Origin: Trichaptum fuscoviolaceum
Lineage: Eukaryota; Basidiomycota; Agaricomycetes; Hymenochaetales; Trichaptaceae
Assembly (NCBI GenBank): GCA_910574455.1
Contig: CAJSYZ010000002.1
Coordinates: forward strand, 335,671 to 399,670
Reading direction: 5' to 3'
Length of the DNA stretch: 64,000 nt
Shown here: piece by piece, positions 1 to 64,000 of the stretch
How the letters are laid out: each line of letters starts with the position of its first letter
How positions within the stretch are numbered: position 1 is the first letter of the stretch
Translations under genes and position numbers: made by a program
The notes under the pieces: generated by a model
The model's input: only the letters and a program-made list of their open reading frames with translations
The model's database searches: none
What the model was told of the DNA's origin: nothing

Positions 1-2134
1 CTTCGCGAGTCTGATCAGATGAAATCCAATACCAAACAACCGTGACAAACCTTCCAAATAGCTACTTGAGGAGGTATCATACCAAACCTGCCCTGCTCTA
101 GAACAGTATCTTTGAGATCGTCACCGTATTCGCAAATGCTAATGTCCACCCGGATGACCTCATTTCGACCAGCGATAGCACACCATAGTACGCGTCCTGA
201 TGGAGGCGAGGATGTCATTAATCTCTGATTCGGCCAGGGTGCCAGTGACTCTTCTCCATCCGTAACTAAGAGAAGATGCAATGACTCTGGTCGAAGATAT
301 TCGGTAAATTCTTCCTCGACCGGCGAGCGTCTATGGAGAAGCTCGGAGATGGTAGTCAAAAAGGCGTCGGAACTTGGGAACGAGATTGCAGGGGATTTGT
401 CCTTGATCGGCCACAATTGAGGATCGTTAATCTTGAGAAAGACGTTCGAGTCATGATGATTGTGATTGAGCGTGTTTAGTACGAACCTTCCACAATTGGC
501 AATATTGATCTCTCAATCCTGATTTTCGAAGGATCTCCTCTCGCAACGCGTAGACTGTCCGATTCTTATACTCACTAACGTCGACTTGGAATAAGCGACT
601 TCGGCCTGGAACACCACACCATGCGAAGCCGTCCTGTTTCGATAATCTCATAAGCTGTATAAAATGATATTGCAGAGTAGAAACAACTTGCCGAAGAAAA
701 GGATGGTCTCCGAGACGATAGATCATCCGCGATTTGTACGAACAAATATATGTGCTCTTTTCGGATTGATTCGTCGAAGAACGTATCTGTGATTGGTGCC
801 ATATCAGCGCTCAAATGTTTAGCGAGCTCTGCGAGGTCCTTGATATTCGACGGAAAGGTCCTTTTCCGAGCACTGTCGTTGACCGGCCAGTATTGGGGAT
901 CTTTGAACTTATGATAAAGGTTAGTTAGAGCATAACTTCGCCTTGATTTGACAAACCTTCCAGATTTCCATATGGTCAGCTTGAACTTGTGCGTCGCGAG
1001 CTATAGCTCTCTTTAATCCGGTGAAATCCTTGCATTTCGCAATGTCTACCTGTAATATCCGGTCCTTGTCCGCAATAACACACCAGATACGCCGCTCCTA
1101 AATTAGGGACGTATTAAAGTTAATAAAGTGACAAAATAGTCGACACATACCGGCACGGATATTGAGCAGAAGGTTTTTCTCCTGCTGTTGATCTTCATGA
1201 CAAAATCAATTGTGTCGGGCCCGTTGAATATTGTCTCCAGTTTCGTTTGTGGGTACAGAAGGTCAGCGATCATGCGAAGGTTGTCATCGTCGATTGAGAT
1301 GTTTTTCATAGAGGATGCACCAGCAGCTGACCATTTGTGTGGCTCTTTCACCTAGACGGACGTGAGCACCAAGTTGATAGCGCAGCTTCTTGTCAACTTA
1401 CCTTCCAGATATCTACCCGGGAGTACGGTATTTTGATTCTGGACTAGAGTCCCCAAAGGTCGGGTCGGGCCCGGCCTTCACCTTTTTTAGCTCTGGCCCG
1501 ACCCTATCGGGCCAGGATTTTTTCCGGGGTGCTAACCCTTGGCCCGACCCTCACCCAGCCTTAGGGTCGGGTCAAAATAAGGTCGGGCTAGGGTTGAGCC
1601 CCTAACCCGGCCCTTGGCCCTAATGTAACATGAATTGTATATAAATTAAACAAATTAAACTCTCAAGGGGCATTATGCAACACATAAGGTGTCTAAATGC
1701 AGTGTCTCACGGCTATTTAGGTCTTGAAAGCCCAAATCGGGTAGTTTAACGTACATGTTAAGGAAGTAGTTAGTAAAACTGCCAGATTTACGGGTCAAAG
1801 TTGTGCACAAAACCGGCCTATCACGTATATTTGTTACCTAAATAGGGTCAAGGGTCGGGTCGGGTTATATAGGGCTAGCTTCCCGGAAAATGCAGCTGGC
1901 CCTTGGCCCGACCCTACTAAGGCATCGTCCGGCCCGGCCCTATTCTGACCCGACCCTAGGGCTTGGGTCGGGCCAGCCCTAGGGTCCAGTGGGCTTGGCC
2001 CAGCCCGCCGGGGACTCTATTCTGGACAAGTCGACGGCAGCTTTCTTCAAGTCGTAAATGATCTCACAATTCGTAGTGTCGACATGCAGCAGCCTATCCT
2101 AGCCAGCGATGGCACACCAGACACGATGTTGCAT
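1..2134 (-). pseudogene. Crinkler-array kinase gene copy A, 5' part, disrupted and cut by the window edge
   Basis: Six of the eight exons seen in the intact paralogues can be placed: 2134-1402 (holding the MITE at 1445-2019), 1351-1151, 1097-957, 907-692, 633-487 and 431-51. They encode four Crinkler-N, ubiquitin-like units, each with a WCAIAGRD-like start and an IWKV-like end, alternating with linker segments that begin xxDPxxWP. The expected kinase exons would lie beyond base 1. Two lesions are visible. A 575 bp MITE sits in exon 1, and a TAG codon follows the WCAIAG motif where paralogues have a sense codon. Removing the MITE plus one 8 bp target duplication leaves exactly 150 nt, the exon 1 length of both intact copies. 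Exon 6 (381 nt) also equals that of the copy at 19.6-22.3 kb. The exon 4 donor appears to be GC. Family role is inferred from known CRN/CR effectors, in which the header precedes a toxic or signalling domain. Confidence 0.8.
1445..2019. mobile_element. hAT-type non-autonomous MITE, 575 bp, inserted in a Crinkler exon
   Basis: Ends are TAGAGTCCCC and its inverse GGGGACTCTA. The 8 bp sequence TTCTGGAC is present on both sides (1437-1444 and 2020-2027). An 8 bp target duplication with a TAGAG-like terminus is typical of hAT elements. The interior has no coding capacity and is rich in GGTCGGG/CCCGACC strings near both ends, probably subterminal transposase-binding repeats. Confidence 0.88.
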
Positions 2135-2649
2135 GGTGTAAGATATGGAGAGGTGGTAGGGAGGAATCAACATGATTCCGAACTGAACTCGACCACTGGC
2201 ACACTAGCAGACTCGTGTGAAACCTGAAATTGAACTAACATTATGTAACTAGATAACGGGCCGAGCTTTGCCAGCAAATCCCTTACTCCCTCACTGGCAG
2301 CCTGCTGCATCATTTGATTCTCCGCATCAATATTTTCCAGGTCAGCGGCGGTTCAAGTTGTTTAGGGGAGGTGTGAAATCACAGGTATCCCACGGCAATT
2401 TAGGGGATACAGTGCCCTTTACTCCCAGTGGGAGTAAGGGAATCAATTTGATTTAATTGAGCGTACCTTTGCTCTTGTGAGTTTCTCCGAGGCACGAATG
2501 TTACAATAGCTGAATCTCGAGAATGATACAGCTCTGCATTGTTCTCTCCACTGCTTTTGTGGTACTTTATTCTACAATAAAGATCTGTCAGGCAACAGCC
2601 CTGTGATAAGGTGGAGAACGGGGTTCCTATGTCTGGCTGGGCAACTAGA
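2135..2649. other. Intergenic, no gene recognised
   Basis: This is upstream of the broken Crinkler copy A. Just upstream of the start it resembles the 5' flank of the copy at 22.3 kb, suggesting duplication included promoter DNA. I see no convincing gene in it. Confidence 0.4.
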
Positions 2650-2815
2650 TTTTAACATACAGATTACCGTGCTACCGCGCAGTACCGCGCAGTACCGCGG
2701 GAAATTACCGTGCAGTTCCGCGCGGTTCCGTCGATTTTACCGCCCACTTCCGCGCCATTACCGTCGATATTACCGCGCAGTACCTTCCACTTTACCGCGC
2801 AGCTAATTTAGACAG
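2650..2815. repeat. Remnant of the giant transposon's terminal repeat block
   Basis: It begins AGATTTTAACATACAG, close to the start of the 5781/19220 inverted repeat. It continues as irregular repeats of TACCGCGCAGTACCGCG, TTCCGCGCCATTACCG and TTTACCGCCCAC, the same words as the block at 18.66-18.93 kb. No second end or gene is attached, so it is a solo or broken end. Confidence 0.7.
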
Positions 2816-3463
2816 TTCCTTGTAAGTAGAGCAGAAATTAGAGAAATAAAACTATTTGATAGCGCACAATACAGCAAGTGTCACAGCTTCATAAATGTAA
2901 TTATCTTGCGAGTGTTATTGTCGAAGCAAAGAGAGCAGAGTGCGGCATGAGATTAACGTCAAGTCGTCGATATCAACAATTCTTTATCTGAGAGTTCAAG
3001 TTGCTAGATATATAAAGTGCTAAGAACCGGCCCTAATTATGGGCACTTATGTTTATGTTGAAGCAGAATACCTGTCACCCAAAATACAGTCAAGAATCAT
3101 CGGATTCAATTTATAATACGTATGGAATATAATGCACATGCTAATCCGGTATTTTAGAGACAGTGAAAGGATGGAGTTATTATTGCGGTTATTATATTTC
3201 GGGAATACCATTAGAAATGTAGTAGATCATCATTGTCGAAGCTTCGAAGTCACTTTCAACTGTCTAGGTACCAGGTATTAAAGCTATCGATTCACTTGTA
3301 AGCGTAGGAGAATTGCCTGATATTATTTTTCGAGGGGTCACGGATATCGAGTTAATATACTACATAGACGCCCATAGATCAAAGCTGTGCTCGCACGCGC
3401 ATACAGATCTCGGTGCGCCGTGTCCTCTCGTCCCTACTCATACAAGTAGCTTCAAGCTCAACT
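2816..3463. other. AT-rich intergenic stretch
   Basis: I found no open reading frame with plausible splice structure, no inverted repeat and no RNA gene. Confidence 0.4.
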
Positions 3464-3918
3464 ATGTCCTCTTCTAAGCAATTCTCTATGCGCTGGAACG
3501 ACAAGAACATGTACAAGAACCACCCGGACGTAAAGACGAAGATCGAGAGAGGATGCAAGGAAGCTGGGGCGTCTCTCAAACGTGCTGGGAAGAATTTTGA
3601 CACCCTCACAATCTTGTATGTTACATTACCCCTCTTTCCTTTCAATCGAGACTCATTAGACTATTAGCAATGGTCCACATGCTTCAAAGTCGGATAAACA
3701 TCCTCATATCACGTTCCGCATATACAAGAATCGAGTTCTAGCTGGATCCGCGCACTTACCGTGTGAAGCAAAGGGCGTTGCAATAGTGCGTTTTACTTCT
3801 ATTAAATGCGTACCATTTGGTCTCATATGTATCTGTGATGCAGGTTGAAGAGTTGACAATAACCGAACCGTATTGGCGGAAGGGGAAGAAGTTAACGTCT
3901 CGCGCGCACAGGGTTTGA
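3464..3918 (+). CDS. Small uncharacterised protein, copy 1 (114 aa, three exons)
   Basis: Exons 3464-3615, 3668-3785 and 3844-3918 join in frame to 114 residues ending at TGA. The introns are about 52 and 58 nt with GTATGT and GTGCGT donors. The protein starts MSSSKQF and is basic. Its central part (PHITFRIYKN, then AGSAHLPC) is shared with the gene at 4700, which has the same first intron position and phase, so the two are a tandem duplicate pair. I recognise no domain, signal peptide or membrane segment. The alternating hydrophobic pattern around HITFRIY suggests a small beta-rich fold, but that is only an impression. The ATG was chosen because the reading opens there and aligns with the length of the second copy. 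Function unknown. Confidence 0.55.
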
Positions 3919-4699
3919 GGGGTTGAGCATGACTACATGGGGCCGTAGGAGATTCACGTACTATTCCACAAAAAAACGGCTGCGTACCTTCCTTTGTTTT
4001 ACCGCTTGCACTTGACTCCTTGTATGTTACCGATTTCCAATGTATGCAGAATTTGTATCAAGAATAAGTATGTATCGATTACATGATGTACCCTTTCTAT
4101 GTGAATTACTCGGATACCTCACTTCCAGCAAGACAAGAAGCTAGACAACGTCTCAAACGTTCAATCGCTTGCGTTGGATCAACCGATCCGGCGTTTAAAT
4201 TCGCATACTGTCACTATTCGCCTCCGCTGTCTAACATTTCAAATTGAGTTAAAAGTCTAATTATGCGACCTTATCTGGACTTGATCTAATCTTGATCTAG
4301 GCACAAATATAGCAGTCCATGCCATTTATGGATACAATATAATGCCATCCTTATTTCAGATTATGTGTGAGTACGCATGTAAGGTAACTAATGCAACTCG
4401 CGTCTTGAAAGTGCAAGCAATTTGTGTTAGAGGCAACACAGGCATGTTGCACAATGAGAATGTTTAGTTTTCACTGCATATATTATTGCTAACGCACATG
4501 GCATGCAACAGCGCGTATGTAGACGTGTTATAGCTCACCGAAGGCATTAGAATCAGTTACGATGATTGTGTGTAGCTGTAAGAACCTTGGGCGAGCTCTT
4601 AAATTATTGTAATGTAAAGATATTTGTGAATGAGTTCGAAGCACGAAGTAGACGCCCGTTGATCAAAACGTGCACAGACTATTCAGCAAGAAGCACTCA
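3919..4699. other. Intergenic between the tandem small genes
   Basis: Nothing recognisable apart from AT-rich sequence. Confidence 0.35.
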
Positions 4700-5220
4700 A
4701 TGACTACACCTAAATCCACACCCGCACTTGTCCCCGCATCTGCTTCGACACCAATGGCAACCCCTGCACCTGTACCTCCTTTCGTCGTGTCTTGGGTTAA
4801 TCCGACAGCGTTCACCAAACCGGAAAAGGCCCATCTCAGGGACGAGGCCGAGTACATCTGTGAGAAAGCTGGAAAAGAGCTCAAGCGTATCGGACAGAAA
4901 TTTGATTCCATAAAAATTGTGTATGTTGTCCCGTTCTTTCATGTCGGCGTTTTTTACTCAGTTCTCAATTAGCGAGGGCTTCCACACATCGAAAAACGGC
5001 CGTCGGGACCACATGACGTTCCGGCTTTACGACGGTTATACGTATATCGGGGCGGCACATCTGCCTAGGCCCCCGAAAGTGGACTGGACAGTCGATGTAC
5101 GTGTGTTTCAATATCTAACTTATGAATATGATGACAGCCAACTTATCTGGTATAATAGCTCCGTCTTTTAACATTGGTAGAACGTGGGAAGGGCCGTAAA
5201 CCCAAGCAGGTCTTGAAGGA
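4700..5220 (+). CDS. Small uncharacterised protein, copy 2 (3' end uncertain)
   Basis: Exon 4700-4920 joins exon 4973-5096 in frame with the same intron phase as the paralogue at 3464. The shared core reads HMTFRLYDGY then GAAHLPRP. The N-terminus differs: a Ser/Thr/Pro/Ala-rich stretch of about 35 residues precedes a segment matching the first copy (KAGKELKRIGQKFD against EAGASLKRAGKNFD). A third exon should begin after the GTACGT donor at 5097. A TAG acceptor near 5180 exists, but the reading after it stops quickly and does not clearly match copy 1, so the C-terminus may be lost. No known family is recognised. Confidence 0.45.
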
Positions 5221-5780
5221 TTCGAACGAAAGGTGGTGAGGGCGATATGTAAAGAACGATTTGTATACAATAAAAAAAATATGTCAATAGTTTCAATCCA
5301 AGTTATGCCTTTTATCTCCGGAGGATTTTTTAAATCGGGTTTCACAGATTGACTAAGATTCTTACCTTTGAGTGTGCATACTCCATCGACACCAATCCGC
5401 CCTAACAAACGTTTAGTAGCAACATCCCCCTCCAGCAAAAGCGTATCGGCTATAGTTGCGAAAGCAATCGGTCGACGTACTGGGCAATGGATTGGCCGAT
5501 GCGCACTTGGATCCGCATGTCAATGTTAACTCCGTGCTCCCGTATTTCAAATTAACTCAAAAGACTAATTACATTATTAGATCGAATCTATGCAAGTCCC
5601 GGAACTCGATTAAGGCACCGAAATTGCTTTATTTATTTCGTACCGTATGATGCATTACTGAATTCGGCTACGACCGTCGAACGGAACCATTCGTATTGTT
5701 GGGTCGTTGGTTAGTTCTATTGGCGCCATTTCAAACGCGTTACTCCGGTAGCGAGCATTGCAGAACGTAGCACTATTTGC
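5221..5780. other. Intergenic to the left edge of the giant transposon
   Basis: Short open frames only, with no supporting splice or homology pattern. This is the left flank of the insertion. Confidence 0.35.
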
Positions 5781-5847
5781 GGCCTACAGATTTTAACATG
5801 CAGGTTCCGCGCGCGGTAAATGGTAAATCGATCGATTTACCGCCCAT
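5781..5847 (+). repeat. Left terminal inverted repeat of the giant transposon
   Basis: It pairs with 19154-19220 with a single mismatch. It contains the perfect 20 bp palindrome GGTAAATCGATCGATTTACC, a likely protein-binding site. Confidence 0.88.
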
Positions 5848-6530
5848 TACAGCGCGTGACCCATATGTCACCAGTGTATGCCGTTAGCGCTAACTTGTCC
5901 CCTTTCCAACTCTTCTGCTATGAAACATTCTACGTTTCTTTTCCGCGTCTATTCCTAGTCATTACAATCTCGTGAGGCACTCTTTATTTATATTCACAGC
6001 TCGATTACCTAGATAATCAGGCGGTATTCTGATTCAGGTCTGACCACCTCGAATCTGCTTTGCTGTTTAATTCGACATCAACTGTTACCCATACCATATT
6101 ATGGATTTACTCGCCGTATGTAATCTACAAAATTATCTTCCATACATGTCGCTATTCCATGCATTTCAGCCACGACTAACATTCGGGAATTGCCGGTATC
6201 CTGCTTTCGTTCGATGCCAATTACGGGAATGGCCGCTATGACTTAAGTCTCCTCGACTTCCAGTGTTAACCCTGGCGACGGATTCTGTCTCCAGTAGCTT
6301 TAGCATTGTTTAAATTGGATGGACCTGAATACTTGCCTCCCATTCCAAGGAACGTATGTGTACCCCCCGGTCCTGGCCTAGGTGCCTTGCCCCCCTAAAT
6401 TCCTCGTTGGAGTAAGTGTTATAATTCTAACACCGAACGAGGCTCTTCTACATGCCGCTCTATTACATTACTTTACATTTACACAGAGCATAGATCATAC
6501 ATCAATATATAAATACCATCCCTGGATCTT
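5848..6530. other. Left subterminal non-coding region of the giant transposon
   Basis: It lies between the left TIR and the 3' end of the transposase-like gene. Unlike the right end it lacks the TTACCG repeat block. No gene seen. Confidence 0.45.
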
Positions 6531-9500
6531 TTACTTTTCTTCCGCCGCCTTCTTGCTCCTGTTTGCCATACGAGGTTTCGGCGGTTTCAAAGTTAACTTG
6601 TGTTTTTTATATGAGCCTATACTGAATATTTCGCTCTTCTGTTTGATAGACAGGTCAGCATATTGACCCTTTACAAATATCAGTCATCACTTACCTTCCT
6701 ATCCTCACTCGGACAGTCGGACGATTTGATCCAGCTTTCCTTAGTATTAAGCCAAGGATTCCAGTCTCCTTCGTGAGCACCTAGGGATCGTCCCCACACA
6801 TAATGACTCGCTTTGCCGGCCCTATGTGAGACCTCGAACATTCGTCGTTCGAGAAAAGAAATGCATTCCGCGTCAACATCGATGGTCGTCGGGTCCGACT
6901 CCACGATTATATCGAATGCTTCTTCTAATGTCTTCGTCTTGCGACGGTGTGCGAGAACAATCGTCTTGGCATGAGTATGAGCGGGCATTTCGAACCAGTC
7001 CATTGCTTCTATCATCGGCACCCCATCCGCGGTCTTGTAAGGTAGGTTCTTACGCATCCAACAGGCAATGTGAAGCTCGTCATCAGCTGGTAGAATTCTA
7101 ATATCCATAACCTCTGATCTTTCCTGCAACGTTCTCATAATTGGATCAGAATATTTGTCGTTCGCATGCTTCGCGAGATACCTAATAACCGGAAACCTGC
7201 TTTCTATTTTCCCGGCACGGTATGTTTCCAGGATATCCTTAGGTTTACAAATCACCAGATATCGCAGATCTTGGAGGCTTGGTCGAAGAATCGCATCGAT
7301 GTCGCCTACTCTGTCTATTTCATTGTAGTCCGCTATAGGATAATCAACATGGCTTGCGAGCGTAAACATTCCGAGCTACATTCCAAGTCATTAGCGCGTT
7401 TAAGACATGTTAGCGATTTGTTCTTACGCGAGTCTGTCTCCGCATCTTAGTATTTTGCCATAGCTCATCCCGAATGTGTTCCAACCCCACGCGTACTAGG
7501 CCATCCACAGGAAATTCGACGTTGGAAAGTCGCCAATGCTTGTCTTCGAATTCGGAAAGTCGCCATATCTTGATTATGTACAACTGTTCCTTTGCGCGTG
7601 GAGCAGGGCAATCGATTACTCTTCCAGGGTACCAATACTTAGGTCCGATACGAACTAAGACACCCAGTCCGGGTCTGGAATGATACAATCAGATGCTAAA
7701 TACGGATCGGTGCCCGGAAAAGCAACATACCGAATTCTTTTCTTTATGGGAATCCCGCCTTTCAAGTCTCTTTCCAACTTCTTTTCAACCCATCTACAGA
7801 ATTAAGTCGTATGGTATAATGACATACGTAAGAATCTGGCTTACTCGTTCCTCTGCGCGTTTTGCTGACATAAGTGACAATAAAAGGGGTCATTCGGCTT
7901 CAGAAACGCTGTAAAGCCTCGAAACTGGCATGCTTGATGTGACCAATTTTCGCAATCCTTGCATTGAATCAGATCTTCCTGGAATCCGTCTGCCCCGTGT
8001 AGCGGTCGGTCTTCCACAATGCCGCATCTACATGTTATTCGGAATAAACCATGGTCACTATCAGCCCCATCAGCCTGATCTTCGATCGCTGTTGCTGTAT
8101 GCTCGTCCTTCGTTGCACCAGTTCCGTCTTCTTGTTCGCCGTCGTCTGTGGAACCGTCTGCATCTATGTCTGCGTCTTCATCGTCTCGTTCTTCACTTTC
8201 AAAATCATTGTCACCCTTCTCATCCTTGAGGTCGTCTTCCTCCAGATTGTGGCCGACGTCCGTAATAACACTGCTCCCGCCATTGAGCTTATCTTTCACG
8301 AGACCTTCGTCCCTTGCATCACGGTTGCCGGACTTTGTACTCTTTCCCACTCTATTAGTCCTTTTACCGTACTTCCTTATCCTCCCGGGCGGATGATTTG
8401 AGCGAGTTTTTGTCGCCGGGACTAATGATTCACGTTGAACAGGCGATGGCGACGTTCGATGGATCTGTAAGTCTTCGACACTTGCATCTTTGTTGTTGCG
8501 GTGGCGTCCGCGTTTTCGACCCGTGGGGAGTCCGACTGCAGTGGACTTGGCTCCGGTCTCCGATGACACCAACTTCGGAGTGACAGGTGAGTCAAGCTGC
8601 ACTGGCGGCGTCAGCGCTTGAGGGTTCTGAGTGACTTCTGCGTCTGTAACTTTAATCTTACGCGGGCGCCCGCGTTTTCGGCCCGTGGGGGGTTCGATTG
8701 GGGTGTTTGTCACTGCAGTCTTTGCTGGAAGGATACCTTTGGCTACGCGTGCTTCGGTGGTTGACTGTGTCAGAATGGCAGTCGGCGCCAGGGTTTGTCT
8801 CTTCACGCTCGAACGGGTGATGCGCGGAGTTACTGGTTTCCGCGCTTGCTGATCCGCTACCTTTTCTGTTTTCGTACCAGCAGATCGAGTTCGTACCTGA
8901 GAATCTAGTGATTTGCCGGAAGCCACCGTAGTCGTCTGCGGCGTGTCCTGGCGTGTTTGCGCAGTATCAACTTCGTCATGGGTAAAGGAAGGCGATCGTG
9001 CACTTTCGGTGACAGCATTTCTCGTTGTCGAACGCGTCGTGCGTGGGGACGCGGATGGGGCTGTCTTCGGAGTCGGATCTATTGTCTGGAATGCGTTCGT
9101 CTCATTCGCTGTTCGTCGAGCTCTATGGGAGGGCGACGTCACCGGCGACGAGAAGACCGAGTTCTTCTTTTGTGCTCGCGGTGTCGATGTCTTCACCGGT
9201 GATGAGGATACGACCTTCCTCTTCCGCGCTCTCGGTGTAGGTGTCTTCACCGGTGACGAGGAGCCTAACGAAGGCTTTTGGGACGGTGTTGCCTCAAGAT
9301 CAACTTCCATATATACACGCTTGAAGCGCGCTTTCTTTTTCGGTCGTGAGTCGATGTCTTCGTCCTTTTCTAACCGATGCTTCAAAATGATCGGAACAAT
9401 GTCGTCCGCGTGACCCTCGTACTCGTATTCCTTAGTGTCAGGCTCCCTGTCTCCTTTCCGACTACCTAACCGCTCACTTGGCTTTGCTTCGCGCCATAGA

Positions 9501-12500
9501 GGATCCTCGATGGTAAATGACGGAGGATCTTTAGACGAAGATACGTACGTCATTGAGACTTTGTGTATGGCAAGGAGCTCGGACTGTGTCCATCGGAGTA
9601 AATCTTCCTGTCCGCGCACTCCTTCGCGCAAATGATAGACTACTGTGATTGTCCTCTCTGCCGCAGTTGGCCGATGTTGTCCCGCAACAACAGTCTTGAT
9701 ACTATTGTGTTCCTTTGCCTTTGTCAAGACACCACCGTTCGCCAGGTCATCGTATAGATAACACCTCTTCAGAGGATCTGCAACGTATGCGAAAAAATGA
9801 CTGCGCTCGTTGCTGTGGACCGCGCGTCCTACAACATCGTAATGACATGTCGTCCGTCTACCGTCCTTATTCGTGCCAGGCAATTCTATCACGGCTGGAA
9901 AATCCCACATCGGCTCATCAGAGAAGGGAACGGGCACCGGGGGTCGGTCATCTTTCCCGTCAGATGTCATCTCTTTGCCATTCTTGTATGGTCGCGGAAG
10001 ATTAATTCGAAGGCAAATTGGGTGAGACACCATGGCCGTGCAAACTAGAACGTCGTCGCCTCGGTGGTTGCAGAAAGGTCTCCAGCATTCCGAGACATTT
10101 TCCGGTTCCTTTCGCACGCGGAAAAGATCTCTAACAAAGGCAAGTACACTCCCGTGGTGTTTGGCGTGCGCTTCTAAGTTGAGATCGATGTACCTCCGTT
10201 GACTAGACCGCTTCGTAACAAGGACGTGCCGATTGGTACCATTCCCATTACAGTATCGTACAGTGACTTCGTGTCCAAAAAAATATGTCTCTGCTTCATA
10301 AGACATGATCGGCTTCGATCTGCGTGCACATGCCTGACAAAGCCATAACTAGAAGTTGATTAGTACAAGCACCGGGGAAGTTAGTAGAAAATACTTACAA
10401 ATAATGAATCTTGATCTGTTAAAGACGTAATGATTTTACAGTCCAATAAAGAACTTCGGAATGAGTCACGGCTCATGTCATTCATCGTCAAGGCGTACGT
10501 CTGCGACACTTCTTCACTTTCAAGAAGGTTGAGTCGGGTCTGCAGGACTCCGAACAGGCTATCCATAACGGAACCAGGTGTAATAATGGACAGGCATTGT
10601 TCCAGGGACAGAGGATCACGCTGTGCTACTCGGAAGAGGAGCTCCAAAGAGGTGTCCATCCAACATGAGTTATCTTTATATCTGTAGCTTGCTAAGTCGG
10701 CTGACTTTCGACCCCTTAACAAAGCAGTGAGATCGTCTAGTGACGTGGGAAGGATTCGTCTAACGAGAAGCTTATGGACCCTGTCAGGTGGACGACCATC
10801 GTTAGGTGTTTGATGACTCCTTCTCTTGATTGCTTCTTGAGTTCGACTGGGATGTGTACTGCCATAAACGTCTACGAATGATTTCCAGGGTTCTGCCTGG
10901 CCGTATCTGATTTTGAAACCACCTTAATGACATATGAGTTCGATGAACGTAAGAATGTGGATCAAGTACGCACATAATACAGCCGTATCCAATGCCTGCA
11001 TAGCGTTGGCGAAGCGATACAGACCATCTAATCCGTCAATGACGCTGTGATCTCGGCCAACCGACGTGTAAATGGAGTAGTGGAACGATTCCTCCGGGTT
11101 CGTAGACGCGGGTAACGACTCCCATAACTCCTGGTCCATCGTACGATATGCAGCAAATATCATTTGTGCGACTTTAGGTCTCATCCACCACTCGAGCCAA
11201 TTATGAATAGCGGGGAATGCCTGAAGTAAATCGTCCGCAGCAGATTTGAACAAAGGAATAGTAGGGGCGTCGTGAAGCGCCTTTACTAGCTCCATGAAAC
11301 TGTCCTCAAGTCCTACGGGAACCAGTGCCTTTGTCTTCCGTATTCTCGCTACTTGCTCATTGAAATGTTGGTTACAACCTTTCAGTAGAGCTTCGGCAGC
11401 TTCCCTTAACTCATCCGGCGATCGGGTGTCTGTCGCCAACTCGGTGAAGAACTCAATGAAAGCCTTGATGAAGCCTTGCCGCTCGGCTTCACTGAAATCC
11501 ATAACCTGCATTACAGATGAGCAGGAACCAATGATTATCATAATTGACTTTGACGTACCATGAGGAAGTATTTTTCCAAAAAAGGAATATCGTAGTCTGC
11601 GCAGATTCGGTGGACCACTCTAAAGTATGTCTTGAAGTGACACTTGTAATGCGCAATCGTCTGCCCATTCATGTAGGACATGAGAGCGGGCATCCAACGT
11701 CGAACAATAGGAGTGTATAGAGTTGTTGCCATGAGTACCGCATTCAACTCCCTGAAGTACTTGTGAGCGGCGTCAGAAACTGCTCCATTGACCGGTTCAG
11801 ACAAGTTGGAATCACACATCGATCGGTATATCTGAGTGGCCATGAATTCTGTTTGCACCGTGATAACGATGATATCCGCAAAAGTGGAATCAATGATGAA
11901 GTTCGGGTGCGTTTCAACAAACTCGGCAAACGGTCCGAACAGTCCCTCCTCCTTTGACTTCCTGTTCTTTTCCTTTTTCATCTCGTACAATAGACGATCA
12001 CGATTAATTAAGATGCCAGAGATGTTCATGGCAGTGGTGAGTTCGCCTTCTGGACCGGGGACACCAGAGATATAAGATGAAGGCGTTGCAGTGGGATTCA
12101 GTTTGCTTAATGACTTTAGATCGTGCTTCTGTTTCCGTGTGAGATGAAGGGGGGGAGGTCGGACATGCTGATGGAATTTAGTACTGTCGAATGAGACACC
12201 GTTGGAGGATTCACGAAACTCGTGTACCACATCGCATGATATGTGGACTACTTTGACACCGCAGTGACAACGTTGAGTGAGTTGACGCGCACGACCCTCC
12301 TTCTTCGTTTGCGGTCGATCGACCCACTTGCAATGGCCAGTGGAGCAAGCCATCACCCCGAGGCAGATACGCCTGGATACCTGGACGGATGCACTACTAG
12401 TCTCTGTCTTAGCGCTTTTCCGGTGGCGTCCTCCAGGATAATCCATTGCCCAGTGCACCATGAATGCCTCTTTTCGTTTTAACGATATTGCGGCAATCTC

Positions 12501-14052
12501 ATCCCAAGTGAAGTGTAATGAAGCAGAGCCGTCATGCCATTCGTCGATGAGCTTAACATCTGTGTCTGGCTGAACGGAAGATTTAGGCTCATTTTCTTGA
12601 GGTACGAGAGCCTCCTTGTTTGAAGTGGATGGTGATTGTCCTACAGCGTCGATGTCCCGAAAAGCAGGGACATGGTCGGTGGTACTGGGCCGGCGTAGGT
12701 GCTGTATAGCAGATAGCATCTGCAACTGTTGACTTAGTAGAGTGTGAAGAACGCCATCCGATTTTGTCATCTGTTCGGCCATGACATGTTGACCGTCGGC
12801 AAGTCTTCGAACGGTGGCATCTGTCTTTGTTTGTTGGTCTATGACGGCCTTCATCTCATGAGTCATCACCGCCTGTTGCGCGAACACGGTCCTAATAGCT
12901 CCATCCGTCTTCGATTGCTGTTCTGCCAATCCCTTGACAAGCTCATCCAGCTTGACTTGCTTTTCCGCCACTACCTCCATAGCGCCACCAACCCTAGCAG
13001 ATAGTTGGTCGACCATACGTGGAAGGTGGAGAGACCTATTATCAAACGCAACTGGCTGAACATTCGGATAGAGAAACTGTCGCATTGGATCCTGGTCCAT
13101 GACATATTGTATGGAAGGCTGATAAGGCGCAGGCGGCTCTCGCCAGTGACGCATAGACGAGGTCTGGACATCTTGTGCAGAGTGACCGCCATTAAAGTAC
13201 TGCGCAAACCAAGAATTCGATAATCCGTTACCACCGACCCGGTTTGAATGCGGCTGCACAGACGTACTAAGGAAATACAGTGAGACTCAGTTCCTTTAGT
13301 AACAATCGGGCAACTCACTATGCAAATCCATTAGCGGCGTCATTGGCGTACGGCTGATTCGGCTGTCCGTAAACGCTGTGAACCGATGTCGAGTGCGTCG
13401 GGTTCGCTTGGACGGCACCATTAATCGGAAGATGTGATAGAGGCTGGTCCGGCTCTTGAGCCGGTCCATGCATAGATAAATTGAAGCCACCGAAGTGAGG
13501 CTGATTCGACGGTCCAGAGCCGATGGGAGCGGAAGTCAAATGGGACTGAATCGACTGACCAGCACTGTTGAATGGAAGAATCGAAGTCGACTGACCCGAC
13601 TTTTGATACACATATGAGCTGGCACCCTTGAGTTGTGGCTGATCCAACTGGCCGGAATCGTTGGAGATAAATGTCGGTTGTTGCACATTTGTCTGTCCAG
13701 TCTCAGGGACAAGGTGCGGAAGGTGCGGAAGACCAAACTGTCCATAGGAAGCATTGGATGTGAGTGGCGATTGCCTCTGATTCAAATGTTGTACTGGCAA
13801 TTGGACGTGCGTGCCAGATGACGCAACTGCGGAGTCGGTGACCGGATAGGCAACCTCAGGTGCTGAAAACGATCCATGAAGGAGACGACCGCTAGGCGTC
13901 GTCAATTCAACCGTCGGAGGTGGGACAAACGCAGGCGACCTGTGTTTAACGCGTCAGTGAGCTACAATGCTTGACAATGCAAGCCAACACAAAACGTACG
14001 GGATGAATGATTCTTGAGTTTGTCGAGCTAGGAATGTCAATGAGTACGGAAT
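6531..14052 (-). CDS. Giant multidomain transposase-like protein: GCM zinc + DDE core + USP-like peptidase + AT-hooks + PHD + Tudor/PWWP-like
   Basis: Ten exons join in phase: 14052-14000, 13939-13319, 13266-11559, 11505-10974, 10922-10399, 10348-7845, 7793-7731, 7674-7428, 7375-6695 and 6638-6531. They give at least 2,346 aa; the true start codon, upstream of 14052, is unresolved. In order: a Gln/Ser/Pro-rich tail (about 1-225); a GCM-type zinc domain (about 515-595, Cys in CLGVMAC and CHCG, His in HQHVRPPP); a DDE-like core (FIIDSTF near 680, NPEESFHY near 930); a ubiquitin-specific-peptidase-like domain with Cys in NSCWMDTSLELLF (near 1060) and His in SHFFAYVADP (near 1330); two AT-hook-like motifs (GRKRGRPRK, GRKRGRHRN); an acidic run; a PHD finger (CRCG, CKDC, HQAC, CHLC); then GVLVRIGPKYWYPGRVID, a Tudor/PWWP-like strand pattern. 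The 63 nt exon at 7793-7731 links the PHD and Tudor parts. It lies within the TIRs and is the presumed transposase. Domain calls are by motif recognition only. Confidence 0.8.
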
Positions 14053-15718
14053 CTAACCGATAAGAAAATGTCGAATTCACGTACCAGTTTCGTTGTTGTT
14101 GGAGACTGGCAGCTTCATCAGATTTTCGAGTTCCCAGATCGCTTCATTGTTGAGGCCGTTCTCCTAATTGACGAATTCAGTAAGGGTTCAAAAGCATACG
14201 AAGCAGAATCTATACCATCGCAAAGCGCCATTCAACGCTGCGGGAGTCGACCAAAGAAAGATGGTTTCACGCCAGTTGCGAGGTCAATTAGCGCAATGGG
14301 CACAGCGGGCCATGGGGTAAAAATTTTATCGCAAAAAAATAATAACCCGACGTTATCTCTGCCATGGGGAGCATGTCACACCCATGACATCGGAGATCTG
14401 AGCGGCCGATGCGCTGGATTCGATAGCTACGAATAACTGAGTACCGCGCCTGTACGCAAAATACGTATCGTGAATTCACTGAATATGTTTTGTTCAAAGA
14501 TTACTCACCAAATTAACCAGAAGTCAAGAAATATCAAGTTGAACCACCAAAGTTCTGCATAGCTTGAGATCTCGATTGCGACGTCACGCATGGTCAGACA
14601 AATTCGGATGTTCTAACTTCATGTACATTGTCCTTGTCTCGTATGCGATAAGGTTACCGTCCTACCGCAATACGAACGGAATAAGCTTAAATTAAAATTG
14701 AAATAAGCGTCAGAATTTAAACTTGACAAACAGAATAAGGGCGACTAACCGTCGTCGGCGACAATATTGATTACGTCATACAAGCTCACTCCGAACTTGA
14801 AATCGGACTTCGGCATTCAAGTTACTGCGGTTAGTACATCTTGCGCTCTCAGTTTCATAAGATGTACTCACATGCACCACCCCAGTAATGAGTCAAGTAA
14901 AAAGAATATAATGACAAGGACTAGGTCAGTATACAGGATAATGCATGCCGCAGCTGTCGACTGAACCGGCCAGCCACGGTACACTGCTCCATAAAAACGA
15001 TTTACTTACACGTGATCATGGAGATATACTTATGATCCGAAGACAGGGTCGTTGCAAATCTGCGGAAGCAAATTGGCGGAAGAGTCAACTATCGATATGT
15101 ACGCACAAACGCTATAGCGTTCCTTAACATGTTTACCTATGGACCGTCCCGGGAACGCCTTATCCGAGTGGATGTAGGTGCATACTGAGCGACAAGAAAT
15201 GAATTAGATCATGTAATCAATCGAACAAAAACGGCTTGCCATTGTGGAGTTCGAAAATAGTCCCAATGTAGATAGTCGACGAAGAGGAATGAAGGAAAAC
15301 GAGATGACATGGTCATGATGGTGGTATAAGAGCAAGGAGGAAACGTGTGGCATGAAGAGGGTTCGCTATAAGTACGGACACTTTTACCCTGAGAAGATGG
15401 AATAACATACATACTGCTAAATTTGGTATAAGCGCTCTACCTTTTGCCACGTCGAAATAGCCGACGGCAGTGGCCGAGTGCCTGATTTGACGGAATTAAA
15501 TGCATCTCAGTAGTATCTGATCTCGCACGCCATGACGACTCCCGGCCTATCCAGTATCACAGGCTGTTAGAATGTCGTCTGCCCATGAATAAGCACAAAG
15601 ATTGCCCAAGTCTCTTTTAAACTTCATCAAGCTATATGCCATCGAGCAGAGCGCAAGGTGCGTAATATCCGCTGTTTAATAGGAAGTAACCGAATTTGAA
15701 ATGGGGATCGACGCTTAG
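14053..15718. promoter_or_regulatory. Central spacer and presumed bidirectional promoter region of the giant transposon
   Basis: About 1.6 kb between the heads of the two divergent genes. It probably holds the first exon(s) of the transposase-like gene: a GTACGT donor lies at about 14083, with in-frame ATG possibilities upstream that could not be settled. No TATA box or operator could be assigned with confidence. Confidence 0.4.
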
Positions 15719-18515
15719 ATGCCGAGGCCATACAAGAGATCGAAGATTGCGCGATCCTTCGTTGACTTGCAAGCACGAGACAGAGATGACCAAAACAGCG
15801 AAAGGAGCTCCTCAGAAGAAGATATAGATGGCTTCTTGGTCGAGGATGAACTCGAAGGAGAAGAGAATGTTGAACGCAACTTGCGTGTACATCCCCCACT
15901 CACAGCTGCCGAATCCGAGCACAATCAAGCCCTGGCATGCCACTTCCAAGAGAGAGCACGATGGAGTGAGCGCAACGGAAGACACCAGGATCACAAGGAA
16001 TCTGCATTGCAGACTAATGAAGGACGGATACACAAACGTCCATTCGAACGTAACAATACATTAGATCTGGATATTTCAGGTAAAAACACAAAGTTTTTCC
16101 TCTTACCGACGAAAGTACGTTGACTTACTATTCTTCATTGTCCATATATTACACTGAGCTCTATTTCTGACAGATTGGACAAGAAATTCAAACGGGAAAG
16201 GACTTACAGTCGACATCTGCCATGTCATGCAAAGTTCTTGCATCGTCCCGTTTACTAGGACGCATTTACATCCTTTCACCCAGTAAGACTAGTGCCCAAA
16301 ATCAAGTGCGACGCCTAACCCACGGTGGACTGGAGCCAAACCAACTGTCTGAAATTTGCGAGAACGAAATGTCTATCGTCATACGTCATGCGGATACGCT
16401 GGGCATATGCAACGTATTGTTTACACCCAATCGATGGGTACGCATTCAATGCGGACAATTCGCCAGCAAGCTAGGCTATGTGTTGGACGTAAAGGCTCTC
16501 GACCTACTCCGGGTTGCAGTTATAACCGGCGATGTTTACGATGAAGACGGCAACGTAATACGTGATTCCAAATTGACGGTCGACGCTGCGAAAGACTTGC
16601 GCTTTACAGAAGGAGCAAATTGGTTACTTGACGAAACTGACATCTGGTCTGAGCTAAGGGGACCACGTATCCCATCCGCTGTGACGATTATTAGCGTCTA
16701 CGGAATACACGCAGCGAGACAGGAAGAACCTCACGCATATGAAGTGGAGCTGTTCACTAGACTCAGCTTTGATACTAGAAGGACGACGAATCGTTCGTTT
16801 CTGCAAACCGGTGATAATGTCCGGGTAGTTAATGGCGACGTTAGCGGTATGGTTGGGGTGGTACACGAGATATCGAACGACATAGTGAGGCTTGATCCTA
16901 CTCCATCTGAATGTGGGCCGTGTCCTCCGCACTTATGGGTTCCAGTTGGTGACGTAGAGAGGCTGTTCGAGGTCGGGAGACCTATTATCGTCAGAATCGG
17001 GAGACATGCCAATCGAATTGGCTATATAGTGTCGACGAATGGCTCCGATCTTACTGTTCTGGACCGAGGCGCTCAGACACAAGTATGTGCTTAGACCGAT
17101 AACGTAATGTTGATTCACCTTTCAACGCAGAGAATCCTAGTTCGTTGTTCGAAAAGCGTTTGTCCAGACGTACAGCTCGAGTGCTGATTTAACCAGGATC
17201 CTGAATTATAAACATGGCGCATTTGAGGGCCGTCTAGTGTATATAATCGACCTCGGTCTTGTTGGACGCATTCTAGATGTTACGAGAGAAGGGAATGTCA
17301 AACTCGACCTACCTACAACAAAAAGTCGGAGGAACATGCTATTCCGCCCATCAGAAGTTGTTGATACGTGAGCCATAGATCTCAACACTGAATTCAATAC
17401 ACTGATGACGTTGAAGGGAATCTTACCAATGCCTCAATGGATCCCAGTTTCCTGACACTCAACGCATAGACAGAGCGCTCTCCAACTACGTTGATCAGAG
17501 GTCACTGCATGGTATGACGAAGGTTAACTTACGTACTTCAGTCACTGGCGACCATACCCCTTGCGCTATGACTTCCTTCCATTATGGTATACACGCTGAT
17601 TTGAAGGCTGGAACGAGCGAATGTCCCACATCCAGCTCCAGTTTGATCGCTTCCCGTGCGGACGAGGTTTTTGACTCCGGCGTATTGTATCAGGAAGTAT
17701 TTGTCCTTAAAAATCTCAAGAAGTTTGGCCGTCTACTCGCCGTGAATGGAAGTTCTCATGCAATAGTACTTCTTGACAATGACATGCAACCACAAGCCTT
17801 CACTTTGAACGAAGTATTTTCTCCGTGAGCGTCCCAGCTATACACAGGATTCAGCGTTTGTTAACATATTGTACAGGAGAACGTTGCTTTGTTTGGACAA
17901 CTCTATTGCTCAAGACATTGATGATATTATGTACATGTATCTCCGCAGAAGTGGGAAGTCAGCATTGCCGAACTGGACTTTTGAACAGCCATCTGTCGTA
18001 AAGCTCGATGTCCAAGGTTAGTGGTACATTACTCAATTTATACATGTATATCTAATGTCTAGTCAGCTCCTACTTGCACCTGGTTTTTAAGTCCATCGAT
18101 TCAAAAGCTTCTTGGTCAGTATCGCATTTTCTTCAGGTTTGTGGACTCCTGTATAAGTCCGGGAAACGTAGCTCGAATGCCAGCTTGGACTACTGCGGAT
18201 ACGTCAATCAGGTTTTCCAACGAACGGAATTTAGGGAGCAACATCGAAGTTTATCTTACATTCAAAACACGAGATGCAAAGGAGTTCACGTGCTGGGTGT
18301 TACTTCAGAACATAATGCACTTTCTCCCTAAGACGGTCGACAATGCTCTTGTCGTTAGCGGTCCTGATATTGGGAGAATTCTTCCCGTTGAGAGAACGGA
18401 AAAAGGTAGAAAAGGTAGGGATCCATGTATTCTTCTGCGAGAATCAGGTAGCGGACGAAACAAAAAACTTGTGAAATATGGGTTGTCGGAAGTCACTAAA
18501 GTACAGAGACTATGA
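15719..18515 (+). CDS. Spt5/NusG-like multi-KOW protein carried by the transposon
   Basis: Exons 15719-16114, 16174-17082, 17141-17367, 17474-17824 and 17877-18016, plus one or more ending at TGA 18515, give roughly 800 aa; the join near 18080-18140 is not settled. The N-terminus is basic, then acidic (SSSEEDIDGFLVEDELEGEE), as in Spt5. A diverged NGN-like segment follows (LLPTK at the exon 1 end, LLGRIYILSPS in exon 2). Next come several KOW-like motifs: RIQCGQFASKLGYVLDV, GDNVRVVNGDVSGMVGVVH, then GLVGRILDVTREGNVKLD, and one near the C-terminus (VVSGPDIGRILPVERT). Cellular Spt5 binds RNA polymerase II as an elongation factor with Spt4. Here the gene sits inside a transposon, head-to-head with the transposase-like gene, so it is more likely an element-encoded mimic than the essential host copy. 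There is no C-terminal heptad-like repeat. Whether it acts in transcription, silencing escape or transposition is unknown. Confidence 0.78.
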
Positions 18516-18659
18516 CCTAAGTGTGTCAATATTGTGTGAGTGGCTATTCTCCTCATCGCTTTCATATGTATTCTGAATTTCTCTTGACTTAAATCTACTG
18601 CACGGAACTTTCGAACTTTACCGCCCATCTACCGCAAATTCTCAGGCACAATTCAGGGT

Positions 18660-18935
18660 CGTGCAAGATTAACATGCAGTTCCGCGCCATTACCGTCGAC
18701 TTTACCGCCCACTTCCGCGCCATTACCGTCGACTTTACCGCCCACTTCCGCGCCATTACCGTGCATTACCGTTGATTTTACCATGCTACCGTTGGTTTTA
18801 CCATGCCTACCGTTGATTTTACCATGCCTACCGTTGATTTTACCATGACTTCCGCGCTATTTCACGAACTTTACCGCTCTTCCATTCAACTACCGCGGAC
18901 ATTTACCGCGCCTACCATACAGATTACCGCCCTTC
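18660..18935 (+). repeat. Right subterminal tandem repeat block of the giant transposon
   Basis: Repeats of about 32 bp (TTCCGCGCCATTACCGTCGA then CTTTACCGCCCA) occur in tandem. They are followed by units of about 20 bp (CCTACCGTTGATTTTACCATG-like) and scattered TACCGCG words. The block starts with TTAACATGCAG, an internal echo of the TIR. Similar arrays occur at 2650 and, inverted, at 56.8-56.93 kb. They are likely transposase-binding sites. Confidence 0.8.
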
Positions 18936-19153
18936 TTGTTTCTAACTGTATGCCTCTTTGACATGTTTTATTCCAGTAAATTCGGAATAATACTGAAAAA
19001 AATATATCTTGTAGCATACACCCATGGAACCGTGTACGTATTTTTTTTGTATTTTTAAAAGTTACAATAACCCGTAGAACCCTCACCGAAGAGGAGAGGG
19101 AGACGTGAGAAAGTGGAAGGAACTGCGCGGAAGTACTCGCGGTAATGCTCACT

Positions 19154-19220
19154 ATGGGCGGTAAATCGATCGATTTACCGTTTACCGCGCGCGGAACCTG
19201 CATGTTAAAATCTGTAGGCC
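19154..19220 (-). repeat. Right terminal inverted repeat of the giant transposon
   Basis: Inverse of 5781-5847 with one mismatch. It includes the same 20 bp GGTAAATCGATCGATTTACC palindrome. Confidence 0.88.
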
Positions 19221-19630
19221 CTGTCTGGCTTATGTGATGCCGAGGCTAAGAGCCCTTCATCTAAGTCAACGGTGACTGTCAACCCGTTTCCTTATCCCCT
19301 TTCTCGACTCAGGGTACCCGAAATCGGTATTTAGTAAAATGGTTATTGCGAGAAGAGATACTGTACGGCTCATTGTTCTCTTACGTATTTAATGCACAAC
19401 TGCCAACTGGTCACAGTTCATCAGGAGAATGAACAAGTTGCGCGTGCGAGTTAAACTTTACCATGTCCAATGTATGCAGTGTTGATAACGAGAACAATAA
19501 AGCAGAGAGCAATACAATGGTCAATTGTCTAATCCCATTGCTCTCCGACTATCATTAACTATCATTTAGAATCATTCAGCCGGAGATTTCGGAGAATGTG
19601 TTGGCAGCGCATGCACAGTGTAACTCTTTT
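19221..19630. other. Intergenic between the transposon and Crinkler copy B
   Basis: No gene seen; it should hold the 3' untranslated region of the kinase gene. Confidence 0.35.
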
Positions 19631-22272
19631 TTACAGTGTCTGAAGACTAGAACTTCCGTTTCTTTCGTCGGATTTCGTGTAGGCTGCTATTTGCTGAAGA
19701 GCATCCTGCATACTCGGTCGCGATTCCGGCCTTCTATCAGTGATTTTCGCGCAAAGATTGCTCAGAAACTTGCGATCTTTATTGAGAGGACAACGATCAC
19801 AGAGCTCTTGAATGAACTTTCCAGCTGCCCAAGCATCAGCGCGCATCGGATTGTAGGCTTTTCGCCCGACCTCAGGAGCAGTGCATCCTTTTGTACCTCG
19901 ATATCCACTCACAATCTCGTCCGCGGTGTCCAATATCTCAGAAAGGTCGTAGTCAATAATCCAGACTCTCTTCGAGTCATCGACGAGGATATGGCTTAGC
20001 TTCAAATCCATATGAACAACACGCTTCGAGTGTAGGAATGCGACGCCTTCAAAGATTTGCTGGACGATTAGGAGCAAATCTTCAGACAAGTGTGCATAGT
20101 CGCGAACAGCAGTTCCCAAGTAACGCGTCAACAGAAGGGCACCCTCCCGTAGCTCATGAACAATGATGTCTGAGGGCGCATGATTATGGGTCGAGTCGAA
20201 ATTCAAGAGATACCGTAGTACCTTAATCTCGTCGCATCGACCGGGACGAAGGTACTTAAGGATGTAGCGTTCTCCCTCCAATGTGAAGACATCGCCCACG
20301 TGATCTCTCTTGAGAAAGTTCGTTTTTAATTCACAGTAATGCCGCAGATAGGAAAATGAAAAACATACGTCAACATGCTGAAATATGTCCTCCACAAAAC
20401 CTAGTTCCTTCAGGGCCTGACGAATATCATCTCGTTCTGCTAACGGATCGCTCTGAGTCGAATCTGAAGATGATGACGATGATGACGACGAAGAACTTCG
20501 TTCGTTGAGTATCTTCATAATAACATAAACCTTGTCGTTGTCTAGCTCTCCTCCAAGTTCCTCATCCATGTCAGAACTGCCGTAAAGTTTGACTGAGATC
20601 TCTTGCAGATCCACTTCTGTTCTTGGAACTCTCAGTCTACCGGTCACTATGCTCTCGACGGACCAGTTGTCAGGAGCGGAAATCTGGAGATTAATGAGAA
20701 ACAAGCGATGTGTATACCAGAGAATACGCACTTTCCACATCTGAGCAAAGCTGCTTCGTATCCCAAGTCTGCCTTCGGATACAAGTTTGTTTCTCATATC
20801 GCGAACAAACTTACATTTGCTGACATCAATTCGAAGGACTTGATCTCGACCTGCGATCGCACACCAAATGTAGCGCTCCGGTGCTGTCTGAAGGTCTGAA
20901 TATTGAACGGAGATTGATTTGGATCGCTTGTATTCTGACGAAAGCACCAAAACGAGTTCCAGGGTGTCTTGGTCAAAGTCATCACTTAGCACTACATCAA
21001 GAGGTGTAGAGTCGCCTATGACAACGGACATGGCGTTGATACACGTATCTGAGAGCTCTATGTCGACCGAGTGCGTATCGCGATTGATTGGCCAATTATG
21101 GGGATCCTTCACCTACGTTCAGGTAAGGTTATGTCGTGTTAAAAGACAAAGCAAATGACACACCTTTCTAATCTCAGAGCCTTGTTTCCTATACCCTGAT
21201 TTGCGCAGTACGTCGTTCTCCAGTTCAGATGCGGATTGACATCTTCTGACGTCGACCTGGAATAAACGGCTTCGACCTGGAATAGCGCACCAGGCAAGGC
21301 GTCTCTAAACAAACGCGGGAAAGATGTCAGTTACTTCCAGTTAGCTAGCCTGCGAGATTGTCACGCACATGCGTAGAGGACGATGTCGAACCAGAGTTGG
21401 AGAAGGAGAGTTTCCTTTTTCCCGAAACCAAGCCAACCAGATATACGCTGTCCTTCCTGATGGCATCGTCGAACATCGCTGTTGCGTCTATGGTTGTACC
21501 GAGGTCCAGATGGTCGGCAATTTCTTCCAAGTTCTCCTTTCCAGACGGAATACGTCTACGGATCCTGTCGTTGATTGGCCATTGCCGTGACTCTTTCAAC
21601 TACAATCCAAATTAACACAGTTTTCGCCTTCACTTGGTCCAGCTCACCTTCCACAAATCTAAGTCATCGACAGGTATGTCAGAGTCACGCGCAACAGCGT
21701 TCCTAAGACCTTGTACATTCCTGCACTTTGCAACATCAACTTGAAATATCTGGTCCGTTCCCGCAATGGCACACCAGATACAGCGTGCCTGTCAACCATA
21801 CCATATAGTTTTAGCAATTTCGAAATGCGGCGATGCAGTACAGGATCACTTGCTGGTACTGAAACGGAAGGCAAATTTCTCCTCTTGCTGTTAATTTTCA
21901 TGATGAGTTCGATGTCATTTTCGCTGGTATCTCCGACAAAAATCTTGTCCAATGCTTTATGGGGGTATAGGAGTTCTGCAATGTTACGGAGATCGTCGTC
22001 GTCTTCCGAAATGCGTTTCAGTGAAGCAGCATCTGTGACAGGGAATTTTCTTGGATCCTTGACCTATAGAAAGCGGAATGAGCCCGAGACCACACCGTGG
22101 TGTAACTTTCTTGGCCTTTTACCTTCCAAATGTCTACCCGTACGTACGGAATTTTGATTCGGGACAAATCTACTGCAGCTTTCCTTAGATCGTAGACGAG
22201 GTTACAGTTCGTAATGTCGACGTGCAGTAGTCTGTCCTTTCCAGCGATGGCGCACGAGACGCGTCGGTCCAT
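19631..22272 (-). CDS. Four tandem Crinkler-N (ubiquitin-like) units fused to a divergent protein kinase, copy B (748 aa)
   Basis: Eight exons join in frame: 22272-22123, 22063-21854, 21788-21648, 21599-21369, 21304-21164, 21112-20732, 20683-20369 and 20308-19631. Four header units of about 47-50 aa recur. They start WCAIAG (SCAIAG in the first, WCAIPG in the third) and run to WKV, and each is followed by a 67-105 aa linker with a conserved hydrophobic end such as KDSVYLVGLVSG. This alternation matches the header-plus-linker plan of Crinkler effectors. A poly-Ser run precedes the kinase. Kinase landmarks are YILKYL (beta-3 Lys), DEIKVLRYL (helix C Glu), HMDLKLSHIL (HRD loop, with His where the Mg-binding Asn is usual), IIDYDLSE (DYD for DFG) and TAPEVGRK (APE). 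The end of exon 2 uses a GC donor. No signal peptide is seen. An intracellular ubiquitin-like signalling or defence role is inferred. Confidence 0.85.
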
Positions 22273-24159
22273 GGTGTAGACTGCGTGGTGATGGTGGGTT
22301 GCACAAGCTTGGCGCGTCCGAACTGAACCGGGTCCGAGAGCCACAGACGTGACTTGATTGAGTAATACTCCGCGTTGTACAACGACTACTACCAATAATG
22401 TCAAGATTAGGGTCAATTTACTTATACGTTTAGGGTTTACTTACAATCTTGATCTCACTGCAGCCTTCATCAACTACTGATCGATGTCACAATCTGTTAT
22501 ATCGACATGTGAATGCTTGTTTCTGTTCTACTATGAAACACTAGACGTGACATTCCAATATGAAGCACATAAGTACATGTATTTTGATAGTACGTTAACT
22601 CGAACTTACTTTTGGAAGCACTACTCGGAACTCTGCAAGGACCCCGGGATCAACCGGCCGTATCTGAGGTCCATGCATTTTCGGGATGGCGAGCTCAAAG
22701 CCAGTGGCACAAGCAGAGAATTCTACGTAAAAGTGAGATATATTTCTAAATGATCGCATTGTAATTGAGAACTTCGGAATATGCATCCTGCAAGTTCGGT
22801 CGGTTTTTTGGATCTCTGGAAAATCTCATCACGAAATCCAAGGCTTTTCAAAGATTCCCGAATGTCTTGTCGATGAACGAGCCTCGAGGGGGTTCTTCTC
22901 GGAATCGGATTTAGTGGATGAGGCCGACTCCGCTGACGAGGACGAGTCCGCGCTAATATCGTCTGATATATGAGCGATAAGATGGATGTATTCATCTCTG
23001 AAATTCCTTGGAATTGTTTCATCGAACACAAAGAGGGTCGTAAATGGGTCCGCGATCTCCTCTAGGGCTTCTTCTTTATCCGGGATTGGTTTAACGCCTG
23101 TCACGATATCTTCAATCCGCCACATCTGTGGATCTTTGACCTTCGTAAAGGAAATCAGACTAAAGCGCAGCAGAGTTTCCTTCCGAGTACACAGACCTTC
23201 CAGATATTGATTTCATCGTAGTTTACATCGTACTTTCCCAGCCTTAGAACATCTCCCTTCACAGCGGTTGCTTGAACGTAGTGCTCGACATCAAGCCGAC
23301 AAATGGCACTTGAGCCAGCAATACCACACCAGACGAAATGTTTCTGCCATGAAATCGATCGATCAATTGGATGTTTTAAGAAAGAAATTAATAGGAAGCA
23401 CTTACAGGAACATGCTTCTTACCTGTATTAGAGCTATCGTAAAGCCTCATTACTAGCTGAAGGTGACTCTCGTACACCTCCTTTCCAAGCTCCGCTTCCA
23501 CGGAGTCTGAGAGCAATAGGGGTTTTGCGATCTCTAGAAGACGCTCCTGGTCGTTGGGGATCTCCGGAGAGGGTGAATCATCGCTAATCGGCCACATCAG
23601 AGGGTCTCGGATCTGTAGGAGGATGAGCAGAGGATAGAGTATGAATGACTATTACATACCATGAGAGTCTGTCTTTTCAGCTCACTAACGCCTGAGATGC
23701 GTTTTATTACTGGACTCATGTTTTCAACAAGCTCGCAGCCGTTGATGTCCATTTGAAACAACCGTCTTCTGCCGGCGACAGCGCACCAGACGAGATGCCT
23801 TTCAGCCTATTTACTTAAATAGATATAGCTCACTATAAGATTTATACAATGACGTACGGTTGAGGATAACACCGGCGGCATGATCTCCGCTGATGGAGTG
23901 GTGACAATGAAGCAGCAGGCACCTCAGCTCATAAGATGCATCGTATTCTGTCATGACAGTGTATCCGATTCATTTCCTTATTTGGAGTTGTATCCGATTC
24001 AATACCATATTTCGGAGAATGTTCTCATACTAGTTATTTCAGGTGTCAATAGATATGTACATTAATATATACGTAGTACAGTACAGTAAGTAGATTAGTA
24101 AAATCGTGTCATAAAAGAAGAAGGAAATATAGAGAAAAGGAGAGTTAAAATTAGCTTTA

Positions 24160-24660
24160 GAGTACAAGATATTTGCGAACGCTGTGGGTGCACAGCAGAG
24201 CCCGCTACCAATGTTGGGTAGTTCTATTACATTTTAGAATGTATAAATTTCTTATATATACATATGTGACAATGATTATAAGTTATAAGAGTCTTTTTTA
24301 TGCAAATGAAAGGAGGCCGTCCGTGTCCTCGTCCGGCGCGCTCGCTTTGCTCGCGCCCCCGTTCTCGGACACCGAGTCGCACAGAGACCATACATTGTGA
24401 ATAATATAAGTAACTTGTAAGTACCAATTTAGTGATTATAATTTATACAAGATATTATATGTGAAAATGAATCTGTGTGGCATCCTTGTCCGCCGCGCTT
24501 GCTTCGCTCGCGCAACTTGAACCCGGATACGGAGACTGTGCTATTTGAGCTCAATTGGACTTAAGTAAACTTAATTAACTTAATGCATCCATTGTAAGCA
24601 ATTTAAGTAACTTGTAAGTGAACCTAAGTTCGGCACTTTGTATTTACCGAAAGGCCGGCC
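24160..24660. repeat. Dispersed non-coding repeat, second copy near 57.5-57.7 kb
   Basis: It contains TTCTCGGACACCGAGTCGCA and, further on, ACTTAAGTAAACTTAATTAA-like AT-rich words. Versions of both recur at 57565-57600 and 57615-57690. Two CGCTCGC-rich bits (24335, 24495) repeat within it. It looks like a non-autonomous element, class not identified. Confidence 0.45.
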
Positions 24661-24859
24661 TAGACTAAAGGCACATGACATTCACGTGATAAATAAGGTT
24701 TTGACTGAAAAAAGTGACAATCAGTACGCCTTTAGAACCCGCTAGGGGTAGCGGGAATACATTGAGATATATATATGAAATACTTAACTGAAATCGGATG
24801 CAGAGCTGGAATCTTGAATAGTAATAAATGTTAGTTGACAGCACCAAAACAGAGCAAAG

Positions 24860-25110
24860 ACAATACTTACATTCGTAGGAAGGTCAATGTCATCTAAGAA
24901 TGGCCCGCACAAGTCCTAGCGTTCCTCATAGATGTTAGTAAAATTTATAGCAGCATAAACAAAATACTTACTGGCACAATGCTCTTTGGCGCCGTCGCAG
25001 GCCATATTGGTCGCTGATGACAGAGGGCCCGACACATCTACGAGACCCTTGAGCTTGTATAGATAATCAAAGTCTATTATATTCAAGAAAGAAGAAACAT
25101 ACCTTTATGC
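24860..25110 (-). other. Possible exon fragments of an unidentified captured gene
   Basis: Reading the - strand, at least three donor-like sites (GTATGT near 25101, AGTAAGTATT near 24970, GTAAGT near 24870) and acceptor-like TAG sites delimit short open segments of 35 and 15 codons. One holds FDYLYKLKGLVDVSG. No family recognised; probably a captured fragment. Confidence 0.25.
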
Positions 25111-25767
25111 CACAATGTAGGAGAACGAGAGAGAAGAAGAAATTCGCAATTTGTCTTTGGGAGGCCTTAAATGTTACTAAAATCACTATATTTCGGGCAG
25201 GCTTCGGCGGGTCTTGGCATACCATAAATGGAATATTTGAAGCCTGCCCTCATACAAAGCACATGACTGACGCGTGCTTGTTTGACAATCACAAGACCGT
25301 GTTACTCCCACGGTCGTCTGAAGTTTGCTCTGAGCCCTCGCCGCCTGTGCTGGAGAGCACCGGCAGCTTGTGTTTACAGAGAAGGGCACCCTTTCTCTTT
25401 TGACGACAACTCACCTTATTTTACCCCTTTGATAGAATCTTTTATATGTAGATCCGCTCAACTCCACGATCGTACAACGTCTTGCTCCCGGAGGCAACCT
25501 GAGGGACACCTTGTACTACTATAAGACTTTATTCCGGATGCACAAGGTCAAGTTCCTCATGGCACAGCTCGTACGTCCTTCCTTTCTCTGATCAAGTTTG
25601 TTCTTCCAGCTAACTTCCTTCATTGTCACACCGTGAGCGTCATGCCACCAGTACCAGCAGCTCCAGTTTTACCAAAGCCACTAACTACTGCAAAGACGTG
25701 GAGTAATTTTACGCAGTAAATATTCCGTGAAGTAACTTAGAGAAGCAATAATAAATAATTAAAAGTA

Positions 25768-25868
25768 AACGAGAACGAGATTCGAACACACGACCCGCGT
25801 CAGAATAAGAATTACCATAAAGAGAAGCCGCGCTCAAGTCAACTAGACTACTGAGGCTTATGCTACCT
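25768..25868 (-). repeat. tRNA-like (SINE-type) sequence
   Basis: On the - strand there is an A-box-like TAGTCTAGTTGACTTGAGCG and, about 70 bases on, a B-box-like GTGTTCGAATC. The anticodon region is extended and the acceptor stem does not pair well. It is better read as a tRNA-derived SINE head or tRNA pseudogene than as a working tRNA. Confidence 0.45.
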
Positions 25869-25916
25869 TGCCTCACTTACTAATTATATACTGTCCCAAC
25901 GGGGCGCAGCCCCGCA

Positions 25917-26040
25917 AGGAGTTAGGGTTAATGTTAGGGTTATTTAAGGGTTAGTGGGGGGTTTGGGGGGCTCTGCCCCCCATAGTTAGGAGTTAGGGTT
26001 TGGGTAAGGGTTAGGGTAGATAAGTAGTTAGGGTTGTTAG
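25917..26040 (+). repeat. Degenerate TTAGGG-like interstitial repeat with a GC foldback
   Basis: About ten words of the form (G)TTAGGGTT or close variants are spaced irregularly. They are interrupted by the foldback GGGGGGCTCTGCCCCCC and preceded by GGGGCGCAGCCCC. Basidiomycete telomeres are TTAGGG, so it resembles telomeric DNA, but the array is irregular and internal. Confidence 0.5.
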
Positions 26041-26065
26041 GCTTAGTGTTGAGGATATATATAAT

Positions 26066-26150
26066 CCCCCTTAGTGTAGTGGTTAATATGTCGTATTTGA
26101 ATGTTTCCGGTTTAGGCTTTTATAGAGTCGCGAGTTCGAGTCACGTTTGT
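26066..26150 (+). repeat. tRNA-like (SINE-type) sequence
   Basis: It contains TTAGTGTAGTGGTTAA (A box) and GAGTTCGAGTCAC (B box) about 60 bases apart, as in an internal Pol III promoter. The body does not fold into a clear cloverleaf. It lies 200 bp from the - strand tRNA-like sequence. Confidence 0.5.
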
Positions 26151-26300
26151 GTTGTTCACTTATATTTTGTATTTGTTACCACGCTATTTGGTATTACCAG
26201 TTTGTATTACTTGGGTATTATTTCTACGTGGAATAATTACTGCTCTGATTTACCCCACGTCTTTGCAGTAGTTACTGGACTTGGTAATACTGGATTGGCT

Positions 26301-27424
26301 GGTACGCCTCGTCATGCAGGATGACAACATCGTCCACCGCAATTACAAACCCGAGAACATCTTTCTGGACGAGCACGGTTGATTGGTCATTGGCGATTCT
26401 GGCCTAGGGCACGTATTCCGACATGTCATGGGCAGCGGTCTCGAGGCGATGGGGACTGACGACTTCTGGCATTGTATGTCAGGTGAGTGTGGCACTCCTG
26501 GATGTATGGCACCAGAGATGCTTTGTAACAAACTCTACTTGCACAAGGTCGACAACTTCTCCGTCGGAGTTATCTTCTATGCGCTTGTCTTCAGAAGGGT
26601 GAGTCTTATTCATTTCCTCATGGTCTTCGTCACTCACTCATTGAACCTCCGGCATCTGTTCCGTGGCCGTGATCGGAACCACCTACAGGAGAGGGTGCTC
26701 TTTGACGATCCTCTTTTCCCCAATTGGTTCAGCAAAGACTTCTACCCGGCATCCACTTTAATGTGAAGGTTACTTGCCAAGAACGCCGACCATAGCATCT
26801 CGATGGAAGACGCTGAGGACAGCATCTCCTTCAATGATATGTAAGTAGTTTGTCCTTTGAAATACGCTTGTTACTGATCTTCACTGCAACTACAGGAACT
26901 GGACTCAGGTTGCGAACAAGGCACAGTCTATCCCTGTAGGATGGGAGCCACAGGCGCCAAAAATCAAGACTGAAGCCTGCATCAGCAAGTGCCTTCTCGT
27001 CGACGATCCCTATCAGCTTCAGCGCTGGCGCCCCATCCTAGCTGACTACGCCTTCGTGTCAGCAGTTCCATTCGACAACGAGAAGGAGTCAAAGGTCGAA
27101 CAGCCCCCACCCATGCCCGCGCCCGCCGACTCGGTTGACATGCTTATGGAACACCTCGCCATCGGTATGCAGATTGTGGATATGCACGAGCGCGACAGTC
27201 ACCAGACATTCAGCAATGTTCCACTGGAGAACCCGTCCTCAAGCACACTGGCGACCCAGGGCGACTGCGAGATGTCAAACGAAGCCGAGTTCTCGATTGC
27301 CTCAGCGGTGCGTCACAGATCCCCTAACGACTCTACGCGTGTTGATGATCTATACGCCGACGAAGAGTCTGTTGATATCATCCTCAACTACAACGGCAAA
27401 GCAGGTTTGGTCACTGATAAGTAA
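26301..27424 (+). pseudogene. AGC-type kinase fragment, C-terminal part, decayed
   Basis: The reading starts inside a kinase domain: NIVHRNYKPENIFLDEHG (HRD changed to HRN), an in-frame TGA, then LVIGDSGLG (DSG for DFG), CGTPGCMAPEM (activation segment to APE) and FSVGVIFYALVF. After an intron come GRDRN and LLAKNADH motifs, then another intron (donor GTAAGT near 26840) and a C-terminal tail beginning NWTQVANKAQ. A second TGA interrupts near 26763. The tail (KCLLVDDPYQLQRWRP) matches the fragment at 31.3-32.8 kb with the same intron positions. The N-lobe is absent. It sits inside the 23925-27629 TIR element, so it was probably captured. Confidence 0.75.
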
Positions 27425-28468
27425 CTAGATTCCTGTAATGCTGTAACTATGTACTTGTATATCTTAAATATATCATTATATTTGACTTCAGACGTGCTTG
27501 CACCAGCCAATGAGCTGGTTTTTGAGATAAATATTTAATGAATGCACATGATTGAATCGGATACAACTCCAAATAAGGAAATGAATCGGATACACTGTCA
27601 TGACAGAATGCGATGCATCTTATGAGCTGTGGAGATCGTGAAGCAGACACTCTCTTTCAAGGTCATCTCGTCAAACATAGTATCCGGATCAAAGGGTATG
27701 TTAGAGCTAAGCGGGTCAGCCAGGGATAGAAGGACGTCCTGGTCTTTTGGAAAGGATTTGGTACGAATTTTGTCGTTCAATGAGCATTGGTCTGGAGTGA
27801 TGTGTGGCGAATTGATCTTGCAGTACGTTAGACAGCACTGTGACACGAGAATGGGACAATCTGCGTACCTTCCATACATCGCGAGCATCTACCTCCCAAT
27901 CGCGCAGAATAACCTCCTTCAGCTCTCCTATACTCTTACACCTCGAGACTTCAACCTGAACGATCCTTTTCTGTCCTGATATTCCGCACAAGATATACCG
28001 TTTCTTCGGCTGATGGGATGTGCTCAGCTAGGTGTATATACGCAGCGAACTTGCTCACCGGTACAAAGGCTGACGAGAAGTGATCTCGCATGTCTCTAAT
28101 CAGAAGTATAAACTCGATGCCGTGTTCGGTGACTGGCCTTTCGAGTATCGTAGTAAGTGCTTTATGAGGAAGTAGCAGATCTGCAGCCTTTCGTATGTCC
28201 TCATCGTCCAATGGAAGTAGTCTTGAGTTGCTATTGGCAAGCCAGTCATTCGGGTCTTTAATCTAGTGCAAGAAGTCAGTGTTTTTCGCCTGCTATTATC
28301 TGAGCTCTTTACCCTCCACATCTCCGCTCGGAGAAGAGGTATCTTCTTCTTCGATGCATCAGCAATGGCTTTCCCGAGGTCGTACACGTGGTCACAGCCG
28401 CTAATGTCGACTCAAAGAACAACATCCAGTTCGGAAATGGCGCACCACACAAGGCATTCGGCCGTCAT

Positions 28469-30480
28469 AGTTAGTTTGGCGATGAAGTCCGAAGTTTTGG
28501 TCCTACTGAAATGTGCTCTCCAACCTCTTCATGGAGGTTGAAATGAAGTCTCCGCCAGTGGGCTGCTAGTGGTAGGTAGTGTGGCCGCATGCCAATCACG
28601 CGATGGGCACGTGCTGGTAAAGTACCGCGTAGACGCGTCCCTGCCGGCAGTAGTGCAGAGCCCTGATGTTGTAAACTGGATGCATACAGACTACAAGTGC
28701 AAGTGAAGCAACAATGACTTGATTCCGGAGACAGAATGTAGTCTCAGAAGATACAGTGTGTGAAATAGGCCTTGTCGACAGATTTTAAGTAGAGTTACAG
28801 CCGCAAGGATGAAGAATTTTCAAAAAAGCAATGACTTCAAGCAAACCGCGACATAGTAACTTCAAGTTACGGAGACTGCTGGAGCTTAGGTGTAGCACCC
28901 GAACGGTGTGATTGGATCGTTCTTCGGAAGCCTGAGGGCAATTTCGCTAAGCAACACGTTGACTATGTTCAGAGCCGACTTACACACTCTCCTTCTTTGC
29001 AGAAGGGAAGTCCTGCATTACATATCTGTATACAGATGGAGGGAGACGAAGTGTCCCTGGCAAGATCACCATACTACATGTATACAGAAATAGCGGAAGA
29101 CTGCACAACAACTCGGAGATCAGAGTCATGGTTCGGAAAATCACATTCTCGGTGCTCGTCCTCCTAGGCCTGTCATCACATATATTTACATGCTGTATCT
29201 TGCCATTTCTCCGCTCAAAGAGAGTCTCGAGAAGACCGGATAAGAGATAAATAAGACGAGGAGCAGAGTCATTAAGCATATGCAGCCTGAGGAACATACT
29301 GCAAGCGCAAGGAGGAGTCGATTCTGTTCACAGAGTACACCATATCCGCATAGCTCGTTATCCAACACCGCGAAGGACTATCTGGATCCACCGGCACGAC
29401 GACTGCGGCACCACCTCGACAAAGCTTGTATTTTTTTTTCTTTTTTAAAAACTTCTTCCGCCATGCTGTAAAGCAGCCATGTATACGCAGCACATGACGA
29501 TGCCCTGTCATGTAGATAATGTCAGAGGCGAAGCACCATGACGTGCCTCAAATAATACACGCAAGATATTGTCAGGGCTTGAATACTTTGCGTGTCTTGT
29601 TCTCTGCCAAACGATGGAAGAAAGATAAATAGGGAAAAAGGGTAAGGAAAAAATGCGACGCAAAGCGCATGGGCAAATCCGCATGACGGTTTACTGCTTT
29701 CGCCATTCTGAATCTCGCCATGTTATACTTCGACACGAAAAGAGATAGTGTCATGTCTTTGTGCGGCGGGTGGTAGAAAGAATAGTGCAGCAGATAACCC
29801 GACACCGTTCACCAATTACCGAGCGGTGAAGAAGTGGTTGTGTGGATTTGGCATAGACAGATGGTGATTAAGATGAACTGGGCTGAGCTGAGAAGATAGA
29901 GTGGTTTGGGAGGAAAGGATGATAAAAGGACGACTTGGATGCGACGAGCTAAGCATCCTCATCCTGGGACACATGTCAGCTTACGCCGTTGCCTGGCAGG
30001 GGATAAAGAAAACACATGGATGCGGATGCGATTGCAATGGTTGCAGAGAGGCCGGAGGATCACTCAGAATCTCTGGCCGCTGCATGATGGGCAGTGCTAA
30101 TGGGCAACACAGCGTCTAAGCGCCGGCGACGTTCGTTCAGACCATTCGGCCTCTACCACAACCCCCGCATACCCGCGCCCGCAACAATCATGACCTTTCC
30201 ATCCACCCCCCTCTGACAGTCCGCATAAGATTCATTCCGACGAGATTTGCCTATGTTATACACACAGTCCGCGAGCGACTAGATAGGAAACGATAGGCCT
30301 ACACACCGTAGAGCCTGCCGACAAGAAGAGACGAGAAGGCGTCGAAGCAGAAGCAGAGCAACGTAGCGAATCTTGACCTTTAAGCGCAGATGTCCAGAGA
30401 GGGTAGATTCATATTTATGACTGATGAGAGCGCGATGGTAAGGAGGGAAGAGGATGAGGATGAGATAGACGCATGTCCAC
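28469..30480. other. Long intergenic stretch, no gene recognised
   Basis: Only short unsupported frames. There is a poly-T/poly-A tract near 29430. I see no TIR pair, RNA gene or spliced gene model that I can defend. Confidence 0.35.
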
Positions 30481-30670
30481 CAACCTCCTTCCCAGGGTTC
30501 GCCTGACGGCTCCCTTCCCTGTATTAGCTAGATGACAAATAAAATTACTAAATTAGTGTTTGAACAAACAAGACATAACTTAACGAATATGGGAAGGGAG
30601 CCGTCAGGCGACCCCTGGCACAAAACATTTAAGCGAGCGCCCGCTCACCGTGGGGGTAAACAAGAGAAAA
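30481..30670 (+). repeat. Left inverted repeat of the 3.73 kb element, itself a foldback
   Basis: It pairs with 34025-34213. The sub-hairpin 30492-30619 has arms CGCCTGACGGCTCCCTTCCC and its inverse. Confidence 0.8.
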
Positions 30671-31333
30671 TTATATAGCGCTGTCAGAGCCAGCTTGTCC
30701 CCGCCACGAATGTCTGAACAAACTATGGGGAATGCATTGAATGTGGTAAGCAAGATGTCTGTTGTAACACCTGGATTGCATCCAGTGTTCATACAAAGCC
30801 CGCCAGACACATACACCGGACACCGGACAAGCAGGAAGGCTACCGGCCTACACTCGAAGCCAAATAGCAAGGGGAAAACTGTACCTGAGCACAAGTCATA
30901 GTCCTGCCTAAGCACGGAGGTCACCAGCAATCACACAAAAGACAATGCAATGAGTGGACGAGCAAATGACCGTACGGGCATGCAACCGGCCGGAGATCCT
31001 GAAGGAAAAATCTTGTCCATCCATGCCACGCAATGACCAAACCATTCCACGGGACTTTGATATAGGTTCCGGTTAGTTGTGATGTCCTTCCTGACAAATT
31101 CAACCGCAAAGTAGACAAAGACCGCGTTTTCATTTTCTATAGCCATGGCACACAACAAAAGAGGCAGCCCATCGGAACAATAGCTCGTTATTGGGGCGAC
31201 CTGCTAAGTCTGAGTTGATAATTTCACAATGTCTCAGACCTTACAGTCTCAACAGCCAAGTGAGAGATTGATGTAGCAAGAATGCCAAAAGAATACAGTT
31301 ACCGGATGGTAGAGGCTTCTCGTGGTGTTGTTA

Positions 31334-32770
31334 CCCCAGTTGACTTCGCCGTACAGTTTGGTTCAAGGCATATTGGATAGTTGATTTCGGTGGCTCCTCT
31401 TCAAGAAGGAACATTGGCAACAAAACTTCAGAAAGAACAAATACTTGATCGGCAGAGACTTCAGGTAAAGCATTAGGAGAGGGATCGACAGAGAGTGTCG
31501 CATTCGCAGCCACTGGACAGTATAGAACATCGGCCAAGTTACCATGAACGAGTGCAAACAGATAATCGTCGGTAGGCCTCCCCTTTCGGTCCCTCCAGTG
31601 CTCTACATAAAGTGAGAAAGTCGACTGGCTTCGTGAGGTCTTCACTGCTGAGCATTTGATATGGGGTGAGCGGTGATAGCGACGAAGTGTATGTCAAGGT
31701 CGGATACATGAACTGTGGCGACCTGGGAGCTGCTTCTTGTTTGACCACAGGGCTCTCGCTCAACCCGTAGGAGAAGAACAGCTTTGGGTACGATTCGGGT
31801 TTTTGGAATGTGGCCGAGTTGACATTGACAGCTGGCTTGTACTCCGGGACGGGAACAATAGACAAGTCGAAGAGGGAAAACCCAGTTGTCTTCTTGACCT
31901 CTTCCTGAACGCATTTTCTGACTGAACCAATAGAACGATCGCATACTGGTAACAAGCTTTGTCGAGCAGCTGGCGTGTCACAATGGCTGTCGTCGGTGAT
32001 TGGGTGTGGGAAGTCATACGGCAAAGGACTGTGTGGGATGTCCGCCATCTCAATGTCGCGAGGCTCCTCCTTGACTGGAAGCGTAGGCGATGGGATGGGC
32101 TCGTTCAGTGGAATTGTCGCGAACTTGTGGGGCTGACGGCTGCGACGACCAAGGATCTCTTTGACTCTGAGGCCAACTGCGAGACGATCCTCTCGGAGAT
32201 CAGGAGAGAACGTTAGCGGCTGCATGAAGATGAGCGAAAAGCAGGCTAGATACTTTCCCTAGTCGCCAGCGAAGGGGAGCGAGGAACTCATACTCAGCGG
32301 GGTCAGGACGCCAGCGCATGAGAGCCTTCGGGTTGTCGACAAGGACACACATGCTGAGGTACGTTCCTTCCTGGACCTTATGCGGTGCAGTCTTCCACTC
32401 GGCGGGGACGGGCTGTGTCTTATTTGCGACCTGATCCCAGTTTCTGTGGCGAAGGTCAGCTAGAGAATGGCGCAGATGCGGGTGGTCGACTTACACTCCT
32501 CGGAAGTACCGGCTCTGCAAGGTATCCTGCATGGGAATGCGGTGGTCTGGGTTTTTGGCTAGCAGACGCCGCATCAGATGGCACGCCTCTGGGAAACGCT
32601 TGCGGAACCATCGAGGAATGAACGCGTTTTCGTACAGTGCGTTGCCTTCAAGATCTTTACGATCCCTCCCACGGAAGGGCAGCTAATGAAGGCGGAGTCA
32701 GTGAGGGTTATGGGTTCAACCGGTTGGAACAGAGGAAACTCACCCTGCCGAAGACAAGTTCATAGAACAT
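31334..32770 (-). pseudogene. AGC-type kinase fragment, C-lobe and tail only
   Basis: Read on the - strand: VMFYELVFGR (late C-lobe), an intron with GTGAGT, then LPFRGRDRKDLEGNALYENA, RWFRKRFPEA, RRLLAKNPDHRIPM, another intron (GTAAGT), and the tail NWDQVANKTQPVPAEWK and CVLVDNPKALMRWRP. After a third intron (40 nt, GTATCT) a Pro/Ser-rich region of about 210 aa follows (PLTFSPDLREDRL onward), with an apparent frame change near 31.6 kb. Nothing resembling the N-lobe or catalytic loop lies upstream of 32770; the homology simply begins there. It shares intron positions with 26301-27424 and lies inside the 30481-34213 element. Confidence 0.7.
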
Positions 32771-33659
32771 GACGCATCAGGGTTCAAGTTAAGGTATGAG
32801 CCACTGAGCTTGATAGATTTGTGGAAAGGAAGCTTACCTGGTCACCGGTTAACATTGCCTCCATGCCATTCATTTTGAATTGACGTGATGCTGTGTGTCC
32901 TATGTATATGAGAATGTGCGAAGTCCAATTGATGATGCTTGATATTTGAAGTCTTCTAGCTGTCTTGAAACTGAAGTCGAGACTGTTGAAGGGCAGTCGG
33001 AGGATAAGAACAATCGGTTCTTGTCCTTCAAAGTGAACAGTTGCCAAAAATACAATCCGAGAATCCAGAGTAACGGCCCGGGAACCAAGTGAAAGGAAAG
33101 CCAGGTCAGCATTACATTACGCTTGGGCCTCCAGCTGATCGAGCTCCTTCGCAAGGAAACAGCAGATGATGAGGCGCTGTATTGTGGTATGAAAGTCTCC
33201 GAGCGAGAACACAAAGAGTTTGAGTACAAGAACGGATGGCGGAGGAGCGGATGTATGTTCAAGTTGCGATGCGGAGTAATGCGGATTTCAGGGTAAGGAA
33301 GGAAAGAGGGAGGGAAAAAAAAGGGGGGCAAACGCATACTATGTACAAAGAGGGCAAGGATATGGAGATTAAAATAGCAGATAATGGAGGACATAGGGGC
33401 TTAAGAAATTAAGACCGAGAGGAAAAGTATTAAAATAGCGTAAAAGCCATACAAAAAGCTATAGGAAGAGAAGAAGAGCAGGTATGCCCGAGAAATGTAA
33501 GACCCTGAGCAAGAAACGGTTTCAAAAGTGATTTGAACCGAGGATCGGAGACATGGGATTGGTCAATATGTGATTTGTAATGCTTACTTGCTGACAATTC
33601 GATAATTTTTTCGCGGCCACACATCCCTCTACTACGCTACGCTTCGTGGCAGGGACTTA
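32771..33659. other. Non-coding interior of the 3.73 kb element
   Basis: Upstream of the kinase fragment; open frames here lack any family signal. Confidence 0.35.
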
Positions 33660-34020
33660 CCCCGCCACGTCCAAAGTAAGTAATGGGCCCGCCGCTTTCG
33701 ATTGCGGGCTCAATAACTCCGTCAATACTTTACAAAAATATATGACATTTTGCATACATGCTACTTGTTTTAATAAAACGCATATTGTATATAAATCATG
33801 TTACTATTGTACATGACACTAGTGTAATGGATAGCATTAAGAGCAGTGCTCTTTGCACTCTCATTTACTTTATTTTACTTAAAAATTTATCAAATATTGT
33901 TCATAATAGTACTTTAAACATATATTAAAAAAGATGAAGTCTTTTGAATGTTTTGTTTTATAGTTATTGAGCCCGCCATCGAAAGCGGCGGGCCCATTAC
34001 TTACTTTGGACGTGGCGGGG
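33660..34020. mobile_element. 361 bp MITE with 55-60 bp TIRs, TA-flanked
   Basis: Arms begin CCCCGCCACGTCCAAAGTAA at the left and end with the inverse at 34020; the match extends through GGGCCCGCCGCTTTCGAT. A TA dinucleotide flanks both ends (33658-33659, 34021-34022), as for Tc1/mariner-type elements. The interior is AT-rich. It lies five bases from the right inverted repeat of the enclosing element. Confidence 0.7.
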
Positions 34021-34213
34021 TAAGTTTTCTCTTGTTTACCCCACGGTGAGCGGGCGCTTGCTTAAATGTTTTGTGCCAGGGGTCGCCTGACGGCTCCCTT
34101 CCCATATTCATTAAGTTATGTCTTGTTTGTTCAAACACTAATTTAGTAATTTTATTTGTCATCTAGCTAATACAGGGAAGGGAGCCGTCAGGCGAACCCT
34201 GGGAAGGAGGTTG

Positions 34214-35764
34214 CACGTCCACGTCAATGGCTGGCATGCGGATTCAAACTCCGATTCCGTCTGCGGGTCGTCCGAGTCAAACTAGCCCCACTCAATTTTG
34301 TTTCTCTTGCTCCTGTTGCTCGTGTTGTGCCGCAAGGGTTCTTTCCGCGGCACGAGCAGACCCTTAGAAACAACAGCATAAGCGGACAATGTCACATTGT
34401 AGTCACGCGTTAGGGCAGGTTGCGGAGCTCAAATAGGGCCTGCAACTCTTGTATCTCCGCTCGCTTACGCCCTTTTTTTGCGTCATTTGCCCGAATTTGG
34501 ACGATGTTTTGCTGTTGCGCAACAAAGAAGCATCTCGCGAGGTGCTTTTTTATTGCTGACTGCTAAGCGAGCGTGACGGGCTCGAACAGGCAGGAGACCC
34601 TGTTCTCACCCCACCGTACCATTTCTCCGGTACCCTACGTGCCTAGAAACAACGGAGGAAAAACAAATTTGAGTAGGGCTACTGCCAACTGTTGTTGGCC
34701 AGCCGCGGCAACGGACCTGCCTTGTTTATTCGCTGAAACGTAGTATGTTGTCGTAAGTGCTGGGACTACCGACAGCTGATGTGTCCCATGTTATCTTATA
34801 GATGATGAACCATGATATAGTATTTACGGGTAGTAGATCACTACCATTATTTCCGGCCATTGTCTGTACTTACACACCACCACACTCTCACAAATAGTCA
34901 CAGTAGAAGCTGCGCCGCAACTGCGAAGATCGATTACAGCCTACGCGGGATACTTCTCATTACATGTTCGCTTATATCTGCACGATCCAGGTCTTGAATA
35001 GCGAGATAGAAGACACGGTAGTTGATTGACGATCCTCCCACACGTCCGTCAGCTGGCATGCCCCAGTATGTCAATCAGTCGCGACAGAGTGCACGCCATC
35101 CACCAATTCCGCTACTCATCAGAATTAGAAGAGTGAAAGCTTCCGATGCTTCGGAATTCTGGAGCAAGGCCAATGCTTATCGCGTATGATAGCGATAGCG
35201 ATGGGGCGGCATCGCAGTGAGTCACCAACTCTCTTTTCCTGCATCCCGGAATTGAGGTGCTTGATGTTCGTAAAGAGTCCCGGCCGAGATTGACAAGATG
35301 TATGGCGCAAGTTCGAATCCGATTGGGTACAAATACCCGGCTAGGTATATCCGAAGTGCATCAGGTTTAGCGCGGCGCCCGAATCGACGAAAGGAAACAT
35401 ACAGTATGTCTTCGGCCGACAGGCTGGGGTTACCATTCTGGTGTATGTGGGTCCTTGTCCTGTGCACGAACATTCGGGAAACGTCTTTGCCTCAGTCATT
35501 GAATCAACATCTCCGGTCCGTGTTTGTATCGTTATATCATTACATTGGCTCTACATTCCGCACAGAAGGCCTGTCATGAGTCAAGCACGACAAATCTTCC
35601 CATCGTCTAAAAGGCGCAATGTAATGGCCAATGTCAACTTGACTTTGCGGGCGCAAATTTCGCATTCATAAGCCCGCGCGCAATGCACTCGGTTTATCCG
35701 CCGCCCACCCCCCGCGTCCTCCTGTATCTTTATCTCGACCATCCCACCGCACAGCGAGCAGAGG
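34214..35764. other. Intergenic and promoter region upstream of the MFS gene
   Basis: No gene recognised. It should contain the MFS promoter, but no TATA box was assigned. Confidence 0.35.
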
Positions 35765-37736
35765 ATGGCGCACGCAGAGTCGTCGACATCGCGAAGGCGC
35801 GCACATGACAATGAGGAGACGCCTTTGTTACGAGCGCACGAGCACGACGAAATCGAACATGAACGTTGCGACTCAATTGCTTCTTCTTCATCGTCAACGA
35901 TTGCCACAGACAGTGAGCTCGAGTCGGCACCCGATGCAAAAAGAGAGACACCGCTTGACTGGCCGCAGTTCTCGCTCGTGCTCTTCCTCCAGCTCGCTGA
36001 GCCACTCACTTCGCAGGTCATCTATCCCTTCGTGCCACAGGTAAGTCTTCTTTTCATTCTGTGTAATGTTCAACAAGAGTTCATCAATCCTACTGCAGTT
36101 GATTCGAGAGCTGGGTGTCACGAACGGAGACGAGACAAAGGTCGGGTACTACGTCGGGATGATGGTCAGTCCCTTTATCCTACTCAACTTCTTACAAAAC
36201 ACTAACCGTTCCCAGCAATCCATATTCTTCTTTACTCAAGGCCTCACCGTGCTGCACTGGTCACGGCTTTCCGACACGCTCGGGCGCAAGCCCGTCATCC
36301 TCACCGGTTTACTCGGCCTCGCGCTCTCCATGTACTGCTTCGGGCTCTCGCGCACCTTCGTCGGCCTCGTCGCGAGCCGCAGCCTCAACGGCGCGCTCAA
36401 CGGCAACATCGGCGTCATCAAGAGCATCATGGGCGAGATGACCGACGAGACGAACGTCGCGCGGGCTTTTGCGTGGCAGCCCCTGCCTTGGAGCACGGGC
36501 GCAACTATTGGGTGCGTTTCATTGCTTTAATCGCAATAAGAGAGTGAAAATTTAATTATTAAACTCAATAATATAGACCACTTATCGGAGGTGCACTTTC
36601 GCACCCCGTCGAGCGCTTCCCATTCATCTTTGGGAACAATGAATTCCTCCGCACCTATCCGTACTTCCTTCCCTGTGCCATACCCGCTACTTTCACGCTC
36701 ATCTGCTGGGTCATCACCTACGTATATCTAAAAGAGGTCCGTGATCTCCAAAAGTTACGAAAAGGATAACTAACGGAACGTGCCTCTCATCTAAATATAG
36801 ACAAACCCGCAGAACGTCCCCCTCCCCGCCCTCCTCTCAAGCAAACTCAAACTCAAATCGAAATCTGTTCCGGGCACCCCCACAAAAGAATCTCCCACCT
36901 CTCCCATCCTCTCCTCCGTCCCCTCCGCACCACCACGCGCCCCGCCCCTCCGCTCACTCCTCACCCCGCGAACACTTCTCGCCGCCTCCTGCTACGCGCT
37001 CCTCTCGCTCCTCGACATCGCGTACCGCGCGCTCCAGCCCGTCTTCTACGCCACGCCGCCCGCACTCGGCGGGCTCGGGCTCGCGCCGCACCACATCGGT
37101 GCGTGGCTCGCGCTGTTGGGCGCGGGAAACGGGCTGTTCCAGGCTGCGCTGTTCCCGCGCATGTGTAGGAGATGGGGCGTGCGCGGCGTTTACTTGATGG
37201 GAATTGCGAGTGCGGGCCCGATCTTTGCGCTGTTCCCAGCGATGAGCGTCGTTGTTGGGCTGCAAGAGAAGTACGGCGGGGACGGCGGGGTCGTCGAGCT
37301 GCCTTCCTCCCCGCCCTCCTTCGCAACAACACCCGAACCAACCAACGCGCCCCTCCTCACACTCCTCTCCCTCCTCACCCCCCTCCTCCTACTCACCCAA
37401 CTCGCGCTCACGCTCCTCCTCAACAGCTGCTACTCCGCGTCCTTCATCTACATCACCGCCTCCTCCCCCCGGCGGTCCCTGGGCGCCGTGAACGGGCTCG
37501 CGCAGACGAGCGTCTCGTTCACGCGGTGCGTCGGGCCGGCGCTCGCGAGCTCGCTGTTCAGCGCGAGCCTGCGGTGGCGCTACGCGGAGGGCCGCGGGCT
37601 GCTGTGGGGCTGGAGCGTGTACGGGCTGATGTTGGTGCTGGTGGGGGCGACGCTTGTCGTTGGGTGTCGGCTGCCGGAGCGGCCGTGGGCGAGGGAGGAG
37701 GTCGAGGCGGACGCGGACGCGATCGAGGGGATCTGA
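35765..37736 (+). CDS. Major facilitator superfamily transporter (577 aa)
   Basis: Exons 35765-36040, 36099-36164, 36216-36511, 36577-36736 and 36801-37736 join in phase to 578 codons. The N-terminal 75 residues are hydrophilic with a poly-Ser run. The first membrane helix follows (FSLVLFLQLAEPLTSQVIYPFVPQ). The MFS signature between helices 2 and 3 is seen as WSRLSDTLGRKPVIL, and a second conserved element as GALNGNIGVIKSIMGEMTDETN, typical of the fungal ZIFL/TetA-like subgroup. A long cytosolic Ser/Pro-rich loop (SSKLKLKSKSVPGTP) separates the two six-helix halves. The C-terminus is acidic. The substrate cannot be told from sequence; drug, metal or organic-acid export are the usual roles. 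The start ATG is the first in the open frame and precedes an ETPLL motif often seen at this site. Codon use is strongly GC-rich, unlike the AT-richer Crinkler genes. Confidence 0.9.
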
Positions 37737-38559
37737 GGCGTTGGCTTCTGCTCCTTCGTTTTATGGACTTCTTTTGTGTCCTCTCTCCCTTCTTATGCTG
37801 CCTGATATCACGCTTCACGACCTGCATCCAACAACTCACGTCCCGCACTCCCTTTCCTGCACGATTTCCTGAATTCCCATTTTCCTTCTGATTTCGCTTC
37901 TGCTTTTTCTGCTCTCGACTCGACCCCCTCAATTGTATCGCTTGGGCCCAACATCATCAACATGATTCATGCTGCACCACATACCACACAGTGGCGCAAA
38001 GACATGCAATTTACACCATTCAAGGAATACGGGTTTCTAGCTCTTAAGTGAGAGAAATTTGAGGGACTCCGCCTTTTTTCCTTAATAACGAATGCCTTGG
38101 CCGTGACCGTGTACTAGTTTGGAGAATCGTAAGGGTTTGACTTATGCGGTATACGTCATCGACTGCAACCAATTGTAGTTTAAGCAGTGTAGATAAGATA
38201 TATCAGGGTTCAGGAACGCACTGGCACTGCTGAGATGTGCTTGAAAAAAGTAAAGTTCGAAGGTTGTTATCGAATCCAGATAGAAGCCCTGTCTTCTGCA
38301 CACCGATTCATCATGCCTGCTGGTTCATACTCAGCAGTTCGACAAAATACAGTGAACTCGTGTTAGACTTCGACCAGTCTGGTTCAATATCAGACGCGTG
38401 ATTTTTAAACACTGCGAGGTAGATGTTGTGCGTGCATGAGTTGAGATCAATCCTAATGACTCATGAAAAATAGGTTTCAGAGGTATTATCCCCTTCTTTA
38501 TAACAAAATACATCTCTACCAGCAGAACAGAAATGATAAATCGGAAACTAAATCAAATT
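37737..38559. other. Convergent intergenic region
   Basis: It lies between the 3' ends of the MFS gene and the DUF6533 gene. Nothing else recognised. Confidence 0.4.
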
Positions 38560-40385
38560 TCAGAAGGCCGTCGCATTGAAATCATCAATCCGTCCCTCGC
38601 CATCATTCAACTCTTGAGAGAAACTACCCCCGGATGGTTGCGTCCTGAAGTGAGCACAATAAGGAGACGCGTCCGACCATGTTGTAGACGACTTCGTATT
38701 GACGTCTCGCAGCCGAAAGAGCAAACGCGAGCACAGGACACTGTGGAGCAAGGCCAGAAGGCTTTCAGGCATCACAATAGCTGTCAGAGTCACTCTGTAA
38801 ACTGGATCAAAAAATGCAAAGGCTCACATCAGAAGAAAGTCGTTGATTTCGGGCTAGTGGACGTCAATAAAGATGACTTTAAGAGGTCCGACACCACTTA
38901 CAGATGCGATTAAGAGGAGGATCAGGTTGCCTACGACCGCACCTGAGACAAGCGATCAAATAATGCATAAGGCTCCTATAGATAGCAATAAGGGCTTACT
39001 GGATATGCAGACATAGTATAGAACTCCTGCAAGTCGAGTCCAATGTGCCGTCAGAGAAAAGCAGAAACAGAGTGAGGAAAGCGGACGAACCATCTTTCAC
39101 CATCATATGCAGTATCTTAGAGTATACATGCTCGCCTTTCAGGTGTGTTATTCTATAAAGTAAGAGCGACTCCAGTATCATTTGCTCACTGAGGTATAGA
39201 GCCTTGATTAGGATCAACATGATCGTTACTTCCGTTACGAGATAAAGGGGTATGAGTAACTTTGTAGTAAGCAAGGTATCTCCCACACTCACAGGTCTCA
39301 AAGACCAGAAGCAAAGTGTACAAGATCCAGTACTGACGGGTTCCGAACGAGACTAGACACCCAGTGTGGAATAGCGCTGGGATTGTATCTTTATGAAGGA
39401 CACGAACTTAGGTCATGCAGAATCGGATTATTATTCCTTTTTTTCAACGTACATGTAGAAGCTTCCCTTGTCATTCGGGCGGCCCTGTAATATACAACAG
39501 TAACGATGGGCTGAGCTGGCTAGTTAGGCATCATTATAGATACGGAGTAGTGTAGACTTACAATGTATACCGCCAGTAATACGAGAAGAACAGATTTCTT
39601 GTTCGACCAAATTGCGTACACGCGGATAAGAAGAATGACTATGGCCATTCTGTTAGCGTTTTAGCTCAGTAGCAGTGCCGCAGACGTACGGCTGCTAAAG
39701 GCATGAACGGTTATAATCATCACTATCGTAGAGTCAATACATAGTGTCTGCCATGGAATTCAGTGAATATACACACTGCAGGTTGCGTAGAGAATTGTCT
39801 TGCAGTCCTAATGGAAAAACGTAAGTCCGCGTTTATGTGATATGTGAGGAATCGCACCGATGTGGCTGGAGCTGTTATAAACACTTCCTCCAACGATTTT
39901 AGCAGTCAGTGATGGTTCTAAGCCTCCAGAATTTATGGGGAGCTCACGATGAAGGCCCACTGTAGACAATGCGAAAGGAAGGTACCGATTGATGAAGAAC
40001 AGCGCTTTGACTATATTCCATTTCGATAACCAAAATAGCCGGACCTAAGTACACGAGATTCAGGTAAGATACTGTGCAATCCAATTCAGAACCGCACCTC
40101 TTGATCAAATGTAATCAAGTACTCGTACACCTGATAGTGTATTTATTAGCTGGCAGAACGTGACGCCCGCCGGTTTCCTACACGCACAATGAAAACGAAT
40201 GATGCAACTGGAAGTATTAAACATGAGAACATATATTTCTGAGCACAGTAACGGGGCAAACCGGTTGTGTACTAGAGAATGATAGGCGTCAGCACAGAAC
40301 GGAACGCGGAAGGTGAAAATGAACGCACCCGAACAAGACGTACGTCCTCGGCTATGGACACTAGAAACTCCTCTACTGCAGCCAT
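38560..40385 (-). CDS. DUF6533-type seven-helix membrane protein
   Basis: Many short exons on the - strand reproduce the family plan. The N-terminal segment is MAAVEEFLVSIAED (ATG at 40385). YEYLITFDQE (about 40117) joins VRLFWLSKWNIVKALFFINRY (about 40040). Then come VYAIWSNKKSVLLVLLAVYI (about 39600), YWILYTLLLVFET (about 39330), EVTIMLILIKAL, MMVKDG joined to VLYYVCIS, then AVVGNLILLLIAS. The tail is LLALLHSVLCSRLLFRLRDV, with a stop at 38560. The motifs (Y-x-Y-L-x-T-F-x-x-E, the SKW-x-x-x-K-x-LFFxNRY box, the C-terminal SR-x-x-x-x-LR) are characteristic of this large Agaricomycete family of unknown function. The first exon junctions (40.15-40.35 kb) are not fully resolved, so a lesion there cannot be excluded. 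Confidence 0.7.
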
Positions 40386-43300
40386 GAGTCTTGCGTGAGC
40401 AAACGACTCACACCTCAAGACCTGAAGCGTGTTCTCTGCGGGGAGAATATGGCGAGCGGAGGAGGCAGTTGGCCTTTTATCGATCATGGCCAATTTCATG
40501 AGACGGAAATAAATACTTTGTGGGAAGAGACAAGAGCATCACTTTTATCAGAAGCTCAGAAGATCGTCGGTCATCATCCATGATCACTGTCTGACAGGAA
40601 CTCTCCCATAGGGCAGTCTCTTCGAGCCTAACTTCCATAGTCGCAGAGCTCCCACTCACTCAGAGCATTCCAGTATCGAGCGACACAGATACTATAGCGT
40701 TCTTTCGTGTTGAAGTTGAGTATATCGATAAACAGCAAGCCAATAACGACTGTAACTACTCAAACGATTGAGTCTGTTAGTTGAGAACGTATTGACGTAT
40801 AAAGGCTGATGATGATGATCAGCCTTCCATCTGTTTTACATCAGAGAACTTGAAGATCGAATAAACCACTTTGGGAAAAATTGGCTTACCCTACGAAAGC
40901 GTGTGCTTAGGGCCCTGATTGTAATCTTTGAGAGGTAAAGATAGCAGTTAGAAAACCTGAAGAGTTCAGGATAGACTCACAATCTCCACGAAACTCCCCT
41001 GAATGCACTGAGTGGCTTCTCACGAGAGCGCAAAGAGCGCACACGCTCTTCAAGATCCGCCTGCTTGCTCGTTCGCGGGCACTACCCTTCCCACATGATC
41101 TACATTTGATCAGAGAATCATAGTGCCTTCCTTCAAGCAAAGATTAATGTCGCTGGTACAATGATGTGAGACCACGACATTGATTGAGAGAAGATGGCAC
41201 GCCTTCATAGAGATATTCAAACTCCTTTAACTAGGTCACAGGTGGCTCGCTTCTACGGCGCTTGAATATGGCAATGGGCTATAGAGAATTAGAACATATC
41301 TGTTTTGTAGCCATCCCAGAATATTCAACCGACCTTCATTGGTGATGTTCTTTGACAACCCTCGTAGGTTGCGTATCTGATGTCCAAAAAGACATCAGGT
41401 AATTTGACCCAGGCTTCTGCGTCAGAACCAGAGACTACAGTACCACTCTGCGCAGAGTTGGACTCCTCGAATCCGGTCCTGCGCGGAACGCCGTATGTAT
41501 GTCTTGACCAGACGGTGCTCCACAAAGTTCGGAGCCTACCAGACTACTAGTAACATTAAGCTCTCCCAAAGGGAATAAAGCGCATGTAAAGTACATACCT
41601 TCCTACCCGGACCCATCGTATCCTATATGCTTCTCACCGCTGGCTTTGCTACTAACGCAGTTCCACTCATGATAACTCGAGACTAAAGAGAGAAGATGGG
41701 AGGACAGAGTTCCACGAGATACATGCATGTTCAACATGTCAACAGTCGCAAGAATCAGAGACTGGGATCGGATAGACGCGCAGCTGCACCTCTGCAGGAT
41801 TTCACCAAACGGAAGCTTATAAGCATGTATCCGGAACCGCTGGCTTCTGGTGCCTGGCCCGATGGTCTTCCGTTTTGCGGAGATGCAAGATACCGAGACA
41901 CCAAGCCCCTGAGATACCGATAAGCGCTACAGCCATTAGGCACCGGTCCTGGAGGCGCCAAGCCTCCCGGGGTGCAGATACGAGCTGTTCCATCGCTACT
42001 CACTGTATACATCTAAGTCGTTGCGCTATCGCACAAAAAAATGAGCTGCGGCCGCACGCCAGGAGTGAATGGGTGAGAATGCTAGCACGTTAGTTGTATT
42101 GATAAGATGGTCGTGGTTTACTGCGTCGATCCATTGAGAAGCAGCAGCGCGTGCCGTCGGACACTGTCTGATAGAGATAGGCAAACCGCCATCATATAGT
42201 TTTTTTGAGCAACAGCCACGTGGATTTGAACTTTAAAATGGAACTCGAGTCATCGGCACCCGAGCTGTGACGTAGCTTTCAAGTTGTACTAGTAACGTCA
42301 CGAGTACTGCGTCACGGCTTGCCGTGACATAGAAGACCAAATCTTGACATTGATATTCCTGTACTACCACGTCCACCAAGGATCGAATCGAGAGATACAC
42401 CGATCGATTTGTTCGAGTTCTCCATGCGAGAAGGTGCTAGCAGCCATCCAGCTTACAGTACTAACACCCACGACGAGCAGACGGGGCTACCTGCAAGCGT
42501 TCCTTCACCTTTTGTGTTCGTGAATCTTGGACTCTTGAGAATCAGGTATAGGATTCTCGTCATTGATGATAATTGGAAGAGTGATGATACTGGTATCTGC
42601 GGGTTAAATCGCGGGATATTAATGAGCTTTGGTGCAGGTGAGTGAACTCGGTACCACGGTTTACGAACTGACATCAGACCTGCTGAAAGTGTAGCTCACG
42701 ATTTCATTGCGACTGCCTAGTATGCACGATGAGATCCGAGTCATGGGTCTCCGAAATCTGGAATATAGATTCTGTCTCCTTTTGCTGAACTACTTCTATC
42801 GCAGCTGGACCTTTGTACCCGTCTCGAGGTCGCATCTTGGCATACGTACATATGGTGCACGCCCTACCGTGCGAGGGCGACGAAGATAGACTTGAACTAA
42901 GACATGACTGGGAAGAAGACCACACGAGCAACTTGAAGAGCAGCAGTCTGGAACCTAGTACATAGACGCCGCCTCGAGCCTCGATGAGAATCAGAGACAT
43001 AAGGAGCGAGAAGGGCGCGTCTGGGCGGTCGATGGCCACCACCGTGGCAGTATGGAGCGCACTTCGTTGAGGCATATTTTGACGTCGGCCGTCACGGTGT
43101 CTCTGTCAGACAAGTCCTGTAGTCACAGGAGAGCATGCAATGGACTGCCGGACGGTATATGTATGAAGATCTAGGCCAGGTAAATAAAGGTGGAGGCTGT
43201 CTGGTCGCGATGGGCTTAGGTCGACCGTGGCTTGGAAGCAATGACAGTACGCCGACAGCACATGGAACGACCTTCAGATCGTAGCTCAAGTTCGGCCGTG

Positions 43301-44387
43301 GACACGTCGGGTTGGTAGTCCTATCATCGTCGCAGAGGATGGTTTGAACTTCTGAGCGGCCTTGAACGAAGAGAAGCAGTTCTCGATATGACTGGAAGAG
43401 ACGATGGGCCCATCAACTATAGCCATCAATGATCAGTGGTGCGCCACAGCATATGGGGTCCACCTCTATCCATCACAGCTCACTGGCGCATCGCGTTCGG
43501 CCGTGTATGTGTACGGGTCGGGGAGGGTCGTCCTATCATCTTGCGCCAAGGAAAGGAAAGCGCGGATTGGACCAAGAGTTGGAATAGCTCTGGGCCTCCA
43601 ATAAAAGATATGCTCAACTCCGACTCCGAGCTTTCCTCCATCAAGAATATCAAAATGACGCATGCACATGGACATTGGTACGGACGGATTCAGAGGGGGG
43701 CAAATGCGTACGAAGTGGGAATAGCCTTTTTGGTTGAAAGGGGCAGCCGGTCAGGAGAGTCCAGTGTGCTGATTCGGCTTCGCGTCGATCATCCTAATCC
43801 AAGTCCGAGTCCCCTCTCTGCGTGTCGGCATCAATGTTATCACTGGGATCAGACAAACCTTGTGGAGGTGTGAAAAGGAAGCAAATGGGCCATGGCGACG
43901 GGCAATAAGCTGTGCGACGTGCCTTGTGTCCGCCCTGTGCTACCCCGCATCCCTCGTTCTCGAGAAGTGCTGTTTTATTAGATAGACTCTGCCTTCGCCG
44001 CCAAAAATATGTGCGCACGAGTGACCGCGGGTCGTTGATTAGACAACGTTCGTGGTTGTTCACCTGCGAAGGCGACCGCGAGAACGACGGTTCGTTAGAC
44101 CGGTTCTCTCGTATCTCTCTGACATTTTTGCTTCGGAAAAAGCTACAAAAAGATACTTCGGAGAACTTGGAGGTAGAGTTTTGCAAAGAGGTTATTCGAC
44201 TGAATATGTCAGGCACAGTGGATGCGGATGTCAGAGCGGCCTGGACCGGCGTACGGAGAGCCAATAAAATTTTACGCCTCCTAGTCGACCCGAACCGGTG
44301 GCTTATCTGCGCGCACATGGTGCTCAGGGACCGGACAGGCGATAAGGGCAAGCGCGTCCCGCGTTCTCCACTCAACTCTCACTGCGT
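40386..44387. other. 4 kb without a recognisable gene
   Basis: Short frames on both strands have no convincing family match or splice pattern. A few segments faintly recall DUF6533 tails (for example GVYVLGSRLLL near 42960, - strand), so part may be a decayed duplicate of the neighbouring gene. I would not call a gene here. Confidence 0.35.
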
Positions 44388-44395
44388 CCAGATGG

Positions 44396-44403
44396 TTATA
44401 AAA
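44396..44403 (+). promoter_or_regulatory. Candidate TATA box of the NCS1 permease gene
   Basis: TTATAAAA lies about 190 bp upstream of the start codon, followed by a CT-rich stretch (44461-44515) common in highly expressed basidiomycete promoters. Confidence 0.4.
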
Positions 44404-44587
44404 CAATGCAGCACGTCGTCCTCGAACACTCGCTTTGGACGCCAACGAGTCGACTGTCTGCTCCTCCTCCCTCACCTTCCTTCCTCTCTCTCTTTCTTGT
44501 TTTTCGTCCGGCTGCTTTCTCTGCGGAAACGGAGCTGAAGGACATCTCGGAGCTTCAGATAGACTACGGACACGCTCATCGTAGGAG

Positions 44588-46361
44588 ATGATGTCGGACA
44601 CGAAAGAAAAGATGATGCTCGACGACTCTGAGAAGGGCTCGGCTGTCGCACCCAGCGTCGTGGTCAAGGAGGCCGGCCTGGAAGCGCAGGGCATCCATGT
44701 TCCCAGCTCTGGCTTCTTTGCGAAGGTATGAGGACAATGTTATCTGCTTCAGAAGTTTTTTTATGCTGATTTACTTCAGATGTGGCAAGCGGTTATGTAC
44801 ATTGACAAGTTTGGTGTCGAGGTGCGCGGTATCGAGCGCATTCGACCTGAAGATCGTAGTGCACGGAGTATGGCAGATTTGTTTGATTCTGCAACCATGT
44901 ACGCCTTCTCTCAATGCACGACTTAAGACATCCTAATTGAAATTTTTAATCGCAGGTGGCTTGCTGCAAACTCGACCATCTCAACTTTCTCGCTCGGCAC
45001 ACTAGGCCCCTCTGTCTTTGGTCTCGGTCTCAAGGAATCCTGCCTCACGATCCTCTTCTTCAACCTGTTCTGCACCATCCCGGTTGCCTACTTCGCCGTC
45101 TTCGGTCCGCGCTTGGGTCTGCGCCAGATGACGATCTCGCGGTTCAGCTTCGGGTACTACATCGCGCTGCTGCCCGTCGTGCTCAACGTCATCGCGTGCA
45201 TCGGCTGGTCGACCATCAACTCCATCGTCGGCGGCCAGGCCCTCCGCGCCGTCTCGACGACGCACCAGATCCCCGAGGCCGCCGCGATCGTGATCATCGC
45301 GCTGCTCACCATGGTCTTCGCGCTCTTCGGCTACCGCTACGTGCACCTCTACGAGCGCTACTCCTGGATCCCCGTCGCCATCATCTTCCTCATCTCGCTC
45401 GGGCTCTCCGCGAAGTACATGGACTCCGCGCCCCTGGGCCCGTCGGGGCCCACCGAGGCCGCGTCCGTGCTGTCCTTCGCCGCCGCGATCGTCGGCTTCG
45501 GGCTCGGCTGGGCGTCGCTCGCCGCAGACTACACCGTGAACCTCCCGGAGGACGTGTCGGGCGCGCGTGTGTTCTGGCTCACGTACGCGGGGCTCAACCT
45601 GCCGTGCATCCTCATCGAGTGCCTCGGCGCGGCCGAGGCGACGGTCACGCGCGCGGACTGGCAGCAGATGTACGCGGACGGCGGCGTCGGCGGGCTGCTC
45701 GCCGCGTCGCTCTCGCCCGCGGGCGGCTTCGGCAAGTTCCTGATGGTGCTGCTCGCGCTGAGCATCGTGGGGAACAACATCCCGAACATGTACTCCTTCG
45801 CGCTGACGTTCCAGGTGCTCGGGCCGTTCGCGCAGCGCATCCCGCGCGTGTTCCTCGTGCTGCTGGGGACGGTCGTGTACATCGTGCTCTCCATCGTCGG
45901 CGCGTCGCACTTCGAGTCGTGGCTCGACACGCTGCTCGTGCTGCTGAGCTACTGGCTCGCGATCTTCGCGACCGTGCTCGTCGAGGAGCACTTTTTGTTC
46001 CGCGGCGGCGACTGGCTGGGCTACGAGCCGGAGGACTATAACAAGCCGGAGCACCTCCCGCTGGGCTTTGCGGCGCTCTTCGCGGCGGGGTGCGGCGTCA
46101 TGGGCGCCGTGTTGGGCATGGCGACGGAGTGGTATGTCGGCGTGCTCGGGCGCAAGAGTGAGTTCTTCCTGCCTAATAATCATTAAATCTCTCTCAACTT
46201 AACTAATCTCCTCCTTAGTTGGCGACCCAGTCTTCGGCGGCGACATCGGCTTCGAGCTCTCCTTCGCCTTCAGCGCCATCGCGTACCCCATCGCACGCTA
46301 CATCGAGCGGAAATTCGAGTCCCCCGAACGCTTGCGCCGCAGGGCCCCCGAAACATACTGA
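44588..46361 (+). CDS. NCS1-family purine/cytosine permease (533 aa)
   Basis: Exons 44588-44725, 44780-44898, 44956-46157 and 46219-46361 sum to 1,602 nt, 534 codons including TGA. The protein begins MMSDTKEKMM with an acidic, hydrophilic tail. It reaches the NCS1 core at GIERIRPEDRSARSMADLF, then WLAANSTISTFSLGTLGP in the first helix. The conserved RFSFGYY, GWSTINSIVGGQALRAVS and SLAADYTVNLPEDVS segments of Fcy-type permeases are all present, with about twelve hydrophobic segments. The family imports cytosine, adenine, guanine or hypoxanthine with protons across the plasma membrane. The exact substrate is inferred only at family level. The second ATG at 44591 is equally usable. GC-rich third positions suggest a well-expressed host gene, unlike the surrounding repeats. 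Confidence 0.93.
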
Positions 46362-47954
46362 AAGCCCAAATAACTAGACCCTTACCTGTCTCTGAAAAGC
46401 GAAAAAAAAAATTCGAAAGCAAATGTGTTATACGGAATTCTTCCTTTAATGTATGGCCTCTTCTGTCCTTATCTCATGTACGCTGTACGCTGTACGTTGT
46501 ACGCCCCCACCTTACATGTACGACCCCCCCCCCCCGACTCCTCATTAACCCTTCTTACTCACGCCTACGCCTACACCTTTCTCATAGACTACCTTGCTTG
46601 ATTAGTTCACAGTTGTCTCTTTCTCTCTTTTTTCGTATTTCGTATCTCCCGTGGAATTCAATCCTATCTTATTCCTCAAGTCACCTTTTGGATCAAGCAT
46701 AATAGGCAGTGCGCATGGTAAATAAATCAGTGCACAGAAGGCAGAAGACAGAAAGAAGACAGACTCGGAAGAGCTTCCATCCGAGTTTATCACTCTTCTA
46801 AATTCCAGATTCAGAAAGCCTAGAGCCATAGGTTTTTCCAGGTGAGCGATAAGATTTCAGGGTTCAGGCGTGGAGCCGGAGTCGGAGTCGGAGTTCCAAA
46901 CCACCAAAGACAGTGCGCCTATCCACCGTCTTTACTCCTCCCTCTTGCCATCGGCCACACATCATTGAGATACGCATTCACCTTCAGGTGGCCCTCTGGT
47001 AGTGTGTGTCACTACCTCTCTCTCTACTTCCACACCGTCTCTTTGTCTCCGCAGGCTTGTTGTCGGTGCAGGCTTATCCCGTCATATGTAAGTGGGCGCT
47101 CGCGGGCTGTATGACCAACTTAGACGATTTCTCTTCGGAATGAATGCTATGGGAAGGAGCAAGGGAGCTCCAAAGGAAAGGACATGATTGTTAAGGGGCG
47201 GGTGTACCGAGGTTGTGATGATTGCCGAACGATCTGAATGCCAGTGTACGGCACTCATTCTAATTGACAAGACAGTGAGACCCTGCAACGGGTCTCCGGC
47301 TTTTTTCGTCCTGCTTCTCGTCGACTACAATGATTGCGCACCCGCATGATCTCTACCTGCTACCGATGGTGAACATATCTTCTAGAACCGGCGTGTGCTT
47401 CTGGATGCGTCGCTCATTCTCCTCGTTGTCTGCATGGCAATGACAGGATTAAGAACTTACTGCGTTCGCACCAGAACCGAAACAACTCGGCTTACGAGCC
47501 GGAAAAAAGTTGTTTGTCTCAGTCTTCATCATAGCGAGCTCATGCACCTGATCATCACCAAAGGTTCAGAGGTGTCAGCCGTTTAAGAGGCGCGGAATTT
47601 ATTTGGAGAAACGTCACTGTTCTCGCGGTGAGTAAATCAACGGCCAAATAGTCAGCTAAAGCTGCATGTAGGACCTGAGTTGATCTTTTCGATTGTCTTC
47701 TAAATACATACATAGCGATGGTGCCTCACCACGACAGAACTGTTGCACATTAGATACAACCTCGACGAATTCACCTTCATTCACCATCACCCTTTGGCGT
47801 CACAAAGAGAAGATGAGTCACTTTCCGTACTAACGCCGGTGCCTGTCGTGTCTTAACAAAAAGAAACAATCATATATGATTGCTCTACTCTTTCTGCAAT
47901 ATGAGACGATCTTGATGAGACGGCGAAATGTCAACGATCCCGGATCGATTTCCA
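46362..47954. other. Intergenic between the permease and Crinkler copy E
   Basis: It contains a C-run near 46527 and low-complexity text, but no gene that I can support. Confidence 0.35.
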
Positions 47955-49222
47955 CACAGCATTCAGTCCTTAAGTCGGTGCCGGAACGCTACGTTTGGTG
48001 CGCGATCGCAGGTCGAGATTAAGTCCTTCGAGTCGATGTCAATAATTGTGAGCGTGTTCGCGACATGACTCACTGCATTAGGGATGATCTCATAACGGAA
48101 GGAAGACTTGGGATAGCAAATTACCAGGTCGGGACTCGGATGTGGAAAGTGTGTATTCCCAAACACATATGTTGCTTATTTCTGAATAATTTCAAGATCT
48201 GCTCTCCTAACAATTGGTCGGTCGAGAACATAGTGGATGTTAGCTTGACAGTTCAAAGGACAGAAGTTGACCTGCAAGAAATCGCGGACCAACTCTATCT
48301 GAGCTGCTTCATGGACGCAACTTGGAGGAGAGATACACAGTGACAAGGTCTACGTCATTATGGAGGTACGCAATGAACGTATCTCTTCGTAGTCGCCATC
48401 GTCATCATCGTCAGTCTTGGCTATGAGCAGTTCTTTATCTAATCGAGCTAATGTTCACCAGGCCTTGAAGTATCTCGGCTTTGCGGATGAAATATTTCAG
48501 GATCTTGACGTATGGTTTGCATTGCCAATTTGTGACCTTACATTGACAACAACCTATTTCTAGAGAGATCATGTCGGCAATGTCTTCTCATCAGACGGAG
48601 AATGCTTCATTGTTAAGTACCTTCGTCCAGGTCGGTGCGACAAGATTAAGGTATTACGAAATCTTTCAAAATTTGACTCTCCCCAGAATCACGCGCCGTT
48701 AAAGAATCGATTATTATCCATGAGCTAGACGAAGGTGTTCTTCTCTTGACGCGTTACTCGGGGGTATTCCAGTGCGTGATTATGCGTATCTGTCTCATGA
48801 TTTGTTGCAAATCGCCCAACAAATCTTCGAAGGCGTCGCATTCCTACACACTCAAAGCGTGTCGTGCATATGGATCTGAAGCTCACCCACATTCTTATCG
48901 ATGATTTCACAAGGGTTTCGATAATCGACTACGACCTATCCAAGATACTCAACAATGAAGTCGAAAAGGTGAGTGGATATCGAGGGACAAAAGGATATAC
49001 TGTGCCGGAAGTTCGCCGGGAGGCATACAATCCGATCCAAGCTGATGTGTGGGCATCTGTGAAATTTGTACAGAAGCTCTGTAACCGATGTCCTCTTGAC
49101 AAGGATCGCAAGTTCCTGGATGGCTTGTGCACGGGTCTATTGGATAAGAGGCCGGAGAAGCGGCCGAGTATGCAGGATTCATATCGGCGTATAGTAAATT
49201 ATTCGGTATCCCCTGAATCCTA
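47955..49222 (+). pseudogene. Crinkler-array kinase copy E, only unit 4 and kinase remain
   Basis: It starts with the last header unit (RYVWCAIAGRD, then TAA, then VLRVDVNNC) and its WKV end near 48152. The last linker and kinase follow. Frame breaks occur in the linker (near 48340) and in the kinase around 48690-48760 and 48860. The kinase motifs are still readable: FIVKYLRPGRC, HMDLKLTHILIDD, IIDYDLSK, and TVPEVRREAYNP where APE has become VPE. Units 1-3 are absent upstream. The copy aligns best with F at 51.4-52.6 kb, has the same orientation, and lies 0.8 kb upstream of it, so it is probably the remains of a tandem duplicate. Confidence 0.82.
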
Positions 49223-50050
49223 GATGGAAAAGGAATTTTCTGTTATAGATTTCATGCACGATCTACCGGTGGAATCTCCGAAATCCCTGGCTCATATCTC
49301 CATGAAAGATTGTCACCAATTGTGATTGATTGAGAATGATAATAATGGGACGTGTGTTGCCTCTGACATTTGGCATGGCGATTGATCCTTGTGAAACTAG
49401 GTTCAGTACAGTAGGATAGCCTAGATTTGAAGCGCAGAGTACTGAACTTAAAGTACTTGCATATTGTTCTGTGATCAACAAGCTTATGCCTGGCAGTGTC
49501 AAACAACTCACCCCAAAAGCAAATATGGAATCCGAGTCATATCAATCTTTCGATCAGAAGGAGAATGCTCACAATGCTCAAGTAGTAGGAAGCTCTATGC
49601 TCTATTGTATTGTCCGTAACAGCGGAGGGGAAAGAGTCCGAGTCATTAGGACTGAGTTAGAGCCCTACAATATGCTATCTTTTCGAAGGACTGCGCTGAA
49701 CAAAAGAGAATCCATAAAGCAGTCTCTATTGTGTAGAAATAGCCATTGGGTTGTATTTCAAGACAATAGAAGCGAGAAAATCAAATGTCTCAAGCAGAAC
49801 AAGACCAACCTCCTGGTGGGCCGTTCATCAGATCTATGAAGTTCTGGAGTAATAATCCGTGAGAGTAATTAAGCCTTAAAAGCTATTGGTAGTAGCCGCT
49901 TTTGTACTTAACATGTATAACATGTACTAGTATAGTAATAGCTCGTATTACATAATTGTTGTTGTGGTTCGAGTTACGCGGTTCAGTCAGTTACGCGACA
50001 CGCCCGAGTCGAACTTGAGTTCATCCCACCATCCCCCCATACTCTGCGCC
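49223..50050. other. Spacer between copies E and F
   Basis: An open frame of about 120 codons (49471-49839, +) has no recognisable features and is not called. It should hold the promoter of copy F. Confidence 0.4.
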
Positions 50051-52642
50051 ATGGAACGTCGCGTATGGTGTGCCATCGCTGGCCGAGATAAACTACTGCA
50101 TGTCGACGCTACGAACTGCGGGATCGTTTACGAGCTGAGGAAAGCTGCTGTAGACTTGTCTAGAATTAAAATACCATACATTCGGGTAGACATTTGGAAG
50201 GTAAGTTGACGAGACATTGCACAATGGTGGTCTGATATCGTTTTCTATAGGTCAAAGATCCAAGACTATTTCCTGTCTCAGAGTTTGCTTCTCTTAAACG
50301 CATCCGGAACGACGACGACGAGCTCCGCACTATCGCAGAGCTCTTATACCCCCATAAAGGACTGGAGTCGATCTTCGTTGGAGATAACAGCGAAAATGAC
50401 ATCGAAATCATCATGAAGATCAACAGCAAAAGGAGAAACCTACCCTCTATCTCGGTCCCGGCAAGTGATTCGCCGTCGCATCGTCACCTCGTTGCATTGC
50501 TGACCTGTAGGACAGAAGCGACGTATCTGGTGTGGCATTGCGGGTAAAGACCGAATATTTCAAGTTGAAGTTGCCAAATGCAAGGATGGGCAAGGTCTTA
50601 AGAAAGCTGTTGCACGTGAATCTGAACTACCTGTCAATGTTTTGGATCTGTGGAAGGTAAGCTAGTCCAAACCATGTTACAAACCGTAATAATATCGACT
50701 CTAGTTTAAAGAGCCACAGCGATGGCCACTCAACGACAGGATCCGTAAGCGTATTCCACAGGGAAAGGAGAGGTTAGGAGAAGTCGCAGACCAATTGGCT
50801 CTCGATACACCGATAGACGTAACCGCGATGTTCGACGAGGCCATTAGGAAAGACAGCGTATATCTCGTCGCTTCGGTTTCTGGAAAAAAAGAATTGCGCA
50901 ACTCTAATTCGACATCATCATCCACTCCAGTGTGTCTGAAATTCGTCAGGCTAACGTTTAAAGTAACTAATCTCTTGCCCGCGTTTGGACAGAGACGTCT
51001 TGCCTGGTGTGCTATTCCTGGCCAAAGTCGATTGTTTCAGGTCGAAGTTGAAAGTTGGCAGAATGTGTCTGAACTGAAAGATGCGGTATTGCGCAGATCA
51101 GGGTTTACGAGACAGCCAGTCATTCTTACAAAAGTACGACGTCTATTTCATGCGCCATTTCACTATCTAACACTTTCCTTCAGGTAAAGGATCCACACTT
51201 GTGGCCAATCAATCGTGACACGCGGTCGGTCGACATCCCGGTCTCTGGAGAATACATCTACTCGATCTCCGATCCCTTAGACGAAAGGACACCGGATGCT
51301 ATATTTAACGACAACTTTGACGAGGACACTCTTCAACTAATTTTGGTACTCCCTTCAGAGTATATACCGCCCGACTCTAGTTCCACATCCGATTCCGAGA
51401 CAATGTCGGAGCGCTACCTGTGGTGCGCTATCGCAGGTCGAGATCAAGTACTTCGAGTTGATGCCAATAGCTGTGAGGTCGTCGGCCAGTTGAGGAACGC
51501 TCTTATATCCGAAGGCAGACTTGGGTTAAGAAACGACCAAATTTGGTTGTGGAAGGTGCATATGTTTTTTCATCTTATATTGGCAATTTCTGACTGGATT
51601 TCCAGGTCACTGAACCTGCCAACTGGTCGGTAGAAGATATCGTGACCGGTATCGCGAGAGTTCCACGAGTACGAGAAGATCTGCAAGAAATCGCATCTGA
51701 ACTCTTCTCGGGTCGTTCCATCGAAAGGGAGTTTGGAGGAGAGCTGTATAAGGATAAGGTCTACATCATTATTCAGATACTCGGCGAGCGTAGCTCTTCG
51801 TGGTCATCATCGGCATCATCATCAGCCTTCGATAAGAGCGATCCCCTGTCAGATCGAGCTGGTATTCGCGAGGCCTTGAGAGAGCATGGTTTTGGAGATG
51901 ATATTTTTCAAGATCTCGACGTACGCTATGAATTCGATATCGTTGACGTTAGAATGACATTAAAATGTTACAGAGAAATCATGTGGGCGATGTTTTTAGA
52001 ACGGATGGCGAGCGCTTCATCTTGAAGTACCTTCGTCCCGGCCGCTGTGATGAAATTAAGGTGCTGCGATATCTCTCGAGTTTCGACTCGCCCCAGAACC
52101 ACGCACCCATCAAATTCATAGCGCATGACCTGGATGAGGGAGCTTTACTTCTTACTCATCACTTGGGAAGTCCAGTGCTCGATTATCTGTTCCTATGTGA
52201 AGATTTACTGCAAATCGTTCAACAAATCTTTGAAGGTGTCGCCTTCCTGCACTCAAAGCTCGTCGTGCATATGGATCTGAAGCTCAGTCACATTCTTATC
52301 GATGATTCTATGAGAATTTGGATAATCGACTACGACCTATCCGAGATACTAAACAATGAAGACGAGAAAGTAAGTGGATATCGAGGGACGAAAGGATACA
52401 CTGCGCCAGAAGTCGGTCGGAAGGCGTACAATCCGATTCGAGCTGACGTGTGGGCAACTGGGAAAGTTGTACAGGAGCTTTGTGGTCGCTGCCCTCTCCA
52501 TAAAGATCGCAAGTTCCTCAACGACTTGAGCGAAAGACTCATGACGAGAAATGCAGAAGAACGCCCGACGATGGAAGAGGCGTGCAGGGAGGTCAATGAC
52601 TATATTCGGTTAAGAAAGTCATTTTCATCAGATGTATATTGA
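50051..52642 (+). CDS. Four tandem Crinkler-N (ubiquitin-like) units fused to a divergent protein kinase, copy F (740 aa)
   Basis: Exons 50051-50200, 50251-50460, 50516-50656, 50705-50929, 50993-51133, 51184-51555, 51606-51920 and 51974-52642 total 2,223 nt and read without a stop. Header units lie at about aa 1-50, 121-167, 243-289 and 370-413. They begin RVWCAIAGRD, RIWCGIAGKD, LAWCAIPGQS and YLWCAIAGRD and end at WKV or TKV. Linkers between them end in hydrophobic strands (KDSVYLVASVSG, DTLQLILVLPSEY, DKVYIIIQILGE). Headers 1-3 each occupy one exon of 141-150 nt, with phase-0 introns on both sides. Kinase landmarks are FILKYLRPGRCDEIKVL, VVHMDLKLSHILIDD (Asn of the catalytic loop replaced by His), IIDYDLSE and TAPEVGRKAYNP. 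The intron after exon 2 is GC-AG. Intact throughout, so probably the functional family member here. Substrate unknown. Confidence 0.9.
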
Positions 52643-53154
52643 TACTTGTCCTGTACCTTTTAATGCGGAATTCACGTTTAAATAAACACTTCTGTCGATG
52701 ATCATAAGCAATTATTCGTACGATAGGAGGCACTATGGGGAACGTAATTATGTGCTTTATTATGTAGTGCGTATTTGGGTTATTTTTCCTTTGAACTAGT
52801 TTGTGACTTACTCCATGCATCAATTCATATCCCACTGATTGGTCCTCGCGGAACGCACCCCAAAACTTGCAATTCATTGGTCTCCATCCTTGAGCCTCGA
52901 GGTACGAGGAGAAGATCGATATTCTCTCGCGCGAATTCGATATGAGGGCCGAGATGACGGACTGCGGAGTCAGTTGCAATCACGTCGACCGAAGACGGGA
53001 ACGCAGCCCAAGTACATTAGAATACAAACATGAACTATATGCTCTATTGTGTATGGTGCTATTGTTGTGTGACAAGAGTCAGCACTTGATAAATAGCGAT
53101 GAGTTTCTAGCGATCCTTACACACTTCCGCCTTCATCAATTTCTATTCTTTCTT
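52643..53154. other. Spacer between copy F and the next Crinkler-like gene
   Basis: No gene recognised. Confidence 0.35.
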
Positions 53155-54893
53155 ATGGCTCCGAAGAAAGTAATCAACAAAATCGCCACGTACATCACCG
53201 CTGGGCCAGGCTCTCGCACGAGTAATGAGACTCGCATTGCTGTCGGGTATATCGACAAGGCGATATTTCCGTTCGCTGAGAATCTTAAACTCGTTCTTGC
53301 AGAGCAGGCACCAATCAGCATTCCCTCCAAAGACATCGTAATCTATAAGGTACTGCTCATAATTAAGAACTTAATATAACGATCTGTCCTCATATTTCTG
53401 AAGCTAAAGAACCCAGCAGCCTATGCGCATGATGCCGTAGAAAATGGCATCAAAAGGCTACCGGAGAGTGAAGAGGAACTTGCAGCGATAGCTACGGTGA
53501 TGATGGACTCGGACTGGGATGCGCTTTTCAAGGGAGCCCTTCCGTCTGGCTACGTCCACCTGGTGGCCTGGATATCTGGTATGTCAGACACAACTCTCGG
53601 GCTTTCCGTTGCTTATAGTGACTGTTCTGCGAAAGACATGACTTCAGCGACGCGTTATGAACTCGAGAAGAAAGACGCCCCTCTTTTCAACGCCATTAAA
53701 GTGAAGATCAGCAACTATGGTCGGTGGTCAGAGGAGGATGTCAAGAATAACAATGTGGTATACACTGCCTTGTCTTCGATGGTCACCTTAGAAGAGAACC
53801 TTCGTCAACCAAGAGCATACCGGGTGCGTTGACTTGAATTTTAGATAAAAATTATATTGTGCTAATGTGACATTTAAATCAGAACAAATCCGAGCTTAGG
53901 GAAGCAGCTGACTTTGTGAACGCGCTACGATACCAACTTAACGAAACTCGAAAGGACGGGGCCGCTACCGTTGAAGAGTTTGGTGACTACTTTGTGCACA
54001 ATCCGAATGCTACTCAAAGGGTCGTCAGAGATCCTAATGAGTTTGAAAATTTCTCCTGCATAAAGACAGTCTGTAAAGACTTCAAGTTCGACAGCGAAGA
54101 CATTGGACGACATTCAGAGGAGCAAGCGGGCCACTTCACTACCTTTTTCGTTCAAAGGCCCTCTCGGAATGTCAGGAAGGAAGATAGGGCGTACGTCTTT
54201 GGAAAGTAAGTAATCTTTTGCGCCAAAAGCTCAAAATGACTAACCAGTGATGTACCTGTAACCTGCCATTTAGGGGCAGTAGATGGAAATTCTCGATCTA
54301 TCTCGAGTTTGACGTGTCGGAAAAAGGTGATGTCTCGAAGGTAGAAACAAGGAAGTACACGCCAATGAGTGACTTCCGTGTCGATGGTCTGCATGGTCTT
54401 CCCCAGCTGATAGGGGAGGTCGTGTCTGATCCCAATCACTCCGATCTCTGGAGAATGATTTTGCAGGCGATTGCAATTGCTTGTGCTGGGTTTCTACTCG
54501 GATTGGAGGAGGATTTCACTGTACTTGCTCTTTACGTTGATGAGAGGTACATTGCGAAGCGATACCTTGTCTGTAAGGACAGAGATACGAAAAAGGTAGG
54601 TAAAAAATAGTCACCTTCTCCGATATTAGCTGATCCCATACGCGCAGGTGGCAATCTCTTCGAAGGATTATAACCTTAAGAACGCAGGAGAGGCTCGTTC
54701 CCTCCTTCTAGAGATCTACAATTTTATAGATTACATAACAACGTCAGGGGCTGATAGTGGAGTAAAGGATAGGCTCATCGAATTGAACGAGGAAGGCGCA
54801 AAGTTGAAGTCACTGCACTCGAAGGACAAGGACAATAAGAGCAGTAGGGCTAAGAAAGGGACAAATTTGGATGGGATTGAAGAGGAATCTTAG
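53155..54893 (+). CDS. Crinkler-header protein with a different C-terminal domain, possibly nuclease-like (501 aa)
   Basis: Exons 53155-53349, 53404-53823, 53883-54205, 54274-54595 and 54648-54893 join to 502 codons. Residues 1-65 end DIVIYK at a phase-0 intron, exactly where kinase-type family members end IWK. The next exon starts LKNPAAY (compare VKDPHLW) and runs to a hydrophobic strand, LPSGYVHLVAWISG, as in the Crinkler linkers. From about residue 200 the protein is unrelated to the kinase. It contains SRWKFSIYLEFDVS, then LPQLIGEVVSDPNHSDLWRM, a hydrophobic helix (AIACAGFLLG) and TVLALYVDERYIAKRYLV. The strand-helix pattern around GEV recalls PD-(D/E)xK restriction-like domains found in other Crinklers, but a catalytic Lys is not obvious. 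The C-terminus is Lys-rich. Function unknown. Confidence 0.72.
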
Positions 54894-55265
54894 GTTTAGA
54901 TATATATAATAGTAGCTCGAATGGCAAGCTCTGTTTTGCAGACGACCTTCCTGACGATACTTTCTGCCCAAGACAGTTTCCCCTCCCATCTAATATGTAT
55001 TTAGCTTTCATTGCGGTGTCAGCAGGTTTCTTTCGTGAGTACATTTGGAGGAATAGCTCGAGATTGCGGCATTTTATATCACGGCCTTACAGTAATATAT
55101 GAGTAGTCAGTTGCGCTCATGAGACATACGAGAATTCGAATCAACTTACTCGTGCCACTGAGGGAAGGAAAAGTATAACGGATGGGGTGAATCAAAGTGT
55201 TAGTGTTTAAGATGTTTAGGGCCGGTTTCTTAGAACTTGGAACTTGAATCAGGAAGGGCTACTAA
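54894..55265. other. Intergenic
   Basis: Nothing recognised apart from the 3' end of the preceding gene. Confidence 0.35.
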
Positions 55266-55563
55266 GGGCCTGTCTGGATACTCGGCTTTCGTTCCCATTT
55301 CCCAATTAAATTGAGGGTTCTCACGCCTTCTCTCCCATTGCCTGAAGGCAGAGCTGAGTGCACCGTTTGGATGTCCTTGGCCCCGCTCTGACTGTGTGAC
55401 AAAGCTAGCACTTAATATGGGTAGACAGCAGCCCCAATGTGGTATAAACAATACAAACTAGCTACTCTAGATTTGTGACATACTAGAAGCCTCTGCCATG
55501 ACCCCTGTGGGAATCTGCCTTCGGAGGCCAAAGGGATCGAAGGCGGAGTATCCAGACAGGCCC
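55266..55563. mobile_element. 298 bp Harbinger-type MITE
   Basis: Termini are GGGCCTGTCTGGATACTC and the inverse, flanked on both sides by TAA (55263-55265, 55564-55566). A GGGCCTGT-like end with a 3 bp TAA/TTA duplication is typical of PIF/Harbinger. No coding capacity. Confidence 0.85.
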
Positions 55564-56492
55564 TAATAACAAATTTAAGTTCGTCGCCTATCGTCCCTGT
55601 CTGCATCATCACTTTCTCTCTGCTGCACAACGCTCTCTACAACAGCTGCGATGATGTCTAGTATCTCAGTTATCTAGCATGATCTAACGGCACCGACGCC
55701 ACAGAACACGCCGTTACAACACGCGCCGATTTCGCAGGGGTTGTCACGTCCCACCGTCAAGAGGATGCGGAGGGCGATGCAGGGGAGCTCGCGAATGCTT
55801 TGCAGTCAGGCTCAGCTCAGAGCGCGCTTGCGGGGCTGGTTCAATCAAGGCTGAGTAGCCTGGTTGGACAGAGCTCTGGTACATCGAAGCCTTACCTATT
55901 GATAGGCTCGCAAGCCAGCCGTAGTGTACTGTTGTAGTAACGGCTGGTACGACTCAATCAGAAGTGGCTGAGTCACCTCAGTCCAACCGTAAATGATGGG
56001 CCTTCAGCTCCGTTCATTGTATCCAGAAAAGTATATAATCACTGACCAGTGTCGCTGTTGGACACGAATTGTTTATTTTTGCTCCAGGGTCATCGGTACG
56101 ATTCATGGTTCTCTATCGGTGACCTCATACGATCTAAATCAAATCGACTGTTTAGAATTGCAAGATAATACTCTTCGGAACTACCGGTATGTATACTTGC
56201 TAACTTCCATTTTACTCCTTATTCACTTATTCTTCTGCAGTGACACTGATAACCGTCCATGCTTTCAGCAGCTGGGCGTATACGGCTCTGCTGCTAAGCT
56301 ACCATGTGAAATACGTCTTGGTGCCGTGTGAAATACTACTAGTATTGACTTGATCATAGTGATTCTTCCCATCCGCGCGTACGCCATTTGGGCTAACAAA
56401 CAAATTGTTCTATTCATATTACTGGCATTTTTACAAGGTAAGCTAATTTCGACTTCGTCTCAGTGCCTGATTGGCCTGGCTCGTACATCGGT
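55564..56492. other. Intergenic, no gene recognised
   Basis: A 112-codon open frame at 55993-56331 lacks any family signal. Confidence 0.35.
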
Positions 56493-56930
56493 CTACAGAT
56501 TTTAACATGCAGGTTCCGCGCGCGGTAAATGGTAAATCGATCGATTTACCGCCCATTACCGCGAGTACTTCCGCGCAGTTCCTCCCACTTTCCCACGTCT
56601 CCCCCTCATCTTCGGAAAGGCTCTACGGGTTATTGTAAGTTTTTAAAAATGAAAAAAATATGTTCATGGTTCCATGGGTGTATGCAACAAGATATATTTT
56701 TCTCAGTAATATTCCGAATTTATTGGAATCAAACATGTCAAAGAGGCATACAGTTAGAAACAAGAAGTTCAAAGGGAGCGCGGTAATCTGTACGGTAGGC
56801 GCGGTAAATGTCCGCGGTAGTTGAATGGAACGGCGGTAAAATTGTTGAAATAGCACGGAAGTCATGGTAAAATCAACGGTAGGCATGGTAAATCCAACGG
56901 TAGCATGGTAAAACCAACGGTAATCGGCCT
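56493..56930 (+). repeat. Solo right end of the giant transposon family
   Basis: From CTACAGATTTTAACATGCAGG onward it matches, over about 440 bp, the inverse of 18.77-19.22 kb: TIR, the GGTAAATCGATCGATTTACC palindrome, the GGTTCCATGGGTGTATGC stretch, and the subterminal AACGGTAGGCATGGTAAA repeats. The match stops at about 56927, next to the TIR of the 56932-58065 element. That insertion probably truncated it. Confidence 0.85.
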
Positions 56931-56931
56931 G

Positions 56932-58065
56932 ACGAAAAGGCCGCCTACAAGTGCCGCCGCTGCCGCATGCAGCCGCCTACAAGTTTCGCCGCTGCCGCAT
57001 GCATGACTGCAGACACGGAACCAATGATAAATAAGATAAAATACTGTAGAAATTAATGAAGTCATTGCATGTGCCACAGCTGTCCAAACTGCCGCATGCA
57101 GTGCCGCCTACCTGTCAAAACTGCCGCCTACCTGTCAAAAATGCCGCATGCAAACCCTGGCACAGCCACTGAAGTGCCGCATACACTACCGCATACAGGC
57201 TTGAAGACTGCAGTCAAGCCGCATGCAGAGTTGCAATGGGGTCCCGAACCTTCCCAAAGCATACTAGACTCAGGTACAAACACAGCCATGCATTCAGTTT
57301 CCCACAGCCACTCATCAAATTATAGATCTTGCATACGACAATATGATTACTTGCATAGCAGAAGTAGTTTAGATATAAAACAATCACAGTACTGTCTATT
57401 GTAATGTACTTATAAGATATAAAATAAATGATAATTAACTACGAGAAATAGAGACCAAAATGGCACATGTATAGAAGGTGTAGGAAGTCGATGAGAAGTC
57501 TTCGTAAAACTTGTCAATGCCCGTTACCCGGTTTTCGGTAATCCTTCAAGTTATCCGCTTGTCCCCTCAGGCTGTTCTCGGACACCAAGTCACACAGTAT
57601 ATTTGTCCTGATTTTAACTTAACAACACTTAATATAATACTTTCAACTAACTTAATACACCCAATATTGACTTAAGTAAAGTGTATGAGAATATATTTAC
57701 TAAGGGTGCGCTCGGATCCAGTGCTTGCATAGCAGTGCCAGTTAGAAATAGCCTTTTAAGGCAACAGTACTACTGCTTTTGCTTCAAGCCCTGTAGCACT
57801 GTTGCCTTAAAAGGCTAGCAACGCTATACAAGCACCGGATCCGAGCGCACCCTAAAGAGTGACCCAGACCATAGTCTCGTGACATTTATTTGGTCTTAGA
57901 TAGATCTGAGATATTATCGGGGCTCTCGCCCCCGGTCACTTACGAGACCGTAGGCGGCACTTTGTACAATGACCGCCTACGCCTACTAGTACTGCATGCG
58001 GTCCTGTATAGAAAGTGCCGCCTACTGCATGCGGCAGTGGCGGCACTTGTAGGCGGCCTTTTCGT
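56932..58065. mobile_element. 1.13 kb TIR element with GCCGCATGCAG-type subterminal repeats
   Basis: 41 bp inverted repeats with one mismatch (56932-56972 and 58025-58065) begin ACGAAAAGGCCGCCTACAAG. TGCCGCATGCAG and TGCCGCCTAC words recur inside both ends (57090-57240, 57945-58060). No coding region; a 139 bp MITE is nested at 57714. No target duplication is clear. The right end lies two bases from the Gypsy LTR. Confidence 0.72.
57714..57852. mobile_element. 139 bp foldback MITE, TAA target duplication
   Basis: Begins GGGTGCGCTCGGATCC and ends with the inverse; TAA lies at both flanks (57711-57713, 57853-57855). The interior arms (GCCTTTTAAGGCAACAGT and its inverse) also pair, so nearly the whole element folds back. 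Harbinger-like by its target site. Confidence 0.85.
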
Positions 58066-58067
58066 AC

Positions 58068-58885
58068 TGTTACGACCGTCGGGAATTGTAGCGGGAAACA
58101 GTTTCGGGAAACTGGAATTCACGACAAGAACCCGCGTTCGGGAATCTGGATTCGCGACTGGGAACGAGCGTGGGAATTCAGGCGGGAGACGCGCGGGATT
58201 CTATCCAGGCGTGTTGCGGGATTCTCAAGGCCAGCTAGGACTCTTCACTGCTTTGAACGTCAAGTGAGCGGATCCCTAAGGAAGCACTCCACAAGTAAGT
58301 ATTGCGCAACTAACTACACAGGAGAAAAGAGAGAGATCGCACCTAAGGAAGCACTCCACAAGAGGTCAAAAGTGGGGTGCTCCTTACGATGCCTACAGCT
58401 ATTTATCTACTTCGTAAAGACTGTATAGTTAATCTACGCTAAGTGTCCTTGCGCAATGCGCACCTATCTACTACAAACGATACATGCTACGACCACACTG
58501 CTAGGCATGTCTATCCCGTCTCTCCAGATGGCTACGGCCTGTCCGTGGACGTCAGCGTCCGGTCCGGGGCCGCGACTAGCCAGACTAGGTATGCCAGACT
58601 GTTGCAGGTCGTCACCTTGAGGTACTAACGGATTAATGAGCGTATGTTGATAAGTGAATGTACGTGTGCCGTGGCGGGTCGTCGTAAATGAGTGTGTGTA
58701 TGCGTGCATGGTTGCCGGGACGGTGGTGCGGGATAAGTCACGTGAGCATGGGATCGTGCGGTTCGGGAATGAGGTTTCGCGCGGGGAATCCAATGGCGGG
58801 ATTCTCCCCGCGGGTTTGTCTGCTCATGTCGGGATCCTTGGCGGGAAAGTGCGGGAAATGAGAAAAGGAGCCCGGGATCTCGACA
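58068..58885 (-). repeat. 3' LTR of the Gypsy element (818 bp)
   Basis: It begins TGTTACGACC and ends ATCTCGACA on the + strand (TG...CA), adjacent to the polypurine tract. A 21 bp direct repeat containing AAGGAAGCACTCCACAAG occurs twice inside (58276 and 58343). Confidence 0.82.
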
Positions 58886-61800
58886 TTACCCCCCTCCAAA
58901 GGCGCAACTCCGGGGCGCCAAGCTTGAATCTTGCTCAGGTCACAGAGCTCGATAGCGTTGACTTCTCGAGGGGCGTCCGGGTGTTTTCGATAGAAACTGC
59001 GAATTTTAGCCTTTGCATTACCCATATCCTTTGCGGGAATCCATGTATCTTCCGCGCTCGAATATCCCTTCCATCGTACCAAATATTCAAATCTCCGTCT
59101 AAACCGTCTAGCATCCAGAACCTCTTCCACCTCGTACTCCAGATCTCCTTCTACTTCGACTGGGGGCGGCGGGGGTTGCGTTCGACCGGGAATGTCGTCT
59201 TCGTGGTATGGCGAGAGCAGCGATACGTGAAATACGGGATGAATCTTCAGCGACGCGGGGAGTTCGAGTTCGTAGGTGAGGTCACTTAGCTTTGCCTTCA
59301 CTTTATACGGCCCTAGTCGTTTCGGTAATAATTTGCGCGCTCCTGGTCGCCGAACGTTCGTCGCCTCAAGCCATACTTTATCCCCGACTGCGTACTGCGG
59401 GGCCTCGTTCCTGGCCTGATCGTAGTGCTGCTTCATGCGCTCTGCCGCAACCTCCAAAGCCGCTCTTGCCTCTTCCTGTGCCTGCTGAAGCTCCTGTAGT
59501 CGTGCGTCCGCGGCGGGGGACCGTGGACAGGCCGTCGCTCGGGGCAATCGTGAATTCGGGATTGTAGCCGTAGACAAGCGCGAACGGGGATTGTCGTGTT
59601 GCCGCGTGCGCTTTCGTGTTGTGCGCGAATTCTGCCATTGGGAGTAATCCGGCCCAGTTTTCTTGTCGTGTATCTATGAAAGCCCGTAAATATTGTTCCA
59701 GCTCTTGGTTTACCCTTTCGGTTTGCCCATCCGTCTGCGGGTGATACGCAGTCGACGTGGTACCCTTGATACCGAGTCGGGAAAAAAGGGCTTTCATGAA
59801 CTGCGCGACAAACTGTGGTCCTCGGTCGGATATGATCTGGCGGGGGGTTCCGTGCAGCTTCCAGACGTGCTGCAGGAATAGTTCCGCAGTTTCCGGTGCA
59901 TCAATGTCAGACGTGGTCGGGATAAAATGCGCTTGCTTGGTGAGACGGTCGACCACCACGAAAATTGCGTCGTAATCCTCAGATCGGGGGAGCTGGGTGA
60001 TGAAATCGCACGAAATCGCCTGCCAGGGGCCCTGCGGGATTTCGTTCGGTTGCAGGAGTCCTACCGGGCGTTGGGATCGGTTCTTCGTGCGTGCGCAGGT
60101 ATCGCATCCCGAAACGTATTGTTCTACGAAGTTAGACATCCCGGGCCACCAGTAGTTGCGGCTTACCATCTCAAACGTTTTCCAACGTCCAGGATGTCCG
60201 GCAGGGAGACTGTCGTGGTAAGTCTTCACCACATCCCGGCGAATGGTCTCGTCTTTCGGGACGTAAACCTTACCCTGGTACAGGATGAGGCCTTCCTCGG
60301 TGCTCCAGTCCTCAAGTTCCTTGGTCAGGACTCGAGGCGCCTTGGACTTGACCAGCTCTGCGTCCACCAGTTCGTCTTCATACTGATCTGACTTACGAAT
60401 GCGTCGTAGGAGGGCCTGATCCCCGTGTACCTGTGTCATTCCCCGACGAATTGCTTTTAGTCGAAACATTTCGGGGGTCAAGAGGGTCCGTCCTGTGTTG
60501 TCTTCGCCTTCGGGTTGAAGATCGACGCGTCGTGACATGGCGTCGGGTTTGCCCCCGAGTCGCCCTGGGCGATGGCGAATCGTAAAGTCGAAGCGAGTGA
60601 GGAACAGACTCCACCGGGCTTGGCGTCGCGTCAGCGTTCGGGATTCAGAGAAATATAGCAGATTCTTGTGGTCAGACACGATATCGAGTTTATGACTCGC
60701 ACCTTCGAGATAATGTCGCCACTCGTCAAGAGCTCTAATAATCGCGAGTAGCTCCTTGTCATAAATCTCGTAATTGCGTTCCGCATCGTTGAGGGATTTC
60801 GAGAAAAAGGCGACCGGATGTATCAGCCCGTCGTCGCCTTCCTGGGACAAGACCGCGCCGGTCGCGAAATCAGAGGCGTCGCATTCCACGATGAATTGTC
60901 GCGACATGTCTGGCATCATCAGGACGGGGGCGGTCGTAACATGCGCTTGAGATAGTCGAAAGCGAACTGCTGGTTTTCTGTCCAGGCCCAGCGAACGTCC
61001 TTCTTCAGCAGCGTCGTGAGCGGTTTGACGATGTGCGAGAAATCCCGAATGAAGCGTCGATAGAAATTCGCGAACCCGAGGAAGGCTTGAATGTCTTTCA
61101 CCTTTTTCGGGGTAGGCCAGTCGAGGACCGCCTGTACCTTGGCGGGATCCATCGCCACCTTTCCCTGCGAAATAATCATCCCGAGATACTCGACGGAAGT
61201 CTGTTTGAATTTGCACTTTTCGGGTTTGCAGAACAAGTCGTTTTCGCGTAGCCGTTTAAGGACTTCCCGTACGTGTTCATCGTGCTGCGATTCATCTTCG
61301 GAAAAGATTAGCAAGTCGTCAAGATAGATGATCACGTATACTCCAATGAGGTCTTTGAAGATATCGTTCATCATGTGCTGGAAGGTCGCTGGGGCATTCG
61401 TGAGCCCGAATGTCATCACCGTTGGTTCGAAATGTCCTGCCTGAGTCCGAAATGCAGCCTTCCACTCGTCGCCTTGCTTCAGTCGCACATTGTGGTAGCC
61501 CCATCGTAAATCTAGAGTCGTGAAAACCTTCGCCTTTTGCAGCGCGTCTACGAGTTCCATCGTGAGGGGAAGCGGGTATCGATTCTTGACCGTGATGTCG
61601 TTCAGTCGTCGGTAATCGACTACCATGCGCAAGGTTCCATCCTTTTTCTTGATAAAGAAGACGGGAGCCGCTGCAGGGGATTTCGAAGGTCGTATGTACC
61701 CCTTGCGCAGGTTTTCGTCAACGAATTCGCGAAGGGCATCGCGTTCGGCTGGGGCCAAGGGATAGATTTTGCTGTACGGGGGAACCTTCCCGGGTTCTAA

Positions 61801-62922
61801 ATCTATGGCGTGGTCATACGGCTTGCGCAGTGGAAGCCTTTCGGATTCAACTTTCGAGAAAACGTCGGCAAACTCACGGAATTCGGGGGGAACTAGTTCT
61901 TCGAAGGTTTTCTCGCCTTCCTTCACCGCAGACTTCTCAGCGATGGCCTGGGAGTGGGTGTACGAGGCGGCAATTTTGTACGCGAAATGGTCGTCCGTCG
62001 TGACGAAGTAGGATTCGGCGTCGTGGTACTGGTCCCAATATTTTTCTGAGTACCGAAATCCCGGTGGGACAGCTTCCCATTCGGCCTGGGTCCTGTCGGG
62101 CCCCCAGGGGGTCTCGACTTCTTCTGCTATGGCGAGGCGGGGAAGCGGGACCAGGCGTTGCTGGTTGTCACACTGGGGCGGGCAGCGGTTGAGATCGACC
62201 ACATCGTTGGTCCAGTCAATGGTTGGGTTATGGTGCCGCAACCAGTCGATCCCCATGATAATATCGTCGTCGCCAATATCCGCGACGGCCATGGTCAATT
62301 GTTCTAAGTGTCCCTTCATCTCGACGTTGAGGACTACTTCCTTGGTGATGCGTCCAATCGCGTTCGGGGAATTGTCTGCGTTTCGCAAAAGTATCGGGAT
62401 TACCAAGTCCCGGGTCTGGAGTCCGTGTCGCGAAACGTAGCGGGAATTTATGAAAGTTCCCGACGCACCGCTGTCTAACATTACTGTGGCTAAGGCATCC
62501 GTCTTTCCGTCGCTAACCTGTACCGGGAACTTCAAATGTCGTCGAAGACGACGGTCTATTGTAGAGATGGTTAAATACAAGGGACCATTATTAAGAGAGT
62601 TCTTCGGCCAAAAGGGCGGTTGGGTCGTATAGGGCGCGACTGAGAAATACGACCCTACTGAAAATCCGCTGGGGGCGGGGCTTCGGGATTGTGAACGTTC
62701 TTGGCGGCGGGCGTCATGGCGGCGAATGCGTTCTGTAGCACGGACTGCTGCACATTCTGGACGTACTGTTCCGCCATACGTTTGAGCGTTTCTTCGAACG
62801 ACTGGAGCGCGGGGGGCGATGGGCTCGACGGGGACGTGGATTTCGTCGCCTTTAGGTTTCGGGATGGCGGTCGCGTTGGGCAATCGCTCACCAAATGGTC
62901 TTTCTCTCCGCAGTAGTAGCAT
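58738..62922 (-). pseudogene. Gypsy pol: protease, RT, RNase H, integrase, chromodomain, with two offsetting frame changes
   Basis: Protease is marked by VMLDSGASGTFINS. Reverse transcriptase is marked by DYRRLND and YLDDLLIFSED, RNase H by VECDASDFATGAVLSQ. Integrase has its CDTCARTK zinc Cys pair, then IISDRGPQFVAQF and YHPQTDGQTERVNQ. The chromodomain reads EYLVRWKGYSSAEDTWIP. Pol opens at 62922, overlapping gag in the -1 frame. The reading frame then changes near 60.93 kb (between RT and RNase H) and returns near 59.52 kb (after integrase), so two small indels of opposite sign interrupt an otherwise well-kept polyprotein. The chromodomain is a targeting module for silent chromatin in chromoviruses. 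The tail runs into the 3' LTR. Confidence 0.85.
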
Positions 62923-63863
62923 AGTCCCTTACTCCTGCGCTCCCGGCGCACCCTGTCAATCTCCATTGCGTTGGGATCCTTCGTCGAGCTTGCGCCCGCA
63001 GTCGGGATCGTACGCGGAGCTGAACTAGTGGTGCCGGGATTGCTTCGGGGCGTAGCCGCTGGCTTTGATACTGGTCCATAGGCGTGTGCGAGCCTTAGCT
63101 TCTCGTCCGTCTCGGAAACCCAGTTGACGTAGGCATCGAATTTCATATCCTTCGCCTCTGTGCTGGCGATGTGCTGGCGAACCTGGTCTTTGAGTCCCTT
63201 CCGGAACATGTCGAGGTAGATGACATCCGTCGTTGCGTCCTTGGGCCACCCGGTGAGGGCTTGGAGGGCACGGAATTGCGACGCAAACTCGGCGACCGTT
63301 CCTGTCTGGCGTAGGCGCATCAGCTTGTCGGCTGCGGCTTTGTCTGCATCGATTTCCCCGTAAGAGGCGCGAAGGGCGGCGAACAGGGCCTCCAGGCTGG
63401 CGGCTTCTGGCGGTGTCGGGATGTCCTGGAGTCGATCTAGAATGGGTCGTGCCCAGTCTTGCGCCGGCCCCCGCAGTAGCATCAGAGCAAATGCGACCTT
63501 GCGGGTTTCGTCTAGTCCCGGATGTTGTCCGAACAGGTAGAGCTTAATCTGGTGAATCCAGTTCTCCAGCTTGGCTCGTTCGCCTTCGAAGGTGTCGGGA
63601 AGCTTCATCTTGAGCCCGGCTCCGCCCCCAGACGGGGAGGCGGGCTGACTCGCGATTTGGGCTTCTAACGCCCGGTTGGCGTGCTTGAGCTGGGCAACTG
63701 TGTTCTGGACCTGATTGTGTTCGTTGACTAGCTTGGAGTAGCGCTTTTCGAGGGTGTCGAGGCGATCAAGGATGGGCTGGAGTTTGTCTTCCTCCATCGA
63801 GGAGCTAGGGGACGGGAAAGCGAAGGTGTCTGCGAGTCCTCCCCATTCCTGGTGGGACGACAT
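62655..63863 (-). CDS. Gypsy gag polyprotein (402 aa)
   Basis: It starts at ATG 63863, about 90 bases inside the 5' LTR boundary. A coiled-coil-like N-terminus (LDTLEKRYSKLVNEHNQVQN) precedes the capsid-type region with GERAKLENWIHQIKLYLFG and MLLRGPAQDWARP. A CCHC zinc knuckle (CYYCGEKDHLVSDC) sits near residue 310. It forms the particle that packages element RNA. It ends at 62655 and overlaps pol by 268 nt, implying -1 frameshifting or a processed fusion. Confidence 0.9.
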   Translation of the reverse strand: MSSHQEWGGLADTFAFPSPSSSMEEDKLQPILDRLDTLEKRYSKLVNEHNQVQNTVAQLKHANRALEAQIASQPASPSGGGAGLKMKLPDTFEGERAKLENWIHQIKLYLFGQHPGLDETRKVAFALMLLRGPAQDWARPILDRLQDIPTPPEAASLEALFAALRASYGEIDADKAAADKLMRLRQTGTVAEFASQFRALQALTGWPKDATTDVIYLDMFRKGLKDQVRQHIASTEAKDMKFDAYVNWVSETDEKLRLAHAYGPVSKPAATPRSNPGTTSSAPRTIPTAGASSTKDPNAMEIDRVRRERRSKGLCYYCGEKDHLVSDCPTRPPSRNLKATKSTSPSSPSPPALQSFEETLKRMAEQYVQNVQQSVLQNAFAAMTPAAKNVHNPEAPPPADFQ

Positions 63864-63952
63864 CGCGGGTCGGCGGTACGGGTGCGGGGGTAGAAGTAAA
63901 GAGCGTGAGGGTGTCGAGTCCGAGCGGCGGTGAGCCAGGACTTTTGACCTAA

Positions 63953-64000
63953 TGTTACGACCGTCGGGAATTGTAGCGGGAAACAGTTTCGGGAAACTGG
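63953..64000 (-). repeat. Start of the 5' LTR of the Gypsy element
   Basis: 48 bases identical to 58068-58115; continues beyond the window. Confidence 0.9.

Follow-up and report, generated by a model that had tools for sequence, protein, structure and literature searches.

Plant Mutator-like elements (MULEs; IS256-related) that carry Ulp1 proteases are known. Excerpts of a MULE survey describe 9-bp target-site duplications (TSDs), PHD fingers in Rehavkus, SET domains in Phytophthora and an OTU domain in a cnidarian element (PMC6446971). In fungi, TET/JBP genes are common to Kyakuja, Zisupton, Plavaka, Helitron and other transposons, as described in excerpts of Kojima 2025 (PMC12730594). In bacteria, xenogenes that are silenced with the help of NusG are activated by RfaH, and NusG paralogues are found in the long tra operons of some plasmids (extracts of PMC7593976). 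Spt5 of S. pombe restrains heterochromatin via its repeat domain (PMC10659198, in part). A Pleurotus ostreatus Helitron has captured the genes capA and capB, which extracts of the paper describe as having no conserved domains (Castanera et al., PMC4289320).

We analysed a 64,000-nucleotide stretch of the Trichaptum fuscoviolaceum genome (contig CAJSYZ010000002.1; hereafter the window). The transposed unit in the window is a 16,583-bp insertion at 2639-19221, with one kind of end (A) on the left and another (B) on the right. We assigned these borders because a perfect 9-bp duplication, TGTCTGGCT, flanks A2639/B19221 (2630-2638 on the left, 19222-19230 on the right, no strand) and not 5781/19220. 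The latter pair, which the first-pass annotation had taken as the ends of a 13.4-kb single element, has differing flanks (CACTATTTG versus TGTCTGGCT) and thus no TSD. The duplication was identified by A-B pairing and by a search for similar ends with an 8-10 bp duplication (1500-5700 versus 18600-19900, end positions not supplied), which ranked A2639/B19221 first (12/16 end bases matching; runner-up, 9). The exact A end, GGGCAACTAGATTTTAACATACAG, lies at 2639-2662. It begins an A arm with ACCGCG-rich subterminal repeats (2639-3263, plus strand; exact end match and arm alignment), and this arm is 96-99% identical in five other copies aligned over almost its full length. The B arm (18530-19221, minus strand; arm alignment) includes the B end at 19154-19220 and an outer C. 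Its identity is 93-98% in copies aligned full length and 80-92% in several shorter copies. Two small related reading frames, G1 and G2 (3368-5171, plus strand; six-frame reading), gave no Pfam match. No KDZ core within 2639-19221 was among the matches listed, and the 9-bp TSD and terminal inverted repeats (TIRs) are unlike Kyakuja-type KDZ elements, for which excerpts of PMC12730594 give a 7-bp TSD, CA..TG ends and no TIRs.

The right part of the unit holds a six-exon Spt5-like gene (15719-18515, plus strand), with exons at 15719-16114, 16174-17082, 17168-17367, 17417-17824, 17877-18016 and 18067-18515 and no internal stop. A frameshift was considered and rejected; an ordinary intron explains the 16-nt gap of the first splice. 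A profile built with two paralogues matched human SPT5 214-505 (E = 6.7e-15), in agreement with the earlier proposal that the second gene resembles Spt5. The window protein alone matched KOW2_Spt5 at E = 3.8e-6, slightly below the Pfam cut-off. This NGN/KOW homology, a sequence criterion, indicates that the plus-strand gene is a true relative of Spt5. By eye, we saw no C-terminal repeat array in the 833-aa translation. Because this array is absent, the protein was classed as an Spt5-like paralogue rather than Spt5 itself. In the protein database, neither an approximate, mis-spliced version of the Spt5-like protein (best 7,988 word-sharing candidates scored) nor alignment A4 (best 7,995) returned a homologue at E ≤ 0.001.

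Divergent from it is a predicted transposase gene, TP (6531-13938, minus strand), assigned from splicing, homologues, homologue fold, PHD profile and motifs. Its nine exons run from 13938 to 6531 and give an open frame of 2,328 aa without the possible first exon. Exon 1 is possibly at 14118-14081. Both divergent genes of the first-pass annotation therefore splice into uninterrupted frames. A GCM domain is predicted from the fold match of a homologue (P0001). An IS256/MULE-like DDE core is probable, and the middle part of the DDE-core model had no clear match in fold searches. We describe TP as 'MULE-like' only, because Pfam lists no MULE transposase match in TP or in 13 homologues. The PHD finger was matched by PF00628 in 7/13 homologues (E ≤ 0.05), its region matched PHD-containing PDB chains (down to E = 9.1e-5), and the window TP's own PHD fell under the Pfam cut-off. 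The Cys/His zinc pattern in the profile of the homologues indicates that TP has a PHD finger.

For the proposed USP-like peptidase, the boxes were found, and profile matches were absent or weak. TP has a Cys box, DNSCWMDTSLELL, and a His box, SHFFAY...YDD, with an aromatic gatekeeper, an idea taken from extracts of PMC7391069. These motifs suggest a USP-like peptidase. Pfam scans assigned a UCH/USP domain neither to TP nor to its homologues. One of six peptidase fragments matched Peptidase_C98 at a weak E = 0.15, and in a second scan a peptidase profile matched 0/6 proteins, window fragment included. A VTD deubiquitinase identity was rejected in favour of the USP-like order, the acidic residue following the His at a distance, unlike the Asp-x-His active site given for VTD enzymes in excerpts of PMC9741609.

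TP and the Spt5-like gene share a locus, and we weighed whether they share a history. An internal B end (5780-5854, plus strand), which contains the left 67-bp repeat, keeps the outer C, is identical to the B ends of small elements over ~74 bp and then diverges. The TP stop codon is 0.7 kb inward of it. At two other loci, C1 and C2 (99.8% identical over 6 kb), a G2 relative lies ~1 kb from the N-terminus of an Spt5-like gene that has lost internal sequence, and TP does not intervene. Short C1/C2 stretches could be aligned with window sequence left and right of the TP block; the right-hand alignment is weak (E = 3.5e-4). Because of the family-identical B end at 5780 and the TP-free arrangement at C1/C2, TP could be an element in its own right that inserted into a G-Spt5 element and lost its other end. 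In addition, an Spt5-like locus lies within 20 kb of only one of the seven TP loci in the genome, the window's own, so the expectation that the two genes are adjacent elsewhere did not hold. Against this, no second CACTATTTG within one mismatch was found in 5900-20000, nor a right-hand end and duplication of the TP module, and C1/C2 have diverged and carry a deleted Spt5-like gene, so that TP could alternatively have been lost there. We judge the chances about even that TP is a truncated element of the same end family inside an Spt5/G A-B transposon.

We next considered Spt5-like genes across the genome, where two protein queries (57 and 67 matches) were grouped into 68 loci, the window's counted. 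For the first query, 47/57 matches were used, and five window exon rows and five small-element rows were dropped. We observed that 57/68 Spt5-like loci lay within 10 kb of KDZ, Plavaka-type, Helitron or TP genes (KDZ core, 16; Plavaka-type gene, 15; Helitron_like_N domain, 25; TP, 1), a count that excludes three TET/JBP loci and for which KDZ, Plavaka, TET/JBP and Helitron were picked successively, not beforehand. Over 1000 random placements, the mean was 2.63 and the highest count 9, with recent copies counted as independent. At 6 kb, the count was 46/68 versus a random mean of 1.63 (maximum 7). The null used estimated lengths for C6, C10 and C11, as equal thirds of the remainder. In a first test with 38 Spt5-like loci, only 3 had a KDZ core within 5 kb. 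Counted from the transposon side, an Spt5-like locus was within 20 kb of 15/18 Plavaka-type query loci (18/20 matches used, two second-exon rows dropped), 23/27 Helitron loci (27/27 matches used) and 17/61 KDZ loci (hand-collapsed from 115 matches). We confirmed one locus as Plavaka (PF18759, E = 8.7e-17) and a different one as KDZ (PF18758, E = 8.2e-34; CxC2, E = 1.1e-22). Many KDZ-side Spt5-like matches were weak (E = 2e-8 to 3e-5).

Two controls addressed the surrounding DNA. None of the 68 Spt5-like loci was within 10 kb of 123 other Plavaka loci (among the matches listed, the best 123 of 834 candidates; random mean 2.91), and 1/68 was within 10 kb of 16 UCH loci (28 matches collapsed by hand; random mean 0.39). 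Because proximity to other Plavaka and UCH loci was near zero, Spt5-like loci do not merely lie in transposon-rich DNA, and the 0/68 count suggests that one particular Plavaka lineage carries the gene. Some copies were 99.7-99.8% identical across 7.8-8.9 kb, which points to recent copying. Fungal Helitrons do capture genes (PMC4289320, in part), and the Spt5-like genes could be host genes captured repeatedly by chance, with no advantage to the element. We consider this unlikely: the 57 neighbours belong to three superfamilies or TP, and near transposon genes frames of at least 300 aa are often open and spacing is similar. In this genome, Spt5-like genes are a transposon accessory and not a conserved partner of TP. 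Of the earlier idea of a single element with an Spt5-like gene, carriage in a mobile unit was upheld, with KDZ, Plavaka and Helitron neighbours genome-wide, and the pairing with TP was not.

A protein search of the genome, which recovered the window itself, found no other TP nearer than ~50% identity. When the 13.4-kb stretch was searched as DNA (33/34 candidates scored), no other place was listed as matching 5858-18124; this search missed the window's own full match and may therefore miss long copies, which makes the protein search the stronger one for TP. Three TP paralogue loci (L057, L067 and L068) had no convincing TIR or TSD, giving nothing or chance-like short matches, and no Spt5-like or G gene within 10 kb. 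L057 and L067 resemble TP in domain order, and L068 retains the part beyond the first DDE motif. Such TIR-less relatives would suit a TP that belongs to the host or was domesticated as a chromatin protein, with the repeat at 5781 left over from a small element inserted beside it. This is improbable given an internal B end so close to the TP stop codon, and, a weaker point, the searches listed no close second TP copy marking a stable host family.

The 67-bp inverted repeat noted at first pass is real. The genome (59.1 Mb, 12 contigs) has 27 matches to its left copy, including 3 in the window, and 11/27 matches were 100% identical over 67 bp (self counted in both). Wherever both ends were found, the B end was partnered by the different end A. 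Of the 15 A-B pairs, the window contributed one and 3-kb loci the other 14; 9 had a perfect 9-bp duplication, the window pair among them, and one had an 8/9 duplication. A further pair (L007) fits only as a 10-bp duplication, and four near-identical copies (L024-L027) were without one. The last exon of the Spt5-like gene is kept at C9:4254567, C12:449304, C5:4442391 and an interrupted place, C2:499276-503026. Both ends and a perfect duplication were found at C9:4254567 (L005) and C12:449304 (L003); C5:4442391 yielded no outer A end. Because these small relatives elsewhere retain the last exon, the window Spt5-like gene is placed, by sequence comparison, within a mobile A-B unit. It is very improbable that the 13.4-kb B-B stretch is a single transposon: near-identical 67-bp repeats do surround two open divergent genes, but the duplication belongs to A2639/B19221, and among the 27 B ends just one further pair faces inward within 40 kb (28.9 kb apart); it consists of two A-B elements, each B end having its own A end (L005 and L018).

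Overall, we lean slightly towards the reading that the 16,583-bp insertion encloses an open Spt5-like gene, which would be the element's own elongation factor, and a gene likely to encode a MULE-type transposase. By analogy, a role as a self-encoded elongation factor, like bacterial RfaH, is the most likely one. The Spt5-like protein would join RNA polymerase II on element genes, favouring elongation over silencing, and RNA polymerase II would be carried through long or silenced element genes by this factor. It may compete with or supplement host Spt5 at element transcripts in the fashion of RfaH/NusG. TP would be the transposase that cuts the A and B ends, as suggested by the B end on one TP flank, identical to that of the small elements. 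Its peptidase may strip ubiquitin or SUMO and its PHD finger may read histone tails, so that the transposase would be protected or aimed. The element toolkit would comprise elongation and, provided the motifs hold, ubiquitin/SUMO removal and histone reading.

Several observations argue against this reading of the unit. There is no close second TP copy listed in the genome, the three TP paralogue loci and the second TP end yielded no convincing termini, and TP and its homologues have neither a MULE nor a UCH/USP Pfam domain. An Spt5-like locus accompanies KDZ loci at only 17/61 within 20 kb. S. pombe Spt5 uses its C-terminal repeats on heterochromatin, and such an array was not seen here. A broader reading is that four unrelated mushroom transposon classes share a mobile Spt5 paralogue, a counterpart of RfaH, which is passed between elements and would force RNA polymerase II through silenced genes; one class would add a transposase with a ubiquitin-/SUMO-protease and a histone reader. 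We put this forward tentatively and doubt it somewhat more than we credit it.

Transposon accessory genes are known as a kind. Titles and abstract starts among the matches listed, a scope that leaves most subscription journals outside, mentioned neither Spt5-like genes carried by transposons nor the TP-type architecture. TET/JBP genes had suggested that anti-silencing tools are shared among fungal transposons. If our reading is true, Spt5-like genes would be a second shared tool, acting on elongation and not methylation, and silencing would be contested at the transcription step. Mobile DNA with its own elongation factor would then have a eukaryotic example; to our knowledge, such cases have so far come from bacteria only. 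The association of Spt5-like genes with transposons can be checked at once in public genomes.

Compared with known systems, the A-B unit is similar to MULEs in its TIRs, its 9-bp TSD (8-11 bp, usually 9, in MULEs), its WRKY/GCM-type zinc domain and its probable IS256-like core. It differs in that TP joins USP-like peptidase boxes and a PHD finger in one Agaricomycetes protein and lacks a Pfam MULE match. As with TET/JBP transposons, one accessory family, plausibly anti-silencing, occurs in unrelated transposons including KDZ, Plavaka and Helitron; here, the accessory is an Spt5 relative and not a dioxygenase. A word search of the main text of PMC12730594 gave 0 occurrences each of 'spt5', 'elongation', 'ubiquitin', 'PHD', 'Mutator' and 'GCM'. 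RfaH and the plasmid NusG paralogues are also comparable: as specialised NusG/Spt5 paralogues, in part carried by mobile DNA, they switch on long genes that are otherwise silenced. Ours is eukaryotic and transposon-borne, and its activity is a prediction. The capA and capB genes are likewise genes of unassigned function beside RepHel in a mushroom. Unlike the Spt5-like genes they were described without conserved domains, and they could be relatives.

Paralogues of TP, the predicted transposase gene of the window's A-B unit, were found together with relatives of the unit's small G gene at 5.22-5.53 Mb on contig C3. The arrangement occurs there three times in the same order, at a spacing of 38-45 kb, which suggests large repeats. 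TET/JBP, an accessory gene of fungal transposons, had three matches in the genome (C3:5436268, C8:4246 and C9:1760512). Each lies ~9.3 kb from a variant A-B repeat (L026, L025 and L024, respectively), and these repeats are near-identical to one another. The TET/JBP matches and the variant repeats are apparently parts of a larger duplicated block.

We also observed a multi-copy Helitron-type unit on contigs C4, C1 and C8 (for example, C4:3547938-3561149), in which two Spt5-like segments on opposite strands, ~13 kb apart, flank a Helitron_like_N domain.

Among the small A-B elements, one on contig C12 (C12:2621779-2634359) is apparently split by an 11.3-kb insertion, with ~11 bp of overlap where the element breaks. 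In the window itself, a second small element (56490-64000; C2:392160-401241) starts with a B end at 56490 and is broken up by a Ty3/gypsy-like retrotransposon, whose gag- and pol-like frames were recognized by eye on the minus strand at 58738-63998. The A arm of this small element lies further on, outside the window.

The window's A-B unit is surrounded by two minus-strand genes, at 15-1351 and 19631-21112, that look related to one another. The right-hand gene (19631-21112) encodes a protein-kinase domain (E = 1.2e-18). The two genes share an N-terminal segment, which may resemble Crinkler headers.
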